Shown: one piece after another, positions 1-43,944 of the stretch | Layout of the letters: every line of letters starts with the position of its first letter | Numbering within the stretch: the first letter of the stretch is position 1 | Source: a virus | Strand: one strand, 5' to 3' | DNA length: 43,944 nucleotides | Virus record (IMG/VR): IMGVR_UViG_3300045996_003834 | Coordinates: 1 to 43,944 of that record | The notes under the pieces: model-generated | The model's input: only the letters and a program-made list of their open reading frames with translations | The model's database searches: none | What the model was told of the DNA's origin: nothing | Position numbers and translations under genes: made by a program

Positions 1-18
1 GAGTCCCGGGAAAACCCT

Positions 19-31
19 GTTTGACTCAAAC
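19..31. repeat. 13-bp perfect palindrome near the genome junction
   Basis: GTTTGA-C-TCAAAC, two six-base arms around one central base. It lies between the HNH gene and the left edge, which is probably where the two genome ends meet. It could be a binding or cutting site for HNH or terminase, or an operator; nothing in the sequence decides between these. Confidence 0.5.
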
Positions 32-46
32 CACTCCCCCTCGCTG

Positions 47-63
47 CGCCCCATCTTGGGGCG
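47..63. other. GC-rich hairpin in the putative cos region
   Basis: CGCCCC and GGGGCG form a 6-bp stem with loop ATCTT. No uridine run follows on the minus strand, the direction in which HNH is transcribed, so it is not a convincing terminator. The stretch from 1 to 162 otherwise holds no gene I can support; together with 43871-43944 it would form a non-coding junction of about 236 bp between HNH and terminase. Confidence 0.4.
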
Positions 64-162
64 TTTCGTGCACCATTTCGGTTCGATGTGTGGGTCGGCG
101 GCGGCTTGCTTGTGAACGAGCCTTGATCATGCCTGAAGTTGTTGAAGCACAACTGCGCCAGA

Positions 163-462
163 TCAACTATCCGTCGGATATCCGTCGAGCCCGATGCGAG
201 GGCGGGGCTTGAAGCCCATGTCCTTGGCGGTCTTGTCGCGGTGACAGGGCTTGCACAGCAGCTGCATGTTAGATGGGGCGTCCTGGCCGCCGTTGACCAA
301 GGCGACCACGTGGTCCAGCTCCACGCCCAGTCGTGGCTCCTGGGCCTTCCTAGCCACGCACATGACGCACCAAGGGTCCTGGAGGGTCATGAGGCGCTTG
401 ATCTCGCCGCGCCTGCGCCCCTCGATCCGTTGGATCCGCCCGTCTTTCCTTCGTTCCACCAT
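163..462 (-). CDS. HNH endonuclease (packaging-associated)
   Basis: A 99-residue HNH nuclease. Zinc-binding CxxC pairs lie at residues 32-35 and 70-73, the Asp-His of the first beta strand at 50-51, and the CxxCH motif ends in His74. The start is supported by AGGAGA six bases upstream of ATG. In HK97-like cos phages an HNH protein encoded next to terminase stimulates the large terminase at the cos site. Here the gene reads towards the left edge, and the small terminase follows on the same strand at the right edge, so the same role is inferred. A homing endonuclease is the alternative, but the small size and position favour packaging. Confidence 0.85.
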   Translation of the reverse strand: MVERRKDGRIQRIEGRRRGEIKRLMTLQDPWCVMCVARKAQEPRLGVELDHVVALVNGGQDAPSNMQLLCKPCHRDKTAKDMGFKPRPRIGLDGYPTDS

Positions 463-504
463 GATGTTCTCCTGTTCGTTGGGGCCGCGGATGGGTCGCC
501 GCGT

Positions 505-720
505 GCCATTTCAAGAATCGCAAGATTCCCAGATTTCCTATTGTTCTCCCCGTTCTTCTCTTCTCTCCTAGTCTAAAGACATCACTTTTTGACAACAATT
601 AAGAATCTCGAATTCTTGCGTTTCTTGAAATCCACGACCCACACGGCGGCCTCGTTCTACCGGGCGTAGAGCCCACGCGGCTCGCGTTTCGAGATCTTTT
701 CAAGAAACCCAAGAAATTCG
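505..720. repeat. Three twin TTCTTG repeat units in a 267-bp intergenic region
   Basis: The gap 463-729 has no convincing gene. It holds three copies of a unit close to TTCTTGCGTTTCTTGAAA, in which two TTCTTG hexamers start 9 bp apart. Unit 2 is on the plus strand (hexamers at 613 and 622). Units 1 (CAAGAA at 512, CAAGAT at 521) and 3 (701 and 710) are inverted. Consensus WTCTTGSGWTTCTTGAAAW. A short inverted repeat AAGAAT-CTCGA-ATTCTT at 601-617 abuts unit 2. Iterons, terminase or HNH recognition sites, or an operator are all possible. Confidence 0.6.
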
Positions 721-729
721 AGGTCGACC

Positions 730-2196
730 CTAAAATCCTTTCCGCTCGACGACCTTCAGCCCGCCAGCCCCACGCGCGGCGAGCGCCGCTCCCCGAGCCG
801 CCAAAAGCCCCGGCCGCGCCTCCACCGGAGTGTTCACCCGGAAGAAAGCCATCGCCGAACGGAACGCGCGGCCCGACTCCCGGTCATGGAACTCCCACTT
901 CCCGCCGGCCGGGTTCTTCACCCCGAGGTAGCCCGCCTTTTGCATCCGGTGGCCCACCTTGCGCTTGGACCGGAGCAGCAGCCGCAGGTCGTCGGCGTGG
1001 TCGAACTGCCCCTCCAGCAGCTCGCTGCCGAAGAACACCTCCGGGCGGCCCAGCCGGTCGAGCGCCGCCGTGACGGGGTCGTCCTCGTCGGTGTTGTCGT
1101 CCCAGGTGTTGGCCACCGCCTCCCACCCCGCGGTGCGGGCCACTTGTTGCTTGGGGTTGAAGCGGGAGATGTCCCGCGCGGCGAGGTAGGCGGCGATGTG
1201 GTCTTGGCCGCCGCGCTCCAGCCACCCGAAGAACTCGGTGAAGTAGTCGGGGCGGCCCTCGGCCTCGTGCCACTTTTGCTCCAGCGTGGAGTGCATGACG
1301 AACATGCGGCGGTCCTCGGGCGGGATGTACATGCTCATCCAGTCGTTGGTCGTGATGAACACGCGCATGACGTTGATCACGTAGCGGAGCTTGGCGTACT
1401 TGTCGTTCAGCGGGAGCGTGTCCGGGGGCGCGGCGATCATGGGCTTCAGGATGTTGTACATGCTCGACGCATGGAACTCGTCCTTCGTCGGGCGCACCTC
1501 GTCGACGACGAGCATGAGCGTCTGCAGCCACGGCCGGTACGCCGAGAACAGCTCGTCCGGGTCGATGCCCTTCGAGTTCCACGCGCCCACGGCGGCCTTC
1601 ACGGGCCCGAGCGCGGCGTCCTTGCCGATGCCTTGTTTGCCCGAGAGCACGATCGCCGCGTTGCACTTCACCTCGGGCCGCTGCACCATGTGCGCGCAGT
1701 AGTCGAAGAAGAACTCGTGCTCCACGGGGTCGGGCCAGAGCCGCTTCACGTGGTCCACCCAGGGCCCCGCGGCGCGGGGGTCGCCCGCGGGCTCGGGCGG
1801 CGGGAGGTATTGGTTGTAGATGCGGCGACCCGGCGCCTGGCGGAAGCCGTCCGAGCTGACGAACCAGTCGCGCACGATCTGGGGCTGACCGGGCCACCAC
1901 GTGCTCGACTCGACGAACTGGTCGTTTTCGACGCGCATGATCTCGCGGCTCGGCGGGATCAGCTTCTCCTTGCGCTTTTTGCCGGGGCTCTCGTCCACTT
2001 CCACCGACCAGTATTCGAGCGGCACCGAGGCATCCACGGCTTTCTCGAGGTGGAGCGTGCCGTCGCGCAGGTCCCAGAACGCCTCCTGCGCTTTGTCGAA
2101 GACGTAGTCCTCGCGGCGGGCCAGCCGGCGCGTGCCGGCGAGCTTTTCCTTCAGCGCGGCTTCCCGCGCCGCGGCTCGCTTTTCGATGTCCGTCAT
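730..2196 (-). CDS. SF3-type replicative helicase (DUF5906-like)
   Basis: A 488-residue ATPase of the D5/DUF5906 superfamily-3 helicase kind that drives phage and plasmid replication forks. Visible motifs: Walker A GKQGIGKD at 186-193, Walker B hydrophobics ending in DE at 232-233, sensor-1-like ITTND at 281-285, and a probable arginine finger in PEDRR near 293-297. The start was chosen at 2196, where ATGA overlaps the upstream stop; a longer upstream reading frame overlaps other genes and looks non-coding. It is the last large gene of the early minus operon, whose first gene is the primase at 8265-9203. Relatives often fuse both activities in one chain; here they are split. Confidence 0.85.
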   Translation of the reverse strand: MTDIEKRAAAREAALKEKLAGTRRLARREDYVFDKAQEAFWDLRDGTLHLEKAVDASVPLEYWSVEVDESPGKKRKEKLIPPSREIMRVENDQFVESSTWWPGQPQIVRDWFVSSDGFRQAPGRRIYNQYLPPPEPAGDPRAAGPWVDHVKRLWPDPVEHEFFFDYCAHMVQRPEVKCNAAIVLSGKQGIGKDAALGPVKAAVGAWNSKGIDPDELFSAYRPWLQTLMLVVDEVRPTKDEFHASSMYNILKPMIAAPPDTLPLNDKYAKLRYVINVMRVFITTNDWMSMYIPPEDRRMFVMHSTLEQKWHEAEGRPDYFTEFFGWLERGGQDHIAAYLAARDISRFNPKQQVARTAGWEAVANTWDDNTDEDDPVTAALDRLGRPEVFFGSELLEGQFDHADDLRLLLRSKRKVGHRMQKAGYLGVKNPAGGKWEFHDRESGRAFRSAMAFFRVNTPVEARPGLLAARGAALAARGAGGLKVVERKGF

Positions 2197-2507
2197 GCGG
2201 CCGACCCCTCTTGCTTCAACAGCTCGCGCAAACGAGCGGTGTCCGCGACGAACTGTTGCATCTGCGCCAACTGCCCATCGGAGATGCCGTCGTTGCCCAA
2301 GCTCTTGAGGATCGTGACCACGAACTCCGTCATCAACGCGTTCGCTTGTCCGACAATCTCGATGGCCAGCTCGTAGGCCTCTTCGTTCATGCTTGACGGC
2401 TGGCCCGGCTCGGGCGGGTATGGGTCGCACTTGGGGCAGCGGTGGACTTTCAAGTACTTCCAGTGCATCGGCGTCCCGCACACGGGGCAATCAATCTCTC
2501 GGCTCAT
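2193..2507 (-). CDS. Small zinc-ribbon protein
   Basis: A 104-residue protein with an N-terminal zinc ribbon, CxxC at residues 7-10 and CPKC at 24-27, then a helical region from about residue 40 to the end. The start at 2507 is favoured over an in-frame upstream one because AAGGAG lies eight bases upstream. It is coupled to the helicase gene by an ATGA overlap and overlaps the preceding gene by 17 bases. A nucleic-acid or protein-binding accessory to the helicase is plausible from context, but no named family was recognised. Confidence 0.75.
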   Translation of the reverse strand: MSREIDCPVCGTPMHWKYLKVHRCPKCDPYPPEPGQPSSMNEEAYELAIEIVGQANALMTEFVVTILKSLGNDGISDGQLAQMQQFVADTARLRELLKQEGSAA

Positions 2508-2676
2508 TGTTCCGGCTCCTTGGTTCAACCTCGCGCGTCATCTCGCAAAGCGTGCACATCTCGACGCCCCATTCGTGCACGCCGCCGGGCACGTCGGGGT
2601 CGCCTTCCCAGTCGTTGCAAACGAACACCCAGTCGTGCTCGCAGCTGTTGGTCGGTCCGGTCCAGCTGTCGGTCAT
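2491..2676 (-). CDS. Hypothetical Cys-rich small protein
   Basis: A 61-residue protein with a C-E-H near residue 12, a further Cys, and a CTLC pair near residue 41, which suggests a small metal-binding fold. The start at 2676 overlaps the upstream stop as ATGA. Function unknown; the only clue is its place among small early genes just before the helicase. Confidence 0.65.
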   Translation of the reverse strand: MTDSWTGPTNSCEHDWVFVCNDWEGDPDVPGGVHEWGVEMCTLCEMTREVEPRSRNNEPRD

Positions 2677-2924
2677 GGCTGCTCTCCCGGCCCCGCCGCG
2701 GCCCGCTGCACTGTGTCAAGCACGAACCCCGCGAGAAGGCCCTCGAACGCCTCGGGCGCGCGCTCCAGCAGCTCCTCGGTGAAGGCGAGCTGGTGGGTGA
2801 GGCGTTCGGCGGCGTCCGGGCCGGGCACTTCCAACCGACAGACGAAGAAGTCTTGCTCCCGCCGAAAGGTCATCTTCCCGCTCGCGGCGGCGAGCGCCGC
2901 AATGCTCTTCGCCAGCCCGCTCAT
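2673..2924 (-). CDS. Hypothetical small phage protein
   Basis: An 83-residue acidic, mostly helical protein without cysteine clusters or membrane segments. The start at 2924 was chosen over upstream in-frame codons because it makes an ATGA overlap with the preceding gene, the rule throughout this operon. Not recognised. Confidence 0.65.
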   Translation of the reverse strand: MSGLAKSIAALAAASGKMTFRREQDFFVCRLEVPGPDAAERLTHQLAFTEELLERAPEAFEGLLAGFVLDTVQRAAAGPGEQP

Positions 2925-3178
2925 GCTGCTTGCCTCCGCGCGGCGGCGAACGCCTCCCGGCCCGCTTCCGTCACCCGGAAGCAATGCGAGCCGCCCGAGA
3001 GGTGGTCGCCGCCGTAGTCGACCATGAGCCCCGCGCGGCAAAGCTCTTGGCACGCGGGGAAGTCGTCGTGACCCGGCGCGGCGACAAAGTGATTGCGGTG
3101 GCCGCTGCCGACGACGCGCGCAGCGTTCAGCCCGAGTGTGTGGCCGAGGACTTGCAAGTGTTGTGGGGTGAGCGTCAT
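2921..3178 (-). CDS. Conserved phage protein, possible winged-helix
   Basis: An 85-residue protein. Its pattern (N-terminal LTPQHLQVLGHTLG, a central GHDDFPACQELCRAGLM, a C-terminal CFRVTEAGREA) recalls a widespread uncharacterised phage protein that looks like a small winged helix, with the typical recognition-wing ending VTEAG. DNA binding is an inference from that pattern. ATGA overlaps at both ends. Confidence 0.7.
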   Translation of the reverse strand: MTLTPQHLQVLGHTLGLNAARVVGSGHRNHFVAAPGHDDFPACQELCRAGLMVDYGGDHLSGGSHCFRVTEAGREAFAAARRQAA

Positions 3179-3411
3179 TGTTGCTCCTTGGGGATGTAGT
3201 GCGCGATCTCGACGGCCAGAGCGGCCTCGGCGATGTAGCGCGGGCGGGTGATGGCGAACACGCGGAGCGCGACGGCCACGAAAGTCTCGATCGAAGCGTG
3301 CGCTTCCTTTTGTCGATCGGTGGCGTGCTCCTCGATGAGCGGGCGGATCTCGGCGAGCGCGACGAGCATTTGCTCGGCGATGGGCGAGGTGTCGGTGCGG
3401 CGGGACTTCAT
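3175..3411 (-). CDS. Hypothetical small helical protein
   Basis: A 78-residue protein, predicted mostly alpha-helical by eye, with no motif I can name. The start at 3411 overlaps the stop of the tiny membrane protein gene as ATGA; an in-frame codon eight residues upstream would overlap that gene further and is less likely. Confidence 0.6.
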   Translation of the reverse strand: MKSRRTDTSPIAEQMLVALAEIRPLIEEHATDRQKEAHASIETFVAVALRVFAITRPRYIAEAALAVEIAHYIPKEQQ

Positions 3412-3512
3412 TGCCGCATCTCCAGCAGCGTCCACACCAGCGTGTAGAAGCCCACCGCGGCGGCCAGGGCCAGCCCCCAGGCGATGGCTTTGTCTTCGTT
3501 GCGTCGCTTCAT
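3408..3512 (-). CDS. Tiny single-pass membrane protein
   Basis: A 34-residue protein: basic start MKRRNEDK, then one hydrophobic segment of about 22 residues. AGAAAGGA lies upstream of the ATG, and both ends make ATGA overlaps, which argues that this very short gene is real. It probably sits in the inner membrane. Short early membrane peptides of phages often act on host functions, but no role can be assigned. Confidence 0.6.
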   Translation of the reverse strand: MKRRNEDKAIAWGLALAAAVGFYTLVWTLLEMRQ

Positions 3513-4006
3513 GATCGATCCTTTCTGTCCAGGGCGGAATTGTCGGCGCCGCCCGCTCGCCATAGCGCCTCCTTGGCGGGATTGCACTTGGGCGCCTCGG
3601 CCCAGGCCTTGAACCGGCGGGAGCCGTCCCAGGGGCCTTCCACCATCTTGCCGCCCTCGGTGAGCAGCAGCACGTTGCGCCCGCCGGGCGGCAGCGGGTC
3701 CCCGGCGCAGGGGTAGGAGTATTCGTGCTCGCCCGTGACGTAGGGCTTGTCGAGCCGCGAGGCCAGCTCCTCGACGGCTTGCAACTCGGCGGGCGAAAGG
3801 CCCCGTGGGTTGACCAGCGCCCACGCGAATTGCCGCTCCGCGTCGTCGATCGTCGTCACCTCCACGCGGGCGGGAACGACCTCGCGCTCCACGTGCCGCA
3901 TCACTTGGGCGTAGTTCGCCGCGTCGCGCGCCTCTTGTTCTTCGCTCCTGCTATGCCGAAACAAGTCGCGGACCAAGCGACGGAGTTCTTTGGAGAACTT
4001 TTTCAC
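3509..4006 (-). CDS. Hypothetical protein (165 aa)
   Basis: The start is a GTG at 4006 that overlaps the upstream stop as GTGA, with AGGAGG four bases before it; no ATG in this frame fits. The N-terminal 50 residues are strongly basic and charged-helical, followed by a mixed region with a Pro/Gly-rich loop near residues 105-115. Not recognised. Confidence 0.65.
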   Translation of the reverse strand: MKKFSKELRRLVRDLFRHSRSEEQEARDAANYAQVMRHVEREVVPARVEVTTIDDAERQFAWALVNPRGLSPAELQAVEELASRLDKPYVTGEHEYSYPCAGDPLPPGGRNVLLLTEGGKMVEGPWDGSRRFKAWAEAPKCNPAKEALWRAGGADNSALDRKDRS

Positions 4007-4239
4007 ATGGCCTCCTGCACTTGGCCGCGCGACAAGCTCACGGCGAGCCACGCCCCGGGCGCGTAGATGACAGCGCCCCAGTCCTTGAGGTAGAAGGTCA
4101 GCGCGCCCATGTGCTGCTCCATGTACCGCACGTTCTCGAGCGTGACGGTCTTCTCGAGCAGCCAGACGCGAACGGTCGAGAGCCGCTCGGTTTCCGAGGC
4201 TTCGGGGGTTTTCGGCAGCGAGCCGAAGAGAACGTTCAT
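4003..4239 (-). CDS. Hypothetical protein (78 aa)
   Basis: A small protein with a central helical stretch and a hydrophobic C-terminal half, perhaps a small alpha/beta fold. The start is uncertain: ATG at 4239, or GTG at 4248, which would overlap the upstream stop as GTGA like its neighbours and add three residues. It follows the secreted protein gene and overlaps the next gene. Function unknown. Confidence 0.6.
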   Translation of the reverse strand: MNVLFGSLPKTPEASETERLSTVRVWLLEKTVTLENVRYMEQHMGALTFYLKDWGAVIYAPGAWLAVSLSRGQVQEAM

Positions 4240-4244
4240 GATGC

Positions 4245-4697
4245 TCACAGGGCACGCTCCACAGAGAGGTGTTGAAAGAAGCCGCCCTTGGTCGCCGGGG
4301 CGACGGACCAGCGGACGGAGACGGTCCCGAGCGGCGCACGCAGCGAGGGCATCAGCATGGGCCGGAGCTTGCCGTGCCCGCGCATGTTGTCGTACCCCGT
4401 GGCCAGCACCGCCGAGACGGCCGGCGTGACCGGGCCGATGCGCGGCGCGTCCCACGTCCACCCGGCGTAGACCGTGGTGCGGGAGTAGCTGTTGCGGTAC
4501 GCGCCGACGAGCGCGCCGGAGTCGGCCGCCCAGTAGGCGCCGAAGTTGCGGTTGTTGTACGCAACCTGGGTCTTGGTGCCGTCGCTCCAGGAGCGCTCGA
4601 AGTTCGGCGTGGCGTGGCGCGAGACGAGGTGCACCCCGACGGTGTCGGCGTGGGCGGAGCCGGCGAGCAGCGCGGCGAGGATGAAGAGGTGCTTCAT
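4245..4697 (-). CDS. Secreted periplasmic protein, beta-rich
   Basis: A 150-residue protein with a clear Sec signal peptide: lysine at position 2, hydrophobic core, cleavage after AHA at about residue 17. The mature part is rich in Tyr, Asn, Gly and Ser, with an alternating pattern (YNNRNFGAYW, then YRNSYSRTTVYAG) resembling a small envelope beta-protein found in various phages and Proteobacteria. I cannot name the family. It is the first gene after promoter element P3 (4730-4770) and has the AGAAAGGAACTTG leader, so it begins its own transcription unit. A role in altering the cell envelope, for example superinfection exclusion, is inference only. Confidence 0.75.
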   Translation of the reverse strand: MKHLFILAALLAGSAHADTVGVHLVSRHATPNFERSWSDGTKTQVAYNNRNFGAYWAADSGALVGAYRNSYSRTTVYAGWTWDAPRIGPVTPAVSAVLATGYDNMRGHGKLRPMLMPSLRAPLGTVSVRWSVAPATKGGFFQHLSVERAL

Positions 4698-4729
4698 GAG
4701 ACAAGTTCCTTTCTGGTCGAACGAAAGTG

Positions 4730-4770
4730 ATTATGCTCTAGTTTTTGCTCGACGGGCAACTATTTTTGCT
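4730..4770 (-). promoter_or_regulatory. Promoter P3 with twin AGCAAAA operator boxes
   Basis: Read on the minus strand: TCGAGCAAAAA boxes whose AGCAAAAA cores lie at 4763-4770 and 4742-4749, 21 bp apart. A -35-like TTGCCC (4754-4759) and a -10-like CATAAT (4730-4735) are 18 bp apart. It overlaps the last codons of the upstream gene and points at the secreted protein gene at 4697. The same layout recurs at 9284-9334 and 9798-9848. Confidence 0.7.
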
Positions 4771-5047
4771 CGATGTGCTCCTCGTCTTGGCAAACGTGCA
4801 CCCGCCGCGGCCCGGCCCAAGGCGCCACCTCCTGGACAAAGGCGAACTCCGCGGCCGGCGGGTCCGGGGCGACCTCCGTCCGCCGCAGCACCCACTCCCA
4901 CCCCGCCGGCATGGCGGCGCCGGGCGGGTGGCGCGCGATCAGCTCCAGGATGTCGGTGAAGAAGCGGTCCTTGCCTTGGCGGGAGCCTTGCACCACGCCC
5001 CCGAGGGCGAGCGCCTTGATCCGGGAGAGCAGCTCCTCTTCGGTCAT
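4760..5047 (-). CDS. Hypothetical protein (95 aa)
   Basis: A small protein with a charged helical N-terminus (residues 1-45) and a second half containing MPAGWEWVLRRTEVAP, distantly reminiscent of the PAGWKLVPVE module of two proteins encoded upstream. The start at 5047 overlaps the previous stop as ATGA. Its final codons carry the operator boxes of promoter P3. Not recognised. Confidence 0.65.
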   Translation of the reverse strand: MTEEELLSRIKALALGGVVQGSRQGKDRFFTDILELIARHPPGAAMPAGWEWVLRRTEVAPDPPAAEFAFVQEVAPWAGPRRVHVCQDEEHIEQK

Positions 5048-5319
5048 GCCCCGCACTCCTGCTTGCGCGCCGCGTCGATGAGCGCGTCAAGGTCCAGCCC
5101 GCCGATGATCTCTGTTTTCTGCACCCCGTCGTCGTAGACAGAGTGCGCGAACCCAGTGACGTCGCGGATGCACCGATACCGCTCGGCGTCCTCTGCGAGT
5201 CGGTCGATGGCGGCGTGGAGGGCCTCGAAGGTTTCGCGGCTTGGCGTCTGCTGCGCCCACAGTGCATCCGCCAGCCGCTTCACTTCCTCCGCCTGCGCGG
5301 ATCGGTTGCCGGTGGTCAT
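5044..5319 (-). CDS. Hypothetical phage protein (91 aa)
   Basis: A helical acidic protein. Its central RYRCIRDVTGF resembles small early proteins common in phages of Proteobacteria (patterns like AERYRWLR), which have no assigned function. AGAAGGA precedes ATG 5319, and the gene is coupled at both ends by ATGA overlaps. Confidence 0.7.
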   Translation of the reverse strand: MTTGNRSAQAEEVKRLADALWAQQTPSRETFEALHAAIDRLAEDAERYRCIRDVTGFAHSVYDDGVQKTEIIGGLDLDALIDAARKQECGA

Positions 5320-5414
5320 GCTTCATCCTTCTCGCAAAACTCTTTGAAAGTCGGGATGCGATCCAGCCTGTGCTGGTGCTTGGCGCAGTAGGCCCACCAT
5401 TTGGCGCGGCTCAT
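5316..5414 (-). CDS. Tiny protein (32 aa)
   Basis: A short frame coding for a basic, aromatic-rich peptide beginning MSRAKWWAYCAKHQHR. It fills exactly the space between two genes: its start overlaps the upstream stop (5411) as ATGA and its stop overlaps the downstream start (5319) the same way. That double coupling is the main argument that it is translated. Function unknown. Confidence 0.55.
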   Translation of the reverse strand: MSRAKWWAYCAKHQHRLDRIPTFKEFCEKDEA

Positions 5415-6187
5415 TCCGCCTCCCCGGTGATGTCGTGGGCGCGCTCGATGAGTTCGGCCACGAGGCAATCATGGTTCATGTTTTTCAGCGCGTCCCGATC
5501 CGACGGGTACAGAGAGCGGACCATCTGAGCCACGCGCTTTCGCGTCAGCGGCACGCGCTTCGGCTGCGGGGTGGTGTAGAGCAGGGTGCCGTTCCGCACC
5601 TCATCCGTCAGCCATTCGACATCGGGCTTCTTGCGGTTCGTGAACAGCACTCGCGCCACCGGCTCACCCTTCAGCGCAGGCTGCGGGGTGTTGTAGAGCT
5701 TGTCCCCGGCTTGCAGGTCATCCGACAGCGCAACGATGTGCGTCGCGATGCCAGCATTGCCGCCGGTCATCATCGTGCGCACCTCTGCCACCGGCTCACC
5801 CTTCGGCGCAGTCTGCGGGGTGGTGTACAGAGGGCGGAGTTCGTACTTGAAACCCTGGGTGATGTACGCCTCGAACTCCTGCACGCTGTCGGCCACGGTG
5901 CCCATGTGCACGTTGCGCGGCTCGACGCGCTTCCACTCCGACCATCCCGGCTTCGCCGTGAACTCGTTGTGCCACTCCCGGTACTCCCACGCCACCGGCT
6001 CACCCTTCGGCGCCTCGGGGGCGGGCGCTTGCGGGGCGGCGGCGAGTGCTGCGGCGTAGACGCGGGGCTCCCATCCAAGAGCGTTAGGGAGCGTCGAATT
6101 CGCCTTGTGCATGGCGATCTTCATGTCGATTGTGGGCTCCACCGGCACCAGCTTCCACCCGGCCGGCACGTTGCTCTCGTGGCTCAT
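5411..6187 (-). CDS. Repeat protein with PAGWKLVPVE and GEPVA...LYTTPQ modules
   Basis: A 258-residue protein. Residues 6-55 carry the PAGWKLVPVE module that also ends the preceding gene. Then come about three copies of a 50-60 residue unit that begins KGEPVA and ends LYTTPQ or LYNTPQ, followed by a basic C-terminus. Such GEPVA/PLYT repeats are common in uncharacterised phage early proteins and vary in number. The start at 6187 makes an ATGA overlap. Function unknown; the repeats may bind a shared partner. Confidence 0.75.
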   Translation of the reverse strand: MSHESNVPAGWKLVPVEPTIDMKIAMHKANSTLPNALGWEPRVYAAALAAAPQAPAPEAPKGEPVAWEYREWHNEFTAKPGWSEWKRVEPRNVHMGTVADSVQEFEAYITQGFKYELRPLYTTPQTAPKGEPVAEVRTMMTGGNAGIATHIVALSDDLQAGDKLYNTPQPALKGEPVARVLFTNRKKPDVEWLTDEVRNGTLLYTTPQPKRVPLTRKRVAQMVRSLYPSDRDALKNMNHDCLVAELIERAHDITGEAE

Positions 6188-6696
6188 TGCTTGTTCTCCT
6201 GGGGCGCTTGCGGGGCGGCGGCGAGGAAGGCGCGCCACAAGCCTTCACTGCTGACGGCAATCTGCGCCCGCGCTGCACGGCAGGCAGAGCGCATTTTCTC
6301 GGTTGTCTCCACCGGAACCAGCTTCCACCCGGCCGGCACGCTCGCCTGCGATGGGGCGGCGGCGCCCCATGCTCGCGCTTCCATCCAGCGGCGAATGTCT
6401 GCCTTGAACTCATCGCATGCACCTGGGTCATCGAGTGCGGCCGAGAGCCACTTGCCCATCTCCCACTCCTCATTGGAGGCCGGCACCTCTGCCGGCTTCG
6501 GTTCGGGGGATGCGGCGCGCTCGTTCCATTGCGTGCCGCTCCTGTGTCCTTCGTCGCTCGACTCGTGTCGGGCCCCGCAGCTATCGCAGGTGACGATGCA
6601 CGATTGCCGAGGGGTCCCCATCCGCTCGAATGACGCGGCGCCGCCGCAGAACGGGCACGGCAGCAGCGCCGCGCGGTCGTTGTTGTCAGTGGTCAT
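6184..6696 (-). CDS. Lar-like zinc protein with C-terminal PAGWKLVPVE module
   Basis: A 170-residue protein whose first 60 residues match the Lar (restriction alleviation) zinc finger pattern: LPCPFCGG with CxxC at 14-17, a second CxxC at 37-40, and a conserved WN at 57-58. Lar of the Rac prophage modulates type I restriction, but most phage homologues are untested, so anti-restriction is only suggested. Residues from about 119 form the PAGWKLVPVE module shared with the next gene. ATGA overlaps at both ends. Confidence 0.75.
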   Translation of the reverse strand: MTTDNNDRAALLPCPFCGGAASFERMGTPRQSCIVTCDSCGARHESSDEGHRSGTQWNERAASPEPKPAEVPASNEEWEMGKWLSAALDDPGACDEFKADIRRWMEARAWGAAAPSQASVPAGWKLVPVETTEKMRSACRAARAQIAVSSEGLWRAFLAAAPQAPQENKQ

Positions 6697-7004
6697 TTCT
6701 GCGATTCCTTGTAGGCGGTCAGGGCGACGACTGCTGCGTCGAGTGCTTCGGGCAGTGGGGTGACGCGGCGGGTCCAGATTGGCTCCGGGTCGCCGCTGAG
6801 ACGCTTGAACTCGTTGCCGCTGACCATGCCTTGCAACGCCTCCGCCATCTGCCGCACCAGCGCCTCGCGGGCTTCGAGGTGGGTGCGCAGCCGGAACTCG
6901 CACCCGTCCAGGTCCACCTCCTCCGTCTGGTCCCCGTCGTCGGGCACCTCTTCGGCCATGCGGTACTCGCCGGCCAGCCGCATCGCTTCTTCAACGAACT
7001 TCAT
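6693..7004 (-). CDS. Hypothetical helical phage protein (103 aa)
   Basis: An acidic protein with a long helical stretch at about residues 40-65. The final 40 residues (EPIWTRRVTPLPEALDAAVVALTAYK) resemble small early phage proteins of unknown role. The start at 7004 overlaps the stop of the GH16 gene as ATGA, so its translation is tied to that gene. Confidence 0.65.
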   Translation of the reverse strand: MKFVEEAMRLAGEYRMAEEVPDDGDQTEEVDLDGCEFRLRTHLEAREALVRQMAEALQGMVSGNEFKRLSGDPEPIWTRRVTPLPEALDAAVVALTAYKESQK

Positions 7005-8137
7005 TTGTAGCACCTCACGTAGTTGATCTCGAGCGGGCCGAGCTTGTCGTCCACGCCGTTGCGCCCGGCCCACCCGCCGCCCACCGCGTAGTTGATGATC
7101 AGGTGTGCGGGCGCGGCGGGGTGCCCGTCGGCGCGGCGCCAATCCAGCTCGCGGGTGTGCGTGTGCTGGCCGTCCCAGTAGTGCACCACCCGGTCGGGTA
7201 ACCAGTCCAAGCCCACCGTGTGCCACGCGTCCGTCTGGTCCTCCTGCGTGTGCCACGCCATGTTCGGCTCGTCCCAACCGCGCTTGCTGTCCAGCAGCCG
7301 CGTGCGCTGCTCGTCGTGCGGGATCACGCCCGCGTGCACCATGTTGGGCTTGTCGGTGGCGCCGTCGTTCACGTACTCGAAGACGTCGATCTCGGGCGGC
7401 CATTCCAGCCGGCCATCGCTGGACACGTCCGGGTTGAGCCACATGGCGGGGAACACCCCGCGGCCCTTGGGGAGCCGGACGCGCGCCTCGAAGAACCCGT
7501 ACAAGAACGTCCGGTCCGACCGGATCATCCCCGAATCCCACAGCCCATCCGCCCGGCGCCGCGGCTGGATCTTCAGCACGCCGCCCGACACTTGGTGCAG
7601 GTCGGTGTACCGCTGCAGCTCGGTGATCAAGTGGTCCTTCTTGCCGTCCTCGTAGATGAACCGCGTGTGCCACTTGTCGCGGTCGAGCGCCGTGCCTTCG
7701 AACTCGTCGTTGAACGCCAGCCGCCGCCCGGCTGGCACCGCGCTGGCCTTGTTCCAGATGGTGGGCTCGGTTTGCGCCCGGGGCGGCGCAGCCTCCGTGC
7801 TCACCGAGTACAGGTCGGCCCGGTTGCCGAAGGTTTGCACCACGATGCGCGCGCTCTGGGTGAAGTTCGGCGCCGCGAAGACGATCTCGACGCGTTGTCG
7901 CTGGTTGCCGCGCACGGTGCGCACGAAGTTGCGGACGATGCCGCCGTCGGCGGCGCGGAACTCCACCGCCACGGTGCACGAGCCGCTGAGGGTCGCGTTG
8001 CGCAGCTCGGCGACGACCTTGTGCGTCTCTCCGGGCTTCCACCCGCTCACGGGGAGTGACGTTTGCCAGCCCACGTCCAAGCGATCCGCGAACCGCACCG
8101 CGTAGGCCATGTCCCAGGCCAAGTTGATCAGCTCCAT
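7001..8137 (-). CDS. Glycoside hydrolase family 16 (beta-glucanase/laminarinase-like)
   Basis: A 378-residue protein. Residues about 136-378 form a GH16 domain: FNDEFEGTALDRDKW opening, SGMIRSDRTF and YGFFEARVRLP strands, AMWL, and the catalytic signature EIDVFE at 249-254 (E249 nucleophile, E254 acid/base). The six-residue form with an inserted Phe is the beta-bulge type known from laminarinases and lichenase relatives. Residues about 25-115 look like a separate beta-sandwich, perhaps carbohydrate binding. GH16 enzymes cleave beta-1,3/1,4-glucans, agarose or carrageenan; the substrate cannot be read from sequence. No signal peptide is visible. AGGAGG precedes the ATG. The gene lies in the early operon, not the tail module. 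It may act on capsular glucan at lysis or be packaged; both are inference. Confidence 0.9.
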   Translation of the reverse strand: MELINLAWDMAYAVRFADRLDVGWQTSLPVSGWKPGETHKVVAELRNATLSGSCTVAVEFRAADGGIVRNFVRTVRGNQRQRVEIVFAAPNFTQSARIVVQTFGNRADLYSVSTEAAPPRAQTEPTIWNKASAVPAGRRLAFNDEFEGTALDRDKWHTRFIYEDGKKDHLITELQRYTDLHQVSGGVLKIQPRRRADGLWDSGMIRSDRTFLYGFFEARVRLPKGRGVFPAMWLNPDVSSDGRLEWPPEIDVFEYVNDGATDKPNMVHAGVIPHDEQRTRLLDSKRGWDEPNMAWHTQEDQTDAWHTVGLDWLPDRVVHYWDGQHTHTRELDWRRADGHPAAPAHLIINYAVGGGWAGRNGVDDKLGPLEINYVRCYK

Positions 8138-8268
8138 TGTTCTTCCTCCTGTTGTTGCGGCGCGGCGGGGCGCCCTTGGTAGACCGGAGCGACTTGCCGC
8201 TCCGCGTATTCCGCCATGTCATCCATCATCTCCGTCGGCGTCTCGGGCCGCTGCTGAGGGGGCTTCAT
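8128..8268 (-). CDS. Small Gln/Pro-rich protein (46 aa)
   Basis: A short acidic protein with a Pro/Gln-rich start and a Gln/Glu-rich end, probably disordered. The start at 8268 overlaps the primase stop as ATGA, and it overlaps the GH16 start by 10 bases. Function unknown; the coupling argues that it is translated. Confidence 0.55.
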   Translation of the reverse strand: MKPPQQRPETPTEMMDDMAEYAERQVAPVYQGRPAAPQQQEEEQWS

Positions 8269-9203
8269 GCCGCCTCCCGCGCGGCGGCGGCCTCCAGCTC
8301 GTCGAGGGCTTGGTCGTTGATCCAGTCGGTCAGCTCCGCCCAACCCCGGTCGGCGCAGTGGCCGTGGTGGCAGCGGAACGCCCCGTAGAACTCGTTCTCC
8401 TCCGCCGGCTCGCGCACCGCGGCGCCCGTGTCGGCGCCGGCCGTGTGGTCTTCGAGCCACGGACACGTCATCTCGGTCCACCCGCTCGGGTCGGGCTCCT
8501 CGCGCTTCAGCATCCGGCGCGCGGCGAGGAACTTGTACGCATCGGTGTACGCGCGGTTGCGCTCCAGCGCTTCTTCGGTCTGGAGCCGCTCGCGGCGTTG
8601 GCGACGGCCGTTGATCTGGAGGCCGAACGCGGCGAGCAGCTCGTCGCACGTGTACCGCCGGCCGGAGGCTTCGCGCAGCTGCACGCGCCACCCGCCGTAG
8701 GCCGCCTTGCCGTTCAGGAACCCCGGGAGCCGCCCGACCCGCGTCACCCCGGACATCCCCGGGTCGGCGCCGAGGAGCTTGCCGGAGATGAACGCCCGGA
8801 TCACCCCGTCGAACCGCGCGGCGTCGCGCTCGGGCTCGGAGAGCAAGTACCACCACTGCTCGTTGCCCGGGGAGGTTTCGATGCGCAGCGTGGGCGGCAC
8901 CCCCGCGACGACAGCCCGGTCGACCTTGGTGCCCACGTCGTCCACCATGAGCGCCCGCCCCGCGGCGAACGTCTCGGTGCGGCGCCGGAACGACCCGTCC
9001 GCGGCCCGCCGGAACGACCCCACCGTCACGTACCCGTTCCACGCCTCCGGCAGCACCAGCTCCCCGCCCAGCCGCCAGGGCCGAGGGCGCCACGCGGTGG
9101 TGGGAGCGTTGTTGGGGTCGCCGGGGAAGCCGCAGAGGATCAGCCGCTCGTCCGGGGGCATGTCCGCCCCGAGCGCGGCCAGGAAGCTTTCCGCATCCGT
9201 CAT
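8265..9203 (-). CDS. RepB/PrimPol-type DNA primase
   Basis: A 312-residue protein matching the RepB-like archaeo-eukaryotic primase fold: DD at 88-89 in ALMVDDVGTKVD as metal ligands, TSPGNEQWWYL at 110-120 as the nucleotide-binding loop, and RVGRLPGFLNGK with a following YGG. The C-terminal part carries CPWLEDHT and FRCHHGHC, a zinc-binding arrangement typical of such phage primases. The start at 9203 follows the leader CAGAAAGGAACTTG; an earlier in-frame codon lies inside the promoter region. It would synthesise primers for the SF3 helicase-driven fork and for DnaE. It is the first gene of the minus operon. Confidence 0.85.
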   Translation of the reverse strand: MTDAESFLAALGADMPPDERLILCGFPGDPNNAPTTAWRPRPWRLGGELVLPEAWNGYVTVGSFRRAADGSFRRRTETFAAGRALMVDDVGTKVDRAVVAGVPPTLRIETSPGNEQWWYLLSEPERDAARFDGVIRAFISGKLLGADPGMSGVTRVGRLPGFLNGKAAYGGWRVQLREASGRRYTCDELLAAFGLQINGRRQRRERLQTEEALERNRAYTDAYKFLAARRMLKREEPDPSGWTEMTCPWLEDHTAGADTGAAVREPAEENEFYGAFRCHHGHCADRGWAELTDWINDQALDELEAAAAREAA

Positions 9204-9236
9204 GACCAAGTTCCTTTCTGTTGTGTCGAGGCCCGA

Positions 9237-9263
9237 ATTGTGCTCCAAGTTCTGGTCGGGCAA
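9237..9263 (-). promoter_or_regulatory. Promoter P4 for the early minus operon
   Basis: On the minus strand TTGCCC (9258-9263) and CACAAT (9237-9242) with 15 bp between, or TTTGCC with 16. Upstream is an AT-rich tract. Core sequence TTGCCCG...GAGCACAAT parallels P3 (TTGCCCG...GAGCATAAT) but lacks three bases and a clear inner box. It shares the TGAAGCAA box at 9284-9291 with the divergent promoter P1. Confidence 0.5.
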
Positions 9264-9283
9264 ATGAAATATTTTTTTGCGAT

Positions 9284-9334
9284 TGAAGCAAAAAGTTGTT
9301 GCCGATCGAGCAAAAGTGGCGCATGATTGCTTCA
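9284..9334 (+). promoter_or_regulatory. Promoter P1 with three operator half-sites
   Basis: TTGCCG (9299-9304), 17 bp, CATGAT (9322-9327). Half-sites of the TGAAGCAA type: 9284-9291, 9306-9313 (TCGAGCAA) and inverted TTGCTTCA at 9327-9334, spaced 22 and 21 bp, two helical turns each. It drives the gene at 9360 and lies back to back with P4. The whole 9204-9359 gap is regulatory. Confidence 0.7.
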
Positions 9335-9359
9335 TCGACACTCAGAAAGGAACTTGATC

Positions 9360-9632
9360 ATGACCCTCCCCGTCGCCCGCCGCTTGTTGAAAGAGCTGGC
9401 TTGCATCGCTGTCGAACGGCCCCTCACGAAGCCCGAGCGCACCATGACCTTCTTTTTCAGCCCCTTCGCCCGCCTGGCCGACCGAGTCGAGGTGTCCTAC
9501 CTGCGGTTCTGCCTGAAGCACATCGAGCAAGATCTGGCCCAGTTGGAGCTGCAGCGCGGCGTCTGGGAGCAAGAGCGCGACCGCATCCGCGTCGAGCTGG
9601 CCGCCATGGGCGAACTGCGCTCGGAGGACTGA
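9360..9632 (+). CDS. Hypothetical early protein, coiled coil (90 aa)
   Basis: First gene of the rightward operon. The N-terminal half is basic and aromatic (MTFFFSPFARLADRVE); residues about 55-85 form a strong heptad-like coiled coil. The leader CAGAAAGGAACTTG precedes ATG 9360. Function unknown; as the first gene after the divergent control region it is a candidate for an early regulator, but it has no visible HTH. Confidence 0.6.
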   Translation: MTLPVARRLLKELACIAVERPLTKPERTMTFFFSPFARLADRVEVSYLRFCLKHIEQDLAQLELQRGVWEQERDRIRVELAAMGELRSED

Positions 9633-9635
9633 GCG

Positions 9636-9788
9636 ATGCACGAGTACAAAGTCGTCTTCTGGGGTGCGCGCGGCGAGGTTTTGGCCACCGTCGTGGTGCT
9701 CGAGAAGTCCACGGGCCGCGCCAAGTGCCGCGCCAACGAGCTTGTCACGTGCTCCTGGGTGCTGATGACTGCCGAGCGCGTTCGCTGA
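9636..9788 (+). CDS. Small protein (50 aa)
   Basis: A short frame from ATG 9636 to TGA 9788 coding for a beta-rich, basic peptide starting MHEYKVVFWGARGEVLATVVV. GGAG lies upstream. It ends just before promoter P2. Resembles other tiny early phage proteins; function unknown. Confidence 0.55.
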   Translation: MHEYKVVFWGARGEVLATVVVLEKSTGRAKCRANELVTCSWVLMTAERVR

Positions 9789-9797
9789 CTTCACGAT

Positions 9798-9848
9798 TGA
9801 AGCAAAAATTGCTTGCCTTGAAGCAAAAGTTAGAGCAGAATTGCTTCA
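9798..9848 (+). promoter_or_regulatory. Promoter P2 with three operator half-sites
   Basis: TTGCCT (9813-9818), 17 bp, CAGAAT (9836-9841). Exact TGAAGCAA copies at 9798-9805 and 9819-9826 and the inverted TTGCTTCA at 9841-9848, spaced 21 and 22 bp. The first copy also forms AAGCAA-AAA-TTGCTT with the next bases. It drives the gene at 9869. Confidence 0.75.
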
Positions 9849-9868
9849 TCAACAGAAAGGAACTTGAA

Positions 9869-10015
9869 ATGAACGCACTGACCTCCTTCAAAGCTCTCGT
9901 CACCGCTCCGAACGGCGACAAGTCCGTCATGACCGTGAAGGCCGCGTCCGAGAAAGCCGCCCTCGCCCGCTTCGACCGGATGGGCTTCGTCTCGGTCCGT
10001 TGGATCGTCGCCTGA
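9869..10015 (+). CDS. Small protein (48 aa)
   Basis: Starts at ATG 9869 after the leader CAGAAAGGAACTTG and promoter P2. The peptide has a beta-beta-alpha-beta look, with VMTVKAASEKAALARFDRMGF in the middle, similar to small phage proteins that alternate strands and a helix. Function unknown. Confidence 0.55.
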   Translation: MNALTSFKALVTAPNGDKSVMTVKAASEKAALARFDRMGFVSVRWIVA

Positions 10016-10034
10016 CCACACCGAAGGACACGAA

Positions 10035-10208
10035 ATGAACGCAACCATCACCCGCCAAGACGTTGAACAAGCTGCAAAGGACGCATGCCTTGATGTTCTG
10101 GAGGCCATCAGCCGCATGCAGATGGTCGCCAGCAGGGCTGGTGATGAAAAGCTTCTGGATCGCCTCTGCGAAATCAAGGCTGAAGTGATCGAGGCCTATC
10201 TGGCCTAA
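10035..10208 (+). CDS. Small helical protein (57 aa)
   Basis: A frame from ATG 10035 to TAA 10208 with AAGGA upstream. Almost entirely helical by eye (EQAAKDACLDVLEAISRMQM and a second helix to the end), acidic, with two cysteines. Function unknown. A UUCG hairpin follows the stop directly. Confidence 0.55.
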   Translation: MNATITRQDVEQAAKDACLDVLEAISRMQMVASRAGDEKLLDRLCEIKAEVIEAYLA

Positions 10209-10214
10209 CACCCC

Positions 10215-10228
10215 GGCCCTTCGGGGCC
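10215..10228 (+). other. UUCG tetraloop hairpin
   Basis: GGCCC-TTCG-GGGCC, a 5-bp GC stem closed by the very stable UUCG tetraloop, in the 43-bp gap between two small early genes. There is no uridine run, so a role in mRNA 3'-end protection or attenuation is more likely than simple termination. Confidence 0.5.
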
Positions 10229-10251
10229 TCACAACCAGAAAGGAACTTGCC

Positions 10252-10443
10252 ATGGAAACCGTTCAGTTCATCCGCATCGACGGCACCGTCGACGACATCC
10301 CCGTCACGACCGTGCAGGAGCTGCAGAGCACGATCGCCGAGGAGCTGCTGATTCACGGCGCCACGCTGCTTTGCGCGGTGCACACGCTGCTGCTCTCGGG
10401 CGTGATCGTCGCGGACAGCGGCACCGTGGTGGCGTTGCACTGA
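10252..10443 (+). CDS. Small protein (63 aa)
   Basis: Starts at ATG 10252 after the leader CAGAAAGGAACTTG. The C-terminal half (residues 33-60) is hydrophobic and could be a membrane segment, though interspersed His and Cys make this uncertain. The next gene starts at its stop as TGATG. Function unknown. Confidence 0.55.
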   Translation: METVQFIRIDGTVDDIPVTTVQELQSTIAEELLIHGATLLCAVHTLLLSGVIVADSGTVVALH

Positions 10444-10619
10444 TGCGCGCCGGCCGCAAGCGTGGCGAAGAGCACGCGTGGCACAGCTCCTTCGTCGAGA
10501 CGCAGTTCCAGGAGTCGCAGCGTGTGCGTGAACTCCTGTCCCCTCACCAACCCGTTCCCCGCCGACCGAGCCGCAGCTGGTTCGGGCGGCTCTTGCGTGC
10601 CGTTTGGCGCGCGCTCTGA
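10443..10619 (+). CDS. Small basic protein (58 aa)
   Basis: Shares the A of the upstream stop (TGATG). Strongly basic, with Arg-rich ends (MRAGRKRGEEHAW and SRSWFGRLLRAVWRAL), the last part a possible amphipathic helix. Could bind nucleic acid or membranes; no family recognised. Confidence 0.5.
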   Translation: MRAGRKRGEEHAWHSSFVETQFQESQRVRELLSPHQPVPRRPSRSWFGRLLRAVWRAL

Positions 10620-10638
10620 AGCTCCCGAAGGAGGACCC

Positions 10639-11274
10639 ATGACAGAGAAAATTCTCCGCTCGCAATCCGAGATCCCCGACGCCAGCATGGCCGATCTGCT
10701 CGCCACCTACAACGCGCTCACCGGCCAGAGCGTGCGTCGCTTCTCGAGCCGCGCGGTGGGCGAGGGCCGGGTGCGCATGGCGATCCTGGCCGCCACCGAC
10801 GCGGCCGGGCACGCCGGAGTTCCCCGCGGCACGGTGCCGCTGCCCAAGACCCAGGCCGAGCTGCGGATGAAGGCTGCCGAGCTGGCCAAGCTGGAGGAGC
10901 ACACGTGCGTCGAGCCCACCCCGGTGCCCCCGCCCGCCGACGGCAACCCCTACCCCAAGGGCTCCACCGAGAGCGGCTTGTGGTACACCGCGCGCAAGGC
11001 TGAAGCCGCGCTGCGGCTCAAGCCCCCCGTCAAGAAGCGCCAGAAGCGCACCACGCCGCCCTTCGTCGCCGTGCGCGCGACGTTCGCCGGCAGCAGCAAG
11101 CCCCAAGCCGCCAGCTTGCGCGCCGAGATCCTGCGCAGCATCCAAGGCTTCGCCCCGAAGGGCGTGACCATCGAGGCGCTGAACGCGCTCTACGAGGCGC
11201 CCGTCCGCAGCTACGTGCAGAAGCTGATGGAGAAGAAGCACGTCGAGCCGTGCTCCAAAGAGGATTGCGCATGA
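10639..11274 (+). CDS. Putative DNA-binding protein (211 aa)
   Basis: GAAGGAGG precedes ATG 10639. The N-terminal region contains ATYNALTGQSVRRFSSRAVGE, a pattern seen at the start of several phage and bacterial DNA-binding proteins (LYN-TGK-VKRF-R). Residues about 95-150 are Pro/Lys-rich and linker-like. The C-terminal 50 residues (GVTIEALNALYEAPVRSYVQKLMEK) look like a winged helix-turn-helix. It is the best regulator candidate in this operon and might recognise the AGCAAAA operators, which is inference. The stop overlaps the next start as ATGA. Confidence 0.65.
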   Translation: MTEKILRSQSEIPDASMADLLATYNALTGQSVRRFSSRAVGEGRVRMAILAATDAAGHAGVPRGTVPLPKTQAELRMKAAELAKLEEHTCVEPTPVPPPADGNPYPKGSTESGLWYTARKAEAALRLKPPVKKRQKRTTPPFVAVRATFAGSSKPQAASLRAEILRSIQGFAPKGVTIEALNALYEAPVRSYVQKLMEKKHVEPCSKEDCA

Positions 11275-12197
11275 GCCGCGCCCCCGTCATCGTGGGCGCC
11301 GGGCTCGCCGGGCTGATCGCCGCGCACGCGTGGCCCCGGTCCCCGGTGTTCGAGGCCGCCCCGGCCCCGCGGCTGGGTCACGCGGCGCTGCTCCGGTTTC
11401 GATCGGACGCCGTCGCCCGGCTCACGGGCGTCGACTTCCGCCGCGTGCAGGTGCGCAAGGGCGTGTGGTCCGAGGGCGCGTACCGGCCCGTGGATATCCG
11501 GCTCGCCAACCAGTACGCCCACAAGTGCCTGGGCCGGATCGCGGGCGACCGCAGCATCTGGTCGCTGGAGCCGGTGGAGCGGTTCGTGGCGCCGGACGAC
11601 TTCTACGAGCGGCTGATCGAGCACACCAAGGGCCGCGTCGAGTGGGACACCGAGTTCAACTTCGGCAGCTCCACGGGCCGCATCGTCTCCACCGCGCCGC
11701 TGCCGATCGTGCTGGGGTCGCTGGGCATCGAGCACGACCTGACGTTCGAGCGGGCGCCGATCACGGTGGTGCGCGGCCGGGTGGAAGGCGCCGACGTGTT
11801 CCAGACGACGTACTTCCCGGACAGCCACACCCAGCTCTATCGCGCCTCGATCACGGGCTCGACGCTGATCGCCGAGTTCGCCTCGAACCAAGTGCGCGAC
11901 CACGACGCGCGGCTGGACTTGCTGACCATCGAAGCGGCGTTCGGTTTGCCCCGCGGCTCGATCAAGGTGCAAGACACCGTGGAGCAGAAGTACGGCAAGA
12001 TCGCCCCGCTCGCCGCCGAGGTGCGCAAGGCGCTGTTGTTCCGGCTCACGCAGGAGCGCCGGATCTACTCGCTCGGGCGGTTCGCCACGTGGCGCAACAT
12101 CTTGCTCGACGACGTGGTCACGGACATCGGCGTGATCAAGAACTTGCTCGCCAACAACGCCGTCGGGTACGACCTGCTGCAAGCCGCGGCCCGATAA
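11271..12197 (+). CDS. FAD-dependent oxidoreductase
   Basis: A 308-residue protein starting with a dinucleotide-binding Rossmann motif GAGLAG (residues 9-14). The second strand ends in an acidic FEA at about 34, as in FAD-binding amine-oxidase or UDP-galactopyranose-mutase-like folds. The rest does not match a family I can name. Translationally coupled to the upstream gene by ATGA and followed 27 bases later by the flavin-dependent thymidylate synthase, so a role in nucleotide metabolism or DNA base modification is suggested by position only. Confidence 0.75.
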   Translation: MSRAPVIVGAGLAGLIAAHAWPRSPVFEAAPAPRLGHAALLRFRSDAVARLTGVDFRRVQVRKGVWSEGAYRPVDIRLANQYAHKCLGRIAGDRSIWSLEPVERFVAPDDFYERLIEHTKGRVEWDTEFNFGSSTGRIVSTAPLPIVLGSLGIEHDLTFERAPITVVRGRVEGADVFQTTYFPDSHTQLYRASITGSTLIAEFASNQVRDHDARLDLLTIEAAFGLPRGSIKVQDTVEQKYGKIAPLAAEVRKALLFRLTQERRIYSLGRFATWRNILLDDVVTDIGVIKNLLANNAVGYDLLQAAAR

Positions 12198-12224
12198 TTC
12201 TCCTTCCCCTTCAGAAAGTTGATC

Positions 12225-12947
12225 ATGAAAGTCACCCTCATCAGCGCAACGCAGGACGCCGCCGCGTTGCTGCTCTTCACGAAGAACACGCGGCTGAACA
12301 TGTCCGCCGACAACCTCGGTCGCTTCAAGGCGATGACCGCCGAGCAGATGCTCCCCGAGCTGCGCGCGATGGCCCGCACGATTCGGTCGTCGTGGGAGTT
12401 CGTGGACGTGATCTTCGCGGTCGAAGGTCTCACTCGCTCCACCGCACAGCAGGTGACGCGCAGCCGGCAGGCCAGCTTCGCCATGCAGTCCCTGCGCGTG
12501 GTGGACGCGAGCGACATCGACATCATCAACCCATACGAGGAAGAGCCCGACTCCAGCAAATTCGGTGCGTACGCCGAGAACGCAGAGAACTGCCGCGACA
12601 CGTACCAGTTCCTGATGGACAGCGGCTCTTCCAAGGAAGACGCACGCGACGCGTTGCCCATGGGCACTTCGTCCAATCTCGTGGCCAAGTACAACCTCCG
12701 GGCCTTCGCCGACCTCGTGGCCGCGCGGTCTTCGTTGCGCGCCCAGGGGCCGTACCGCGAGATGGTGGCCGAGATGCGCCGCCAGGTTGTCGAGTTGTGG
12801 CCCTGGGCTGAAGAGTTCTTCCGCCCCGCGAACGAGGAAGCGATCACGATGCTGGAGGAGGTCGTGAAGTCGATCGGCCTCACGACGGGCAGCGGCCCCG
12901 GATGGGAGATCGCCAAGGCCATCGACCTGCTGCGGAAGGGTGCCTGA
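12225..12947 (+). CDS. thyX: Flavin-dependent thymidylate synthase (ThyX) with variant signature
   Basis: A 240-residue ThyX homologue, which would make dTMP from dUMP using methylene-tetrahydrofolate and FAD. The signature is at residues 79-91: RSRQASFAMQSLR, against the canonical RHRxxSxNExSxRY. The Arg, Ser and final Arg are kept; the His, Asn and Tyr positions differ. The C-terminal part has EDARDALPMGTSSNL and FADLVAARSSLRAQGPYRE, matching the ThyX LP-T and RSL-H-R-AQ-EI regions. Start ATG 12225 with AGAAAG upstream; an earlier TTG is less likely. Variants with a divergent signature occur in phages; an altered substrate is possible but not shown. Confidence 0.85.
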   Translation: MKVTLISATQDAAALLLFTKNTRLNMSADNLGRFKAMTAEQMLPELRAMARTIRSSWEFVDVIFAVEGLTRSTAQQVTRSRQASFAMQSLRVVDASDIDIINPYEEEPDSSKFGAYAENAENCRDTYQFLMDSGSSKEDARDALPMGTSSNLVAKYNLRAFADLVAARSSLRAQGPYREMVAEMRRQVVELWPWAEEFFRPANEEAITMLEEVVKSIGLTTGSGPGWEIAKAIDLLRKGA

Positions 12948-12949
12948 TC

Positions 12950-13906
12950 ATGAACCAACAGTTCTTCATCTGCGACATCGACAACTGCATCAGCGACGAC
13001 CGCTCGCGCATCCCGCTCATCGACTGGCACCAGACCGACCTGAACAAGCGCTACGCGGCGTATCATGAGGCTTTCGAACGAGACTTTCCGCACGAGCCGT
13101 CGTGCGAGATCGTGCGCCGTCGCATCCAGCAGGGGCAGACCCCGCTCTACATCACCGGGCGGCCCGAAGCGTTCCGCAAAGGCACCATCGAGTGGCTGCA
13201 GCGACACAACTTGTTGTTGATCGATCCGGGCGCACCCGTTTGCGTCATGCTGATGCGACCGAACGGAAACACGGACGGCTCCGTCGAATTGAAGAAGCAC
13301 CTCCTCGCGGGGTTTCGCGAGCGGCGCGGCAAGGGCGTTTGGATCGATCACGCCTACGACGACCGCGAGGACATCGTGCAGATGTACCGCGACAGCGGCC
13401 TGAGCGCCAGCGTCCTGAAGTGCCACAGCGTGGACGCGTACGCGCCGCCCAAGCGCGACTGGCTCCGCGAGGCGCTCCCGGGCGTTTCGGCCAGCGCCGA
13501 CAACTGGAAGGCGGCTGTGGAGGCACAGAGGATCAAGCTCAGCATCGGCTACCACGAAGGCAAGGACGACCCCAAGCCCGCCCCCGCACGCGACGCGGCA
13601 GACATCCTCGCCACCGCGTCCAAGACCTACCGCGAACGCAACGCGGTCTACGGCGACAACTACAAGCACTTCGGCAAAGTGATGAAGGGGTTGTTCCCGC
13701 GAGGGTTGCACGTCGAATCGATCGACGACTGGAACCGCCTCGGCGTGTTGGTGCAGGTGGCGTCCAAGTTGAGCCGCTACGCGCAGAATTTCTCCGCGGG
13801 CGGGCACGTCGACTCGGCGCACGATGCAGCTGTGTACGCCGCGATTCTGCAGGAGCTGACCGAAGATAGCTTGGCGCGGCGCGAGGACCCAGGGGCGGGG
13901 CGATGA
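12950..13906 (+). CDS. HAD-family phosphatase fused to MazG-like domain
   Basis: A 318-residue two-domain protein. Residues 1-165 are a HAD phosphatase similar to the 3'-phosphatase part of polynucleotide kinase: DID at 9-11 with D11 as general acid, ITGR at 68-71, Lys115 or 116, and HAYDDRED near 134-141 as the acidic motif. Residues about 212-303 resemble a MazG-like (DUF6378) NTP pyrophosphohydrolase helical domain: YRERNAVYGDNYKHF, then ASKLSRYAQNF and HDAAVYAAILQEL. Together they might clean up nucleotides or DNA ends. GGAAGGG lies upstream of ATG 12950; the stop overlaps the exonuclease start. Confidence 0.8.
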   Translation: MNQQFFICDIDNCISDDRSRIPLIDWHQTDLNKRYAAYHEAFERDFPHEPSCEIVRRRIQQGQTPLYITGRPEAFRKGTIEWLQRHNLLLIDPGAPVCVMLMRPNGNTDGSVELKKHLLAGFRERRGKGVWIDHAYDDREDIVQMYRDSGLSASVLKCHSVDAYAPPKRDWLREALPGVSASADNWKAAVEAQRIKLSIGYHEGKDDPKPAPARDAADILATASKTYRERNAVYGDNYKHFGKVMKGLFPRGLHVESIDDWNRLGVLVQVASKLSRYAQNFSAGGHVDSAHDAAVYAAILQELTEDSLARREDPGAGR

Positions 13907-14451
13907 GTTCGGGGCTGATCCTCGTGCACGACTGGGAGACCACGGGGCTGACGCTGCACCCGGACGCCGATGTCCGCAAGCAGCCCCGGGCGATCGAGTT
14001 CGGGGGAGCGTTGCTGAGTCGGGAGACCGGCGAGGTGGTGGAGACACTCTCCTTGCTGATCAACCCGGGGCAGGCGTTGGAAGCCGTGATCACGAAGATC
14101 ACCGGCCTGACGGACGCCGACCTCGCCGACGCTCCCAGCTTCGTGGACGCCTTGCCGCAGCTGCAGCACATCTTCCGGCAGGCGACAGCCGTCGTCGCGC
14201 ACAACTTGCCGTTCGACCGGCAGATCTTGCGCGGCGAGCTGGCCCGGGCGAACTTGACCGAGTTCCCCTGGCCCGCGCGGGAGTTGTGCACGGTGGGCGA
14301 GTTCACGCCGCTGTGGGGCCGGATGCCCAAGCTGACGGAGGTGTACGAGTGGGCGATGGAGCGGCCCCTGCCGCAGACCCACCGAGCGCTGGACGACGTG
14401 CTGGCCCTGGTGGAGATCATTCAACGACAACAGATCTGGAGGCACTTGTGA
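13903..14451 (+). CDS. DnaQ-like 3'-5' exonuclease (proofreading)
   Basis: A 182-residue DEDDh exonuclease. Exo I is DWETTG (D10, E12), Exo II HNLPFD (H100 to D105), Exo III THRALDD (H160, D164). This is the fold of the Pol III epsilon subunit; its length equals the catalytic domain alone, with no visible C-terminal clamp or alpha-binding tail. It is joined to the polymerase gene by a GTGA overlap, which favours a role as the dedicated proofreader of the phage polymerase. Confidence 0.9.
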   Translation: MSSGLILVHDWETTGLTLHPDADVRKQPRAIEFGGALLSRETGEVVETLSLLINPGQALEAVITKITGLTDADLADAPSFVDALPQLQHIFRQATAVVAHNLPFDRQILRGELARANLTEFPWPARELCTVGEFTPLWGRMPKLTEVYEWAMERPLPQTHRALDDVLALVEIIQRQQIWRHL

Positions 14452-17315
14452 TCCCACAACTGCGCGTCCGCAGCGAGTTCACGTTCCGGGACGGCGGGCG
14501 GGACATCGCAACCTTCGCCCCCGTGGGCCGGCTGGCCGCGGCGTTGGCCGCAGCCGAGTGCCCCGCCGCGGGAATCGTGGACGGCGGCACATGGGGGCAC
14601 GTGAAGTGGCTGAAGGCTTTGAGCAAGACCACCACGGCGCCATTATTCGGCACCGAGCTCACCGTTCCCCAACCCGACGGAAAGAAACCCAAGGCGTGGG
14701 CGCTGGCCGCGGACACGAAGGCGTTCTACCGGTTCAGCACCGCCGCGCGGCAGGAAGGCGCCGACATCGAAGCGCTCTTCCGGACCAGCCCCGGGCTCGT
14801 GCGGTTCGCGGGCGCCGCGCTCACCGACCCGGAAGCGTTCGACTACGTGGACCTGAACCCCGCGTCGCTCGCCCAGCAGTCGCGTTCGCTGGAGCTGGCG
14901 CGACGCACTGGCAAGCCGCTCGTCCTCACGAGCGACAACGCCTACGCGACGCGCGCCGACTACGCCGCGTTCATGGCCATCTCGGGTCGCTCGAAGATCA
15001 CCCCGCAACACTTGTTGCTCGACCCGGACGAGCTGCGCCGGACGTTCCCGACGCTGACGGACGCCGAGTTCGACCGGGCGGTCGTCAACACACACGAGGC
15101 GGCAAGCCGCTGCGCGCGGCAGCTGCCCACGGCGCCGATGATCTCGTTCGAGTACGACCTGCCCGCCGCCGCCCGCGCTGGGCAGGCGGCGCGGCTCGCC
15201 AAGGGGCACATCGCCGAGTGGAACCCGACCTACGAGGCGCGGCTGCAGCACGAGCTGAAGGCCATTGCAGAGAAAGGCTTCGAGAGCTACTTCTACGTGG
15301 TGGCGGACTTGATCGCGTGGGCCAAGCGCCACATGCTTGTTGGCCCGGGCCGCGGGTCGTCGGCTGGATCGTTGGTGTGCTACGTGCTCGGCATCACCGA
15401 GGTGGACCCCCTGCCGCATGGGCTGCTGTTCGAGCGGTTCATCGACCTCACCCGCAAAGATCTCCCCGACATCGACATCGATTTCTCGCAGCAACACTTG
15501 TGCTTCGAGTACTTGTCGCACAAGTACGGCGCGCGTAACGTAGCCCGGCTCGGCAACATCAACACAATGAAGCCCCGCACCGTGATGGGCCGCGTGGGGG
15601 AGGTGTTCGGAATCCCCAAAGAGGAGGTGTTTGGGCTGCTGAACGTGTTGATCGAGTACAGCTCTGGCGACAGCCGCTACGGGCATTCGCTCGAAGACAC
15701 CCTCGTCGGCACCGAGCCGGGCCGGGCCTTTGTGCGCCGGCACCCCGAGGCGCAACTCATGGGCGTGGTCGAGAATCACGCCACGCACACCGGCGTGCAC
15801 GCGGCAGGGGTGGTGGTGTCCAACGCGCGGCTCGACGAGTTCTGCACCGTCAAGGACGGCGTGGCTCAGCTGGACAAGCCCGACAGCGAGCACCTCAACC
15901 TGCTGAAAATCGACGCGCTGGGGCTGACGACATTGAGCGTGATTGAGGACAGCGGCTGCGTCACCGCGGAGCAGCTCTACGCGCTGAAGCTCGACGACCC
16001 CGCCGCGCTCGCCGTTCTCAACCAAGGCAAGTTCGCCGGGGTGTTCCAGTTCGAGGGCCAGGCGCAGCGCACCGTCGCCTCGCAGATCGACATCCGGTCG
16101 TTTCGTGAAATCGACCACATCACCGCCCTCGCCCGGCCGGGCCCCTTGGGCGGCGGCGCCACCAACAAGTACATCGCCCGCGCCGCGGGGCGCGAGCCCG
16201 TCACATTCCGCCACCCGTCCATGGAGACCTATCTCGGCGAGACGCTGGGGTTGGTGTTGTACCAGGAACAGGTGATGCGCATTGCATTCGAGATTGGCTG
16301 CCTCTCGTGGGAGGTGGTCGCCGAGATCCGCAAGGCCATGTCCGGCCGCAAAGGCAAAGAGTACTTCGACCGACGCGGCGCGGAGTTCGTCGCGGGGGCA
16401 CAGACGCGTGGGTTCTCCGCCGCGGAGGCGCAGTCCATCTGGGACGAGATCTGCTCCTTCGGGGCGTGGGGGATGAACAAGAGCCACACTTGCGCCTATG
16501 CGGTGATCGCGTACTGGTGCGCGTGGATGAAGGCGCACCACCCGCTGGAGTACGCGGCGGCGTGTCTGCGGCAAGCAGGCTCCACCGGCGACAAGGCCGA
16601 GGCCAAGACGCTCGAGCTGTTGCGGGAGATGCACGCCGAAGGCATCACCTACTCCGCGTTCGACCCCGACCTGAGCGACGTGGACTGGGCCGCGGTGGAC
16701 GGCAACCTGGTCGGCGGGTTCAAGAACCTCGTCGGCTTCGGTCCGGCCAAGGCTGTGCAAGCCGTGGAGGCGCGGCGCACCGGCACGATGACGGAGAAGC
16801 TTCGGGAGCGCATCGCCAAGGCGACCGTGCGGTACACAGAGATGTTCCCTATCGCCGCCGCGTGGCGTCGCGTGTACGAAGAGCCCGAGTCGGTCGGATG
16901 CATGCCCGGGTCGGTGGTGCTGCGCGCCGATCAGTTCCCGCAGAACGGCGGCGAGGTCTTGTTCCTGGGCAAGGTCTCGAAGAAGGAAATGCGCGACGAG
17001 AACGAGACGGTCCGGCTGGCCCGCCGCGGCGGCAAGCGCAAGGAGGGGCCGACGCTGTTCGCCGACATCTTCGTGCTTGACGATTCCGGGATCCCCATCA
17101 TCTGTCGGATCCCTCCCGTCGAGCGCCGTGACCGGTACACTCGCCAACTGACCGCCGCGGGATTCGAGCCGCTGGGCCGCCGCGCCCTGGAGGAGCTGCG
17201 GGCGGAAGAGGACGTGGTGTTGGTCCGGGGCCACAAGGTGCCCGGGTTCCCGATGGTGCAAGTTTTGCGGATGAAGTGTCTGACGCGACCGGAGGCGCTG
17301 AATGAGAAAGACTGA
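14448..17315 (+). CDS. dnaE-like: DNA polymerase III alpha subunit (DnaE-type)
   Basis: A 955-residue C-family replicative polymerase, shorter than E. coli DnaE (1160). The start is GTG 14448, overlapping the exonuclease stop as GTGA with GGAGG five bases upstream. Visible: GPGRGSSAGSLV near 299-310, catalytic DID at 343-345 within PDIDIDF, third Asp at 489 (LLKIDALGL), HAAGVVVS, YQEQVM and GMNKSHTCAYAV. The N-terminal PHP-like region reads RVRSEF where bacterial enzymes have HVHSD, so its metal site looks lost. Beyond the fingers the protein is short; a possible OB-like region (GEVLFLGKVSKKEM to VLDDSG) follows. It should copy the phage genome. Confidence 0.95.
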   Translation: MIPQLRVRSEFTFRDGGRDIATFAPVGRLAAALAAAECPAAGIVDGGTWGHVKWLKALSKTTTAPLFGTELTVPQPDGKKPKAWALAADTKAFYRFSTAARQEGADIEALFRTSPGLVRFAGAALTDPEAFDYVDLNPASLAQQSRSLELARRTGKPLVLTSDNAYATRADYAAFMAISGRSKITPQHLLLDPDELRRTFPTLTDAEFDRAVVNTHEAASRCARQLPTAPMISFEYDLPAAARAGQAARLAKGHIAEWNPTYEARLQHELKAIAEKGFESYFYVVADLIAWAKRHMLVGPGRGSSAGSLVCYVLGITEVDPLPHGLLFERFIDLTRKDLPDIDIDFSQQHLCFEYLSHKYGARNVARLGNINTMKPRTVMGRVGEVFGIPKEEVFGLLNVLIEYSSGDSRYGHSLEDTLVGTEPGRAFVRRHPEAQLMGVVENHATHTGVHAAGVVVSNARLDEFCTVKDGVAQLDKPDSEHLNLLKIDALGLTTLSVIEDSGCVTAEQLYALKLDDPAALAVLNQGKFAGVFQFEGQAQRTVASQIDIRSFREIDHITALARPGPLGGGATNKYIARAAGREPVTFRHPSMETYLGETLGLVLYQEQVMRIAFEIGCLSWEVVAEIRKAMSGRKGKEYFDRRGAEFVAGAQTRGFSAAEAQSIWDEICSFGAWGMNKSHTCAYAVIAYWCAWMKAHHPLEYAAACLRQAGSTGDKAEAKTLELLREMHAEGITYSAFDPDLSDVDWAAVDGNLVGGFKNLVGFGPAKAVQAVEARRTGTMTEKLRERIAKATVRYTEMFPIAAAWRRVYEEPESVGCMPGSVVLRADQFPQNGGEVLFLGKVSKKEMRDENETVRLARRGGKRKEGPTLFADIFVLDDSGIPIICRIPPVERRDRYTRQLTAAGFEPLGRRALEELRAEEDVVLVRGHKVPGFPMVQVLRMKCLTRPEALNEKD

Positions 17316-17721
17316 GCAGAAGCTCTGGGACAGATTCCGCAACAAGGCCCCCATAAGGGTGCTGTTGCTGCGAGTCGAAAACGTCGTCGGCGAGCCAGGA
17401 TTCCCGGACGTGCTCGCGCTGGTCGCCGGCAACACGACGTTGGTAGAATTGAAAGCTGTGGCCGCGCCCCCTGTCCGCCCGACGACGCGGCTGCTGGGGA
17501 ACGATGGCCTGAGCATCGACCAGCGCAACTGGCACCTCGCCTGGAACCGCGCGGGCGGCAAGAGCTGGATTCTTGTCGGCTGCGGTTCCTTCGATCACTG
17601 GCTGTTGCCGGGCCGACTGGCCGATTCGATCAATGGCATGACCTGCGCGGACTTGACCCAGCTCGCTGCAGCAACCGATTGGACAAGCATCTTCGAGGTG
17701 CTGGGAGACAAGAAGAGATGA
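17302..17721 (+). CDS. VRR-NUC-like PD-(D/E)xK nuclease
   Basis: A 139-residue protein with the VRR-NUC pattern: an early Glu (E5), GFPD with D36, VELKA with E49 and K51, and later QRNWHLAWNRAGGKSWILVG. Relatives of this size in phages are probably structure-specific nucleases for resolving replication or recombination intermediates. It overlaps the polymerase stop by 14 bases and the helicase start by 4, so it is co-translated with the replication genes. Confidence 0.85.
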   Translation: MRKTEQKLWDRFRNKAPIRVLLLRVENVVGEPGFPDVLALVAGNTTLVELKAVAAPPVRPTTRLLGNDGLSIDQRNWHLAWNRAGGKSWILVGCGSFDHWLLPGRLADSINGMTCADLTQLAAATDWTSIFEVLGDKKR

Positions 17722-19226
17722 AAACACAAGGCATGAACCACCAGCTGGCCGCGCTCCGGGCTTCGGCCGGGCGCGAGGCCTACGCGTACTTCATGGAGCA
17801 GGGCACGGGCAAGACCTGGACCGGGCTGGCCGAAGCCGAGCGGCTCTACGCCGCGGGCAAGATCGACGCGCTGGTCGTGATCGCGCCGAAGGGCGTGCAC
17901 ACCAACTGGGTTCGTCGCGAGATCCCGACGCACTTGGACGTGCTTTACGTGGCGCACGCTTGGCGCTCCGGGGCGGGCAAGCGCGAGCGCGAGCGGATGG
18001 AGGAAGAGTTGCTCCATGCCCGGCAGCGCGGCGACATCCCCAAGCTGCGGATCTTCTCGATCAACATCGACGCGGTGGTGACCAAGGAGGGCGGCGGCTT
18101 CCTGCGGCGGTTCGTGATGGCCACCCAGGCGATGTGCATCCTGGACGAATCCAGCCGCATCAAGAACCCGGCCGCCGCACGCACCAAAGCGATCCTCGAC
18201 CTGCGCGATTGGTTCCCGTACCGTCGCATCGCGAGCGGCACCCCGATCACCAACGCCCCGACCGACGTGTTCGCGCAGATGGAGTTCTTGGAGAGCGGAC
18301 TGCTCGGGACCACGAGCTACCGGGCGTTCGTGGCGGAGTACGCCGAGTTGCTGCCCCCGGGCCACCCGATGATGCAGGCGATGGCCCGGCGGTCGCCGCG
18401 CTCGGGCCAGGCACAGGTGATCGCGCGCAACCCGGACGGCTCGCCGCGGTGGAAGAACTTGCAGCGCCTCAACAAGCTGCTGGAGCCGCACTCGTTCCGC
18501 GTGCTGAAGCGAGACTGCTTGGACCTGCCCGAGAAGATCTACAAGACCGTCAGCTTCGAGCTGACGCCCAACCAGCGCCGCGCGTACGAGCTGATGCGCA
18601 AGGACTTCCGGATGGAGGTGGGCGGCGAGGTTCTGAGCGTGGACAAGCTCGCCTCGCTGAACAAGCTGCAGCAGATCACCAGCGGCTACGTGCTCAAACC
18701 GGACGGGGGCGTGGAGTTCCTGCCGGGCGAATCGCAGCGGCTCGGCGCGTTGCTGGAGCTGGACGAGGACATCACCGGCAAGTACATCGTCTGGGCCCGG
18801 TTCCGCGAGGAGCTGCGCGCGATTGCCGCTGCTCTGCGCGCAGCGGGGCGCGTCGTGGTGGAGTACCACGGGGGCGTCGGCGACAAGGACCGCGAGGCCG
18901 CGGTGGACCGGTTCCAGAACGGCGACGCCGAGGTGTTCGTCGGGCAGGCCCAGTCGGGCGGCATCGGGCTGACGCTCACCGCGGCGGAGCAGGTCGTCTA
19001 CTTCTCCAACGACTACAACCTCGAGACGCGGCTCCAATCCGAGGACCGCGCGCACCGGATCGGCACCCGGAAGAACGTTGTGTACACCGACTTGATCGCA
19101 GAGGACACCATCGATGCAAAAATAACCCTCGCTCTTCAACGAAAAGAAAGCCTCGCCGCCGCGATTTTGGGCGACGAGACGAGAGATAATCAGGGCTCGC
19201 TCAGCCCAGAAAGGAAATTTGCATGA
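17718..19226 (+). CDS. Snf2/SSL2-type SF2 helicase
   Basis: A 502-residue superfamily 2 translocase. Walker A is EQGTGKT at 27-33, motif II is LDESSRIKN near 142-150 (DES in place of DEAH, as in many phage Snf2-like proteins), motif III SGTPITN, and the C-terminal motifs include GLTLTAAEQVVYFSNDYN and EDRAHRIG. Phage proteins of this sort work in replication or recombination fork remodelling. The start at 17718 overlaps the nuclease stop as ATGA. Confidence 0.9.
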   Translation: MKTQGMNHQLAALRASAGREAYAYFMEQGTGKTWTGLAEAERLYAAGKIDALVVIAPKGVHTNWVRREIPTHLDVLYVAHAWRSGAGKRERERMEEELLHARQRGDIPKLRIFSINIDAVVTKEGGGFLRRFVMATQAMCILDESSRIKNPAAARTKAILDLRDWFPYRRIASGTPITNAPTDVFAQMEFLESGLLGTTSYRAFVAEYAELLPPGHPMMQAMARRSPRSGQAQVIARNPDGSPRWKNLQRLNKLLEPHSFRVLKRDCLDLPEKIYKTVSFELTPNQRRAYELMRKDFRMEVGGEVLSVDKLASLNKLQQITSGYVLKPDGGVEFLPGESQRLGALLELDEDITGKYIVWARFREELRAIAAALRAAGRVVVEYHGGVGDKDREAAVDRFQNGDAEVFVGQAQSGGIGLTLTAAEQVVYFSNDYNLETRLQSEDRAHRIGTRKNVVYTDLIAEDTIDAKITLALQRKESLAAAILGDETRDNQGSLSPERKFA

Positions 19227-19564
19227 CCGCCCCCAAGGTCTACGTCCCTCAGATCCCCAGTCGGATCGATCACCTCACTCGCGAGTGGGTTCCGACCGTC
19301 AACATCCAAGCCGCTGCTGCCCACGGCGAGATGGTCGTCTTGCTTCCCCCGAACGCCAACCGGCTCGCCACGGCGCAGCTGGTGACGGCGTTGAAGGAGC
19401 GCATGGACGACTACACGACCGAAGACTGGCTCGTTGCCGTTGGCGACCCGTCGCTGATCGCTGCGGCCGCGTGCATCGCGGCGAAGCGCACGGGCGGCCT
19501 CCTGCGGCTGCTCAAGTGGGACCGGCAAACGTCGGACTACCTGCCGACGGAGATCCGTCTGTGA
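19223..19564 (+). CDS. Conserved phage protein (113 aa), replication module
   Basis: A 113-residue protein with a central LLPPNANRLATAQLVTALKERMDDYTTEDWLVAVGDPSLIAAAACIAAKRTGG cluster, present in this form beside replication genes of several phages as far as I recall. The C-terminus (LLRLLKWDRQTSDYLP) may mediate contacts. It has AGAAAGGAAATTTG before the ATG as well as an ATGA overlap with the helicase stop. Function unknown. Confidence 0.7.
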   Translation: MTAPKVYVPQIPSRIDHLTREWVPTVNIQAAAAHGEMVVLLPPNANRLATAQLVTALKERMDDYTTEDWLVAVGDPSLIAAAACIAAKRTGGLLRLLKWDRQTSDYLPTEIRL

Positions 19565-20076
19565 GCGCCGAACTCAGCCGCGTCACCGAGCTGTCCCTGC
19601 TCATGGCGATGCAGAAGAGCAAGGTCGAGGCGCTCGAAGAGGATCTCGCCCGAGCCAAGGAGGCCTTCCGCCGCACCGCGGAGGAGGATCTTCCCGAGCT
19701 GATGCGCGAGATCGGCCTCGCCTCGATCAAGTTGGAGGACGGCTCGTCCGTCGAAGTGCGCGACGAGGTGGACGCAGCGCTCACCGCAGACAAGAAGGCC
19801 GCTGCGCTCGACTGGCTGCAGGCCAACGGCTTCGGCGGCATCATCAAGACCACCGTCTCCGTCGCGTTCGACAAGAGCGAGCGGGAGCACGCTCTCGAGA
19901 CCCGCAACCGCTTGCACGAGCAAGGTCTGCAAGCCGAGCTGAACGAAGGCGTCCACCCCAGCACGCTCAAGTCCTTCGTCAAGGAGCAGCTCGCCGCGGG
20001 CACGGCCGTCCCCTTCGACCTGTTCTCCATCCGCCCCTATTCCAAAGCCAAGCTCACGCCCCCGCGGCGCAAGTGA
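19561..20076 (+). CDS. Conserved phage protein, coiled coil plus SSB-module context (171 aa)
   Basis: Start GTG 19561 overlaps the upstream stop as GTGA. Residues about 8-45 form a coiled coil; then IKLEDGSSVEVRDEVDA, an ALDWLQANGFGGIIKTTVSV block and a C-terminal HPSTLKSFVKEQLAAG. This arrangement is common in replication regions of podo- and siphoviruses, usually next to a putative ssDNA-binding protein. Biochemical role unknown. Confidence 0.7.
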   Translation: MSAELSRVTELSLLMAMQKSKVEALEEDLARAKEAFRRTAEEDLPELMREIGLASIKLEDGSSVEVRDEVDAALTADKKAAALDWLQANGFGGIIKTTVSVAFDKSEREHALETRNRLHEQGLQAELNEGVHPSTLKSFVKEQLAAGTAVPFDLFSIRPYSKAKLTPPRRK

Positions 20077-20120
20077 GCCCGTTCCCTCGCTCGACAAACT
20101 CAACTTCAGAAAGTCACGCC

Positions 20121-21005
20121 ATGTCCAAGAAAGAAACCTCCACCGCTCTGGCCGAACAAACCGCCAGCACCGCGCTCGCCGTCCCCGCGCTGGACAGCGC
20201 GGCGTTCTTCGCTGACGCCGGCGCAGGCATGGAAGGCGCCTCGCAAGAGTCGTTTGCCATCCCGTTCCTGAGCGTGCTCCAGAAGGGCTCGCCGCAAGTG
20301 GACGAGTCGGTGGACGGCGGCGCGCACATCATCGACGGGGCCAAGGCCGGCATGCTGTTCGAGAACGTGGGCAACCGCGTCTACGACGGCAAGAAGGGCC
20401 TGCTGGTGGTGCCCTGCCACTACCGCCGCGTGTTCATCCACTGGGGCGCCCGCGGCACCCCGGACGGCGGCTTCAAGGGCGAGCTGACGGAAACCGAAGT
20501 GGCGCGTCTGCGTGAGACCGGCCAGCTGGTCGAGGACACGACCGGCAAGCTCCTGTTCCCGCTGCCGGGCGGCGTGCTCGACGACAAGAAGTGCGCACGC
20601 GTGGCCGACACGCGCAACCACTACGTCCTGATCCTCGACGAGGAGACCGGCGCGTGGACGCAAGCTGTGCTCTCGCTCACGTCCACCCAGATCAAGAAGT
20701 CGAAGAACTTGATGAGCATTCTGGCGAACGTGAAAGTGCGCAACCCCTCGACGGGCGCCCTGGTGCAGCCGCCGACCTTCGCCAACGTGGTGCGCATTCA
20801 GTCCGTCGCCGAGAGCAACGACAAGGGCAGCTGGTACGGCCTGAAGTTCGCGCTCGAAGGGCAGGTGCAGCGCGCCGATCTGTACGCCGCGGCGAAGGAG
20901 TTCTACCAGACCGTGGCCAAGGGCTCGGTGGCGGTCAAGTACGAAGAGGACGGCGCGCCGCGCTCTTCGGGCACCGACGACTACCCGAGCAAGCGGGGGT
21001 TCTGA
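20121..21005 (+). CDS. Conserved phage protein, putative ssDNA-binding or recombination accessory (294 aa)
   Basis: Last gene of the rightward operon. The N-terminal 35 residues are Ala/Thr-rich and low complexity; the body has IPFLSVLQKGSPQVDE, GLLVVPCHYRRVFIHWG, and a long region of strands. AGAAAG lies upstream of ATG 20121. Proteins of this type are often encoded with the preceding gene; an ssDNA-binding role is a guess from position and abundance in such modules, not from a visible OB motif. Confidence 0.6.
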   Translation: MSKKETSTALAEQTASTALAVPALDSAAFFADAGAGMEGASQESFAIPFLSVLQKGSPQVDESVDGGAHIIDGAKAGMLFENVGNRVYDGKKGLLVVPCHYRRVFIHWGARGTPDGGFKGELTETEVARLRETGQLVEDTTGKLLFPLPGGVLDDKKCARVADTRNHYVLILDEETGAWTQAVLSLTSTQIKKSKNLMSILANVKVRNPSTGALVQPPTFANVVRIQSVAESNDKGSWYGLKFALEGQVQRADLYAAAKEFYQTVAKGSVAVKYEEDGAPRSSGTDDYPSKRGF

Positions 21006-21006
21006 G

Positions 21007-21252
21007 TCAGGGTCGAGGCTCCAGGGCCTCGATCAACTTGTCCATCCGCGCTGCGCAGTCGCTGTACTGCCGGATCATGGCCCGGTTCCAAAGGAGCTGG
21101 GCCTTTTTCGTTCCGTCAGCGATCTCCGGCACTGGCGGGCACCGCTGGCGCAAAGCCGCGGCGGGCGTTGGCGGCGTCGATGTCGGCGGAGATGAGGCGC
21201 AGGCCGTCATCGTCCAGGCAACGCTCCAGGTAAACAGGCTTCGAAACAACAC
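21007..21252 (-). CDS. Rz1: Rz1-like outer-membrane spanin lipoprotein
   Basis: An 81-residue lipoprotein starting with GTG at 21252. The signal sequence ends in a lipobox MTAC with C18 as the lipidated residue, followed by a Ser/Pro/Thr-rich stretch and the C-terminal pattern of phage o-spanins. It overlaps the Rz gene by 137 bases in another frame, the classic nested Rz/Rz1 layout. With the i-spanin it fuses inner and outer membranes in the last step of lysis. It ends one base from the stop of the convergent gene at 21005. Confidence 0.85.
   Translation of the reverse strand: MLFRSLFTWSVAWTMTACASSPPTSTPPTPAAALRQRCPPVPEIADGTKKAQLLWNRAMIRQYSDCAARMDKLIEALEPRP
21013..21032. terminator. Hairpin at the convergent junction
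   Basis: TCGAGGC-TCCAGG-GCCTCGA, a 7-bp stem at the meeting point of the rightward replication operon and the leftward lysis genes, within the last codons of Rz1. It lacks a uridine run on either strand, so a terminator role is possible rather than shown. Confidence 0.35.
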
Positions 21253-21484
21253 GCACCACCTCCTGGGTCACTTGCACTTCACGCACGTCGGCTTGCGCCC
21301 GGCCGCGTTCGAACTCGGCCGCGGCTTGGTCCTGCCACTTCCGAGCGTCGTTGAGCCGGGCCGCGGCTTGCTGGACAGCCTTCAGATCGGTGGAATCTTC
21401 ACGCCAGCCGCGTGTCGCCCAGCCAGCGGAGAACCCGCCGACGAAGACGACGGCGACCACACCTGCGATCGCGGCAGGCGTCAC
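21116..21484 (-). CDS. Rz: Rz-like inner-membrane spanin
   Basis: A 122-residue type II membrane protein. Residues 4-26 form one membrane segment, followed by a long charged coiled coil (about 30-80), and VYLERC with a Cys near 88 that may form the spanin dimer. Start GTG 21484 overlaps the upstream stop as GTGA. The Rz1 gene begins within it. Acts after the endolysin to disrupt the outer membrane. Confidence 0.85.
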   Translation of the reverse strand: MTPAAIAGVVAVVFVGGFSAGWATRGWREDSTDLKAVQQAAARLNDARKWQDQAAAEFERGRAQADVREVQVTQEVVRVVSKPVYLERCLDDDGLRLISADIDAANARRGFAPAVPASAGDR

Positions 21485-21645
21485 ACGCGCTCGCGGAGCT
21501 TGCGCTCTGCGTTGACGCGCGCAGCCTTGATGGCCGCGGCCCAGCGCTCCAGCTTCACGGGATCGCGCTTCAGGTGGTAGCGGTAGCCGGCATAGCCGGT
21601 GCCCACGCCAAGAACGAAGGCGATGAGGGGGACGAAGACTTCCAT
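21481..21645 (-). CDS. Small membrane protein (54 aa), lysis-associated
   Basis: ATG 21645 with AAGGAG upstream. One strongly hydrophobic segment (residues 3-20) with glycine repeats, then a basic amphipathic tail. It lies between endolysin and Rz, coupled to Rz by a GTGA overlap. It could be a pinholin-like or antiholin-like peptide, but such genes next to Rz are of unknown role. Confidence 0.65.
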   Translation of the reverse strand: MEVFVPLIAFVLGVGTGYAGYRYHLKRDPVKLERWAAAIKAARVNAERKLRERV

Positions 21646-21655
21646 GATGGCTCCT

Positions 21656-22207
21656 TCAGCTGCGCCCGATGGCGCGTCGATCCGCGGCCAAGCAGGCCGC
21701 GGCGTGATAGGTGGGCCACGTGGCCCGGCGAGGACGGCCCGGACGCCACAGCCGCTTGGCGTACAGCTCCCAGGCGTCGTCCGGATCGTTCAGCCCTGGG
21801 AGGGGGAAGGGGTCGGTCCAGAGCAACAGCCTTGCGAACGCGGCGGCCAGCACGTCGTCAGTCTCGAGCTGCGTCCAGATGGAGTGGGCGTCGAACTCGA
21901 CCCCTCGCAGCTCGCAGATCCGTTCGGCGTGCTTGGCAGAAGCGGGATGCGTCATGACGCCCACCACCCCGCCGCCCAGCTCGAAGCCCCAGAAGCCGCG
22001 GGCCGGGCCCTTGATCCGACGGTCGATGCGGCCGTCCCGCTCGATCAGTTGGTACCGCTCCGTGAAGCGGCTCTCCTGCAGCCCGATGGCGTAGAGCAGC
22101 ACCAGCGCCTTGATGCTGCTCATGCTCGCCGGCAAGGTGCCGAGCGCTTGCGCGATGGACCCCTTGATGTCCGGGCTGATCAATTTTGCGTGAACCTCGG
22201 GCGGCAT
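21656..22207 (-). CDS. Endolysin, lysozyme/transglycosylase-like
   Basis: A 183-residue protein. GLQESRF places a likely catalytic Glu at 45, and GPARGFWGFELGG at 67-79 gives the second conserved block; together these recall a phage muramidase-like family found next to holins in phages of Proteobacteria. No signal peptide is visible, so it should need a holin. The start at 22207 is preferred because AGAAGGAG lies seven bases upstream; an ATG at 22225 overlapping the upstream stop would add six residues. Confidence 0.75.
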   Translation of the reverse strand: MPPEVHAKLISPDIKGSIAQALGTLPASMSSIKALVLLYAIGLQESRFTERYQLIERDGRIDRRIKGPARGFWGFELGGGVVGVMTHPASAKHAERICELRGVEFDAHSIWTQLETDDVLAAAFARLLLWTDPFPLPGLNDPDDAWELYAKRLWRPGRPRRATWPTYHAAACLAADRRAIGRS

Positions 22208-22224
22208 GCCACCACTCCTTCTCA

Positions 22225-23676
22225 TCACGGCACCGCGGGCAGGCGGGCTTGGAATGCGTGGAGGTCGGCTGTGTTGGTGCTGCCCCAACCCGATGTGAAT
22301 GCGACCAGCGTGGCGTTGCGATTGATCGTGGCGTGCGGCTCGAAGAAGTAGCCGCTCGTCGGCACCACCGAGCGGTGCATTGCGACGTTGAAGATGCGCG
22401 GGTTGGCCTTCAGCTCGACGAGCGTGACCTTGTTGTCCATCCACTTCACGTCGCCGCCGTACTGGCCATAGGCCGACACAAGGACGTAGCCCGGCTTGCC
22501 GTAGGCTTTGCCGCTGAAGTGGAAGGCGCGCGCCGTGCCGGCCAGGTACGACGAGAACAGCAGCGTGCGCACGCCGGTCGTCAGGTTGACCATGAACACG
22601 TCGCCGCCCGAGGACTGGTAGTCCACGGCCACGTAGGCGTCATCCCCGTTCGGCAGCAGCGCGATGTCCGAGTGCTCCGACTTGTGGAGGATCTTCTTGC
22701 TGGTCGTGAAGGTAGGGTTGAAGGCCACGGTTCCTTTGGTGCCGTCCCAGGACACGACGCAGAACTTGCCGCTCGGGCTCATGCTCACGTGGTCGGGCCG
22801 GTCGCCGCTCGTGCTCAAAGTACCGAGCACCGTGTTGGTGTCACGGTCCCACGTGAAGACGCCCACGCTGCCCCAGCTGCCGTTGTCGACCATGAAGCAC
22901 CAGTACCGGCCGTCGGCCGAAGGCGACCCCTCGGACTTGGTCCACGCGGCGGCGGCGCCGGGCCACTTGGCCTTCAGACGGGCGCCGAAGTCGCCAACAA
23001 CCCGCGACGCGCCCGTGGCGACGTTCAGCTCCAGCAGCTGCATGCCCACGCCGTTGGTGGGCAGGTAGTACAGCAAATCCGGGTTCGTCGGGTGCCACTG
23101 CGGTTCGGCGTCGCCGGCCGGGCCGCGCAGCACGCCCACGTACGCGAAGGTCTGTGCGTTGTGCAGGTGCCAGAAGCCGTTGCTCGACGAGACGAGCTGC
23201 CGTGTGTTGTTGGCGTTGAAGGCTTGGCGACGCGAGTAGTCGTTCCGAGCCCAGCCGACAGGCGCGTCGGCCCGATCGGTCACCCGCGCCACCAGCGTCT
23301 TGAAGGCTGGGTCAGGGGTGAGCACGCCGCGGGCAGGGCGCGGCGGCAGCGCGGCAGAGCCCAGCTGCTGACCCATCACCCAGTCGCCGGCAACGGGGGC
23401 GGAGGGGACGGTCGGCGTGGGCGTGGGCACCGGCAGCGTCGAGCCCGGCGTGTACCGCAGCCGCAGCGAGCAGTCGTAGGTGGCCGCGATCTGTTGCTGC
23501 TTGGCGTGGGCCAGGACGGCCGCCTTGCACTCTTCGAAGGTGGGGTAGTTGGTGGTGCCGATCTTGGTGCGCGTGTCGTCGCGCGTCGGTTGCCAGAGTT
23601 CGGTGACGGTTTGCGCGGCGGCGTTCAGGCCGATCGCAGCGACGAAAAGTAGAACGAGGGAGCGGTTGCGTTTCAT
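22225..23676 (-). CDS. Secreted beta-propeller-like protein (TolB/WD-like)
   Basis: A 483-residue protein with a Sec signal peptide (MKRNRSLVLLFVAAIGLNAAAQ; cleavage near residue 20). After a Pro/Thr-rich linker at about 83-98 there are repeated blade-like segments ending in patterns such as HVSMSPSGKFCVVSW, DIALLPNGDDAYVAVDY and TINRNATLVAFTSGW, typical of TolB or WD-type propellers. No enzymatic signature is visible. Some TolB-like propellers belong to oligogalacturonate lyases, but the identity is too unclear to claim this. It sits between the holin candidates and the endolysin, coupled to the upstream gene by ATGA. It should reach the periplasm or cell surface. Confidence 0.65.
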   Translation of the reverse strand: MKRNRSLVLLFVAAIGLNAAAQTVTELWQPTRDDTRTKIGTTNYPTFEECKAAVLAHAKQQQIAATYDCSLRLRYTPGSTLPVPTPTPTVPSAPVAGDWVMGQQLGSAALPPRPARGVLTPDPAFKTLVARVTDRADAPVGWARNDYSRRQAFNANNTRQLVSSSNGFWHLHNAQTFAYVGVLRGPAGDAEPQWHPTNPDLLYYLPTNGVGMQLLELNVATGASRVVGDFGARLKAKWPGAAAAWTKSEGSPSADGRYWCFMVDNGSWGSVGVFTWDRDTNTVLGTLSTSGDRPDHVSMSPSGKFCVVSWDGTKGTVAFNPTFTTSKKILHKSEHSDIALLPNGDDAYVAVDYQSSGGDVFMVNLTTGVRTLLFSSYLAGTARAFHFSGKAYGKPGYVLVSAYGQYGGDVKWMDNKVTLVELKANPRIFNVAMHRSVVPTSGYFFEPHATINRNATLVAFTSGWGSTNTADLHAFQARLPAVP

Positions 23677-24002
23677 TTCTGCTCTTTCGGTTCGAGTTCG
23701 ACCCAGTCGGTGGTCCGCCGTACTGCATGACCGGCCTGGCGCGCTCGCCACAGATAGCCGACCAGAACAACTGCGATGCCTGCGTTGACGAGCAGCAAGG
23801 CGCGGCTGAATCGAATGCCGTCGCCCACCGGGGAGCCGTCGATGAGCGCGACCGCGATCGCCCCAAAGCCCAGCACCATCCCGCAGAGGCCTGTCTTGAT
23901 GACGATGCCGTCGTGGATGCGATGCGACAGCACCATCCCGATGAGCACCAACGCCAGAACGCCGCAAACAGCAGCGTTCGCCAGGGAGAGGATCAGATCC
24001 AT
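23673..24002 (-). CDS. Membrane protein with three predicted spans, holin candidate
   Basis: A 109-residue protein with hydrophobic segments at about 5-27, 37-56 and 68-87 and a charged C-terminal tail, a topology seen in class I holins. GGAGA lies before ATG 24002. With the preceding membrane protein it may form a holin and antiholin pair that times lysis; which is which cannot be told. Confidence 0.65.
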   Translation of the reverse strand: MDLILSLANAAVCGVLALVLIGMVLSHRIHDGIVIKTGLCGMVLGFGAIAVALIDGSPVGDGIRFSRALLLVNAGIAVVLVGYLWRARQAGHAVRRTTDWVELEPKEQK

Positions 24003-24007
24003 CGCTT

Positions 24008-24337
24008 TTATCTCCGGGAGAACCAGCCGGTGAGGATCGCGCCCCACGGGGTTTCTCGGATGCCGCCGAGGATCGCGGCGGCGATCGACATGCTCAGGAA
24101 GCCGAGCACAAAGGCCGCACCGAGTGTGTATTCTGGCGTTGTCATTTTGAGGTATGCGCAGAGCGGAGGGGATAAGTATCCCGCCGCCAGCGCGCCAGAA
24201 ACGAAGTTCACTCCCTTTTCGAAGGCCCCCGTACCGGGGGCAGCGAATTTGACAGCGGCAATGCAAGATCCCGCGGCGCCCGCCACAATCGGATTGTTCC
24301 AGATGAACTTCTTGATGTCCTGGAGGTCGATGTCCAT
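24008..24337 (-). CDS. Membrane protein, holin candidate
   Basis: A 109-residue protein starting with an amphipathic MDIDLQDIKKFIWNN segment, then hydrophobic stretches at about 16-33, 45-64 and 70-91, and a basic end GWFSRR. The pattern is similar to putative phage holins. It is the first gene of the lysis cluster, behind the palindrome at 24387-24399, which could control it. Confidence 0.65.
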   Translation of the reverse strand: MDIDLQDIKKFIWNNPIVAGAAGSCIAAVKFAAPGTGAFEKGVNFVSGALAAGYLSPPLCAYLKMTTPEYTLGAAFVLGFLSMSIAAAILGGIRETPWGAILTGWFSRR

Positions 24338-24374
24338 TCGAGGTCCTCGGCGCTACGACCAAATTCTTTCGCAA

Positions 24375-24399
24375 ATTATCGCACGATTGCTCCGAGCAA
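24375..24399 (-). promoter_or_regulatory. Palindrome TTGCTC-C-GAGCAA upstream of the lysis genes
   Basis: A 13-bp palindrome at 24387-24399 made of the same GAGCAA half-site as promoters P1-P3, in the 68-bp gap before the holin candidates. A GATAAT -10-like hexamer (24375-24380, minus strand) follows, but no good -35 stands at the right distance. It may place lysis genes under the same regulator. Confidence 0.4.
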
Positions 24400-24405
24400 A
24401 ATGCC

Positions 24406-24852
24406 TCACGGCGACACGGGCCAGACGATCGCGTCGGGGAAGCCCGGCTGCTCCGTCACGTCGCGCAGCGCCTTGCGGTAGGCCTTCCACGCCGCTTTCT
24501 CGTCTGCGGTCAAGTCGGCGTCCGCCAGCTGGGTCCAGTCCGACGCCGCCAAACGGCTCGCGCGTTCTGCTCGCACGGATTGCGCCAAAGCCGTGGCGGT
24601 CGGACGACCGAGCCATCGACGCGACTGCGAATCCCAAACAAAGGTCTCGAGCGCTGTGCTCGTGGGCTGCTGCGGCTTCCACTCAACCACCGTCTTCGTG
24701 GCCAAGTCGAAGCGCTGCGCGAGCGCGTCGTACACACCTTCAAGCGCCACGTGGCCGAGTGGCGTGTTGAGGACGAGCATCGTCTCGGGACCCTCAAAGA
24801 GCCGGCCCGAGAAGAGCCCTGTGTCTGCCTTGTAGAACGAGTAGATCGGCAT
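24406..24852 (-). CDS. Tail fibre assembly chaperone-like protein
   Basis: A 148-residue protein. Its C-terminal 70 residues match the phage tail APC pattern: RLAASDWTQLADADLT, AWKAYRKALRDVTEQPGFPDAIVWP. Such proteins are thought to help fibre folding or attachment. GGAAAGGAACT precedes the ATG, close to the shared leader. It follows the tail tip gene and is the last tail gene before the lysis region. Confidence 0.75.
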   Translation of the reverse strand: MPIYSFYKADTGLFSGRLFEGPETMLVLNTPLGHVALEGVYDALAQRFDLATKTVVEWKPQQPTSTALETFVWDSQSRRWLGRPTATALAQSVRAERASRLAASDWTQLADADLTADEKAAWKAYRKALRDVTEQPGFPDAIVWPVSP

Positions 24853-24874
24853 CGGACGAGTTCCTTTCCTTGCC

Positions 24875-27790
24875 TCAGCGCTTGATGACCGCCACGCGCA
24901 GCTGCGCGCTTAAGTTCACGGCCTTGCCTGCGGGCACGTCGTTGCGCACAACCAAGTCCAACGAGACCGTGGTGGCGGGCGGCAGCACGTACTGCCAAAC
25001 AACGGCCAAGGACGCGGCGGGACTTTCACCGTCCTGCGGCGTGAACGATGCGCGGGACTGACGCGAGAAGGGCGTGATGATGGTGTTGCCATTCATGGCG
25101 TATATGTGCGCATACACCACCCCATAACCAGTCGAAGGAGCCACAAAGCTGTTGTGGAATGTCCCTGAGACCGTTCCCGTCGCCTCCAGCACAATCGGCT
25201 GCGAGCCGGTGTTTGAATAAGTGATTGAGGCCAACTCCTTGACCAGCGTCCCCCGCGGGTCGTCCGTCGGCGTGTTGAAAGTGAAGTCTTCGACGGAAGA
25301 TGACGCGACCTCGGTTGCAGCCGATGGCGCCAGCTGCTCCGTGCCCACGGCCCCGTTGGCGATCTTCACGGCCATCAAGTTCAGCAACGTTTGCCGCGTG
25401 GTGTAAACGTCTTGGAACTTCTGACGGAACGTCACGCCGACGATGGCGGTGTTGCCGGCCAAGTTGTTCCAGGCGACGGGTGTGGTGAGCGTGGCGAGAT
25501 ACGCCACCAGCGCGGCGACCGCGTTGTCGTAGGCCGTCTTCTCCGTCGTGATGGCTTGCGCCGCGGCCTTTGCATCGATGTCAGCTTGCTCGGCGACGAT
25601 CACGTCTCGGTCCTGGATCACGCGCGGCTTCTCGTCGGGCGTGAGCAAGCTGTCGCTGGCGATGTCGTTCAGCCGTGCGATCGCGGCGGCGGCGTTCGCG
25701 GCAGCGTTGGTGGCCGCGGCCACGGCGGCCGGGATCGTCACGAGCACCGTCTTGTGCAGGCTCCAAACGCTCCGGACACCGATGGTGTTGAGTGAGCGGA
25801 GGCGGAATGTGTACGTGCTGCCCGCGATCAGCCCCACCACGGTTGCAGAGGTCGAGTTGCCCTCCACGGTCATCGAAGGCCAGTCGCCGCTCGGCAACCC
25901 GCCGGTCATGCGCACGAACTGGATCTCGATCTTGCCCGACTGGCGCACGGCTTCGCTCGGGGGCGGGTCCCATGTGACCAGCACGCGCGTCTGAGCCGTG
26001 GCATCTTCCACAGAAGCGCCCGCCGTCAACGTCACGTTGGTCGGCGGCGGCAGATAGTACGGCGACGGCAGCGTCGTGTTCTGCGCGGCGTTCAGGACGT
26101 TCAAGCCGGCGTTCACGTTGTAGATGCTGGGATCCGTCTCCCGCAAGGTCAACTTGATCAGCGTCTCGGTGCTGAAGGTCCAGCCGATGATCTCGAAGAG
26201 CTTGTTGACGAAGCCCAAGTGCTCTAGCGTGAGCGTGACCGTGTCGAACAGCTCCAGCTGGTACGCCTTCATGTTCACCGGCAGCTCAACGACCATCCCA
26301 TCGCGCATGCGTCGCAGCATCACCGCGCAGACATGTTGGGCATGCACTTGCCGCGTCACGGCGCCCAGGTCCACGTCGCGGGGCAGCTCCTGTCCGTCGG
26401 CGGCGATGAACACGTCGCTCCGCACCTCGGGCAAGGGCGCTGCAGTGAAAGAAACGCTCGTGGCCGTGGTGACGTCCGACACGTAGTTGCCTGCGTCGGC
26501 GATCCGCGGCCGCAGAACGTTCGCCATGTCGTTGCGCGGAGGGTCCTTGATCACCGACAAGCCGTCCGCCCCCGAGAGCCAAGTGTCGTCGATCGCGGCG
26601 ACCGGTGCGCGGTAGACGCCCGCCGCGACGGTCAACCGCCCGCCCGACCAGCCGTACTCGCCCGCCATCGCTTCCACGATCTCTGCAAAGGGCTCCTCGG
26701 GGCTGACGTCGCGCCCGAGGGAACAAACGATGCCGGCTTGGTACAGCGGGCGGGTCTGCGTGCCCGCGGTCGTCTGGAACACCGTGACCGTGTCGCACGC
26801 GTTGGCGGCAGCGATGAAGGCGAGTTCGTTGATCTCCGCGGGCAAGCACGCGCCGCCATTCGGATGCAGCGCCCAATCCCGCGCGATCAGAGCCGGGTTC
26901 TCGGTCCACGCCGTCAGGCCCGAACGGGGGTCGTGGACTTTCGCGCCGCGCACGACGGCCGTGATCTGCGGCGGGCCCGAGGGGAAGGCGTCTTGGCTGT
27001 AGGTCAACTCCACCACCAAGCACGCGATGCCCGAGAACTTGTCCGACGAGGTGACCAGGGTCGGGAACCGCGTCATCAGCGCCGCGGACAGATCTTGCGT
27101 CGGGGAACCGCGCACCTTCCACACCTTGGCGTAGTAGTCGGTGCGGGTGTATTGGTACGTCACCTCCCACGTGCCGGTCGCCGGGTCATTCATCGACACT
27201 GTGTTCCCCACCACCGTGGGCGTCACCTGGATGTCGTACTCGGCCGAGGAGCTGGACTTGAGCCAGACTTGAACGCTCCCGGCGACGGGGGTGAAAGGCA
27301 GCACCACGGAAGCGGTGGCGCCCGTGGCCGCGGTGCTGGCGCGGCCGGTCAACAGCACGTCTCGACCGAAGGGGCCGTCCAAGACGCTGTACCCCAAGCC
27401 CAGCACGGGCACGTCCACCCCGTCGCTGATGAGCGTGAGCGGTTGGTCGTTGAAGTACACCGTCTCGATCTCGTCCACCTCGTGCCCCGCCAAAGCAACG
27501 ACGAGCGTGAACTTGTTGCTGTTGGTGCCGTGCGTGCCCTTGAAGATCAGCCCGTCCGAGTTGCGCACACGGCCGTAGAGCCGCGAGCGCGGGCCGTCCG
27601 CGGTGGAGATCGAAACCAGCCGGTCCTCGAGAGACGCGTTGAATGCTTCGCGGGCTTTCTTCTTCGCGCGGCGCGCCTGCCACGCACCGACCGCCAGCGA
27701 CGCGCCAATGGTCAGCGCCATGACGACCGTTGCATTCACCGCGAGGAACGTCCCCACGGCTTGCACGATGAACGGAATTGCTGCGGGCAC
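24875..27790 (-). CDS. Tail tip protein J-like / central fibre
   Basis: A 971-residue protein corresponding to the host-specificity protein of siphophages. The first 40 residues contain a hydrophobic stretch; residues about 50-560 form the tip body (VYFNDQPLTL, GNTVSMNDP, GEYGWSGGRLTVAAGVYRAP, QHVCAVMLRR). A fibronectin type III domain lies at about 580-690, a long helical segment at 690-810, and a beta-rich end that may contact the receptor. It is preceded by the NlpC/P60-like tail gene, the usual K-J order. Confidence 0.85.
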   Translation of the reverse strand: MPAAIPFIVQAVGTFLAVNATVVMALTIGASLAVGAWQARRAKKKAREAFNASLEDRLVSISTADGPRSRLYGRVRNSDGLIFKGTHGTNSNKFTLVVALAGHEVDEIETVYFNDQPLTLISDGVDVPVLGLGYSVLDGPFGRDVLLTGRASTAATGATASVVLPFTPVAGSVQVWLKSSSSAEYDIQVTPTVVGNTVSMNDPATGTWEVTYQYTRTDYYAKVWKVRGSPTQDLSAALMTRFPTLVTSSDKFSGIACLVVELTYSQDAFPSGPPQITAVVRGAKVHDPRSGLTAWTENPALIARDWALHPNGGACLPAEINELAFIAAANACDTVTVFQTTAGTQTRPLYQAGIVCSLGRDVSPEEPFAEIVEAMAGEYGWSGGRLTVAAGVYRAPVAAIDDTWLSGADGLSVIKDPPRNDMANVLRPRIADAGNYVSDVTTATSVSFTAAPLPEVRSDVFIAADGQELPRDVDLGAVTRQVHAQHVCAVMLRRMRDGMVVELPVNMKAYQLELFDTVTLTLEHLGFVNKLFEIIGWTFSTETLIKLTLRETDPSIYNVNAGLNVLNAAQNTTLPSPYYLPPPTNVTLTAGASVEDATAQTRVLVTWDPPPSEAVRQSGKIEIQFVRMTGGLPSGDWPSMTVEGNSTSATVVGLIAGSTYTFRLRSLNTIGVRSVWSLHKTVLVTIPAAVAAATNAAANAAAAIARLNDIASDSLLTPDEKPRVIQDRDVIVAEQADIDAKAAAQAITTEKTAYDNAVAALVAYLATLTTPVAWNNLAGNTAIVGVTFRQKFQDVYTTRQTLLNLMAVKIANGAVGTEQLAPSAATEVASSSVEDFTFNTPTDDPRGTLVKELASITYSNTGSQPIVLEATGTVSGTFHNSFVAPSTGYGVVYAHIYAMNGNTIITPFSRQSRASFTPQDGESPAASLAVVWQYVLPPATTVSLDLVVRNDVPAGKAVNLSAQLRVAVIKR

Positions 27791-27791
27791 G

Positions 27792-28205
27792 TCAAACTTC
27801 CTTTTCCAAGCGCCAGACCTTCTTGGCCCGGTCTAGCGTGAATGCGACCAAGCCGTCCTTGCCCGGCGCGTGCCAGGCTCCGCCCGTCCAGACGCACAGC
27901 GAGTCTCGGCCCTCCGTTTCGATCAGCCCGATGTCCCCGGGCTGAGCAAACAGAACAGGCACCTCTTCCCCGAAGCGCTCCGCCGCGATGGCGGCGAGGC
28001 CGCCGAACTGGGCCAACACGCGGGCGGCACCCAACGCGTCGTGGTACGTTCCGCGCAGCCCCGCGGCAGGATCGTGCCCCGTGCAGACTTGCGCGCAGTC
28101 TGCCGCGAAGAGGGCGCAGTCCTGAGCACCCCAAGCGAACGGGACGAGCGCTCGGGCCGCGACGCACTCGGCCAAGGCGACTTGCCAATCCGGAACGCGG
28201 CTCAT
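27792..28205 (-). CDS. NlpC/P60-like tail tip protein (DUF6950-like)
   Basis: A 137-residue protein with FAWGAQDCALFAADC near residues 23-37, the DC that marks the catalytic Cys of NlpC/P60-like domains, and a later DIGLIETEG region. It corresponds to the lambda K family, peptidoglycan hydrolases of the tail tip; whether activity is kept is unclear, since a convincing catalytic His is not evident. The start at 28205 overlaps the upstream stop as ATGA. Confidence 0.75.
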   Translation of the reverse strand: MSRVPDWQVALAECVAARALVPFAWGAQDCALFAADCAQVCTGHDPAAGLRGTYHDALGAARVLAQFGGLAAIAAERFGEEVPVLFAQPGDIGLIETEGRDSLCVWTGGAWHAPGKDGLVAFTLDRAKKVWRLEKEV

Positions 28206-28768
28206 TGCCTGAAGTAGGCCGCGGCGGGCCACACGTCGTTGTGAGTGGACTGGCTCTGGATGAAGCGCAGCGACGTGTCCCCGGGGAAGAGCTTGCGCTG
28301 GTCGGCGTCCGTATACAAGCTGGACTTCGGCCGCCCGAACGTCACCGCTCGATGCTCCGCCACAACGGTCACGGTCACGGTCTCGTTGGAGATCTGCAAC
28401 GGCATGTTCTCCACCGTGCCGGCCCAGATCAGGGGTGCATCGAGCACGGCCAAGGAGTCCGGGTCCATCGTGGCCAGCCGCAGCGTGATCGGCTTGTTGC
28501 GCACGTCCTCGTTCAAGGCAATGGCCATGACCTCCAGCGGCACCCCGCTCAACTGGAGGCTGATGTTCTTGTGCTCCCCGGGGCTGTCCTCGATCTCGGA
28601 GATGGTGCCGAGGCCGCCCACACCGACGTAGTTGTTGCCGGCGTAGGTGATGTCGACGCCCGCGGTGGTCAGCCGCACCGGCAGCGTGAAGAAGAAGTCA
28701 ACAAGCACGGCCATCGCGACGCGCTCTTGCGAGAGCGCCGCGGCCGCAGCTCCGGTCATGCCCCTCAT
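28202..28768 (-). CDS. Minor tail protein (DUF2163-like)
   Basis: A 188-residue protein with FFFTLPVRLTTAGVDITYAGNNYVGVG at the start and a C-terminal EHRAVTFGRPKSSLYTDADQR segment typical of tail hub proteins in phages of this kind, the L or DUF2163 analogue. GGAGGAG precedes ATG 28768, which overlaps the upstream stop as ATGA. It probably joins the distal tail to the tip. Confidence 0.8.
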   Translation of the reverse strand: MRGMTGAAAAALSQERVAMAVLVDFFFTLPVRLTTAGVDITYAGNNYVGVGGLGTISEIEDSPGEHKNISLQLSGVPLEVMAIALNEDVRNKPITLRLATMDPDSLAVLDAPLIWAGTVENMPLQISNETVTVTVVAEHRAVTFGRPKSSLYTDADQRKLFPGDTSLRFIQSQSTHNDVWPAAAYFRQ

Positions 28769-29862
28769 GCGTCGAACTCCTCCAGCGCGGCGAGCCGAGC
28801 TTCGATGGCGGTCATGCGCGCCTCCATCCCGGCCGCCACGAAGGCCAGCAGCTGATCCATGCGGAACCCGTAGCGGTCGCCGGCAGGCTGGTCGCCCTCG
28901 GCGTCCCAGGCGTCGTGACAGATGAAGGCGTAGGCGCTCGGCTCCAACTCGTGAGCGCGCATGATCTCCATGGCCCGCTGCACCGTCATGCCGATGTGGC
29001 TGCGGGCCGTGTCCTCGCCCTTCTCTTGCACAGCGGCCAGGAACTTGAACGTGCCGATCTCGCGCGCCAACGCGCTCGCGGCGGCGAGTTCGTTCGGCGT
29101 CAGCGCGCCGACCTCCGTCTTCTCACGGGCGTCGGACGTGTTGATCGTGCTGGTGCCGGCGAAGATCGTCGACCAGCGCTTGGCCGCGGTGCCGAAGGTT
29201 TGCGTGTTGTCGCCGCCCGCCGCGATCGAGCCCGCAGCAAGAATCCGCAGTCGCTCTTGCGAACTCGTGGCGAAGTACAGATCGAGGGTGTGGCGCTGGT
29301 AAACAACCCCGTTGCCTACCCCGTCCTGACCGACGGCCAGAGAAGAGGTGCCGACGCCCTGGCCGTTGCCGGCGAACTCCATATAAGCGGACACGCCCGT
29401 GCCGTTTCGGACGCAGGCCGTGCCGTTGACGTCAAGGGTGGCGACGGCCGCGACGTTGCCCAACACAAAGCCCGTGGACGTGAATCGCGCCCGCTCCTGG
29501 ACTGCGCCTGCGACCCCGGTGCCGATAGCGATCGAGGCGGAGCCCGCCGTGCCCCCGCCCATCGCCAAGATGGCAGCGCCGACCGTTCCGCCAATCTTGA
29601 AGCCGTATCCGGAGCTGCCCGTCAACGACCCGTTGTTAGTCGTGAAGAACTCGCCGCCGCTGCCGAACGTGGCCGAGCTGTTTGTGGCATCCGCTTGGAT
29701 CACGCCGGCAACGTCCCACTTCACCGAGGGCGTCTTGCCGAGCCCGATGTTCACGCCCGAAACCGTCATCAGGCTTCGCGTCTGGTACAGCTCCACGAAC
29801 ATCGCGTCGAGGTGCGTCAGGAGGTTCAGCGTCGAGAGGGCGCCGAGAGTGATGATAGCCAT
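28765..29862 (-). CDS. Tail fibre-like protein with S74 intramolecular chaperone
   Basis: A 365-residue protein. Residues about 30-230 are a low-complexity Gly/Ala/Thr-rich beta region. The C-terminal 125 residues form a peptidase S74 domain: NTSDAREKTEV with the Ser-Asp pair at 243-244, then IGTFKFLAA, HIGMTVQRAMEIM and a coiled end GMEARMTAIEARLAALEE. These domains drive trimer folding and then cut themselves off at the Ser. This fits a trimeric fibre within the tail tip module. Confidence 0.85.
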   Translation of the reverse strand: MAIITLGALSTLNLLTHLDAMFVELYQTRSLMTVSGVNIGLGKTPSVKWDVAGVIQADATNSSATFGSGGEFFTTNNGSLTGSSGYGFKIGGTVGAAILAMGGGTAGSASIAIGTGVAGAVQERARFTSTGFVLGNVAAVATLDVNGTACVRNGTGVSAYMEFAGNGQGVGTSSLAVGQDGVGNGVVYQRHTLDLYFATSSQERLRILAAGSIAAGGDNTQTFGTAAKRWSTIFAGTSTINTSDAREKTEVGALTPNELAAASALAREIGTFKFLAAVQEKGEDTARSHIGMTVQRAMEIMRAHELEPSAYAFICHDAWDAEGDQPAGDRYGFRMDQLLAFVAAGMEARMTAIEARLAALEEFDA

Positions 29863-29877
29863 GGTTGCCTAGCCTTT

Positions 29878-30570
29878 TCAGATTGCTTCGATCAGCTCGA
29901 GAGCCGTGCCTTCGAACCCGCCGGGCCGATAGGCGGTGGGCACCGAATCGCCCGACCGCAGGCGGAAGCGCGCGGTGGGCTTGTTGTACGTGACGATCGA
30001 GTATGCCGCGACGGCAGCGCGCATACGCGGCCAAATTTCCACCGCCAGCCGGCCGTTGGCGTCGAAGGTGCCGCCCGTCATCAGCCGGATCAGCTGGCCG
30101 TTCACACCAAGCATGTCGCCCGGGTAGAGGGTGCGGCCCGGCGGGTTGCTCAGCGTCAGCGTGGAGGCGCCCTTGGCCGCCGTCGTCGCGACCGCTGCGC
30201 CGTTGTTCGTGACCAGCACCGTTTGACCGCTGCCGTTCACCACCGTGACGGGCTGGCCGCTGCCGTTCACGACGTTCACGACGTTGCCTTCACCGAACGT
30301 GCCCAGCGGCGAGGGCCGCCCCAGGTGCCACAGCTCGATCGTGTTCACCGGCCCGCGCAGTCGGTCGAAGAAGGCTTCGCGCGCAGCAGCGTTGATTCCG
30401 CGATCCTTCTTGCCGCGGCCGGTCAGCTCCAAGCTCGCCACCCAGCGCTCGCCCATCAGGTCGATGCTTTGCACGGCGGGCGTGTACGGCCCGGTGAACA
30501 CACGCACGTTGGGTGGCGCGTACAGCTCGAACCGGCTGACGCGGAAGTTCGGCCACAAGTAGCTCGGCAT
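29878..30570 (-). CDS. Distal tail protein-like (230 aa)
   Basis: Occupies the Dit/M position after the tape measure. It begins MPSYLWPNFRVSRFELYAPPNVRVFTG; then a WVASLELTGRG core. An insert near residues 95-125 repeats VVNGSGQ twice (VVNVVNGSGQPVTVVNGSGQTVLV), probably a loop or small beta insertion. The end (residues 170-225) again looks like the beta core. It should connect the tail tube to the tip. Confidence 0.7.
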   Translation of the reverse strand: MPSYLWPNFRVSRFELYAPPNVRVFTGPYTPAVQSIDLMGERWVASLELTGRGKKDRGINAAAREAFFDRLRGPVNTIELWHLGRPSPLGTFGEGNVVNVVNGSGQPVTVVNGSGQTVLVTNNGAAVATTAAKGASTLTLSNPPGRTLYPGDMLGVNGQLIRLMTGGTFDANGRLAVEIWPRMRAAVAAYSIVTYNKPTARFRLRSGDSVPTAYRPGGFEGTALELIEAI

Positions 30571-30571
30571 C

Positions 30572-32740
30572 TCAGATGACCCTCCGCTGGGCGAGCAGAC
30601 GACGGATGCGCTGCTCCACGTAATCGTTGCCGCGCTTGACGGCCTCGTAGACTTCGGGCGGGCTCACACCCGCGCCGACGTTGATCGTTTGTCCGCTGAA
30701 GTCGAAGCTCGGCTCCTGGCCGACGCCGCCTGCAGCGGGGTTGTACTTCTTCGGCTGGACGGATTCTCCTTCGTGAAGGTAGTAGGGCCCGTCCTTGGGC
30801 ACGTAGTTGGTGCCTGTGGCCATCTGCCACAGCGGCTGGCTGCTTGCGTTGGAGAGGTTGCCCACGCCCACGGCGTTCGGCCCGGCAACGTTCGTGCCTC
30901 CGCCCCCGAAGGCGGCAGACAGGAAATTGCCGATCCCGTTGATCAGGGCGTTGGTGTTGCCGCCGCCCTTGCCGGTCAGAGCCCCGATCAGATCTGCGGC
31001 CAGCGCTTGGGCCATCATCTTGTTCAGCATCTGCACGAAGCTCTTGCCGATGTTGTCGAAGTTGCCCCCGAGCACGTCCTCCAGCTGCTGACCGAGCGCG
31101 TCCTGGATGTTCTGCTCGGCTCGCTTGGCAGCCTCGGTCATGTCCTTCATCGACTTGTCGGCGCTGGCGTTGGCTTCCACGAGCTGCTTAGAGTAGGTCT
31201 CCGTGGCCCGGGCCAGCTGATCCAGCGTCAGCTTGTCGGCTGCGTGCAGCTCCTGAACGCGCTGCATCTTCGCTTCGTACTCCTCCAGCGGCGTTTGGAT
31301 CGAGTTCAGGATGCCGGCGACCTCGTCCTTGATCTCCTGCTGCTTGCGGCGCAGCAGCTCGGCGGAGTCGAGCGCCGCCTTATCTGCCTTGCGCTGCTCT
31401 TCGATGGAGTCGAGCTGCGCCGCGATCGTCAAGGCTTGCGCCTGCTGCTGGAACGTGATGGCCTTCGACCGACCGTTGGCGATGTCGAGGAGCTCCTGGT
31501 CCACGTTGGAAAGCTGCTGCGCCCCGGCCAACTGCTGCTCCAGGCTGGCCACGTAGTCGGCGCCCGCCTTGAGTCGCTGCGCGTCCGCTTCCGCTGCGCG
31601 CTTGGAGGCCTTCGTCGCTTCGTCCATCGCTTTGCGCGTGGCCTCTGCGGCTTTGAAGGGGTCTTCCCCGGAAGGGCGGACGGCGCTGCTGCCCGTTCGC
31701 AGCCCGCCTTCATTGCCGTACGACGCCTCGGGCAAGGTGCGCTGCTGTTGCTTCAGAAGGAACTGCTCGCGCTGCTTGAGCAGCTGCAGCTCCTCGTTCA
31801 GCTTGCCGATCCGCCCCTCCATCGGAGACCAACGCTTCTCGGCAGCGGATTGCTTCGACGCCTCCTCGTTGGCCGCGTCGATGTCCTTCTGCAGGTCGGC
31901 GATCTTCTCGCGCGCCGCGGAGATGTTCTCCGTCAGGTTGTTGAACGGGTTGATGCGAGGGGCGTCGCTGAGGGCGCGCAAGAACCCGCCGTAGGCCTCG
32001 GTGCCGTCGTTCAGCTCGCTGATCACCCGGGTCAGCGCGGGGATCATCTCGCTCACCAGCGCCCGCGCCGCGTTCTCGGTCTCGGTCTTGAAGACGGAGA
32101 TCGCCTTGTTGTAGGCCTCGGCCGCGGCGGCTTGCTCCGTGGTGACGGTGGCCGAGAGTCGACCCTGCTCTGCCAGGTCCTTGAGGAAGGGGGCGGCCTC
32201 CTTGACGCTCTTGCCGAACAGCTCGGTGGTGATCCGGGCCCGAACGTTCACGTCGGTCACGCCCTGCAGCGCGACTGCCGTCTGGCGCATGGCCTCCGCT
32301 GCGTCGATCTGCTTGAGCCGCTCGAGATCCAACCCGAGGGCGCGGAAAGCGTCTCCCGACGCGTTGTCGCCCGCTTCGCCCAGCTCCTTGTTGAAGCGCA
32401 GGAGGGTGGATTCGACCGTCTCGAACGTGCCCCCGGTGCGCCGCGCCGCCTCCTCCAAGGCCGACAGATTTTCGACCGAGGAGCCCGTGGCATCCGACAG
32501 ATCGTTGAACGCGTCGAGCCCCGTGGCGATGGAGGAGAACGCGGCCGGGATGGACTGAGCCAGCTGGGCGACCGCGCCGCCCAGGGTCTGGCCGATTGCC
32601 GTGCCAATAGCGACGGTCTTGATCGTGAGGGACTTGCGGAAGCGCTCGGCCTCGGCCTCGGCCTTGTTGAACCCGGGCTTGAGCTCGCTCGTGTCTGCCG
32701 ACACGCCGATGCTCAGGTTCGCGATTCTTCCTTGCGCCAT
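30572..32740 (-). CDS. Tape measure protein
   Basis: A 722-residue, almost wholly helical protein. It starts with the MAQGRIANLSIGVSADTSELKPGFNKAEAEA type phage tail tape opening, has hydrophobic segments near residues 43-75, coiled coils through 270-600 rich in Ala, Glu, Lys and Gln, and a Gly/Asn-rich end. At the usual 1.5 angstrom per helical residue it would set a tail of about 108 nm. It follows the two tail chaperone frames, as expected. Confidence 0.9.
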   Translation of the reverse strand: MAQGRIANLSIGVSADTSELKPGFNKAEAEAERFRKSLTIKTVAIGTAIGQTLGGAVAQLAQSIPAAFSSIATGLDAFNDLSDATGSSVENLSALEEAARRTGGTFETVESTLLRFNKELGEAGDNASGDAFRALGLDLERLKQIDAAEAMRQTAVALQGVTDVNVRARITTELFGKSVKEAAPFLKDLAEQGRLSATVTTEQAAAAEAYNKAISVFKTETENAARALVSEMIPALTRVISELNDGTEAYGGFLRALSDAPRINPFNNLTENISAAREKIADLQKDIDAANEEASKQSAAEKRWSPMEGRIGKLNEELQLLKQREQFLLKQQQRTLPEASYGNEGGLRTGSSAVRPSGEDPFKAAEATRKAMDEATKASKRAAEADAQRLKAGADYVASLEQQLAGAQQLSNVDQELLDIANGRSKAITFQQQAQALTIAAQLDSIEEQRKADKAALDSAELLRRKQQEIKDEVAGILNSIQTPLEEYEAKMQRVQELHAADKLTLDQLARATETYSKQLVEANASADKSMKDMTEAAKRAEQNIQDALGQQLEDVLGGNFDNIGKSFVQMLNKMMAQALAADLIGALTGKGGGNTNALINGIGNFLSAAFGGGGTNVAGPNAVGVGNLSNASSQPLWQMATGTNYVPKDGPYYLHEGESVQPKKYNPAAGGVGQEPSFDFSGQTINVGAGVSPPEVYEAVKRGNDYVEQRIRRLLAQRRVI

Positions 32741-32741
32741 C

Positions 32742-33053
32742 TCAGGCCCCCACCTTCAAGACTGTGACCCCGAGCCCGGTCATCGCGCTCAGATCCTCAG
32801 CCGCGGACTGCGGCTCGTTCAGGGCTTCGTTTGCGGCCCGGATGTGCTCGGGCAAGAACATGTCGTAGTCGTCGAACTCGGCCTCGCTGCCGGTCGCCCG
32901 CCCGATCATCCAGCAAACCTGAGCCAGCATCTTCTCGATGCGACGCAGCCCGACGGGGCGCGGCCGGGCGCCCCATTCGTTCAGCTCGCTCTCGGTGATG
33001 ACCCGCTCCAGTTGTCCGACCGGCATGCCGAACGTCTCGGCCAGGTCGAACAT
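32742..33053 (-). CDS. Tail assembly chaperone, T part of the G-T fusion
   Basis: A 103-codon frame from ATG 33053 to 32742. The preceding frame (G) ends at TGA sharing its last base with this ATG. Translation into this frame from G by a -1 slip at GGGAAAA (33077-33083) reads on through RPDPRREL before the Met, giving a fusion of about 225 residues. The G and GT proteins bind the tape measure and tube subunits during tail assembly. Restart at the TGATG is an alternative that would give a free T protein. Confidence 0.85.
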   Translation of the reverse strand: MFDLAETFGMPVGQLERVITESELNEWGARPRPVGLRRIEKMLAQVCWMIGRATGSEAEFDDYDMFLPEHIRAANEALNEPQSAAEDLSAMTGLGVTVLKVGA

Positions 33054-33418
33054 CAGCTCCCGTCGCGGGTCGGGCCTTTTCCCTGTTCCACCACCTTCGG
33101 GCGATTGGCGTTGGCCGCGGCTTCGAAGATGGCCGCGGACACGGCCGGGTCGAGCTTCGACAGCGCCAGCGCGTGCTCGTCGTTCTCCGCGTCGAACAGC
33201 AGCTCGCCCGCCGCGTCGCACAAGATGCGCGCGAGCGTGCGCCCGTCGCGCAAGTGGTCCGCGTTGCCGAACTTCTCGAGCACGGCGCGGGTCTGGCTGG
33301 CGGCGTAGGCGGTCTGGACGCAAACGAACACCTGTCCCATCCCTTCCACCTCCAGCCCGACGGGAGGCGGGTTGACCCGGGACAGGATCGTTTGGCGGAG
33401 CTTCTCTGCGTCCATCAT
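33053..33418 (-). CDS. Tail assembly chaperone G-like
   Basis: A 121-residue protein in the lambda G position between tail tube and tape measure. It is made alone at high level and, through the -1 slip near its 3' end, as the N-terminal part of the longer fusion. No family name is certain from sequence. Two adjacent ATGs (33418 and 33415) could start it; the first overlaps the upstream stop as ATGA. Confidence 0.8.
   Translation of the reverse strand: MMDAEKLRQTILSRVNPPPVGLEVEGMGQVFVCVQTAYAASQTRAVLEKFGNADHLRDGRTLARILCDAAGELLFDAENDEHALALSKLDPAVSAAIFEAAANANRPKVVEQGKGPTRDGS
33077..33083 (-). promoter_or_regulatory. Programmed -1 frameshift slippery heptamer
   Basis: On the minus strand the codons read CAG GGA AAA GGC, so G GGA AAA fits the X XXY YYZ rule with the zero frame exactly as in lambda G (GGGAAAG). 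Slipping back one base opens the frame that continues into the T part. The stop of G is 24 bases downstream. Confidence 0.85.
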
Positions 33419-34074
33419 GCCGCCAGGTTCGCCAGTGCGTACAGCTTGCCGGAGAGCTTGATCTGAGCGGAGCCCGTCCAGACGCCGCCGTTGCCGCCGT
33501 TCAAGGACTGCGACTGCACCACGCCGAACATGACGAGCCGGCCGCCGCTCTTGGGCAGCGTGACGATCAGGGAGATGGTCTCGCCGCTCAGCTTGGCGGC
33601 GCGCAGGGCTGCTTGCGCGGTCTCGGCGCCCGCGTAGTTGTAGCTCAGGGTCACGCTGCCCGAGTCAGCGAGCCCCACCTCGAACTCCTTGGAGGTCGAG
33701 CAAATGGTCGTCACGTCGATCTCTTCGGCGGTGCCGTCTTCTTGGTCGAAGCCCGTCAACTCGCAGAAGTCGCTGTACGTCGCGGGGGCCAGCGTGCCGC
33801 CCGAAACGTAGGTCGCGTAGTTGGTCGTGTTGGTGTCGGTCAGCGCGACGGTGTTGGCCGTCACGCCCGAGGCGACGTACAGCGCATCGTTCACCTCGGT
33901 CATGCCGGTGACCCCGGCGACGCGGAACACCTGGCCGTCCAGAATGCCGTGCGCCGTGGCGGTCACCACGCCGGGGTTGGCCTTGGAGATGCCCGTGACG
34001 GCCTTGGTCGCCGAGAACCCGGTCTGGATCTGAACCGAGGACCCCTGCCACTTGAATCGTTTGCCTTGTGCCAT
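33415..34074 (-). CDS. Major tail tube protein
   Basis: A 219-residue beta-rich protein in the position of the major tail protein. Residues about 23-95 (VTGISKANPGVVTATAHGILDGQVFRVAGV, then a YVSGG end) match the small FCCH-like insertion domain seen in many phage tail proteins, which probably decorates the tube surface. The remaining parts (FCELTGFDQEDGTAEEIDVTTIC, SLIVTLPKSGG) are the tube core. GAAAAGGGG precedes ATG 34074. Confidence 0.85.
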   Translation of the reverse strand: MAQGKRFKWQGSSVQIQTGFSATKAVTGISKANPGVVTATAHGILDGQVFRVAGVTGMTEVNDALYVASGVTANTVALTDTNTTNYATYVSGGTLAPATYSDFCELTGFDQEDGTAEEIDVTTICSTSKEFEVGLADSGSVTLSYNYAGAETAQAALRAAKLSGETISLIVTLPKSGGRLVMFGVVQSQSLNGGNGGVWTGSAQIKLSGKLYALANLAA

Positions 34075-34126
34075 GAATGGCCCCTTTTCTGATCAGACTG
34101 GATTGCTTGATTTTCGCCGGAAGTAA

Positions 34127-34165
34127 CCCCACGCGGTCCGGCAAACGTCCTTTTGGTGCGTGGGG
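34127..34165. other. Hairpin between the SGNH gene and the tail tube gene
   Basis: CCCCACGC (34127-34134) and GCGTGGGG (34158-34165), an 8-bp stem with a 23-base loop, in the 99-bp gap 34075-34173. No uridine run follows on the minus strand, so it may be an attenuator or RNA-processing site that sets the ratio between the fibre-like protein and the abundant tube protein. Confidence 0.45.
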
Positions 34166-34173
34166 AGGTTTGA

Positions 34174-36237
34174 TTAAACGAGCGTGAAGCCCACCTGCCG
34201 CGGCTTGTACATTTTGCGCGCGTTGGTGTTGTAGAGCCGGCAGTGGAGCACCGTGCCGGGCGCCACGGGCGTGCCCAGGTCCTGGCGCTTGACCCAGTTG
34301 ACCCCGTCGTCCGTGGTGGTCTGGATCGAGACCACTCCGTCTGCTGCGATGTGCAAGCGCACCCAGGTCGTCGCGGTGAACCCAGAGAACTGGAATGTCG
34401 GGCTCATGGGCGCGGAAACCGCCCCGGCCACAGCTTGGTAGACGCGACCGTCGTTGATCAGCTGAGCCAAGAACGCCCGATTGGCGGGCGTGGCCGTGAA
34501 GGCCGTGAGCGTGGGCACCGGGTCGAAGACGATCACGCCCCCGGCGTCGGTTGCGCCGAACTGGATCTCCACCCAAGCCTCGGTGCCGACCGTCACCGTG
34601 CCGTCGATCCGCGCCGTCGCGTCGAAGGTGCTGCCGCCGGTGCTTGAATCGTATTTCTCGCCCGGGATCAACTCGCGCCACGCAGCGTTGGCTTCGGCAA
34701 TCGACACTGCCGTGGGGGTGCCGCCCGCGCCCGCCAACGGCGTGTTGTTGTTCACCGGGTGCGCCGTCAGCGCAGCTGCCGCGTTGCTGGCGGCGTCGCG
34801 CACAGGGTTCGTCCCCGGCGGAGCGTACGTGACCGTGACCGTCTGGCCGTTGGTGGCGGGCGTGCCGAGGGTCAGCGTGACGTTGGCCCCGTTCAGAGAA
34901 GCGCCGGACGGGACTTGCGCTTGGCCATCGATCGTCACCGAGTACGCCGACGCGGCGGGCCCGGGCGAAGCGAGCACTTCGCTGTACGACAGCACCATGT
35001 TGGTGCCGTTGACCGCGGCGCTCGTGATCTGCGGAGCGGTCGTGTCGACCGGGGCAGGCGTGCCGCCCGTCCAGACGCCGCTGGTCGGCACCACCGCGTC
35101 CTCGAACGCCTTCTCGATCCAAAGCTGGCCCGCGTCGTTCGGATGGATGTCGTCCGGGTCGACGAGCGCTTCGCCGCCGTTGTCGCGCATGTACTCGTAC
35201 ACGGGAGCGTACCGGCAACCGTTGTCGAATGCGATCTGGTGGAGCGCGTCCGCGAACTGCTCATGCACCACGCGGCTGGAGCCGGTGAACTGAACGGTCT
35301 GTGCCTTGCCGTAGCCATCGTCGGGGATCCAGCAGGTGGAGCCGATGCGGATGTTGGCCGCGGGGACGCCGGCTGCAATGACTTGCTGCACCACGTAGGT
35401 GAAGTCCGTGATGAAGTTCGCCAGGTTCATCGTCGCGGGGGCGCCGGTGAAACGCAGGTCGTTCAGGCCGTACAAGAAATCGTAGAACCGCGACAGCGCT
35501 GCGCCCAGCAACGCGAGCTGGAATCGGCTGCGGCCGTTGTCGGCCAGCGGAGAGCCGGTGTGCGAAGCGCGGTTCTGCATCACGGTGCCGCTGATGCTGT
35601 TGTTCACCAGCGGGATGCCGAGCTTCAGCGCCCGTTGCGTGGACCAGCGCTTGGTCGTCGTGCTGGCCGCGATGCCGAACCCGGTGCTGTCCCCGAAGAT
35701 CATCAGCTGGTTGGTGCCGGCGGTCTTCCGGTTGAGCAGCGAGGCGGCCGGGCCCGTGCCCGCGCTGTTGGTGGCCGTGATGAGGTAGTCGTACGAGAAC
35801 CCCACCTCCAGCCCCGTGATGGTCGCGGAAGTCGTGGTCAGGCCCGTGATCTGCGGCGCGGGGAAGGTGGCTTCGCCCGTGACGCGGCGCGCGATCGAGT
35901 ACGTGAAGGTGCCCGTGCCAGAGGAGGGCGCCGTCCAGCTGAGCGGCTGGGTCGTCGGCGTGGCCGTGCCCGCCGTGAAAGACTGCGGCGCGCTCGGAGC
36001 AACACCGCCTGCGTCCACCAAGCTCCGCAGCTCCAGCAGCTCGGCCTGAATCGGCGCCAGCTGTGCAGCCACGACCGCCGCTTGCGTCTCAGCGGCCGAC
36101 GCTTGGCTGGAGGCTGTCGCAGCCGCCGTCAATGCGTCCTGCACGCCGCTCTTGAGCGCCAACAGGTTCGTGTCCCCCTCCAGGTGCGTCAGCGGGCGCC
36201 CGGCCTGGGCCCGCGTGATGATGTCTTCCAGGGCCAT
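34174..36237 (-). CDS. Tail-associated SGNH hydrolase with FN3 and SwmB-like domains
   Basis: A 687-residue protein. Residues 1-75 are a helical start; about 82-172 an FN3 domain; about 175-385 an SGNH/GDSL esterase with block I FGDST (S184), block III YGLND (N259) and block V DDIH (H365), so the Ser-His pair is intact. Residues about 395-495 look like a SwmB-type Ig domain; the last 190 residues are beta-rich and end KMYKPRQVGFTLV. SGNH enzymes in phage tails deacetylate or de-esterify surface polysaccharides. It sits, unusually, between the tail terminator and the tail tube genes. Confidence 0.85.
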   Translation of the reverse strand: MALEDIITRAQAGRPLTHLEGDTNLLALKSGVQDALTAAATASSQASAAETQAAVVAAQLAPIQAELLELRSLVDAGGVAPSAPQSFTAGTATPTTQPLSWTAPSSGTGTFTYSIARRVTGEATFPAPQITGLTTTSATITGLEVGFSYDYLITATNSAGTGPAASLLNRKTAGTNQLMIFGDSTGFGIAASTTTKRWSTQRALKLGIPLVNNSISGTVMQNRASHTGSPLADNGRSRFQLALLGAALSRFYDFLYGLNDLRFTGAPATMNLANFITDFTYVVQQVIAAGVPAANIRIGSTCWIPDDGYGKAQTVQFTGSSRVVHEQFADALHQIAFDNGCRYAPVYEYMRDNGGEALVDPDDIHPNDAGQLWIEKAFEDAVVPTSGVWTGGTPAPVDTTAPQITSAAVNGTNMVLSYSEVLASPGPAASAYSVTIDGQAQVPSGASLNGANVTLTLGTPATNGQTVTVTYAPPGTNPVRDAASNAAAALTAHPVNNNTPLAGAGGTPTAVSIAEANAAWRELIPGEKYDSSTGGSTFDATARIDGTVTVGTEAWVEIQFGATDAGGVIVFDPVPTLTAFTATPANRAFLAQLINDGRVYQAVAGAVSAPMSPTFQFSGFTATTWVRLHIAADGVVSIQTTTDDGVNWVKRQDLGTPVAPGTVLHCRLYNTNARKMYKPRQVGFTLV

Positions 36238-36249
36238 TTTCTTCTCCGT

Positions 36250-36750
36250 TCAGGTGATGTAACCGGGGACGAAATACCCCGTGCTCATGTACTGCCCCTG
36301 GGGCATCTCGTTGGCGTAGTAGCCCGGCTCGTAGTAGCCCGCCTCCATGTAGAAGCTGCCTTCTTGAACCACGTCCTCGGAAGACAACGAGATCAGGTAA
36401 TCGATCGAGGTCGATTCGGTCTTCGTGTCCAGGTCGAAGTCGTTGTCGCGCCGGCTCTGCCTGGTGTTGGGGTGCGGGAACTCGTCCCGCATGGCCTTGC
36501 GAACCTTCTTCGCCAGCTCGTCCACCTCGCGCATCGATTGCGCGAAGATGTCGATCTGCCACACAAGATCGTCTGTGTCCTCGTCGCCCGTGCCGCAGAT
36601 GTCGGGCGGGTTGGTCTCGCTGACCAGCGTGAAGCGGATCGCGGGCCAAACCGGCACGTTGGTTCCGGTGGGCTGGGGCAACCTCGAACGGTACGCGCGC
36701 CCGCCCACGAGAGGCCCGAGCGTGTCGAACAGATCGGCCGCAATCGTCAT
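36250..36750 (-). CDS. Tail terminator-like protein with Tyr-rich tail
   Basis: A 166-residue protein. Residues 1-130 suit a tail terminator/completion protein of the DUF3168 or gp11 type by position and strand pattern. The last 35 residues are unusual: YMEAGYYEPGYYANEMPQGQ and a Tyr/Gly-rich end that repeats the Y-x-x-GYY-x-PGY theme twice. Such a tail may be flexible or pack against the tube. The function of the tail end is unknown. Confidence 0.7.
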   Translation of the reverse strand: MTIAADLFDTLGPLVGGRAYRSRLPQPTGTNVPVWPAIRFTLVSETNPPDICGTGDEDTDDLVWQIDIFAQSMREVDELAKKVRKAMRDEFPHPNTRQSRRDNDFDLDTKTESTSIDYLISLSSEDVVQEGSFYMEAGYYEPGYYANEMPQGQYMSTGYFVPGYIT

Positions 36751-36751
36751 C

Positions 36752-37207
36752 TCACTTCACCTGCAACTTCTTGATCGCGGCATTGACGCGCTTTTCGAAC
36801 CGCTTCTTGGCGGCGTCGGTGGCGGCTTGGGCGGCTTCCGCGGCGGCAGGGCGGAAGAACGGATCCGGGGCCTGCTTCACGCTGCCGAACTCGGCGAGCG
36901 AGGCGAGGCGCGAAGCGTAGCCGTACTTTTTCTTGCCGCGCACGATGACGAGGTGCTCAGAGGAGTGATCCGTCTCGTGGGGCTTCAGTCGCTTCACGAC
37001 CACGTTGCGCCCGATGTTGTGCGGCTGCACGACCAAGCCCTCGATCTTGTACGGCGCCGGCGCAACGGGCGCCCGGGCGACGACGGCTTTCTTGAACACC
37101 TGAGCGCCTGCGTTGGTCACAGCGCGCATGATCTTTTGCTTCACTTCAAGGTCGAGCTTCGACAGCTTGCGCTCCAGCTCCTTCAACCCCGTGACCTTGA
37201 GCTTCAT
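36752..37207 (-). CDS. HK97 gp10-like tail completion protein
   Basis: A 151-residue basic protein starting MKLKVTGLKELERKLSKL, with a central RAPVAPAPYKI and AEFGSV...PFFRPAAAEA near 110-125, which is the HK97 gp10 signature (helical start, 'YAxxxEFGT', 'FMRPA'). It is involved in joining the tail to the neck. Confidence 0.85.
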   Translation of the reverse strand: MKLKVTGLKELERKLSKLDLEVKQKIMRAVTNAGAQVFKKAVVARAPVAPAPYKIEGLVVQPHNIGRNVVVKRLKPHETDHSSEHLVIVRGKKKYGYASRLASLAEFGSVKQAPDPFFRPAAAEAAQAATDAAKKRFEKRVNAAIKKLQVK

Positions 37208-37210
37208 GCT

Positions 37211-37552
37211 TCACCCCGAATTCATTCCAGCACCGCACATGAACTCCAGCTCCTGGTGGCGGCTGTCCTTGTCGATCGGCGCGCCGAGCACCGTGTACAA
37301 GACCAACCCGTGGCGCAGCCGCCACGTGGCGTCGACTTGCGCGGCGGCGGCAGTCCAGCGCGTCACAATGCGCGCGGTCAAGCCTGCGATCGGGGTGTTC
37401 GCGCGCATTTGCTCTCGGCTGCTGATGGGCTCGATGCGGGCCCAGAAGGACATCCGCGGGACCCAGTTGACGACCTCGCCGCCCTCGCCGTCGGGGTTGC
37501 CGACGGGCTGCTCTGCGACGACCAAGAACCGCATCGGGCCGCTGCGCATCAC
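37211..37552 (-). CDS. Head-tail adaptor / head closure protein
   Basis: A 113-residue beta-rich protein with NWVPRMSFWARIEPISSRE, the strand and W-x-R-I-x-P pattern of the SPP1 gp16 / phage_H_T_join family. It closes the head below the connector. The start at 37552 overlaps the previous stop as ATGA. Confidence 0.8.
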   Translation of the reverse strand: MMRSGPMRFLVVAEQPVGNPDGEGGEVVNWVPRMSFWARIEPISSREQMRANTPIAGLTARIVTRWTAAAAQVDATWRLRHGLVLYTVLGAPIDKDSRHQELEFMCGAGMNSG

Positions 37553-38148
37553 ACCCCCAACTGCGTGCGGTGCGGCCAGAGCAGCGCCCGAACGCTCAGC
37601 GACAGCTCGTTCACCACAGTTCCGATCACGAGCGCCTCGCGGTTTTCGTAGTAGTGGTGGACAAGGATCAGGATCGCGTGGCGAATGGTCGCGGGCAAGG
37701 GCACGTCGCCGCCGTAGCCTGCGACGAATCGAATGCGCACCGCATCGTCCCGGCGCATCGGGTTCGGGAAGTAGACGCCCTCGGCCGGCCGGATGTACGG
37801 AGCGGCGATCGGGCCGGCCAGCTCGTACTCTTCAGCGGCCACCTCTTGCGTCACGCCCAACGAATCCACGTAGCTCACCGACACGATCGACTGCACCGGT
37901 GCCACGGGCAGCTCGCCCTCGAAGCACCAGCGGCGCAGCTCGAACGTGGCCTGCGCCACGGGGCGATTCATGAAGTCCTCGGCCGCTTGCCGCGCCACCG
38001 TGATCAGGGCCGCGACGTACGCGTCCTCGGGGTGCGGCGTTGTGTCCGCCGGATCCGTGATCAGCCGCAGGTGAAACTTCGCCTCGGCCAACGTCACCGG
38101 TTCGGCCGTGGGTTGCACGACAACCCGGACGTCAGCTGAGCGCAGCAT
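37549..38148 (-). CDS. Head-tail connector (phiE125 gp8 / gp6-like)
   Basis: A 199-residue protein. EPVTLAEAKFHLRL at 17-30, VARQAAEDFMNRP near 51-63 and IRHAILILVHHYYENREAL near 155-173 are the typical helices and the tyrosine-rich helix of the phage gp6-like connectors. It forms the ring under the portal. Confidence 0.85.
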   Translation of the reverse strand: MLRSADVRVVVQPTAEPVTLAEAKFHLRLITDPADTTPHPEDAYVAALITVARQAAEDFMNRPVAQATFELRRWCFEGELPVAPVQSIVSVSYVDSLGVTQEVAAEEYELAGPIAAPYIRPAEGVYFPNPMRRDDAVRIRFVAGYGGDVPLPATIRHAILILVHHYYENREALVIGTVVNELSLSVRALLWPHRTQLGV

Positions 38149-38149
38149 T

Positions 38150-38386
38150 TCACTTCGCCTTGTTCTTGGGGTCCGGCGCCATCTTGTTGCTGGTGATCGT
38201 CTCGGCCATCTTCTCGACCGGAGCCGGCGCGGCGGCCGTCTCTTCTTCACCAGCCACCTCAACGGCCAAGCCGCGGGCGATGAACTCGCGGGCGTCGGAG
38301 GCGGGCAGCTTGACGATTTGGTCGCGGGCGAACGTGTCATGGCCGTGAGACAGACTCATGGTCGTCTTGACGGTGATCTTGCTCAT
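38150..38386 (-). CDS. Small head module protein (78 aa)
   Basis: Located between capsid and connector. Residues 20-45 (FARDQIVKLPASDAREFIARGLAVEV) resemble short phage proteins of the capsid region that carry a small SH3- or rho-like fold; the rest is Ala/Glu/Lys-rich and likely disordered. GAAAGG precedes ATG 38386. Role unknown. Confidence 0.7.
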   Translation of the reverse strand: MSKITVKTTMSLSHGHDTFARDQIVKLPASDAREFIARGLAVEVAGEEETAAAPAPVEKMAETITSNKMAPDPKNKAK

Positions 38387-38400
38387 GGGGTGCCTTTCAA

Positions 38401-38436
38401 GAAAAAGCCCCGGCGCGGCTCGCGCTACGCCGGGGC
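38401..38436 (-). terminator. Rho-independent terminator after the major capsid gene
   Basis: On the minus strand GCCCCGGCG and CGCCGGGGC form a 9-bp stem with a 12-base loop, followed directly by TTTTTC (plus-strand AAAAA at 38402-38406). It lies 22 bp behind the capsid stop and before the small head gene, so it probably trims the abundant capsid mRNA while letting some transcripts pass. Confidence 0.8.
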
Positions 38437-38457
38437 GAACTTCCAACTCGACGGAGA

Positions 38458-39636
38458 TCAGACGGCCGGCGTCAGGTCACCCTTGACGAAGGCCTCGGGG
38501 CGGTACATGGCCAGGCCCAGACGCTCTTCGATCAGGATGGTCACCAGGTTGTTCACGAAGTCGTCTTCGTTCTCGGTGGCCAGCGAGACGGTCGCGCCGT
38601 TGCGGTCGAAGATCTGGGCGCCGAGCTTGAACGCGCCGACCAGGAACGTGTCCTGAGTCATGGCCACGGTCTCGACAACCGGCCGACGCCACAGGGTCGG
38701 AGCCATCGGGTTCTGCGGGCCGCCGAACAGGTACGCGCCGGTCGTGTCCTTGGTCATCTCGATGAGAGCCAGGTCGGACGGGTGCAGCACGATGCCGGTG
38801 GCGGGGAACTCGGCCAGCTCGGACTGCAGCAGGGCCAGCCGCAGGATGTCCACGCGCGGGGTGAGCGTGATGCCGGTGGTGGCGACCGGAGCGACGTACG
38901 GCGTGGCTTGGGTGTAGATGCCGTTGATGTTGCCGGCGGTGCCCGAGCCCTTGAGCAGTTGCTCGTCTTCGCGCAGCGCGAGCATGTAGCGCAGACGGTA
39001 GTCGATGTAGCTGCGCAGCATCGGGGCGTCGTCCAGAATTTCCGTGGACGCCTTCACGAAGGTCGCCAGCTTGGTGAGGCCGGTTTGCTTCAGCGTGAAA
39101 GTGATGTCGGACTGCGGCTTGCGCGTGCCTTCCGCCACCGGGGCGACCATGTTCTGGTAGCCCGTCTCCTGCACCCACTGGATCAGGTTCGAGTCGGTCT
39201 GGCCCGGCGAGAGGAGGTCGCGAATGGTCAGGCGACGGTCCGGCACGCCCAGAATGCCCGGGCGACGATCGGCTTCGACCAGGTTGCCCAAGCCGAGCAC
39301 GCCGGTCGTCAGGTTGACGACGGCCTTGGTCTCGACGGAGACACTCTTCTTGCGCTGGCTGGAGGCCTTGAAGTCCTCGAAGCCCTTCGACTCGATGAAC
39401 TCCTGACCCGTGGTCTTGAAGGCTTCGGCGCCGCCGCCTTGGCGGTCGGCCTTCTTGGCCACGGCGTCCAGCTCGGCGCGCAGCTCGGTCTGCTTCACCA
39501 TCAGCTCGTCGACGGTTTGCTTCACGCCTTCCGTCATGGTGATGCCGCGCTTGGCTTCCGCGATGGCCTTCTCGGCGTGTTCCTTGACGACGCTGGTGAC
39601 GTTGTCGAGGGCTTGTTTGACTTCCACTGCATCCAT
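38458..39636 (-). CDS. Major capsid protein (HK97 fold)
   Basis: A 392-residue HK97-family capsid protein. Residues 1-70 are a coiled-coil delta domain, which the protease removes; a likely cleavage lies near 100-115. The folded part contains GTRKPQSDITFTLKQTGLTKLATFVKASTEILDD, the P-domain and spine helix typical of the family, and GIVLHPSDLALIEM. It assembles the icosahedral head. Confidence 0.95.
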   Translation of the reverse strand: MDAVEVKQALDNVTSVVKEHAEKAIAEAKRGITMTEGVKQTVDELMVKQTELRAELDAVAKKADRQGGGAEAFKTTGQEFIESKGFEDFKASSQRKKSVSVETKAVVNLTTGVLGLGNLVEADRRPGILGVPDRRLTIRDLLSPGQTDSNLIQWVQETGYQNMVAPVAEGTRKPQSDITFTLKQTGLTKLATFVKASTEILDDAPMLRSYIDYRLRYMLALREDEQLLKGSGTAGNINGIYTQATPYVAPVATTGITLTPRVDILRLALLQSELAEFPATGIVLHPSDLALIEMTKDTTGAYLFGGPQNPMAPTLWRRPVVETVAMTQDTFLVGAFKLGAQIFDRNGATVSLATENEDDFVNNLVTILIEERLGLAMYRPEAFVKGDLTPAV

Positions 39637-39659
39637 GGTCGGTGTCCTTGAGTTTGATT

Positions 39660-40325
39660 TCAGAGCTTGAAGCTTTTCAGTGCTTCCAGAATGTCGCCTT
39701 CTTTGCTCTCGGCCTCACACCGATTCAGCAGCTTCGACAGGCCATTGCCGGCGACGGCCTTGGCCTGCGTTCGAGAGAATCCTACCTCGCGCAGAAGTTC
39801 CTCGAACTCGGAAAGTGTTGGCAGTTCGCCGCGCTCCAGCGTTTGCTTGATGGCCTCAGACTTGACCGCCTCCAAGCGTGCGTCGTCGTGCATGGGGAAC
39901 GTGACCAGGGAAGTTTCCTTGAGTTTGAGCTGCTTGAGTCGAAGCAAACCAGAGCTTTTTTCGCGCGTTGCCTGCACCGTCACATAGCCGATAGACAGCC
40001 CGGTGACGATGCCGGCTTTGGCGAGGGCGTGCGCCTCTGCGGCCTGGCGAACTTCCTTCACCAGCAGCTTGCCTTCCACAGCGAGGCCGTAGTCGTCTTC
40101 CTTGATCGACTGGTAGCCGCCGATCGGCTTGTCGCGCTGGTGCTGCCAGAGGATCGGCACGATGCGGTTCTTGGCCTTGATCTCCAGCAGGCTCTCGGCG
40201 AACGCGCCCTTCTCGACGATCTCGTTGCCCTGGTCGGCGGTGCCGTACACAGACCCGTAGCCCACGAAGGCGCCGGACTCCAGCACTTCCTTCACCTCAA
40301 AGTCAAAGTCTTTTTGGCCGATCAT
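39660..40325 (-). CDS. Prohead protease (HK97 family, S78)
   Basis: A 221-residue serine protease. VPILWQHQRDKPIG carries the catalytic His62; GLSIGY the Ser111; the rest follows the S78 fold. The C-terminal 80 residues are charged and helical and may bind the capsid delta domain. Its ATGA overlap with portal is typical. It cleaves the scaffold part of the capsid protein during maturation. Confidence 0.9.
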   Translation of the reverse strand: MIGQKDFDFEVKEVLESGAFVGYGSVYGTADQGNEIVEKGAFAESLLEIKAKNRIVPILWQHQRDKPIGGYQSIKEDDYGLAVEGKLLVKEVRQAAEAHALAKAGIVTGLSIGYVTVQATREKSSGLLRLKQLKLKETSLVTFPMHDDARLEAVKSEAIKQTLERGELPTLSEFEELLREVGFSRTQAKAVAGNGLSKLLNRCEAESKEGDILEALKSFKL

Positions 40326-41683
40326 TCCTCGTCCTCCTCATTGTCTGCTGGCGCACCCGGAGCGGGCGCGTCTTCTGCGGGCAGCGCCGCGGGGTTGGGG
40401 GTCGCGACCGGCACGACCGGCTCCTCGCCGATCTTGTCCAGCGGGATCATCTGCGCTTGCACCGTCAGGATGGCGGCCTTGCCGCCCATCTTCGGGAGGT
40501 TCTCCTTCTCGCGCACCTCGTCCCGGGTCATCATGCCCTTGTCCGTCATGATCGAGTAGAACGCCGCGCGGGCCGCGCTGTCCCCGCGGAGCAACCCCTC
40601 CATCACGAACCCGAAGGAGAGCCGGGTCTTCTCGGCGGGGGTGAGCAAGCAGCGCTTGGCCGACTTTTCCAGCCGCACGATCCACGACCGGAGCACCGTG
40701 GTCACGAACATGATCATCTGCTGCTCCAGCGACGCGGGGTACCCGCTCGCCTTCGCGTTGTGCCCGACCATGAACGGCGGCACCCGGAACCAGCGGCACA
40801 CCTCCTCCACGTTGAACAGCCGGGTGGCCAGCAGCTCGCTGTCCTGCGGCGTCATGTTCAACTGCTGGAACCCGGTGCCCTTCTCGAGGATGTAGAATCC
40901 GCCCAGCTGGGACACGTCGGAGATGTGCTTGCGCAGTTCGTGGCGCTGCTCGGGCTTCAGGATCGCGTCCACCGTGGCGAAGCCCGACGCCTTCATGCCG
41001 TCCTTGAAGGTGCGGCCACTCGCTCGGTCGGCAGCCATGGCGTTGCCCATCACGTTCACGCCCATCTGGATCGGGGAAAGCGGCGTGACGCCGTCCAGCG
41101 TCCAAGCCGGGGTGAACCACATCCGGTCCTCGGGGATGACGCGCCAACCCGAAACGGGGTCGTTGAACCGCCACTCGATCGAGCCGTTGCGCAGCCGCGA
41201 GCCCGTCACCCGCTCGAAGGGGAGAAACTGGATGGAGGTGATGCGCCCGCTCACGGGCGACCGGAAGAACTCGGCGTACCCCGCGCCACACAGCGCCATC
41301 GAGGCGACGTACGCCTGGAGGAAGGTGTCCGCCGACATGTCGGCGTTCGGCTCGTCGTGGAGCAGAGCCTGCAGGGGGTGGAGCCGGTCGATCGCGCGCT
41401 CGCCGTCGGCGCCGGTCTTGTAGACGTTCAGGGGCAGGGTGCTGATCGTCTCGCTGATCAGCCGCACGCACGCCATCACGGCCGAAAGCTGCAGCGCCGT
41501 GCCGCGGCTGACGCTCTCGCCAGAAGTTGACTCAGGCCGCCCGATCAGAACCCGCATGTCCTCGCCGCGCTGGAGCGAGAGGGAACGGCTCTGCCACGTC
41601 CCGAACGTGTCGGAGAACGCGGCTTTGGTCCGTTCGACCCATCCCATCTTCTGTTCAGGCATGTGTTTTTGCTCTGGTGTCAC
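40322..41683 (-). CDS. Portal protein (HK97 family)
   Basis: A 453-residue portal with the HK97-type core: VMACVRLISETISTLPLNVYK near 70-90, LLHDEPNADMSADTFLQ, and GHNAKASGYPASLEQQ. The C-terminal 50 residues are Pro/Ala/Glu-rich. GTG 41683 overlaps the terminase stop as GTGA; an ATG at 41662 is an alternative. It forms the dodecameric DNA entry ring. Confidence 0.95.
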   Translation of the reverse strand: MTPEQKHMPEQKMGWVERTKAAFSDTFGTWQSRSLSLQRGEDMRVLIGRPESTSGESVSRGTALQLSAVMACVRLISETISTLPLNVYKTGADGERAIDRLHPLQALLHDEPNADMSADTFLQAYVASMALCGAGYAEFFRSPVSGRITSIQFLPFERVTGSRLRNGSIEWRFNDPVSGWRVIPEDRMWFTPAWTLDGVTPLSPIQMGVNVMGNAMAADRASGRTFKDGMKASGFATVDAILKPEQRHELRKHISDVSQLGGFYILEKGTGFQQLNMTPQDSELLATRLFNVEEVCRWFRVPPFMVGHNAKASGYPASLEQQMIMFVTTVLRSWIVRLEKSAKRCLLTPAEKTRLSFGFVMEGLLRGDSAARAAFYSIMTDKGMMTRDEVREKENLPKMGGKAAILTVQAQMIPLDKIGEEPVVPVATPNPAALPAEDAPAPGAPADNEEDEE

Positions 41684-43440
41684 CGGACGTACACCGGGGA
41701 GGCGAGCGCATCAGCATAATCTTCCTCCGGTTCGGCCAAAGACATTGCGCCACAGGCCATTATCGCTGCAACCGCCAAGTCAATCCGGCCGGTGGCCCGC
41801 TCTTTGCTCGGTTTTCGGTTGCCGGCGTCGTCCGCCGTGGTCACCGCGTTGGACACGCACATGTTCAAGACGGGGTGGCTGTTGTGCGCCAGCTCGCCAT
41901 TGAGTAGCATGGTCTCGAAGCGCTCGACCGCAGGGGACATGTCCTTGTACCCCTGTCCGAAGGCCACTAGCGGCGGCAAGCTGATGCCGTTCTCCTCCGC
42001 CATGCTCTTCAGGTCCTCGATGCGCCACCGGTCGTACGCGATCGACACGATCTCGAAGAAAGAAGCCAACGCGGACACGCGCTGCGCCACGTGGAGCTTG
42101 GAAACCGCCTGTCCGGGGGTGGTCAGGAGGTGACCCTGCGACGCCCACGTGTCGTATTCCACCTTGTCGCGCTCGGCTTTTTTGGCGAGCCCGATCTCGG
42201 GAAGCCAAGCGAAAGGCACCAAAAGCCACGGTTCGCCGTCCAAAATCGGCTCCACCATGAGCACCAAACCCGTCAAATCGCGCGTCGACCCGAGGTCCAA
42301 GCCCCCGTACGCGCGCCGGCCGCGCAGCTCTTCCCAGTCGAACTTGCGGTACGCCGCGCGCCAGATGTCGGTGCTGATCCAGGGGGCTTCGGCGCCCGTC
42401 CACTGGCAGAAGTTCAGCCGCCGGACCATGGATTCCTTCGCCGGCATGCCGCGCGCCTCGTTCACCTGCTCCCGCAGGTACTTCATCCCCGGGAGATCCC
42501 GGTCCTGCAACGAGGGGTTCGACTTGAACCAGCAGCTCTCGTCCTGGATGGGGTCGTCGCCCTCGTCCAGCGAGCAGATGAACACGAACATCCCGTCCGT
42601 CTTCGTCAGCTCCTCCATCGAGCACTCGGGGTCCGCCGCCTCGCGGCAGAGCTTCACCCCGTACTCGTGGTAGCCCCAGCACGGGCCCATCTTGTTCGAG
42701 CCGCTGTTGGTGATGATGAACAGCAGCGCCTGGCGCCGGCTCTTCGTGCCCGCGCGGAGCATCTCGACCATGTTGTTGGTCTTGTGCTCGTGGAACTCGT
42801 CGAGCAAACCCACGTGCGGCCGGGGGCCGGACTGCGCGTCGTCGCTCGCGATGGGGCGGAAGAAGGACCCCGTCTGCAGGTAGGCGAGGTTCCAGATGTT
42901 CTGGCCCGCGCCGCTCGGGTGCAGGCGCTCTTGCAGCTGGGGCGAGAGCTGCCACATGGCCACGGCGTCCCGGAACAGGATCATCGCCTGGTCCTTCTTC
43001 GTCGCGGCGGCGTACACCTCCGCCCGCATCTCGCCGTCCGCCGTCAGGCCCTTCAGCCCCACCCCCGCGGCCAGCGGGCTCTTCCCAGAGCCCTTGCCGG
43101 TTTCGATGTACGCCACCCGGAAGCGGCGCGTGCCGTCGGCGGCCTTCCAGCCGTAGATGCTCCCGATCACGAAGGCCTGCCACGCGAGCAGCTCGAAGGG
43201 CTGGCCCTCGAACTCGCCGCCGTTCAGCTTCAGCACGTTCTTGAAGAAGCGCTGGGCCTTTTCGCTCTCCTCCAGGTCCCACACGAGCCCGCGCCGCGCG
43301 CCGTGGCGCAGGTCGTTCAGGTGCCGGCGGCAGGCGTTCCGGATGTCGGGGCCGGCGATGCGCTGGCCCGAGTCAACTTCCCGGGCGTACGCCGTCGCGT
43401 GATCAACCGAAGTGCTCTTCGGCGGGGTCTTCTGCGCCAT
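41680..43440 (-). CDS. terL: Large terminase subunit
   Basis: A 586-residue packaging motor. Walker A is ETGKGSGKS at 113-121, Walker B GLLDE at 211-215, followed by a FHEH motif typical of the Terminase_1/HK97 type. The nuclease begins at LDLGSTRDLT (Asp382) and ends with a DLAVAAIMA block. The start at 43440 was chosen over an upstream in-frame codon (43473) because it has a GGAAAAG upstream and matches the family's usual length. It overlaps the small subunit by 38 bases. Confidence 0.95.
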   Translation of the reverse strand: MAQKTPPKSTSVDHATAYAREVDSGQRIAGPDIRNACRRHLNDLRHGARRGLVWDLEESEKAQRFFKNVLKLNGGEFEGQPFELLAWQAFVIGSIYGWKAADGTRRFRVAYIETGKGSGKSPLAAGVGLKGLTADGEMRAEVYAAATKKDQAMILFRDAVAMWQLSPQLQERLHPSGAGQNIWNLAYLQTGSFFRPIASDDAQSGPRPHVGLLDEFHEHKTNNMVEMLRAGTKSRRQALLFIITNSGSNKMGPCWGYHEYGVKLCREAADPECSMEELTKTDGMFVFICSLDEGDDPIQDESCWFKSNPSLQDRDLPGMKYLREQVNEARGMPAKESMVRRLNFCQWTGAEAPWISTDIWRAAYRKFDWEELRGRRAYGGLDLGSTRDLTGLVLMVEPILDGEPWLLVPFAWLPEIGLAKKAERDKVEYDTWASQGHLLTTPGQAVSKLHVAQRVSALASFFEIVSIAYDRWRIEDLKSMAEENGISLPPLVAFGQGYKDMSPAVERFETMLLNGELAHNSHPVLNMCVSNAVTTADDAGNRKPSKERATGRIDLAVAAIMACGAMSLAEPEEDYADALASPVYVR

Positions 43441-43870
43441 CGTCGTCGGACTTTTCCACGTTGAGGCGCGCACGGGCCGCGGGGGTCATCCCGAACTCGT
43501 TCAGGTACTGGCGCACGGTGTTGTCGAGCTTCATGACCTGCACGAACGCGGGGTTGCCCTTCAGCAACCCGCCTTCTGACTCGTACGTCAGGCCCTTGCC
43601 GGCCAGCGCCGCCCGGGCGGACTGCATATCCGCCAAAGCTTGGGCGAAGTTCGCGACGCCAACCCCGTCCGAGGTGGTCAGCACCTGCATCCCCTTCAGG
43701 ATCGGCACCAGATAGTCCCAGAACTTGTCTGCTTCGGGCGAAAGGGGCCACGGTTTGGCCGGAATCCCCGCTTTTGGCTTGGGTTCGCGCTGCCCTAGGT
43801 GGGGTGCACCCTTGGTTCCGGTGATCATCCGGAGCGCCGTAGGCTTCGGCCGGCGACCAGTCATGCCCAT
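43403..43870 (-). CDS. terS: Small terminase subunit (P27 family)
   Basis: A 155-residue protein opening MGMTGRRPKPTALRMITGTKG, the P27-family small terminase pattern, with KFWDYLVPILKGMQVLTTSDGVGVANF and a C-terminal GMTPAARARL. Start ATG 43870 has AGGAG six bases upstream; an earlier in-frame codon at 43909 overlaps promoter P5. It recognises the packaging site, probably the non-coding junction just upstream. Confidence 0.85.
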   Translation of the reverse strand: MGMTGRRPKPTALRMITGTKGAPHLGQREPKPKAGIPAKPWPLSPEADKFWDYLVPILKGMQVLTTSDGVGVANFAQALADMQSARAALAGKGLTYESEGGLLKGNPAFVQVMKLDNTVRQYLNEFGMTPAARARLNVEKSDDDGAEDPAEEHFG

Positions 43871-43908
43871 TTTGCTCTCCTGATTGACGCAGAAAAGTGC
43901 TGCGCCCA

Positions 43909-43937
43909 ATTCTGCTTTCTAAAACCTGTCTGTGCAA
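43909..43937 (-). promoter_or_regulatory. Promoter P5 for the late operon
   Basis: On the minus strand TTGCAC (43932-43937), a 17-bp AT-rich spacer, then CAGAAT (43909-43914), the same -10 as P2. It stands 39 bp before the small terminase start and would read the packaging, head and tail genes. The AGCAAAA operator boxes of P1-P3 are not present here, which would let late genes respond differently. Confidence 0.6.
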
Positions 43938-43944
43938 ATGCGCT

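Follow-up and report, generated by a model that had tools for sequence, protein, structure and literature searches.

Searches for phage depolymerases, like their annotation, centre on tail modules, and most of those known are parts of the virion. Viral genes encoding GH16 enzymes have been described from other settings: protein A094L of chlorovirus PBCV-1 is a GH16 beta-1,3-glucanase that is active on laminarin, expressed early and not packaged, and degradation of stored glucan has been proposed for it (PMC9614988); GH16 genes of environmental viruses from soil and permafrost have been presented as AMGs (PMC6460857, PMC10127799); and gp10 of Curtobacterium phage Daddyjeff contains a GH16 domain. 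Here we describe a predicted GH16 endo-glycanase gene lying between two replication genes of a virus represented by a 43,944-base IMG/VR record (the whole of which is referred to below as the window), and document the clade to which it belongs, the genomic neighbourhoods its members occupy and the uses to which such an enzyme might be put.

The ORF occupies the interval assigned to it in a first-pass annotation of the sequence, with the strand corrected to minus; its 378 codons begin with an ATG, and there is no in-frame start further upstream. The identification made there of a GH16 hydrolase with a complete EIDVFE motif held under each comparison. Pfam Glyco_hydro_16 (PF00722) matches the protein with E=8.6e-16 and a score of 58 bits (cut-off 22), its top PDB sequence match is the Rhodothermus laminarinase 3iln (4.6e-22), and an AF2 model (mean pLDDT 82.5, residues 1-22 disordered) has a laminarinase-like fold, the catalytic domain of which retrieved GH16 laminarinase structures of the beta-jelly-roll type in Foldseek (E-values down to 2.6e-16, probability 1.0). 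The catalytic series E249-I-D251-V-F-E254, an E-x-D-x-x-E arrangement on one strand, is intact, and its three acidic residues are invariant in an alignment of 39 sequences comprising the window protein and 38 relatives. A hydropathy check (not SignalP) found no signal-peptide-like hydrophobic stretch, in agreement with the earlier reading. Residue 171 is Ile, at a position held in 95% of relatives by the Asn of an NNE motif. This deviation means that activity and specificity cannot be assumed. The NNE Asn is a conserved feature of the laminarinase-type subfamily GH16_3; laminarinases are the nearest solved structures, but we do not claim membership of that subfamily. By its frame, predicted fold and motif, the gene most likely encodes a catalytically competent GH16 endo-glycanase, for which we infer hydrolytic activity.

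The extra beta-sandwich domain proposed from the sequence was also recovered: the AF2 model places the strands of a separate N-terminal sandwich at residues 38-116. This domain matched no Pfam family at E<=1. The nearest relative of the window protein, encoded on a 350-kb viral contig (L124), is 41% identical over residues 51-378, a span that includes both domains. A low-confidence model of its homologous N-terminal domain (two input sequences; mean pLDDT 57, 70-80 in the core) gave as top Foldseek matches CBM16 (~6e-5) and CBM4-type modules, together with other carbohydrate-binding modules; the window domain may accordingly be a carbohydrate-binding module. Aligning this domain in MAFFT with fragments of bacterial GH16 proteins gave nothing meaningful, so the case for its homology depends on the pair formed by the window and L124 proteins. 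The 378-residue window protein showed no fibre, spike or tail-anchor domain.

A gene map built from codon usage places the gene in a leftward unit that comprises, in order, the primase, a 46-residue ORF, the GH16 gene, a 103-residue ORF, a Lar-like gene, a 258-residue ORF, small genes, and the PagP-like, D5 helicase and HNH genes (Table 1). A single message almost certainly serves for the translation of six of these genes: from the primase through the 258-residue ORF, each start codon runs into the stop of its predecessor, mostly as ATGA. Thus the GH16 gene does reside, as first annotated, in a chain that starts with a primase, of RepB type; the main replication operon, however, is the divergent rightward unit at 9360-21005, which includes ThyX-like, kinase, exonuclease, PolIII alpha and SNF2 helicase genes. 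The position of the GH16 gene, between the primase and the D5 helicase, lies outside the tail module, and the tail genes are found elsewhere in the window. Past the D5-like helicase and HNH genes the leftward unit runs on towards TerS/TerL, the direction of late transcription. Codon usage, gene overlaps and the order of modules are consistent across the contig, and an assembly artefact was ruled out.

Table 1. Features of the leftward unit and its leader in the 43,944-base window.
Feature	Position	Strand	Basis or remarks
14-nt leader upstream of primase	9207..9220	-	CAGAAAGGAACTTG; exact copies elsewhere in window
RepB-type DNA primase, first gene of leftward operon	8265..9203	-	Pfam RepB_primase 1.6e-11; PHROG DNA primase 3.6e-32
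46-residue ORF joining primase and GH16 via overlapping start/stop	8128..8268	-	no family match
GH16 endo-glycanase gene (predicted)	7001..8137	-	residues ~1-130 CBM-like beta-sandwich; ~136-378 GH16 catalytic domain with E249/D251/E254
103-residue ORF	6693..7004	-	ATGA overlap with GH16 stop; no family match
Lar-like restriction alleviation protein	6187..6696	-	Pfam PF14354 (on overlapping longer ORF); TIGR03655; PHROG 599
258-residue phage protein, end of overlapping chain	5411..6187	-	gene map, sequence
PagP-like protein with signal peptide	4245..4697	-	PHROG 3600 6e-8; hydropathy; own leader copy at 4702-4715
D5/DUF5906-type primase-helicase	730..2196	-	PHROG DNA primase 7.8e-19; DUF5906
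HNH endonuclease	163..462	-	family matches; last gene ahead of terminase if contig ends abut

The replication genes resemble those of Pbunavirus/Wifcevirus-like phages of gamma- and betaproteobacteria, and TerL belongs to a different lineage. This mosaicism is apparent in a Pbunavirus/Wifcevirus-like module at 8265-17315, the primase relatives of which have a differing TerL (26-31%), and in TerL itself (41680-43440), which is 57% identical to that of a Halomonas phage and up to 74% identical to sequences of environmental contigs. The HNH gene lies at one end of the contig and TerS at the other (1-160 and 43870-43944), a spacing like that of HNH-TerS-TerL in three other contigs (L084, L105, L114), so that the record probably represents an almost complete genome, circularly permuted and opened at this point. 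In the rightward unit, genes for a FAD-type protein (PHROG 4828), a ThyX/thymidylate-synthase-like protein and a polynucleotide-kinase-like protein (11271-13906, plus strand) lie ahead of those for the exonuclease and PolIII alpha; the cluster is conserved in primase relatives and Pbunavirus-like phages, and possibly represents a thymine hypermodification pathway.

The leader upstream of the primase occurs in five exact copies, each directly ahead of a gene start: the one at the primase, three copies at 9343, 9853 and 10236 on the plus strand that precede rightward genes, and one at 4702 on the minus strand that precedes the PagP-like gene. When up to three mismatches were allowed, the window contained 11 matches against 1.9 expected. 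In most relatives a leader of the AGAAAGGA type precedes the primase, and replication genes there. This common leader ties the primase operon to the rightward replication genes as an expression signal, and the copy ahead of the PagP-like gene is probably a second start within the leftward unit. That gene, of a type associated with lipid A acylation, could serve in outer-membrane modification or in superinfection exclusion. Scans for promoters and terminators revealed nothing beyond chance. As the leftward unit heads into TerS/TerL, late read-through is possible, and early expression of the GH16 gene is something we infer from the gene overlaps that join it to the primase and from the shared leader.

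Comparison with related genomes indicates how the gene came to occupy this position. A related primase was present in 36 viral contigs (57-76% identity), and in L093, L101, L103, L104, L109-L111, L115 and L117 it is directly followed by the D5/DUF5906 helicase, which we regard as its ancestral neighbour. In other relatives 0.1-3.1 kb of variable small genes come between the two, so that the interval ranges over 0-3.1 kb among relatives, against ~6 kb in the window. No GH16 gene was found in the primase-relative loci or in 80 TerL-related loci, and a PF00722 search of whole related virus records, many of which may be fragments, gave 0 of 26 with GH16. An interval that is variable, empty in several relatives and devoid of GH16 in them marks the window gene as a lineage-specific insertion in a cargo site. 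In two contigs (L106:9294-10409 and L107:11208-12323) the same site holds a 371-residue ORF that, read by eye, resembles a cytosine methyltransferase.

Alignment-based scans were needed to recover the GH16 relatives; a pattern scan of viral contigs with one protein alone yielded none, and tblastn against phage records gave only two matches, both weak. In each of two trees the window sequence falls within a supported group (100/99 and 100/98) that has 12-13 viral members and a single bacterial one, marked by motifs of the WPPEID, SGMxRS and LNDExQRYR type. Thirteen of the 14 rows in this clade are viral, a ratio that is no census, since the sequences were sampled for their resemblance to the window and with peptide patterns. 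Members occupy disparate modules. The GH16 gene of L129 closes a rightward series that includes genes for a HJ (Holliday junction) resolvase, a helicase, a PD-(D/E)XK nuclease, a ssDNA-binding protein and DNA polymerase A, and virion/structural genes converge from the other strand. In L133 the gene has an O-like replication initiator on one side and RusA on the other, and TerL follows 4.3 kb downstream. It adjoins the portal gene in L125, L127, L132, L135 and L265, and in L260 it is found among genes resembling tail/virion genes. The GH16 proteins encoded beside the portal gene in these phages have a proline-rich N-terminus. In the tree L129 is nested among members that adjoin portal genes, and the gene has thus switched modules. 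Placement in replication regions is recurrent and not exclusive. The sole bacterial member found is an enzyme of Caulobacter sp. D5 that bears a signal peptide and is encoded in a locus of exopolysaccharide type, with glycosyltransferases, acyltransferases and an epimerase; a wider search for a second close relative in Caulobacteraceae found none, the next best match having E 4e-21.

These distributions bear on the first-pass proposal of an early enzyme retained in the cytoplasm until lysis. It gains from the leader that the primase shares with rightward early-region genes, and from the two unrelated phages in which clade members occupy replication regions; it is weakened by the other members that adjoin portal or tail genes, and by the course of the leftward unit into late genes. 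On balance we give an even chance to a scenario in which a GH16 endo-glycanase is made with the replication proteins, freed at lysis and directed at host exopolysaccharide. The gene would be accessory cargo that settled where the replication operon varies, between the genes for the primase and the D5-type helicase. Having no signal for export, its product, probably translated together with the primase and starting in early or middle infection, would build up in the cytoplasm. Lysis would set it free to cut beta-linked host exopolysaccharide or capsule that surrounds the burst cell and those next to it, and progeny could then leave and get to new cells. Of the two substrates originally suggested, the setting of the closest bacterial relative, an exopolysaccharide locus, speaks for capsule or slime, though not necessarily of beta-glucan, rather than for intracellular glucan.

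The main rival role, to which we assign a minor but appreciable probability, is that of a packaged depolymerase, decorating tail or capsid and opening slime at adsorption, the gene of which happens to lie outside the structural module. Such a role would conform to the virion location of most known phage depolymerases and to the annotation of the Daddyjeff GH16 protein as a minor tail protein encoded upstream of the terminase, and the clade members next to portal or tail-type genes leave room for it in the window. It is opposed by the lack of any recognised fibre, spike or tail-anchor domain, by an N-terminal domain that resembles carbohydrate-binding modules instead, by the position in replication operons shared with L129 and L133, and by the presence of the window's own tail genes elsewhere. 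The missing signal peptide and co-expression with replication genes are also compatible with an intracellular metabolic AMG that digests cytoplasmic or nascent host polysaccharide, thereby feeding replication or halting capsule production, and the early, non-packaged chlorovirus enzyme, with its proposed action on stored glucan, offers a precedent. We consider this improbable: Proteobacteria, should the host be one of them, are not known to store cytoplasmic beta-glucan of such kind, the closest bacterial relative has an export signal and an exopolysaccharide setting, and a fused CBM-like domain fits polymeric substrates.

Least probable of all, in our estimate, is an environmental role, as the soil and permafrost genes have been read (PMC6460857, PMC10127799), in which the lysis-released enzyme would degrade plant or algal beta-glucan and aid the community and not phage spread; the selective benefit to the phage would be weak, and the closest relatives are phages and an exopolysaccharide-locus enzyme, not members of laminarin-use loci. 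The Ile at position 171 and the long branch of the window sequence in the tree might instead denote a degenerate protein whose sole function is that of a lectin, or a gene carried along passively, which is likewise improbable given a full-length frame in a compact phage genome, retention of all catalytic residues and a strong ribosome-binding site. It is conceivable, if rather unlikely, that this phage-dominated lineage was repeatedly put in replication operons of unrelated phages because early cytoplasmic synthesis was itself selected, whether to build an enzyme load for lysis or to cut capsule polymer during its intracellular assembly and so stop capsule production. If release at lysis is correct, the non-exported members of the clade in replication operons would form a separate class of soluble, lysis-released glycanases missed by tail-centred searches. 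Their existence raises the question of how phages handle host exopolysaccharide after, rather than before, infection, and those viral GH16 genes that are catalogued as carbon-cycling AMGs may promote the spread of phages.

Set against described systems, the window enzyme shares with GH16 laminarinases and endo-beta-1,3(4)-glucanases (PDB 3iln, 6xof [SCLam], 3azx and 7wwc) the fold, the E-x-D-x-x-E motif and ~25-30% identity overall; it differs in being phage-encoded, in having no export signal, in belonging to a separate clade and in carrying Ile171 instead of Asn. The L124 protein is likewise a two-domain GH16 without a signal peptide, but has a longer N-terminal domain and different surroundings, its neighbours being a dCMP deaminase and a DNA-ligase-like gene and, at 4-9 kb upstream, fibre-like and GDSL genes. 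The Caulobacter sp. D5 enzyme (L169/L257) falls in the same clade, with 40% identity over residues 72-375 (tblastn), and is set apart by its signal peptide, a C-terminal extension and a chromosomal location. A094L is also a viral GH16, but of a eukaryotic algal virus that has no phage replication operon, and the Daddyjeff GH16 domain, also from a phage, belongs to a protein of ~913 residues with 27% identity. Our literature search found, in searchable papers, no phage-dominated GH16 clade recurring in replication operons. Viral GH16 genes themselves are already known; what is new is their recurrent placement in the replication operons of phages.

Follow-up and report, generated by a model that had tools for sequence, protein, structure and literature searches.

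The 43,944-base stretch of DNA analysed here (the window), an IMG/VR virus record with a G+C content of about 66%, contains an A/T-rich control region of 156 bases, which extends from a RepB-like primase gene (8265–9203, minus strand; PF16793, phrog_4861) to the first small early gene (9360, plus strand). The question raised by this locus is whether it holds a divergent regulatory switch. A sequence-only reading had proposed back-to-back promoters, P4 facing the primase gene and P1 facing the small early genes, which share half-sites forming a three-site operator at P1, with a 211-aa winged-helix protein as the candidate regulator.

The window also encodes a DUF5906 primase-like protein, ThyX, DNA polymerase III alpha and a SNF2-type helicase, all assigned to replication, as well as a tail/terminase block; the gene directly behind the primase (7001–8137, minus strand) carries a Glycosyl hydrolase family 16 domain (PF00722, E 8.6e-16). 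Relatives were collected by a primase scan, which gave 36 loci. Among named phages, no match was obtained by megablast with the first 20 kb of the window, or for the 211-aa protein or the PagP-like protein described below, and the primase matched 360 named records, all with an identity below 60%. Peptide-pattern scans of viral contigs gave no close kin of the P1-driven 90-aa, PagP-like, GH16 or 211-aa proteins; since local tblastn found 28 loci for the 211-aa protein, such scans overlook distant kin.

Divergent promoters and their leader

The presence of divergent promoters between the primase gene and the small early genes is supported by comparison of sequences. On the plus strand, P1 comprises an upstream box, TTGAAGCAAAA (9283–9293), with its A-tract placed as in the relatives, a -35 hexamer TTGCCG (9299–9304), a spacer box, ATCGAGCAAAA (9305–9315), and a -10 hexamer CATGAT (9322–9327) located 17 bp from the -35; an A seven bases past the -10 (A9334) fits a transcription start. 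On the minus strand, P4 can be drawn with a -35-like TTGCCC (9258–9263) and a -10-like CACAAT (9237–9242) separated by a 15-bp spacer, or by 16 bp if TTTGCC, one base upstream, is taken instead. The leader/RBS sequence AGAAAGGAACTTG, present in five exact copies in the window, stands downstream of all four promoters identified, P1–P4; before the primase start at 9203 it occupies 9207–9219 (minus strand), and the P2 copy is found at 9854.

Two observations count against the promoter reading: a generic strict sigma70 consensus scan of positions 8000–11600 gave 0 promoters, and in P4 the -35 is poor and the spacer short. The relatives speak for it. Many of their control regions have the same divergent layout, and the promoter-leader module TTGC...AT...AGAAAGGA gives 33 matches in 15 of the 22 whole records as opposed to 0 with a reversed control; it is this common module that bears out the back-to-back arrangement. 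The hallmark of sigma70-type promoters, hexamers about 17 bp apart followed by a leader and RBS, is thereby found conserved in kin. As to the leaders themselves, hairpins lie just past the start in P1-type leaders of the relatives (for example in L011, L028 and L033; one such hairpin is GGTCGAGTTGCGACC), with stems that differ, and the fold energy has p ≤ 0.05 in 10 of 25 leaders; those of the window fold at 0 (P1–P3) and -0.6 kcal/mol (P4).

A box repeated in three promoters of the window

The spacing proposed for the three P1 sites, 22 and 21 bp with the last one inverted, is as described, and it is the sequence of the middle site that falls short: TGAAGCAA is exact at 9284–9291 (plus strand) and, inverted, at 9327–9334, and between them lies TCGAGCAA at 9306–9313 (plus strand), with two mismatches to TGAAGCAA. 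The third, inverted site, which overlaps the -10, the discriminator and the putative start A9334, is weak as well; TTGCTTCA sits where many relatives carry TTCGTTCA just after the -10, at the start region, and differs from it by two bases, and this 'site' would mainly represent the discriminator and start region. Sharing of the site by P4 did not hold up, as P4 has only TTGGAGCACAA (9248–9238), a weak match with two mismatches and a PWM score of 14.5 versus 18.4–21.7 for the six boxes described next.

What is real is the pair of phased half-sites around the P1 -35, which is seen again in P2 and P3. The box TYGA(A)GCAAAA has six exact occurrences in the window, two per promoter, all within P1, P2 and P3, and the members of each pair are 21–22 bp apart in P1, in P2 (9797–9848) and in P3 (4774–4730, minus strand). 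P2 consists of an upstream box, TTGAAGCAAAA (9797–9807, plus strand), a -35 TTGCCT (9813–9818), placed by its register with P1, a spacer box, again TTGAAGCAAAA (9818–9828), and a -10 CAGAAT followed by a TGCTTCA start region (9836–9848). With three exact TGAAGCAA octamers at 9798 (plus), 9819 (plus) and 9841–9848 (minus), 21 and 22 bp apart, P2 is a better copy of the three-site arrangement than P1, in which that arrangement was originally noticed. In P3, on the minus strand, the boxes ATCGAGCAAAA (4764–4774) and GTCGAGCAAAA (4743–4753) lie 21 bp apart around a -35 TTGCCC (4754–4759), with a -10 CATAAT (4730–4735) after an 18-bp spacer. P3 precedes a PagP-like gene (4245–4697, minus strand; phrog_3600, E 6e-8), that is, lipid A palmitoyltransferase-like, which by this position may be expressed alongside the early genes; a PagP-like gene has also been reported in Burkholderia phage CSP3 (PMC10269572).

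AGCAAAA pairs spaced by 20–23 bp number three in the window and 0 in 300 dinucleotide shuffles, which rules out a chance origin of the box set, while P1 alone stays within its shuffles. In a single-promoter repeat test covering P1 and P3, the best direct repeat of P1 was equalled in 17 of 100 shuffles and its inverted repeat in 25 of 100, neither being significant, and the direct repeat of P3 was matched in 0 of 100. The octamer TGAAGCAA occurs exactly 10 times in the window versus 0.9 expected under a first-order Markov model, and since five of these copies lie outside P1 and P2, the octamer alone is unspecific for control regions. In a different part of the window, at 24387–24399, between tail-fibre-assembly-like and holin-like genes, there is a perfect palindrome, TTGCTCCGAGCAA, half of which resembles the GAGCAAAA box.

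The local score between upstream and spacer box is 7, 10.5 and 11 in the three window promoters and at most 5 in 19 promoters of relatives, which marks the repeat as lineage-specific. Upstream of their boxes, the three window promoters have unrelated sequences (30–38%), and therefore any promoter duplication would need to be short. Two explanations offer themselves: copying of a short promoter cassette that had an internal repeat, or recognition by a protein of the bases that come before the A run. The latter leads to a tentative alternative, in which TYGA(A)GCAAAA pairs serve as an operator confined to this lineage. A putative regulator, most likely a repressor shutting off early genes, would bind the direct repeats on one face of the DNA across the -35 in P1, P2 and P3 and so place the small early genes and the PagP-like gene under common control. 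The confinement of all six full-consensus boxes to three promoters, the invariance of AGCAAAA (6/6) next to variable intervening bases, and an internal repetition unique to the window among 22 promoters argue for it; it is set back by the lack of the pair in all 33 relatives' control regions compared, by a spacing equal to that of two polymerase contacts, and by the fact that no regulator gene was identified. A scan of a genome collection with the stricter spacer-box plus leader pattern also told against it, giving a single match, by chance, inside a coding gene. Thus, the three-site operator lacks support in the form proposed, and one made of two direct repeats is possible, for which P2 is the best, clean site for testing. 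Should the TYGA(A)GC bases be bound by a regulator, the early genes would be linked to the surface-modifying PagP-like gene. No report of the box was found in the literature searched, and it could still have been published.

Conservation in relatives and the meaning of the tracts

The spaced half-sites themselves, whose absence from relatives had been named in advance as evidence against an operator, are indeed absent there: exact TGAAGCAA occurs in 0 of 33 relatives' control regions, no spaced pair was found in any of them, and the octamer within one mismatch appears once each in four of the 33. A three-site operator conserved across the family is thus rejected at the level of sequence. What the relatives do keep are the A/T tracts, one just upstream of the -35 and often another in the spacer, at a distance of about 22 bp. 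In 25 of their promoters, picked by hexamers and leader with tracts ignored, each of the five positions from 9 to 5 before the -35 is A in 17–22 promoters; 16 of the promoters have AAAA within the 14 bases before the -35 (shuffle mean 3.9), and 12 have an A/T run of four in the spacer (shuffle mean 4.0), mostly 9–5 bases before the -10. The UP element hallmark, an A/T tract just upstream of the -35, is thus present in the relatives, and P1 of the window is in register with them; its spacer tract is shifted upstream by one or two bases relative to most of theirs.

A review (PMC10911233) places UP elements from -40 to -60 and has the spacer touched by beta-prime at -22 to -18. If A9334 is +1, the P1 tracts would occupy roughly positions -44 to -40 and -22 to -19. 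The best reading, to which we assign a probability of roughly one half, is that of strong early sigma70-type promoters with A-tracts at the RNA polymerase contacts. P1, P2 and P3 would be related promoters, and P1 and P4 two back-to-back early promoters, in a phage without sign of lysogeny, read by the host's sigma70-type RNA polymerase. The two boxes of P1 would set A-tracts at two contacts about 22 bp apart, the UP element, touched by the alpha C-terminal domain, and the spacer, and tracts at both would favour strong early transcription. Two such contacts would account for the 21–22 bp spacing that suggested an operator. The layout in the sequence, its recurrence in three promoters and the conserved positions of promoter, leader and tracts are observed directly; from there we infer the start sites, polymerase contacts, promoter strength, early timing and host sigma factor. 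A-tracts alone account neither for the AGC found ahead of the A run in each of the six boxes nor for the similarity between a promoter's two boxes. Overall, the divergent early promoter region is real and family-wide, and the repeated box in it is lineage-specific.

In a more far-reaching reading, the family would keep a fixed early-promoter scaffold on which each lineage swaps in a regulator site of its own where the polymerase makes its contacts: in the window these would be the TYGA(A)GCAAAA direct repeats, and in L028, L019 and L005 inverted repeats that differ. We consider this unlikely, though not negligible; if true, the swapped sites would be a case of operator specificity that diverges fast in phages with no lysogeny genes detected. 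Inverted repeats do surround the upstream A-tract and -35 in the promoters at 5234 and 2901 of L028, 4972 of L019 and 4476 of L005, with arms that co-vary from one promoter to the next (CGCCGCGGCA/TGCCGCGGCG and GCGCTCGGCA/TGCCGAGCGC; shuffle p 0.00–0.05). A host DNA-binding protein recruited to the boxes would explain, by inference only, both the lack of a visible phage regulator and the variation of boxes between phages of different hosts; the looser box patterns gave matches at chance level in the genome collection, with unrelated organisms among the matches listed, and we regard this proposal as distinctly improbable.

Another element is found on the primase side of the relatives' control region (e.g., upstream of 741 in L033), a phased direct repeat CCRAGA-N-CCGAGAAT whose second copy forms the -10. 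It is present in 17 of 27 distinct sequences (26 from relatives plus the window) versus a shuffle mean of 0.004, and absent from the window itself; of the operator-like elements here, it is the better conserved.

The 211-aa protein and known phage systems

The 211-aa protein (10639–11274, plus strand) has homologues at 28 of the 36 relative loci by local tblastn, in the same early block. Its AlphaFold model has a mean pLDDT of 86.5, with block means of 88–95 over residues 151–200, and contains a predicted C-terminal winged helix (strand 144–147, helices 160–170, 178–185 and 190–198, strand 202–205). Short homologues keep the winged helix without the N-terminal half (L040 6775–7092, L033 4278–4595, L024 5268–5585 and L005 3362–3700). 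Foldseek gave no match to the protein at an E of 0.001 or better. By VIA-align the winged-helix domain is nearest to methionine aminopeptidase 2 and Ebp1 (Z 8–9.7), which are no transcription regulators; an ArsR repressor comes lower (Z 6.3, 59 residues, 3.2 Å). The idea of a divergent switch operated by this protein, bound at the three sites, stands on its fold, predicted with high confidence, on the ArsR match and on the early position of the gene, and it meets with a conserved helix that is at odds with boxes missing from relatives: R190, K195, L196 and H201 are invariant in 20 homologues, and conservation of the winged helix in relatives that lack the boxes speaks against its reading TGAAGCAA. 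We hold such a role to be very improbable.

The lambda OR/OL regions, with CI and Cro, have promoters placed back to back and a series of similar sites spaced by about two turns, and both features have a counterpart here. In contrast to the CI/Cro system, the 14 records searched, among them the window and some of them possibly fragments, yielded no HTH_3 domain (controls 14/14) and, in a search that covered the phage integrase family, no integrase; moreover, the sites are not dyads, and the divergent partner P4 lacks a good site, so that the control region does not have an operator serving both promoters.

In Cluster A mycobacteriophages (L5, TipsytheTRex), short asymmetric promoter sites are oriented with transcription (PMC9283540). 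The boxes resemble these operators and stoperators, as portrayed there, in being short, asymmetric, repeated in phage promoters and oriented with transcription; unlike the stoperators of that account, all six full-consensus boxes (6/6) are in three promoters and none elsewhere in intergenic DNA, and no repressor has been identified for them.

A likeness is also seen to sigma70 phage early promoters with an UP element and an AT-rich spacer, with which P1 shares hexamers 17 bp apart, an upstream A-tract, an A/T run in the spacer and an A fitting the start. The region can thus be used as a model of promoter and leader in an uncultured phage family, and it illustrates how a spaced 'operator' may come about where two polymerase contact points lie 22 bp from each other. 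It departs from such promoters in that each A-tract has a TYGA(A)GC 5' extension, in both places and in all three promoters.
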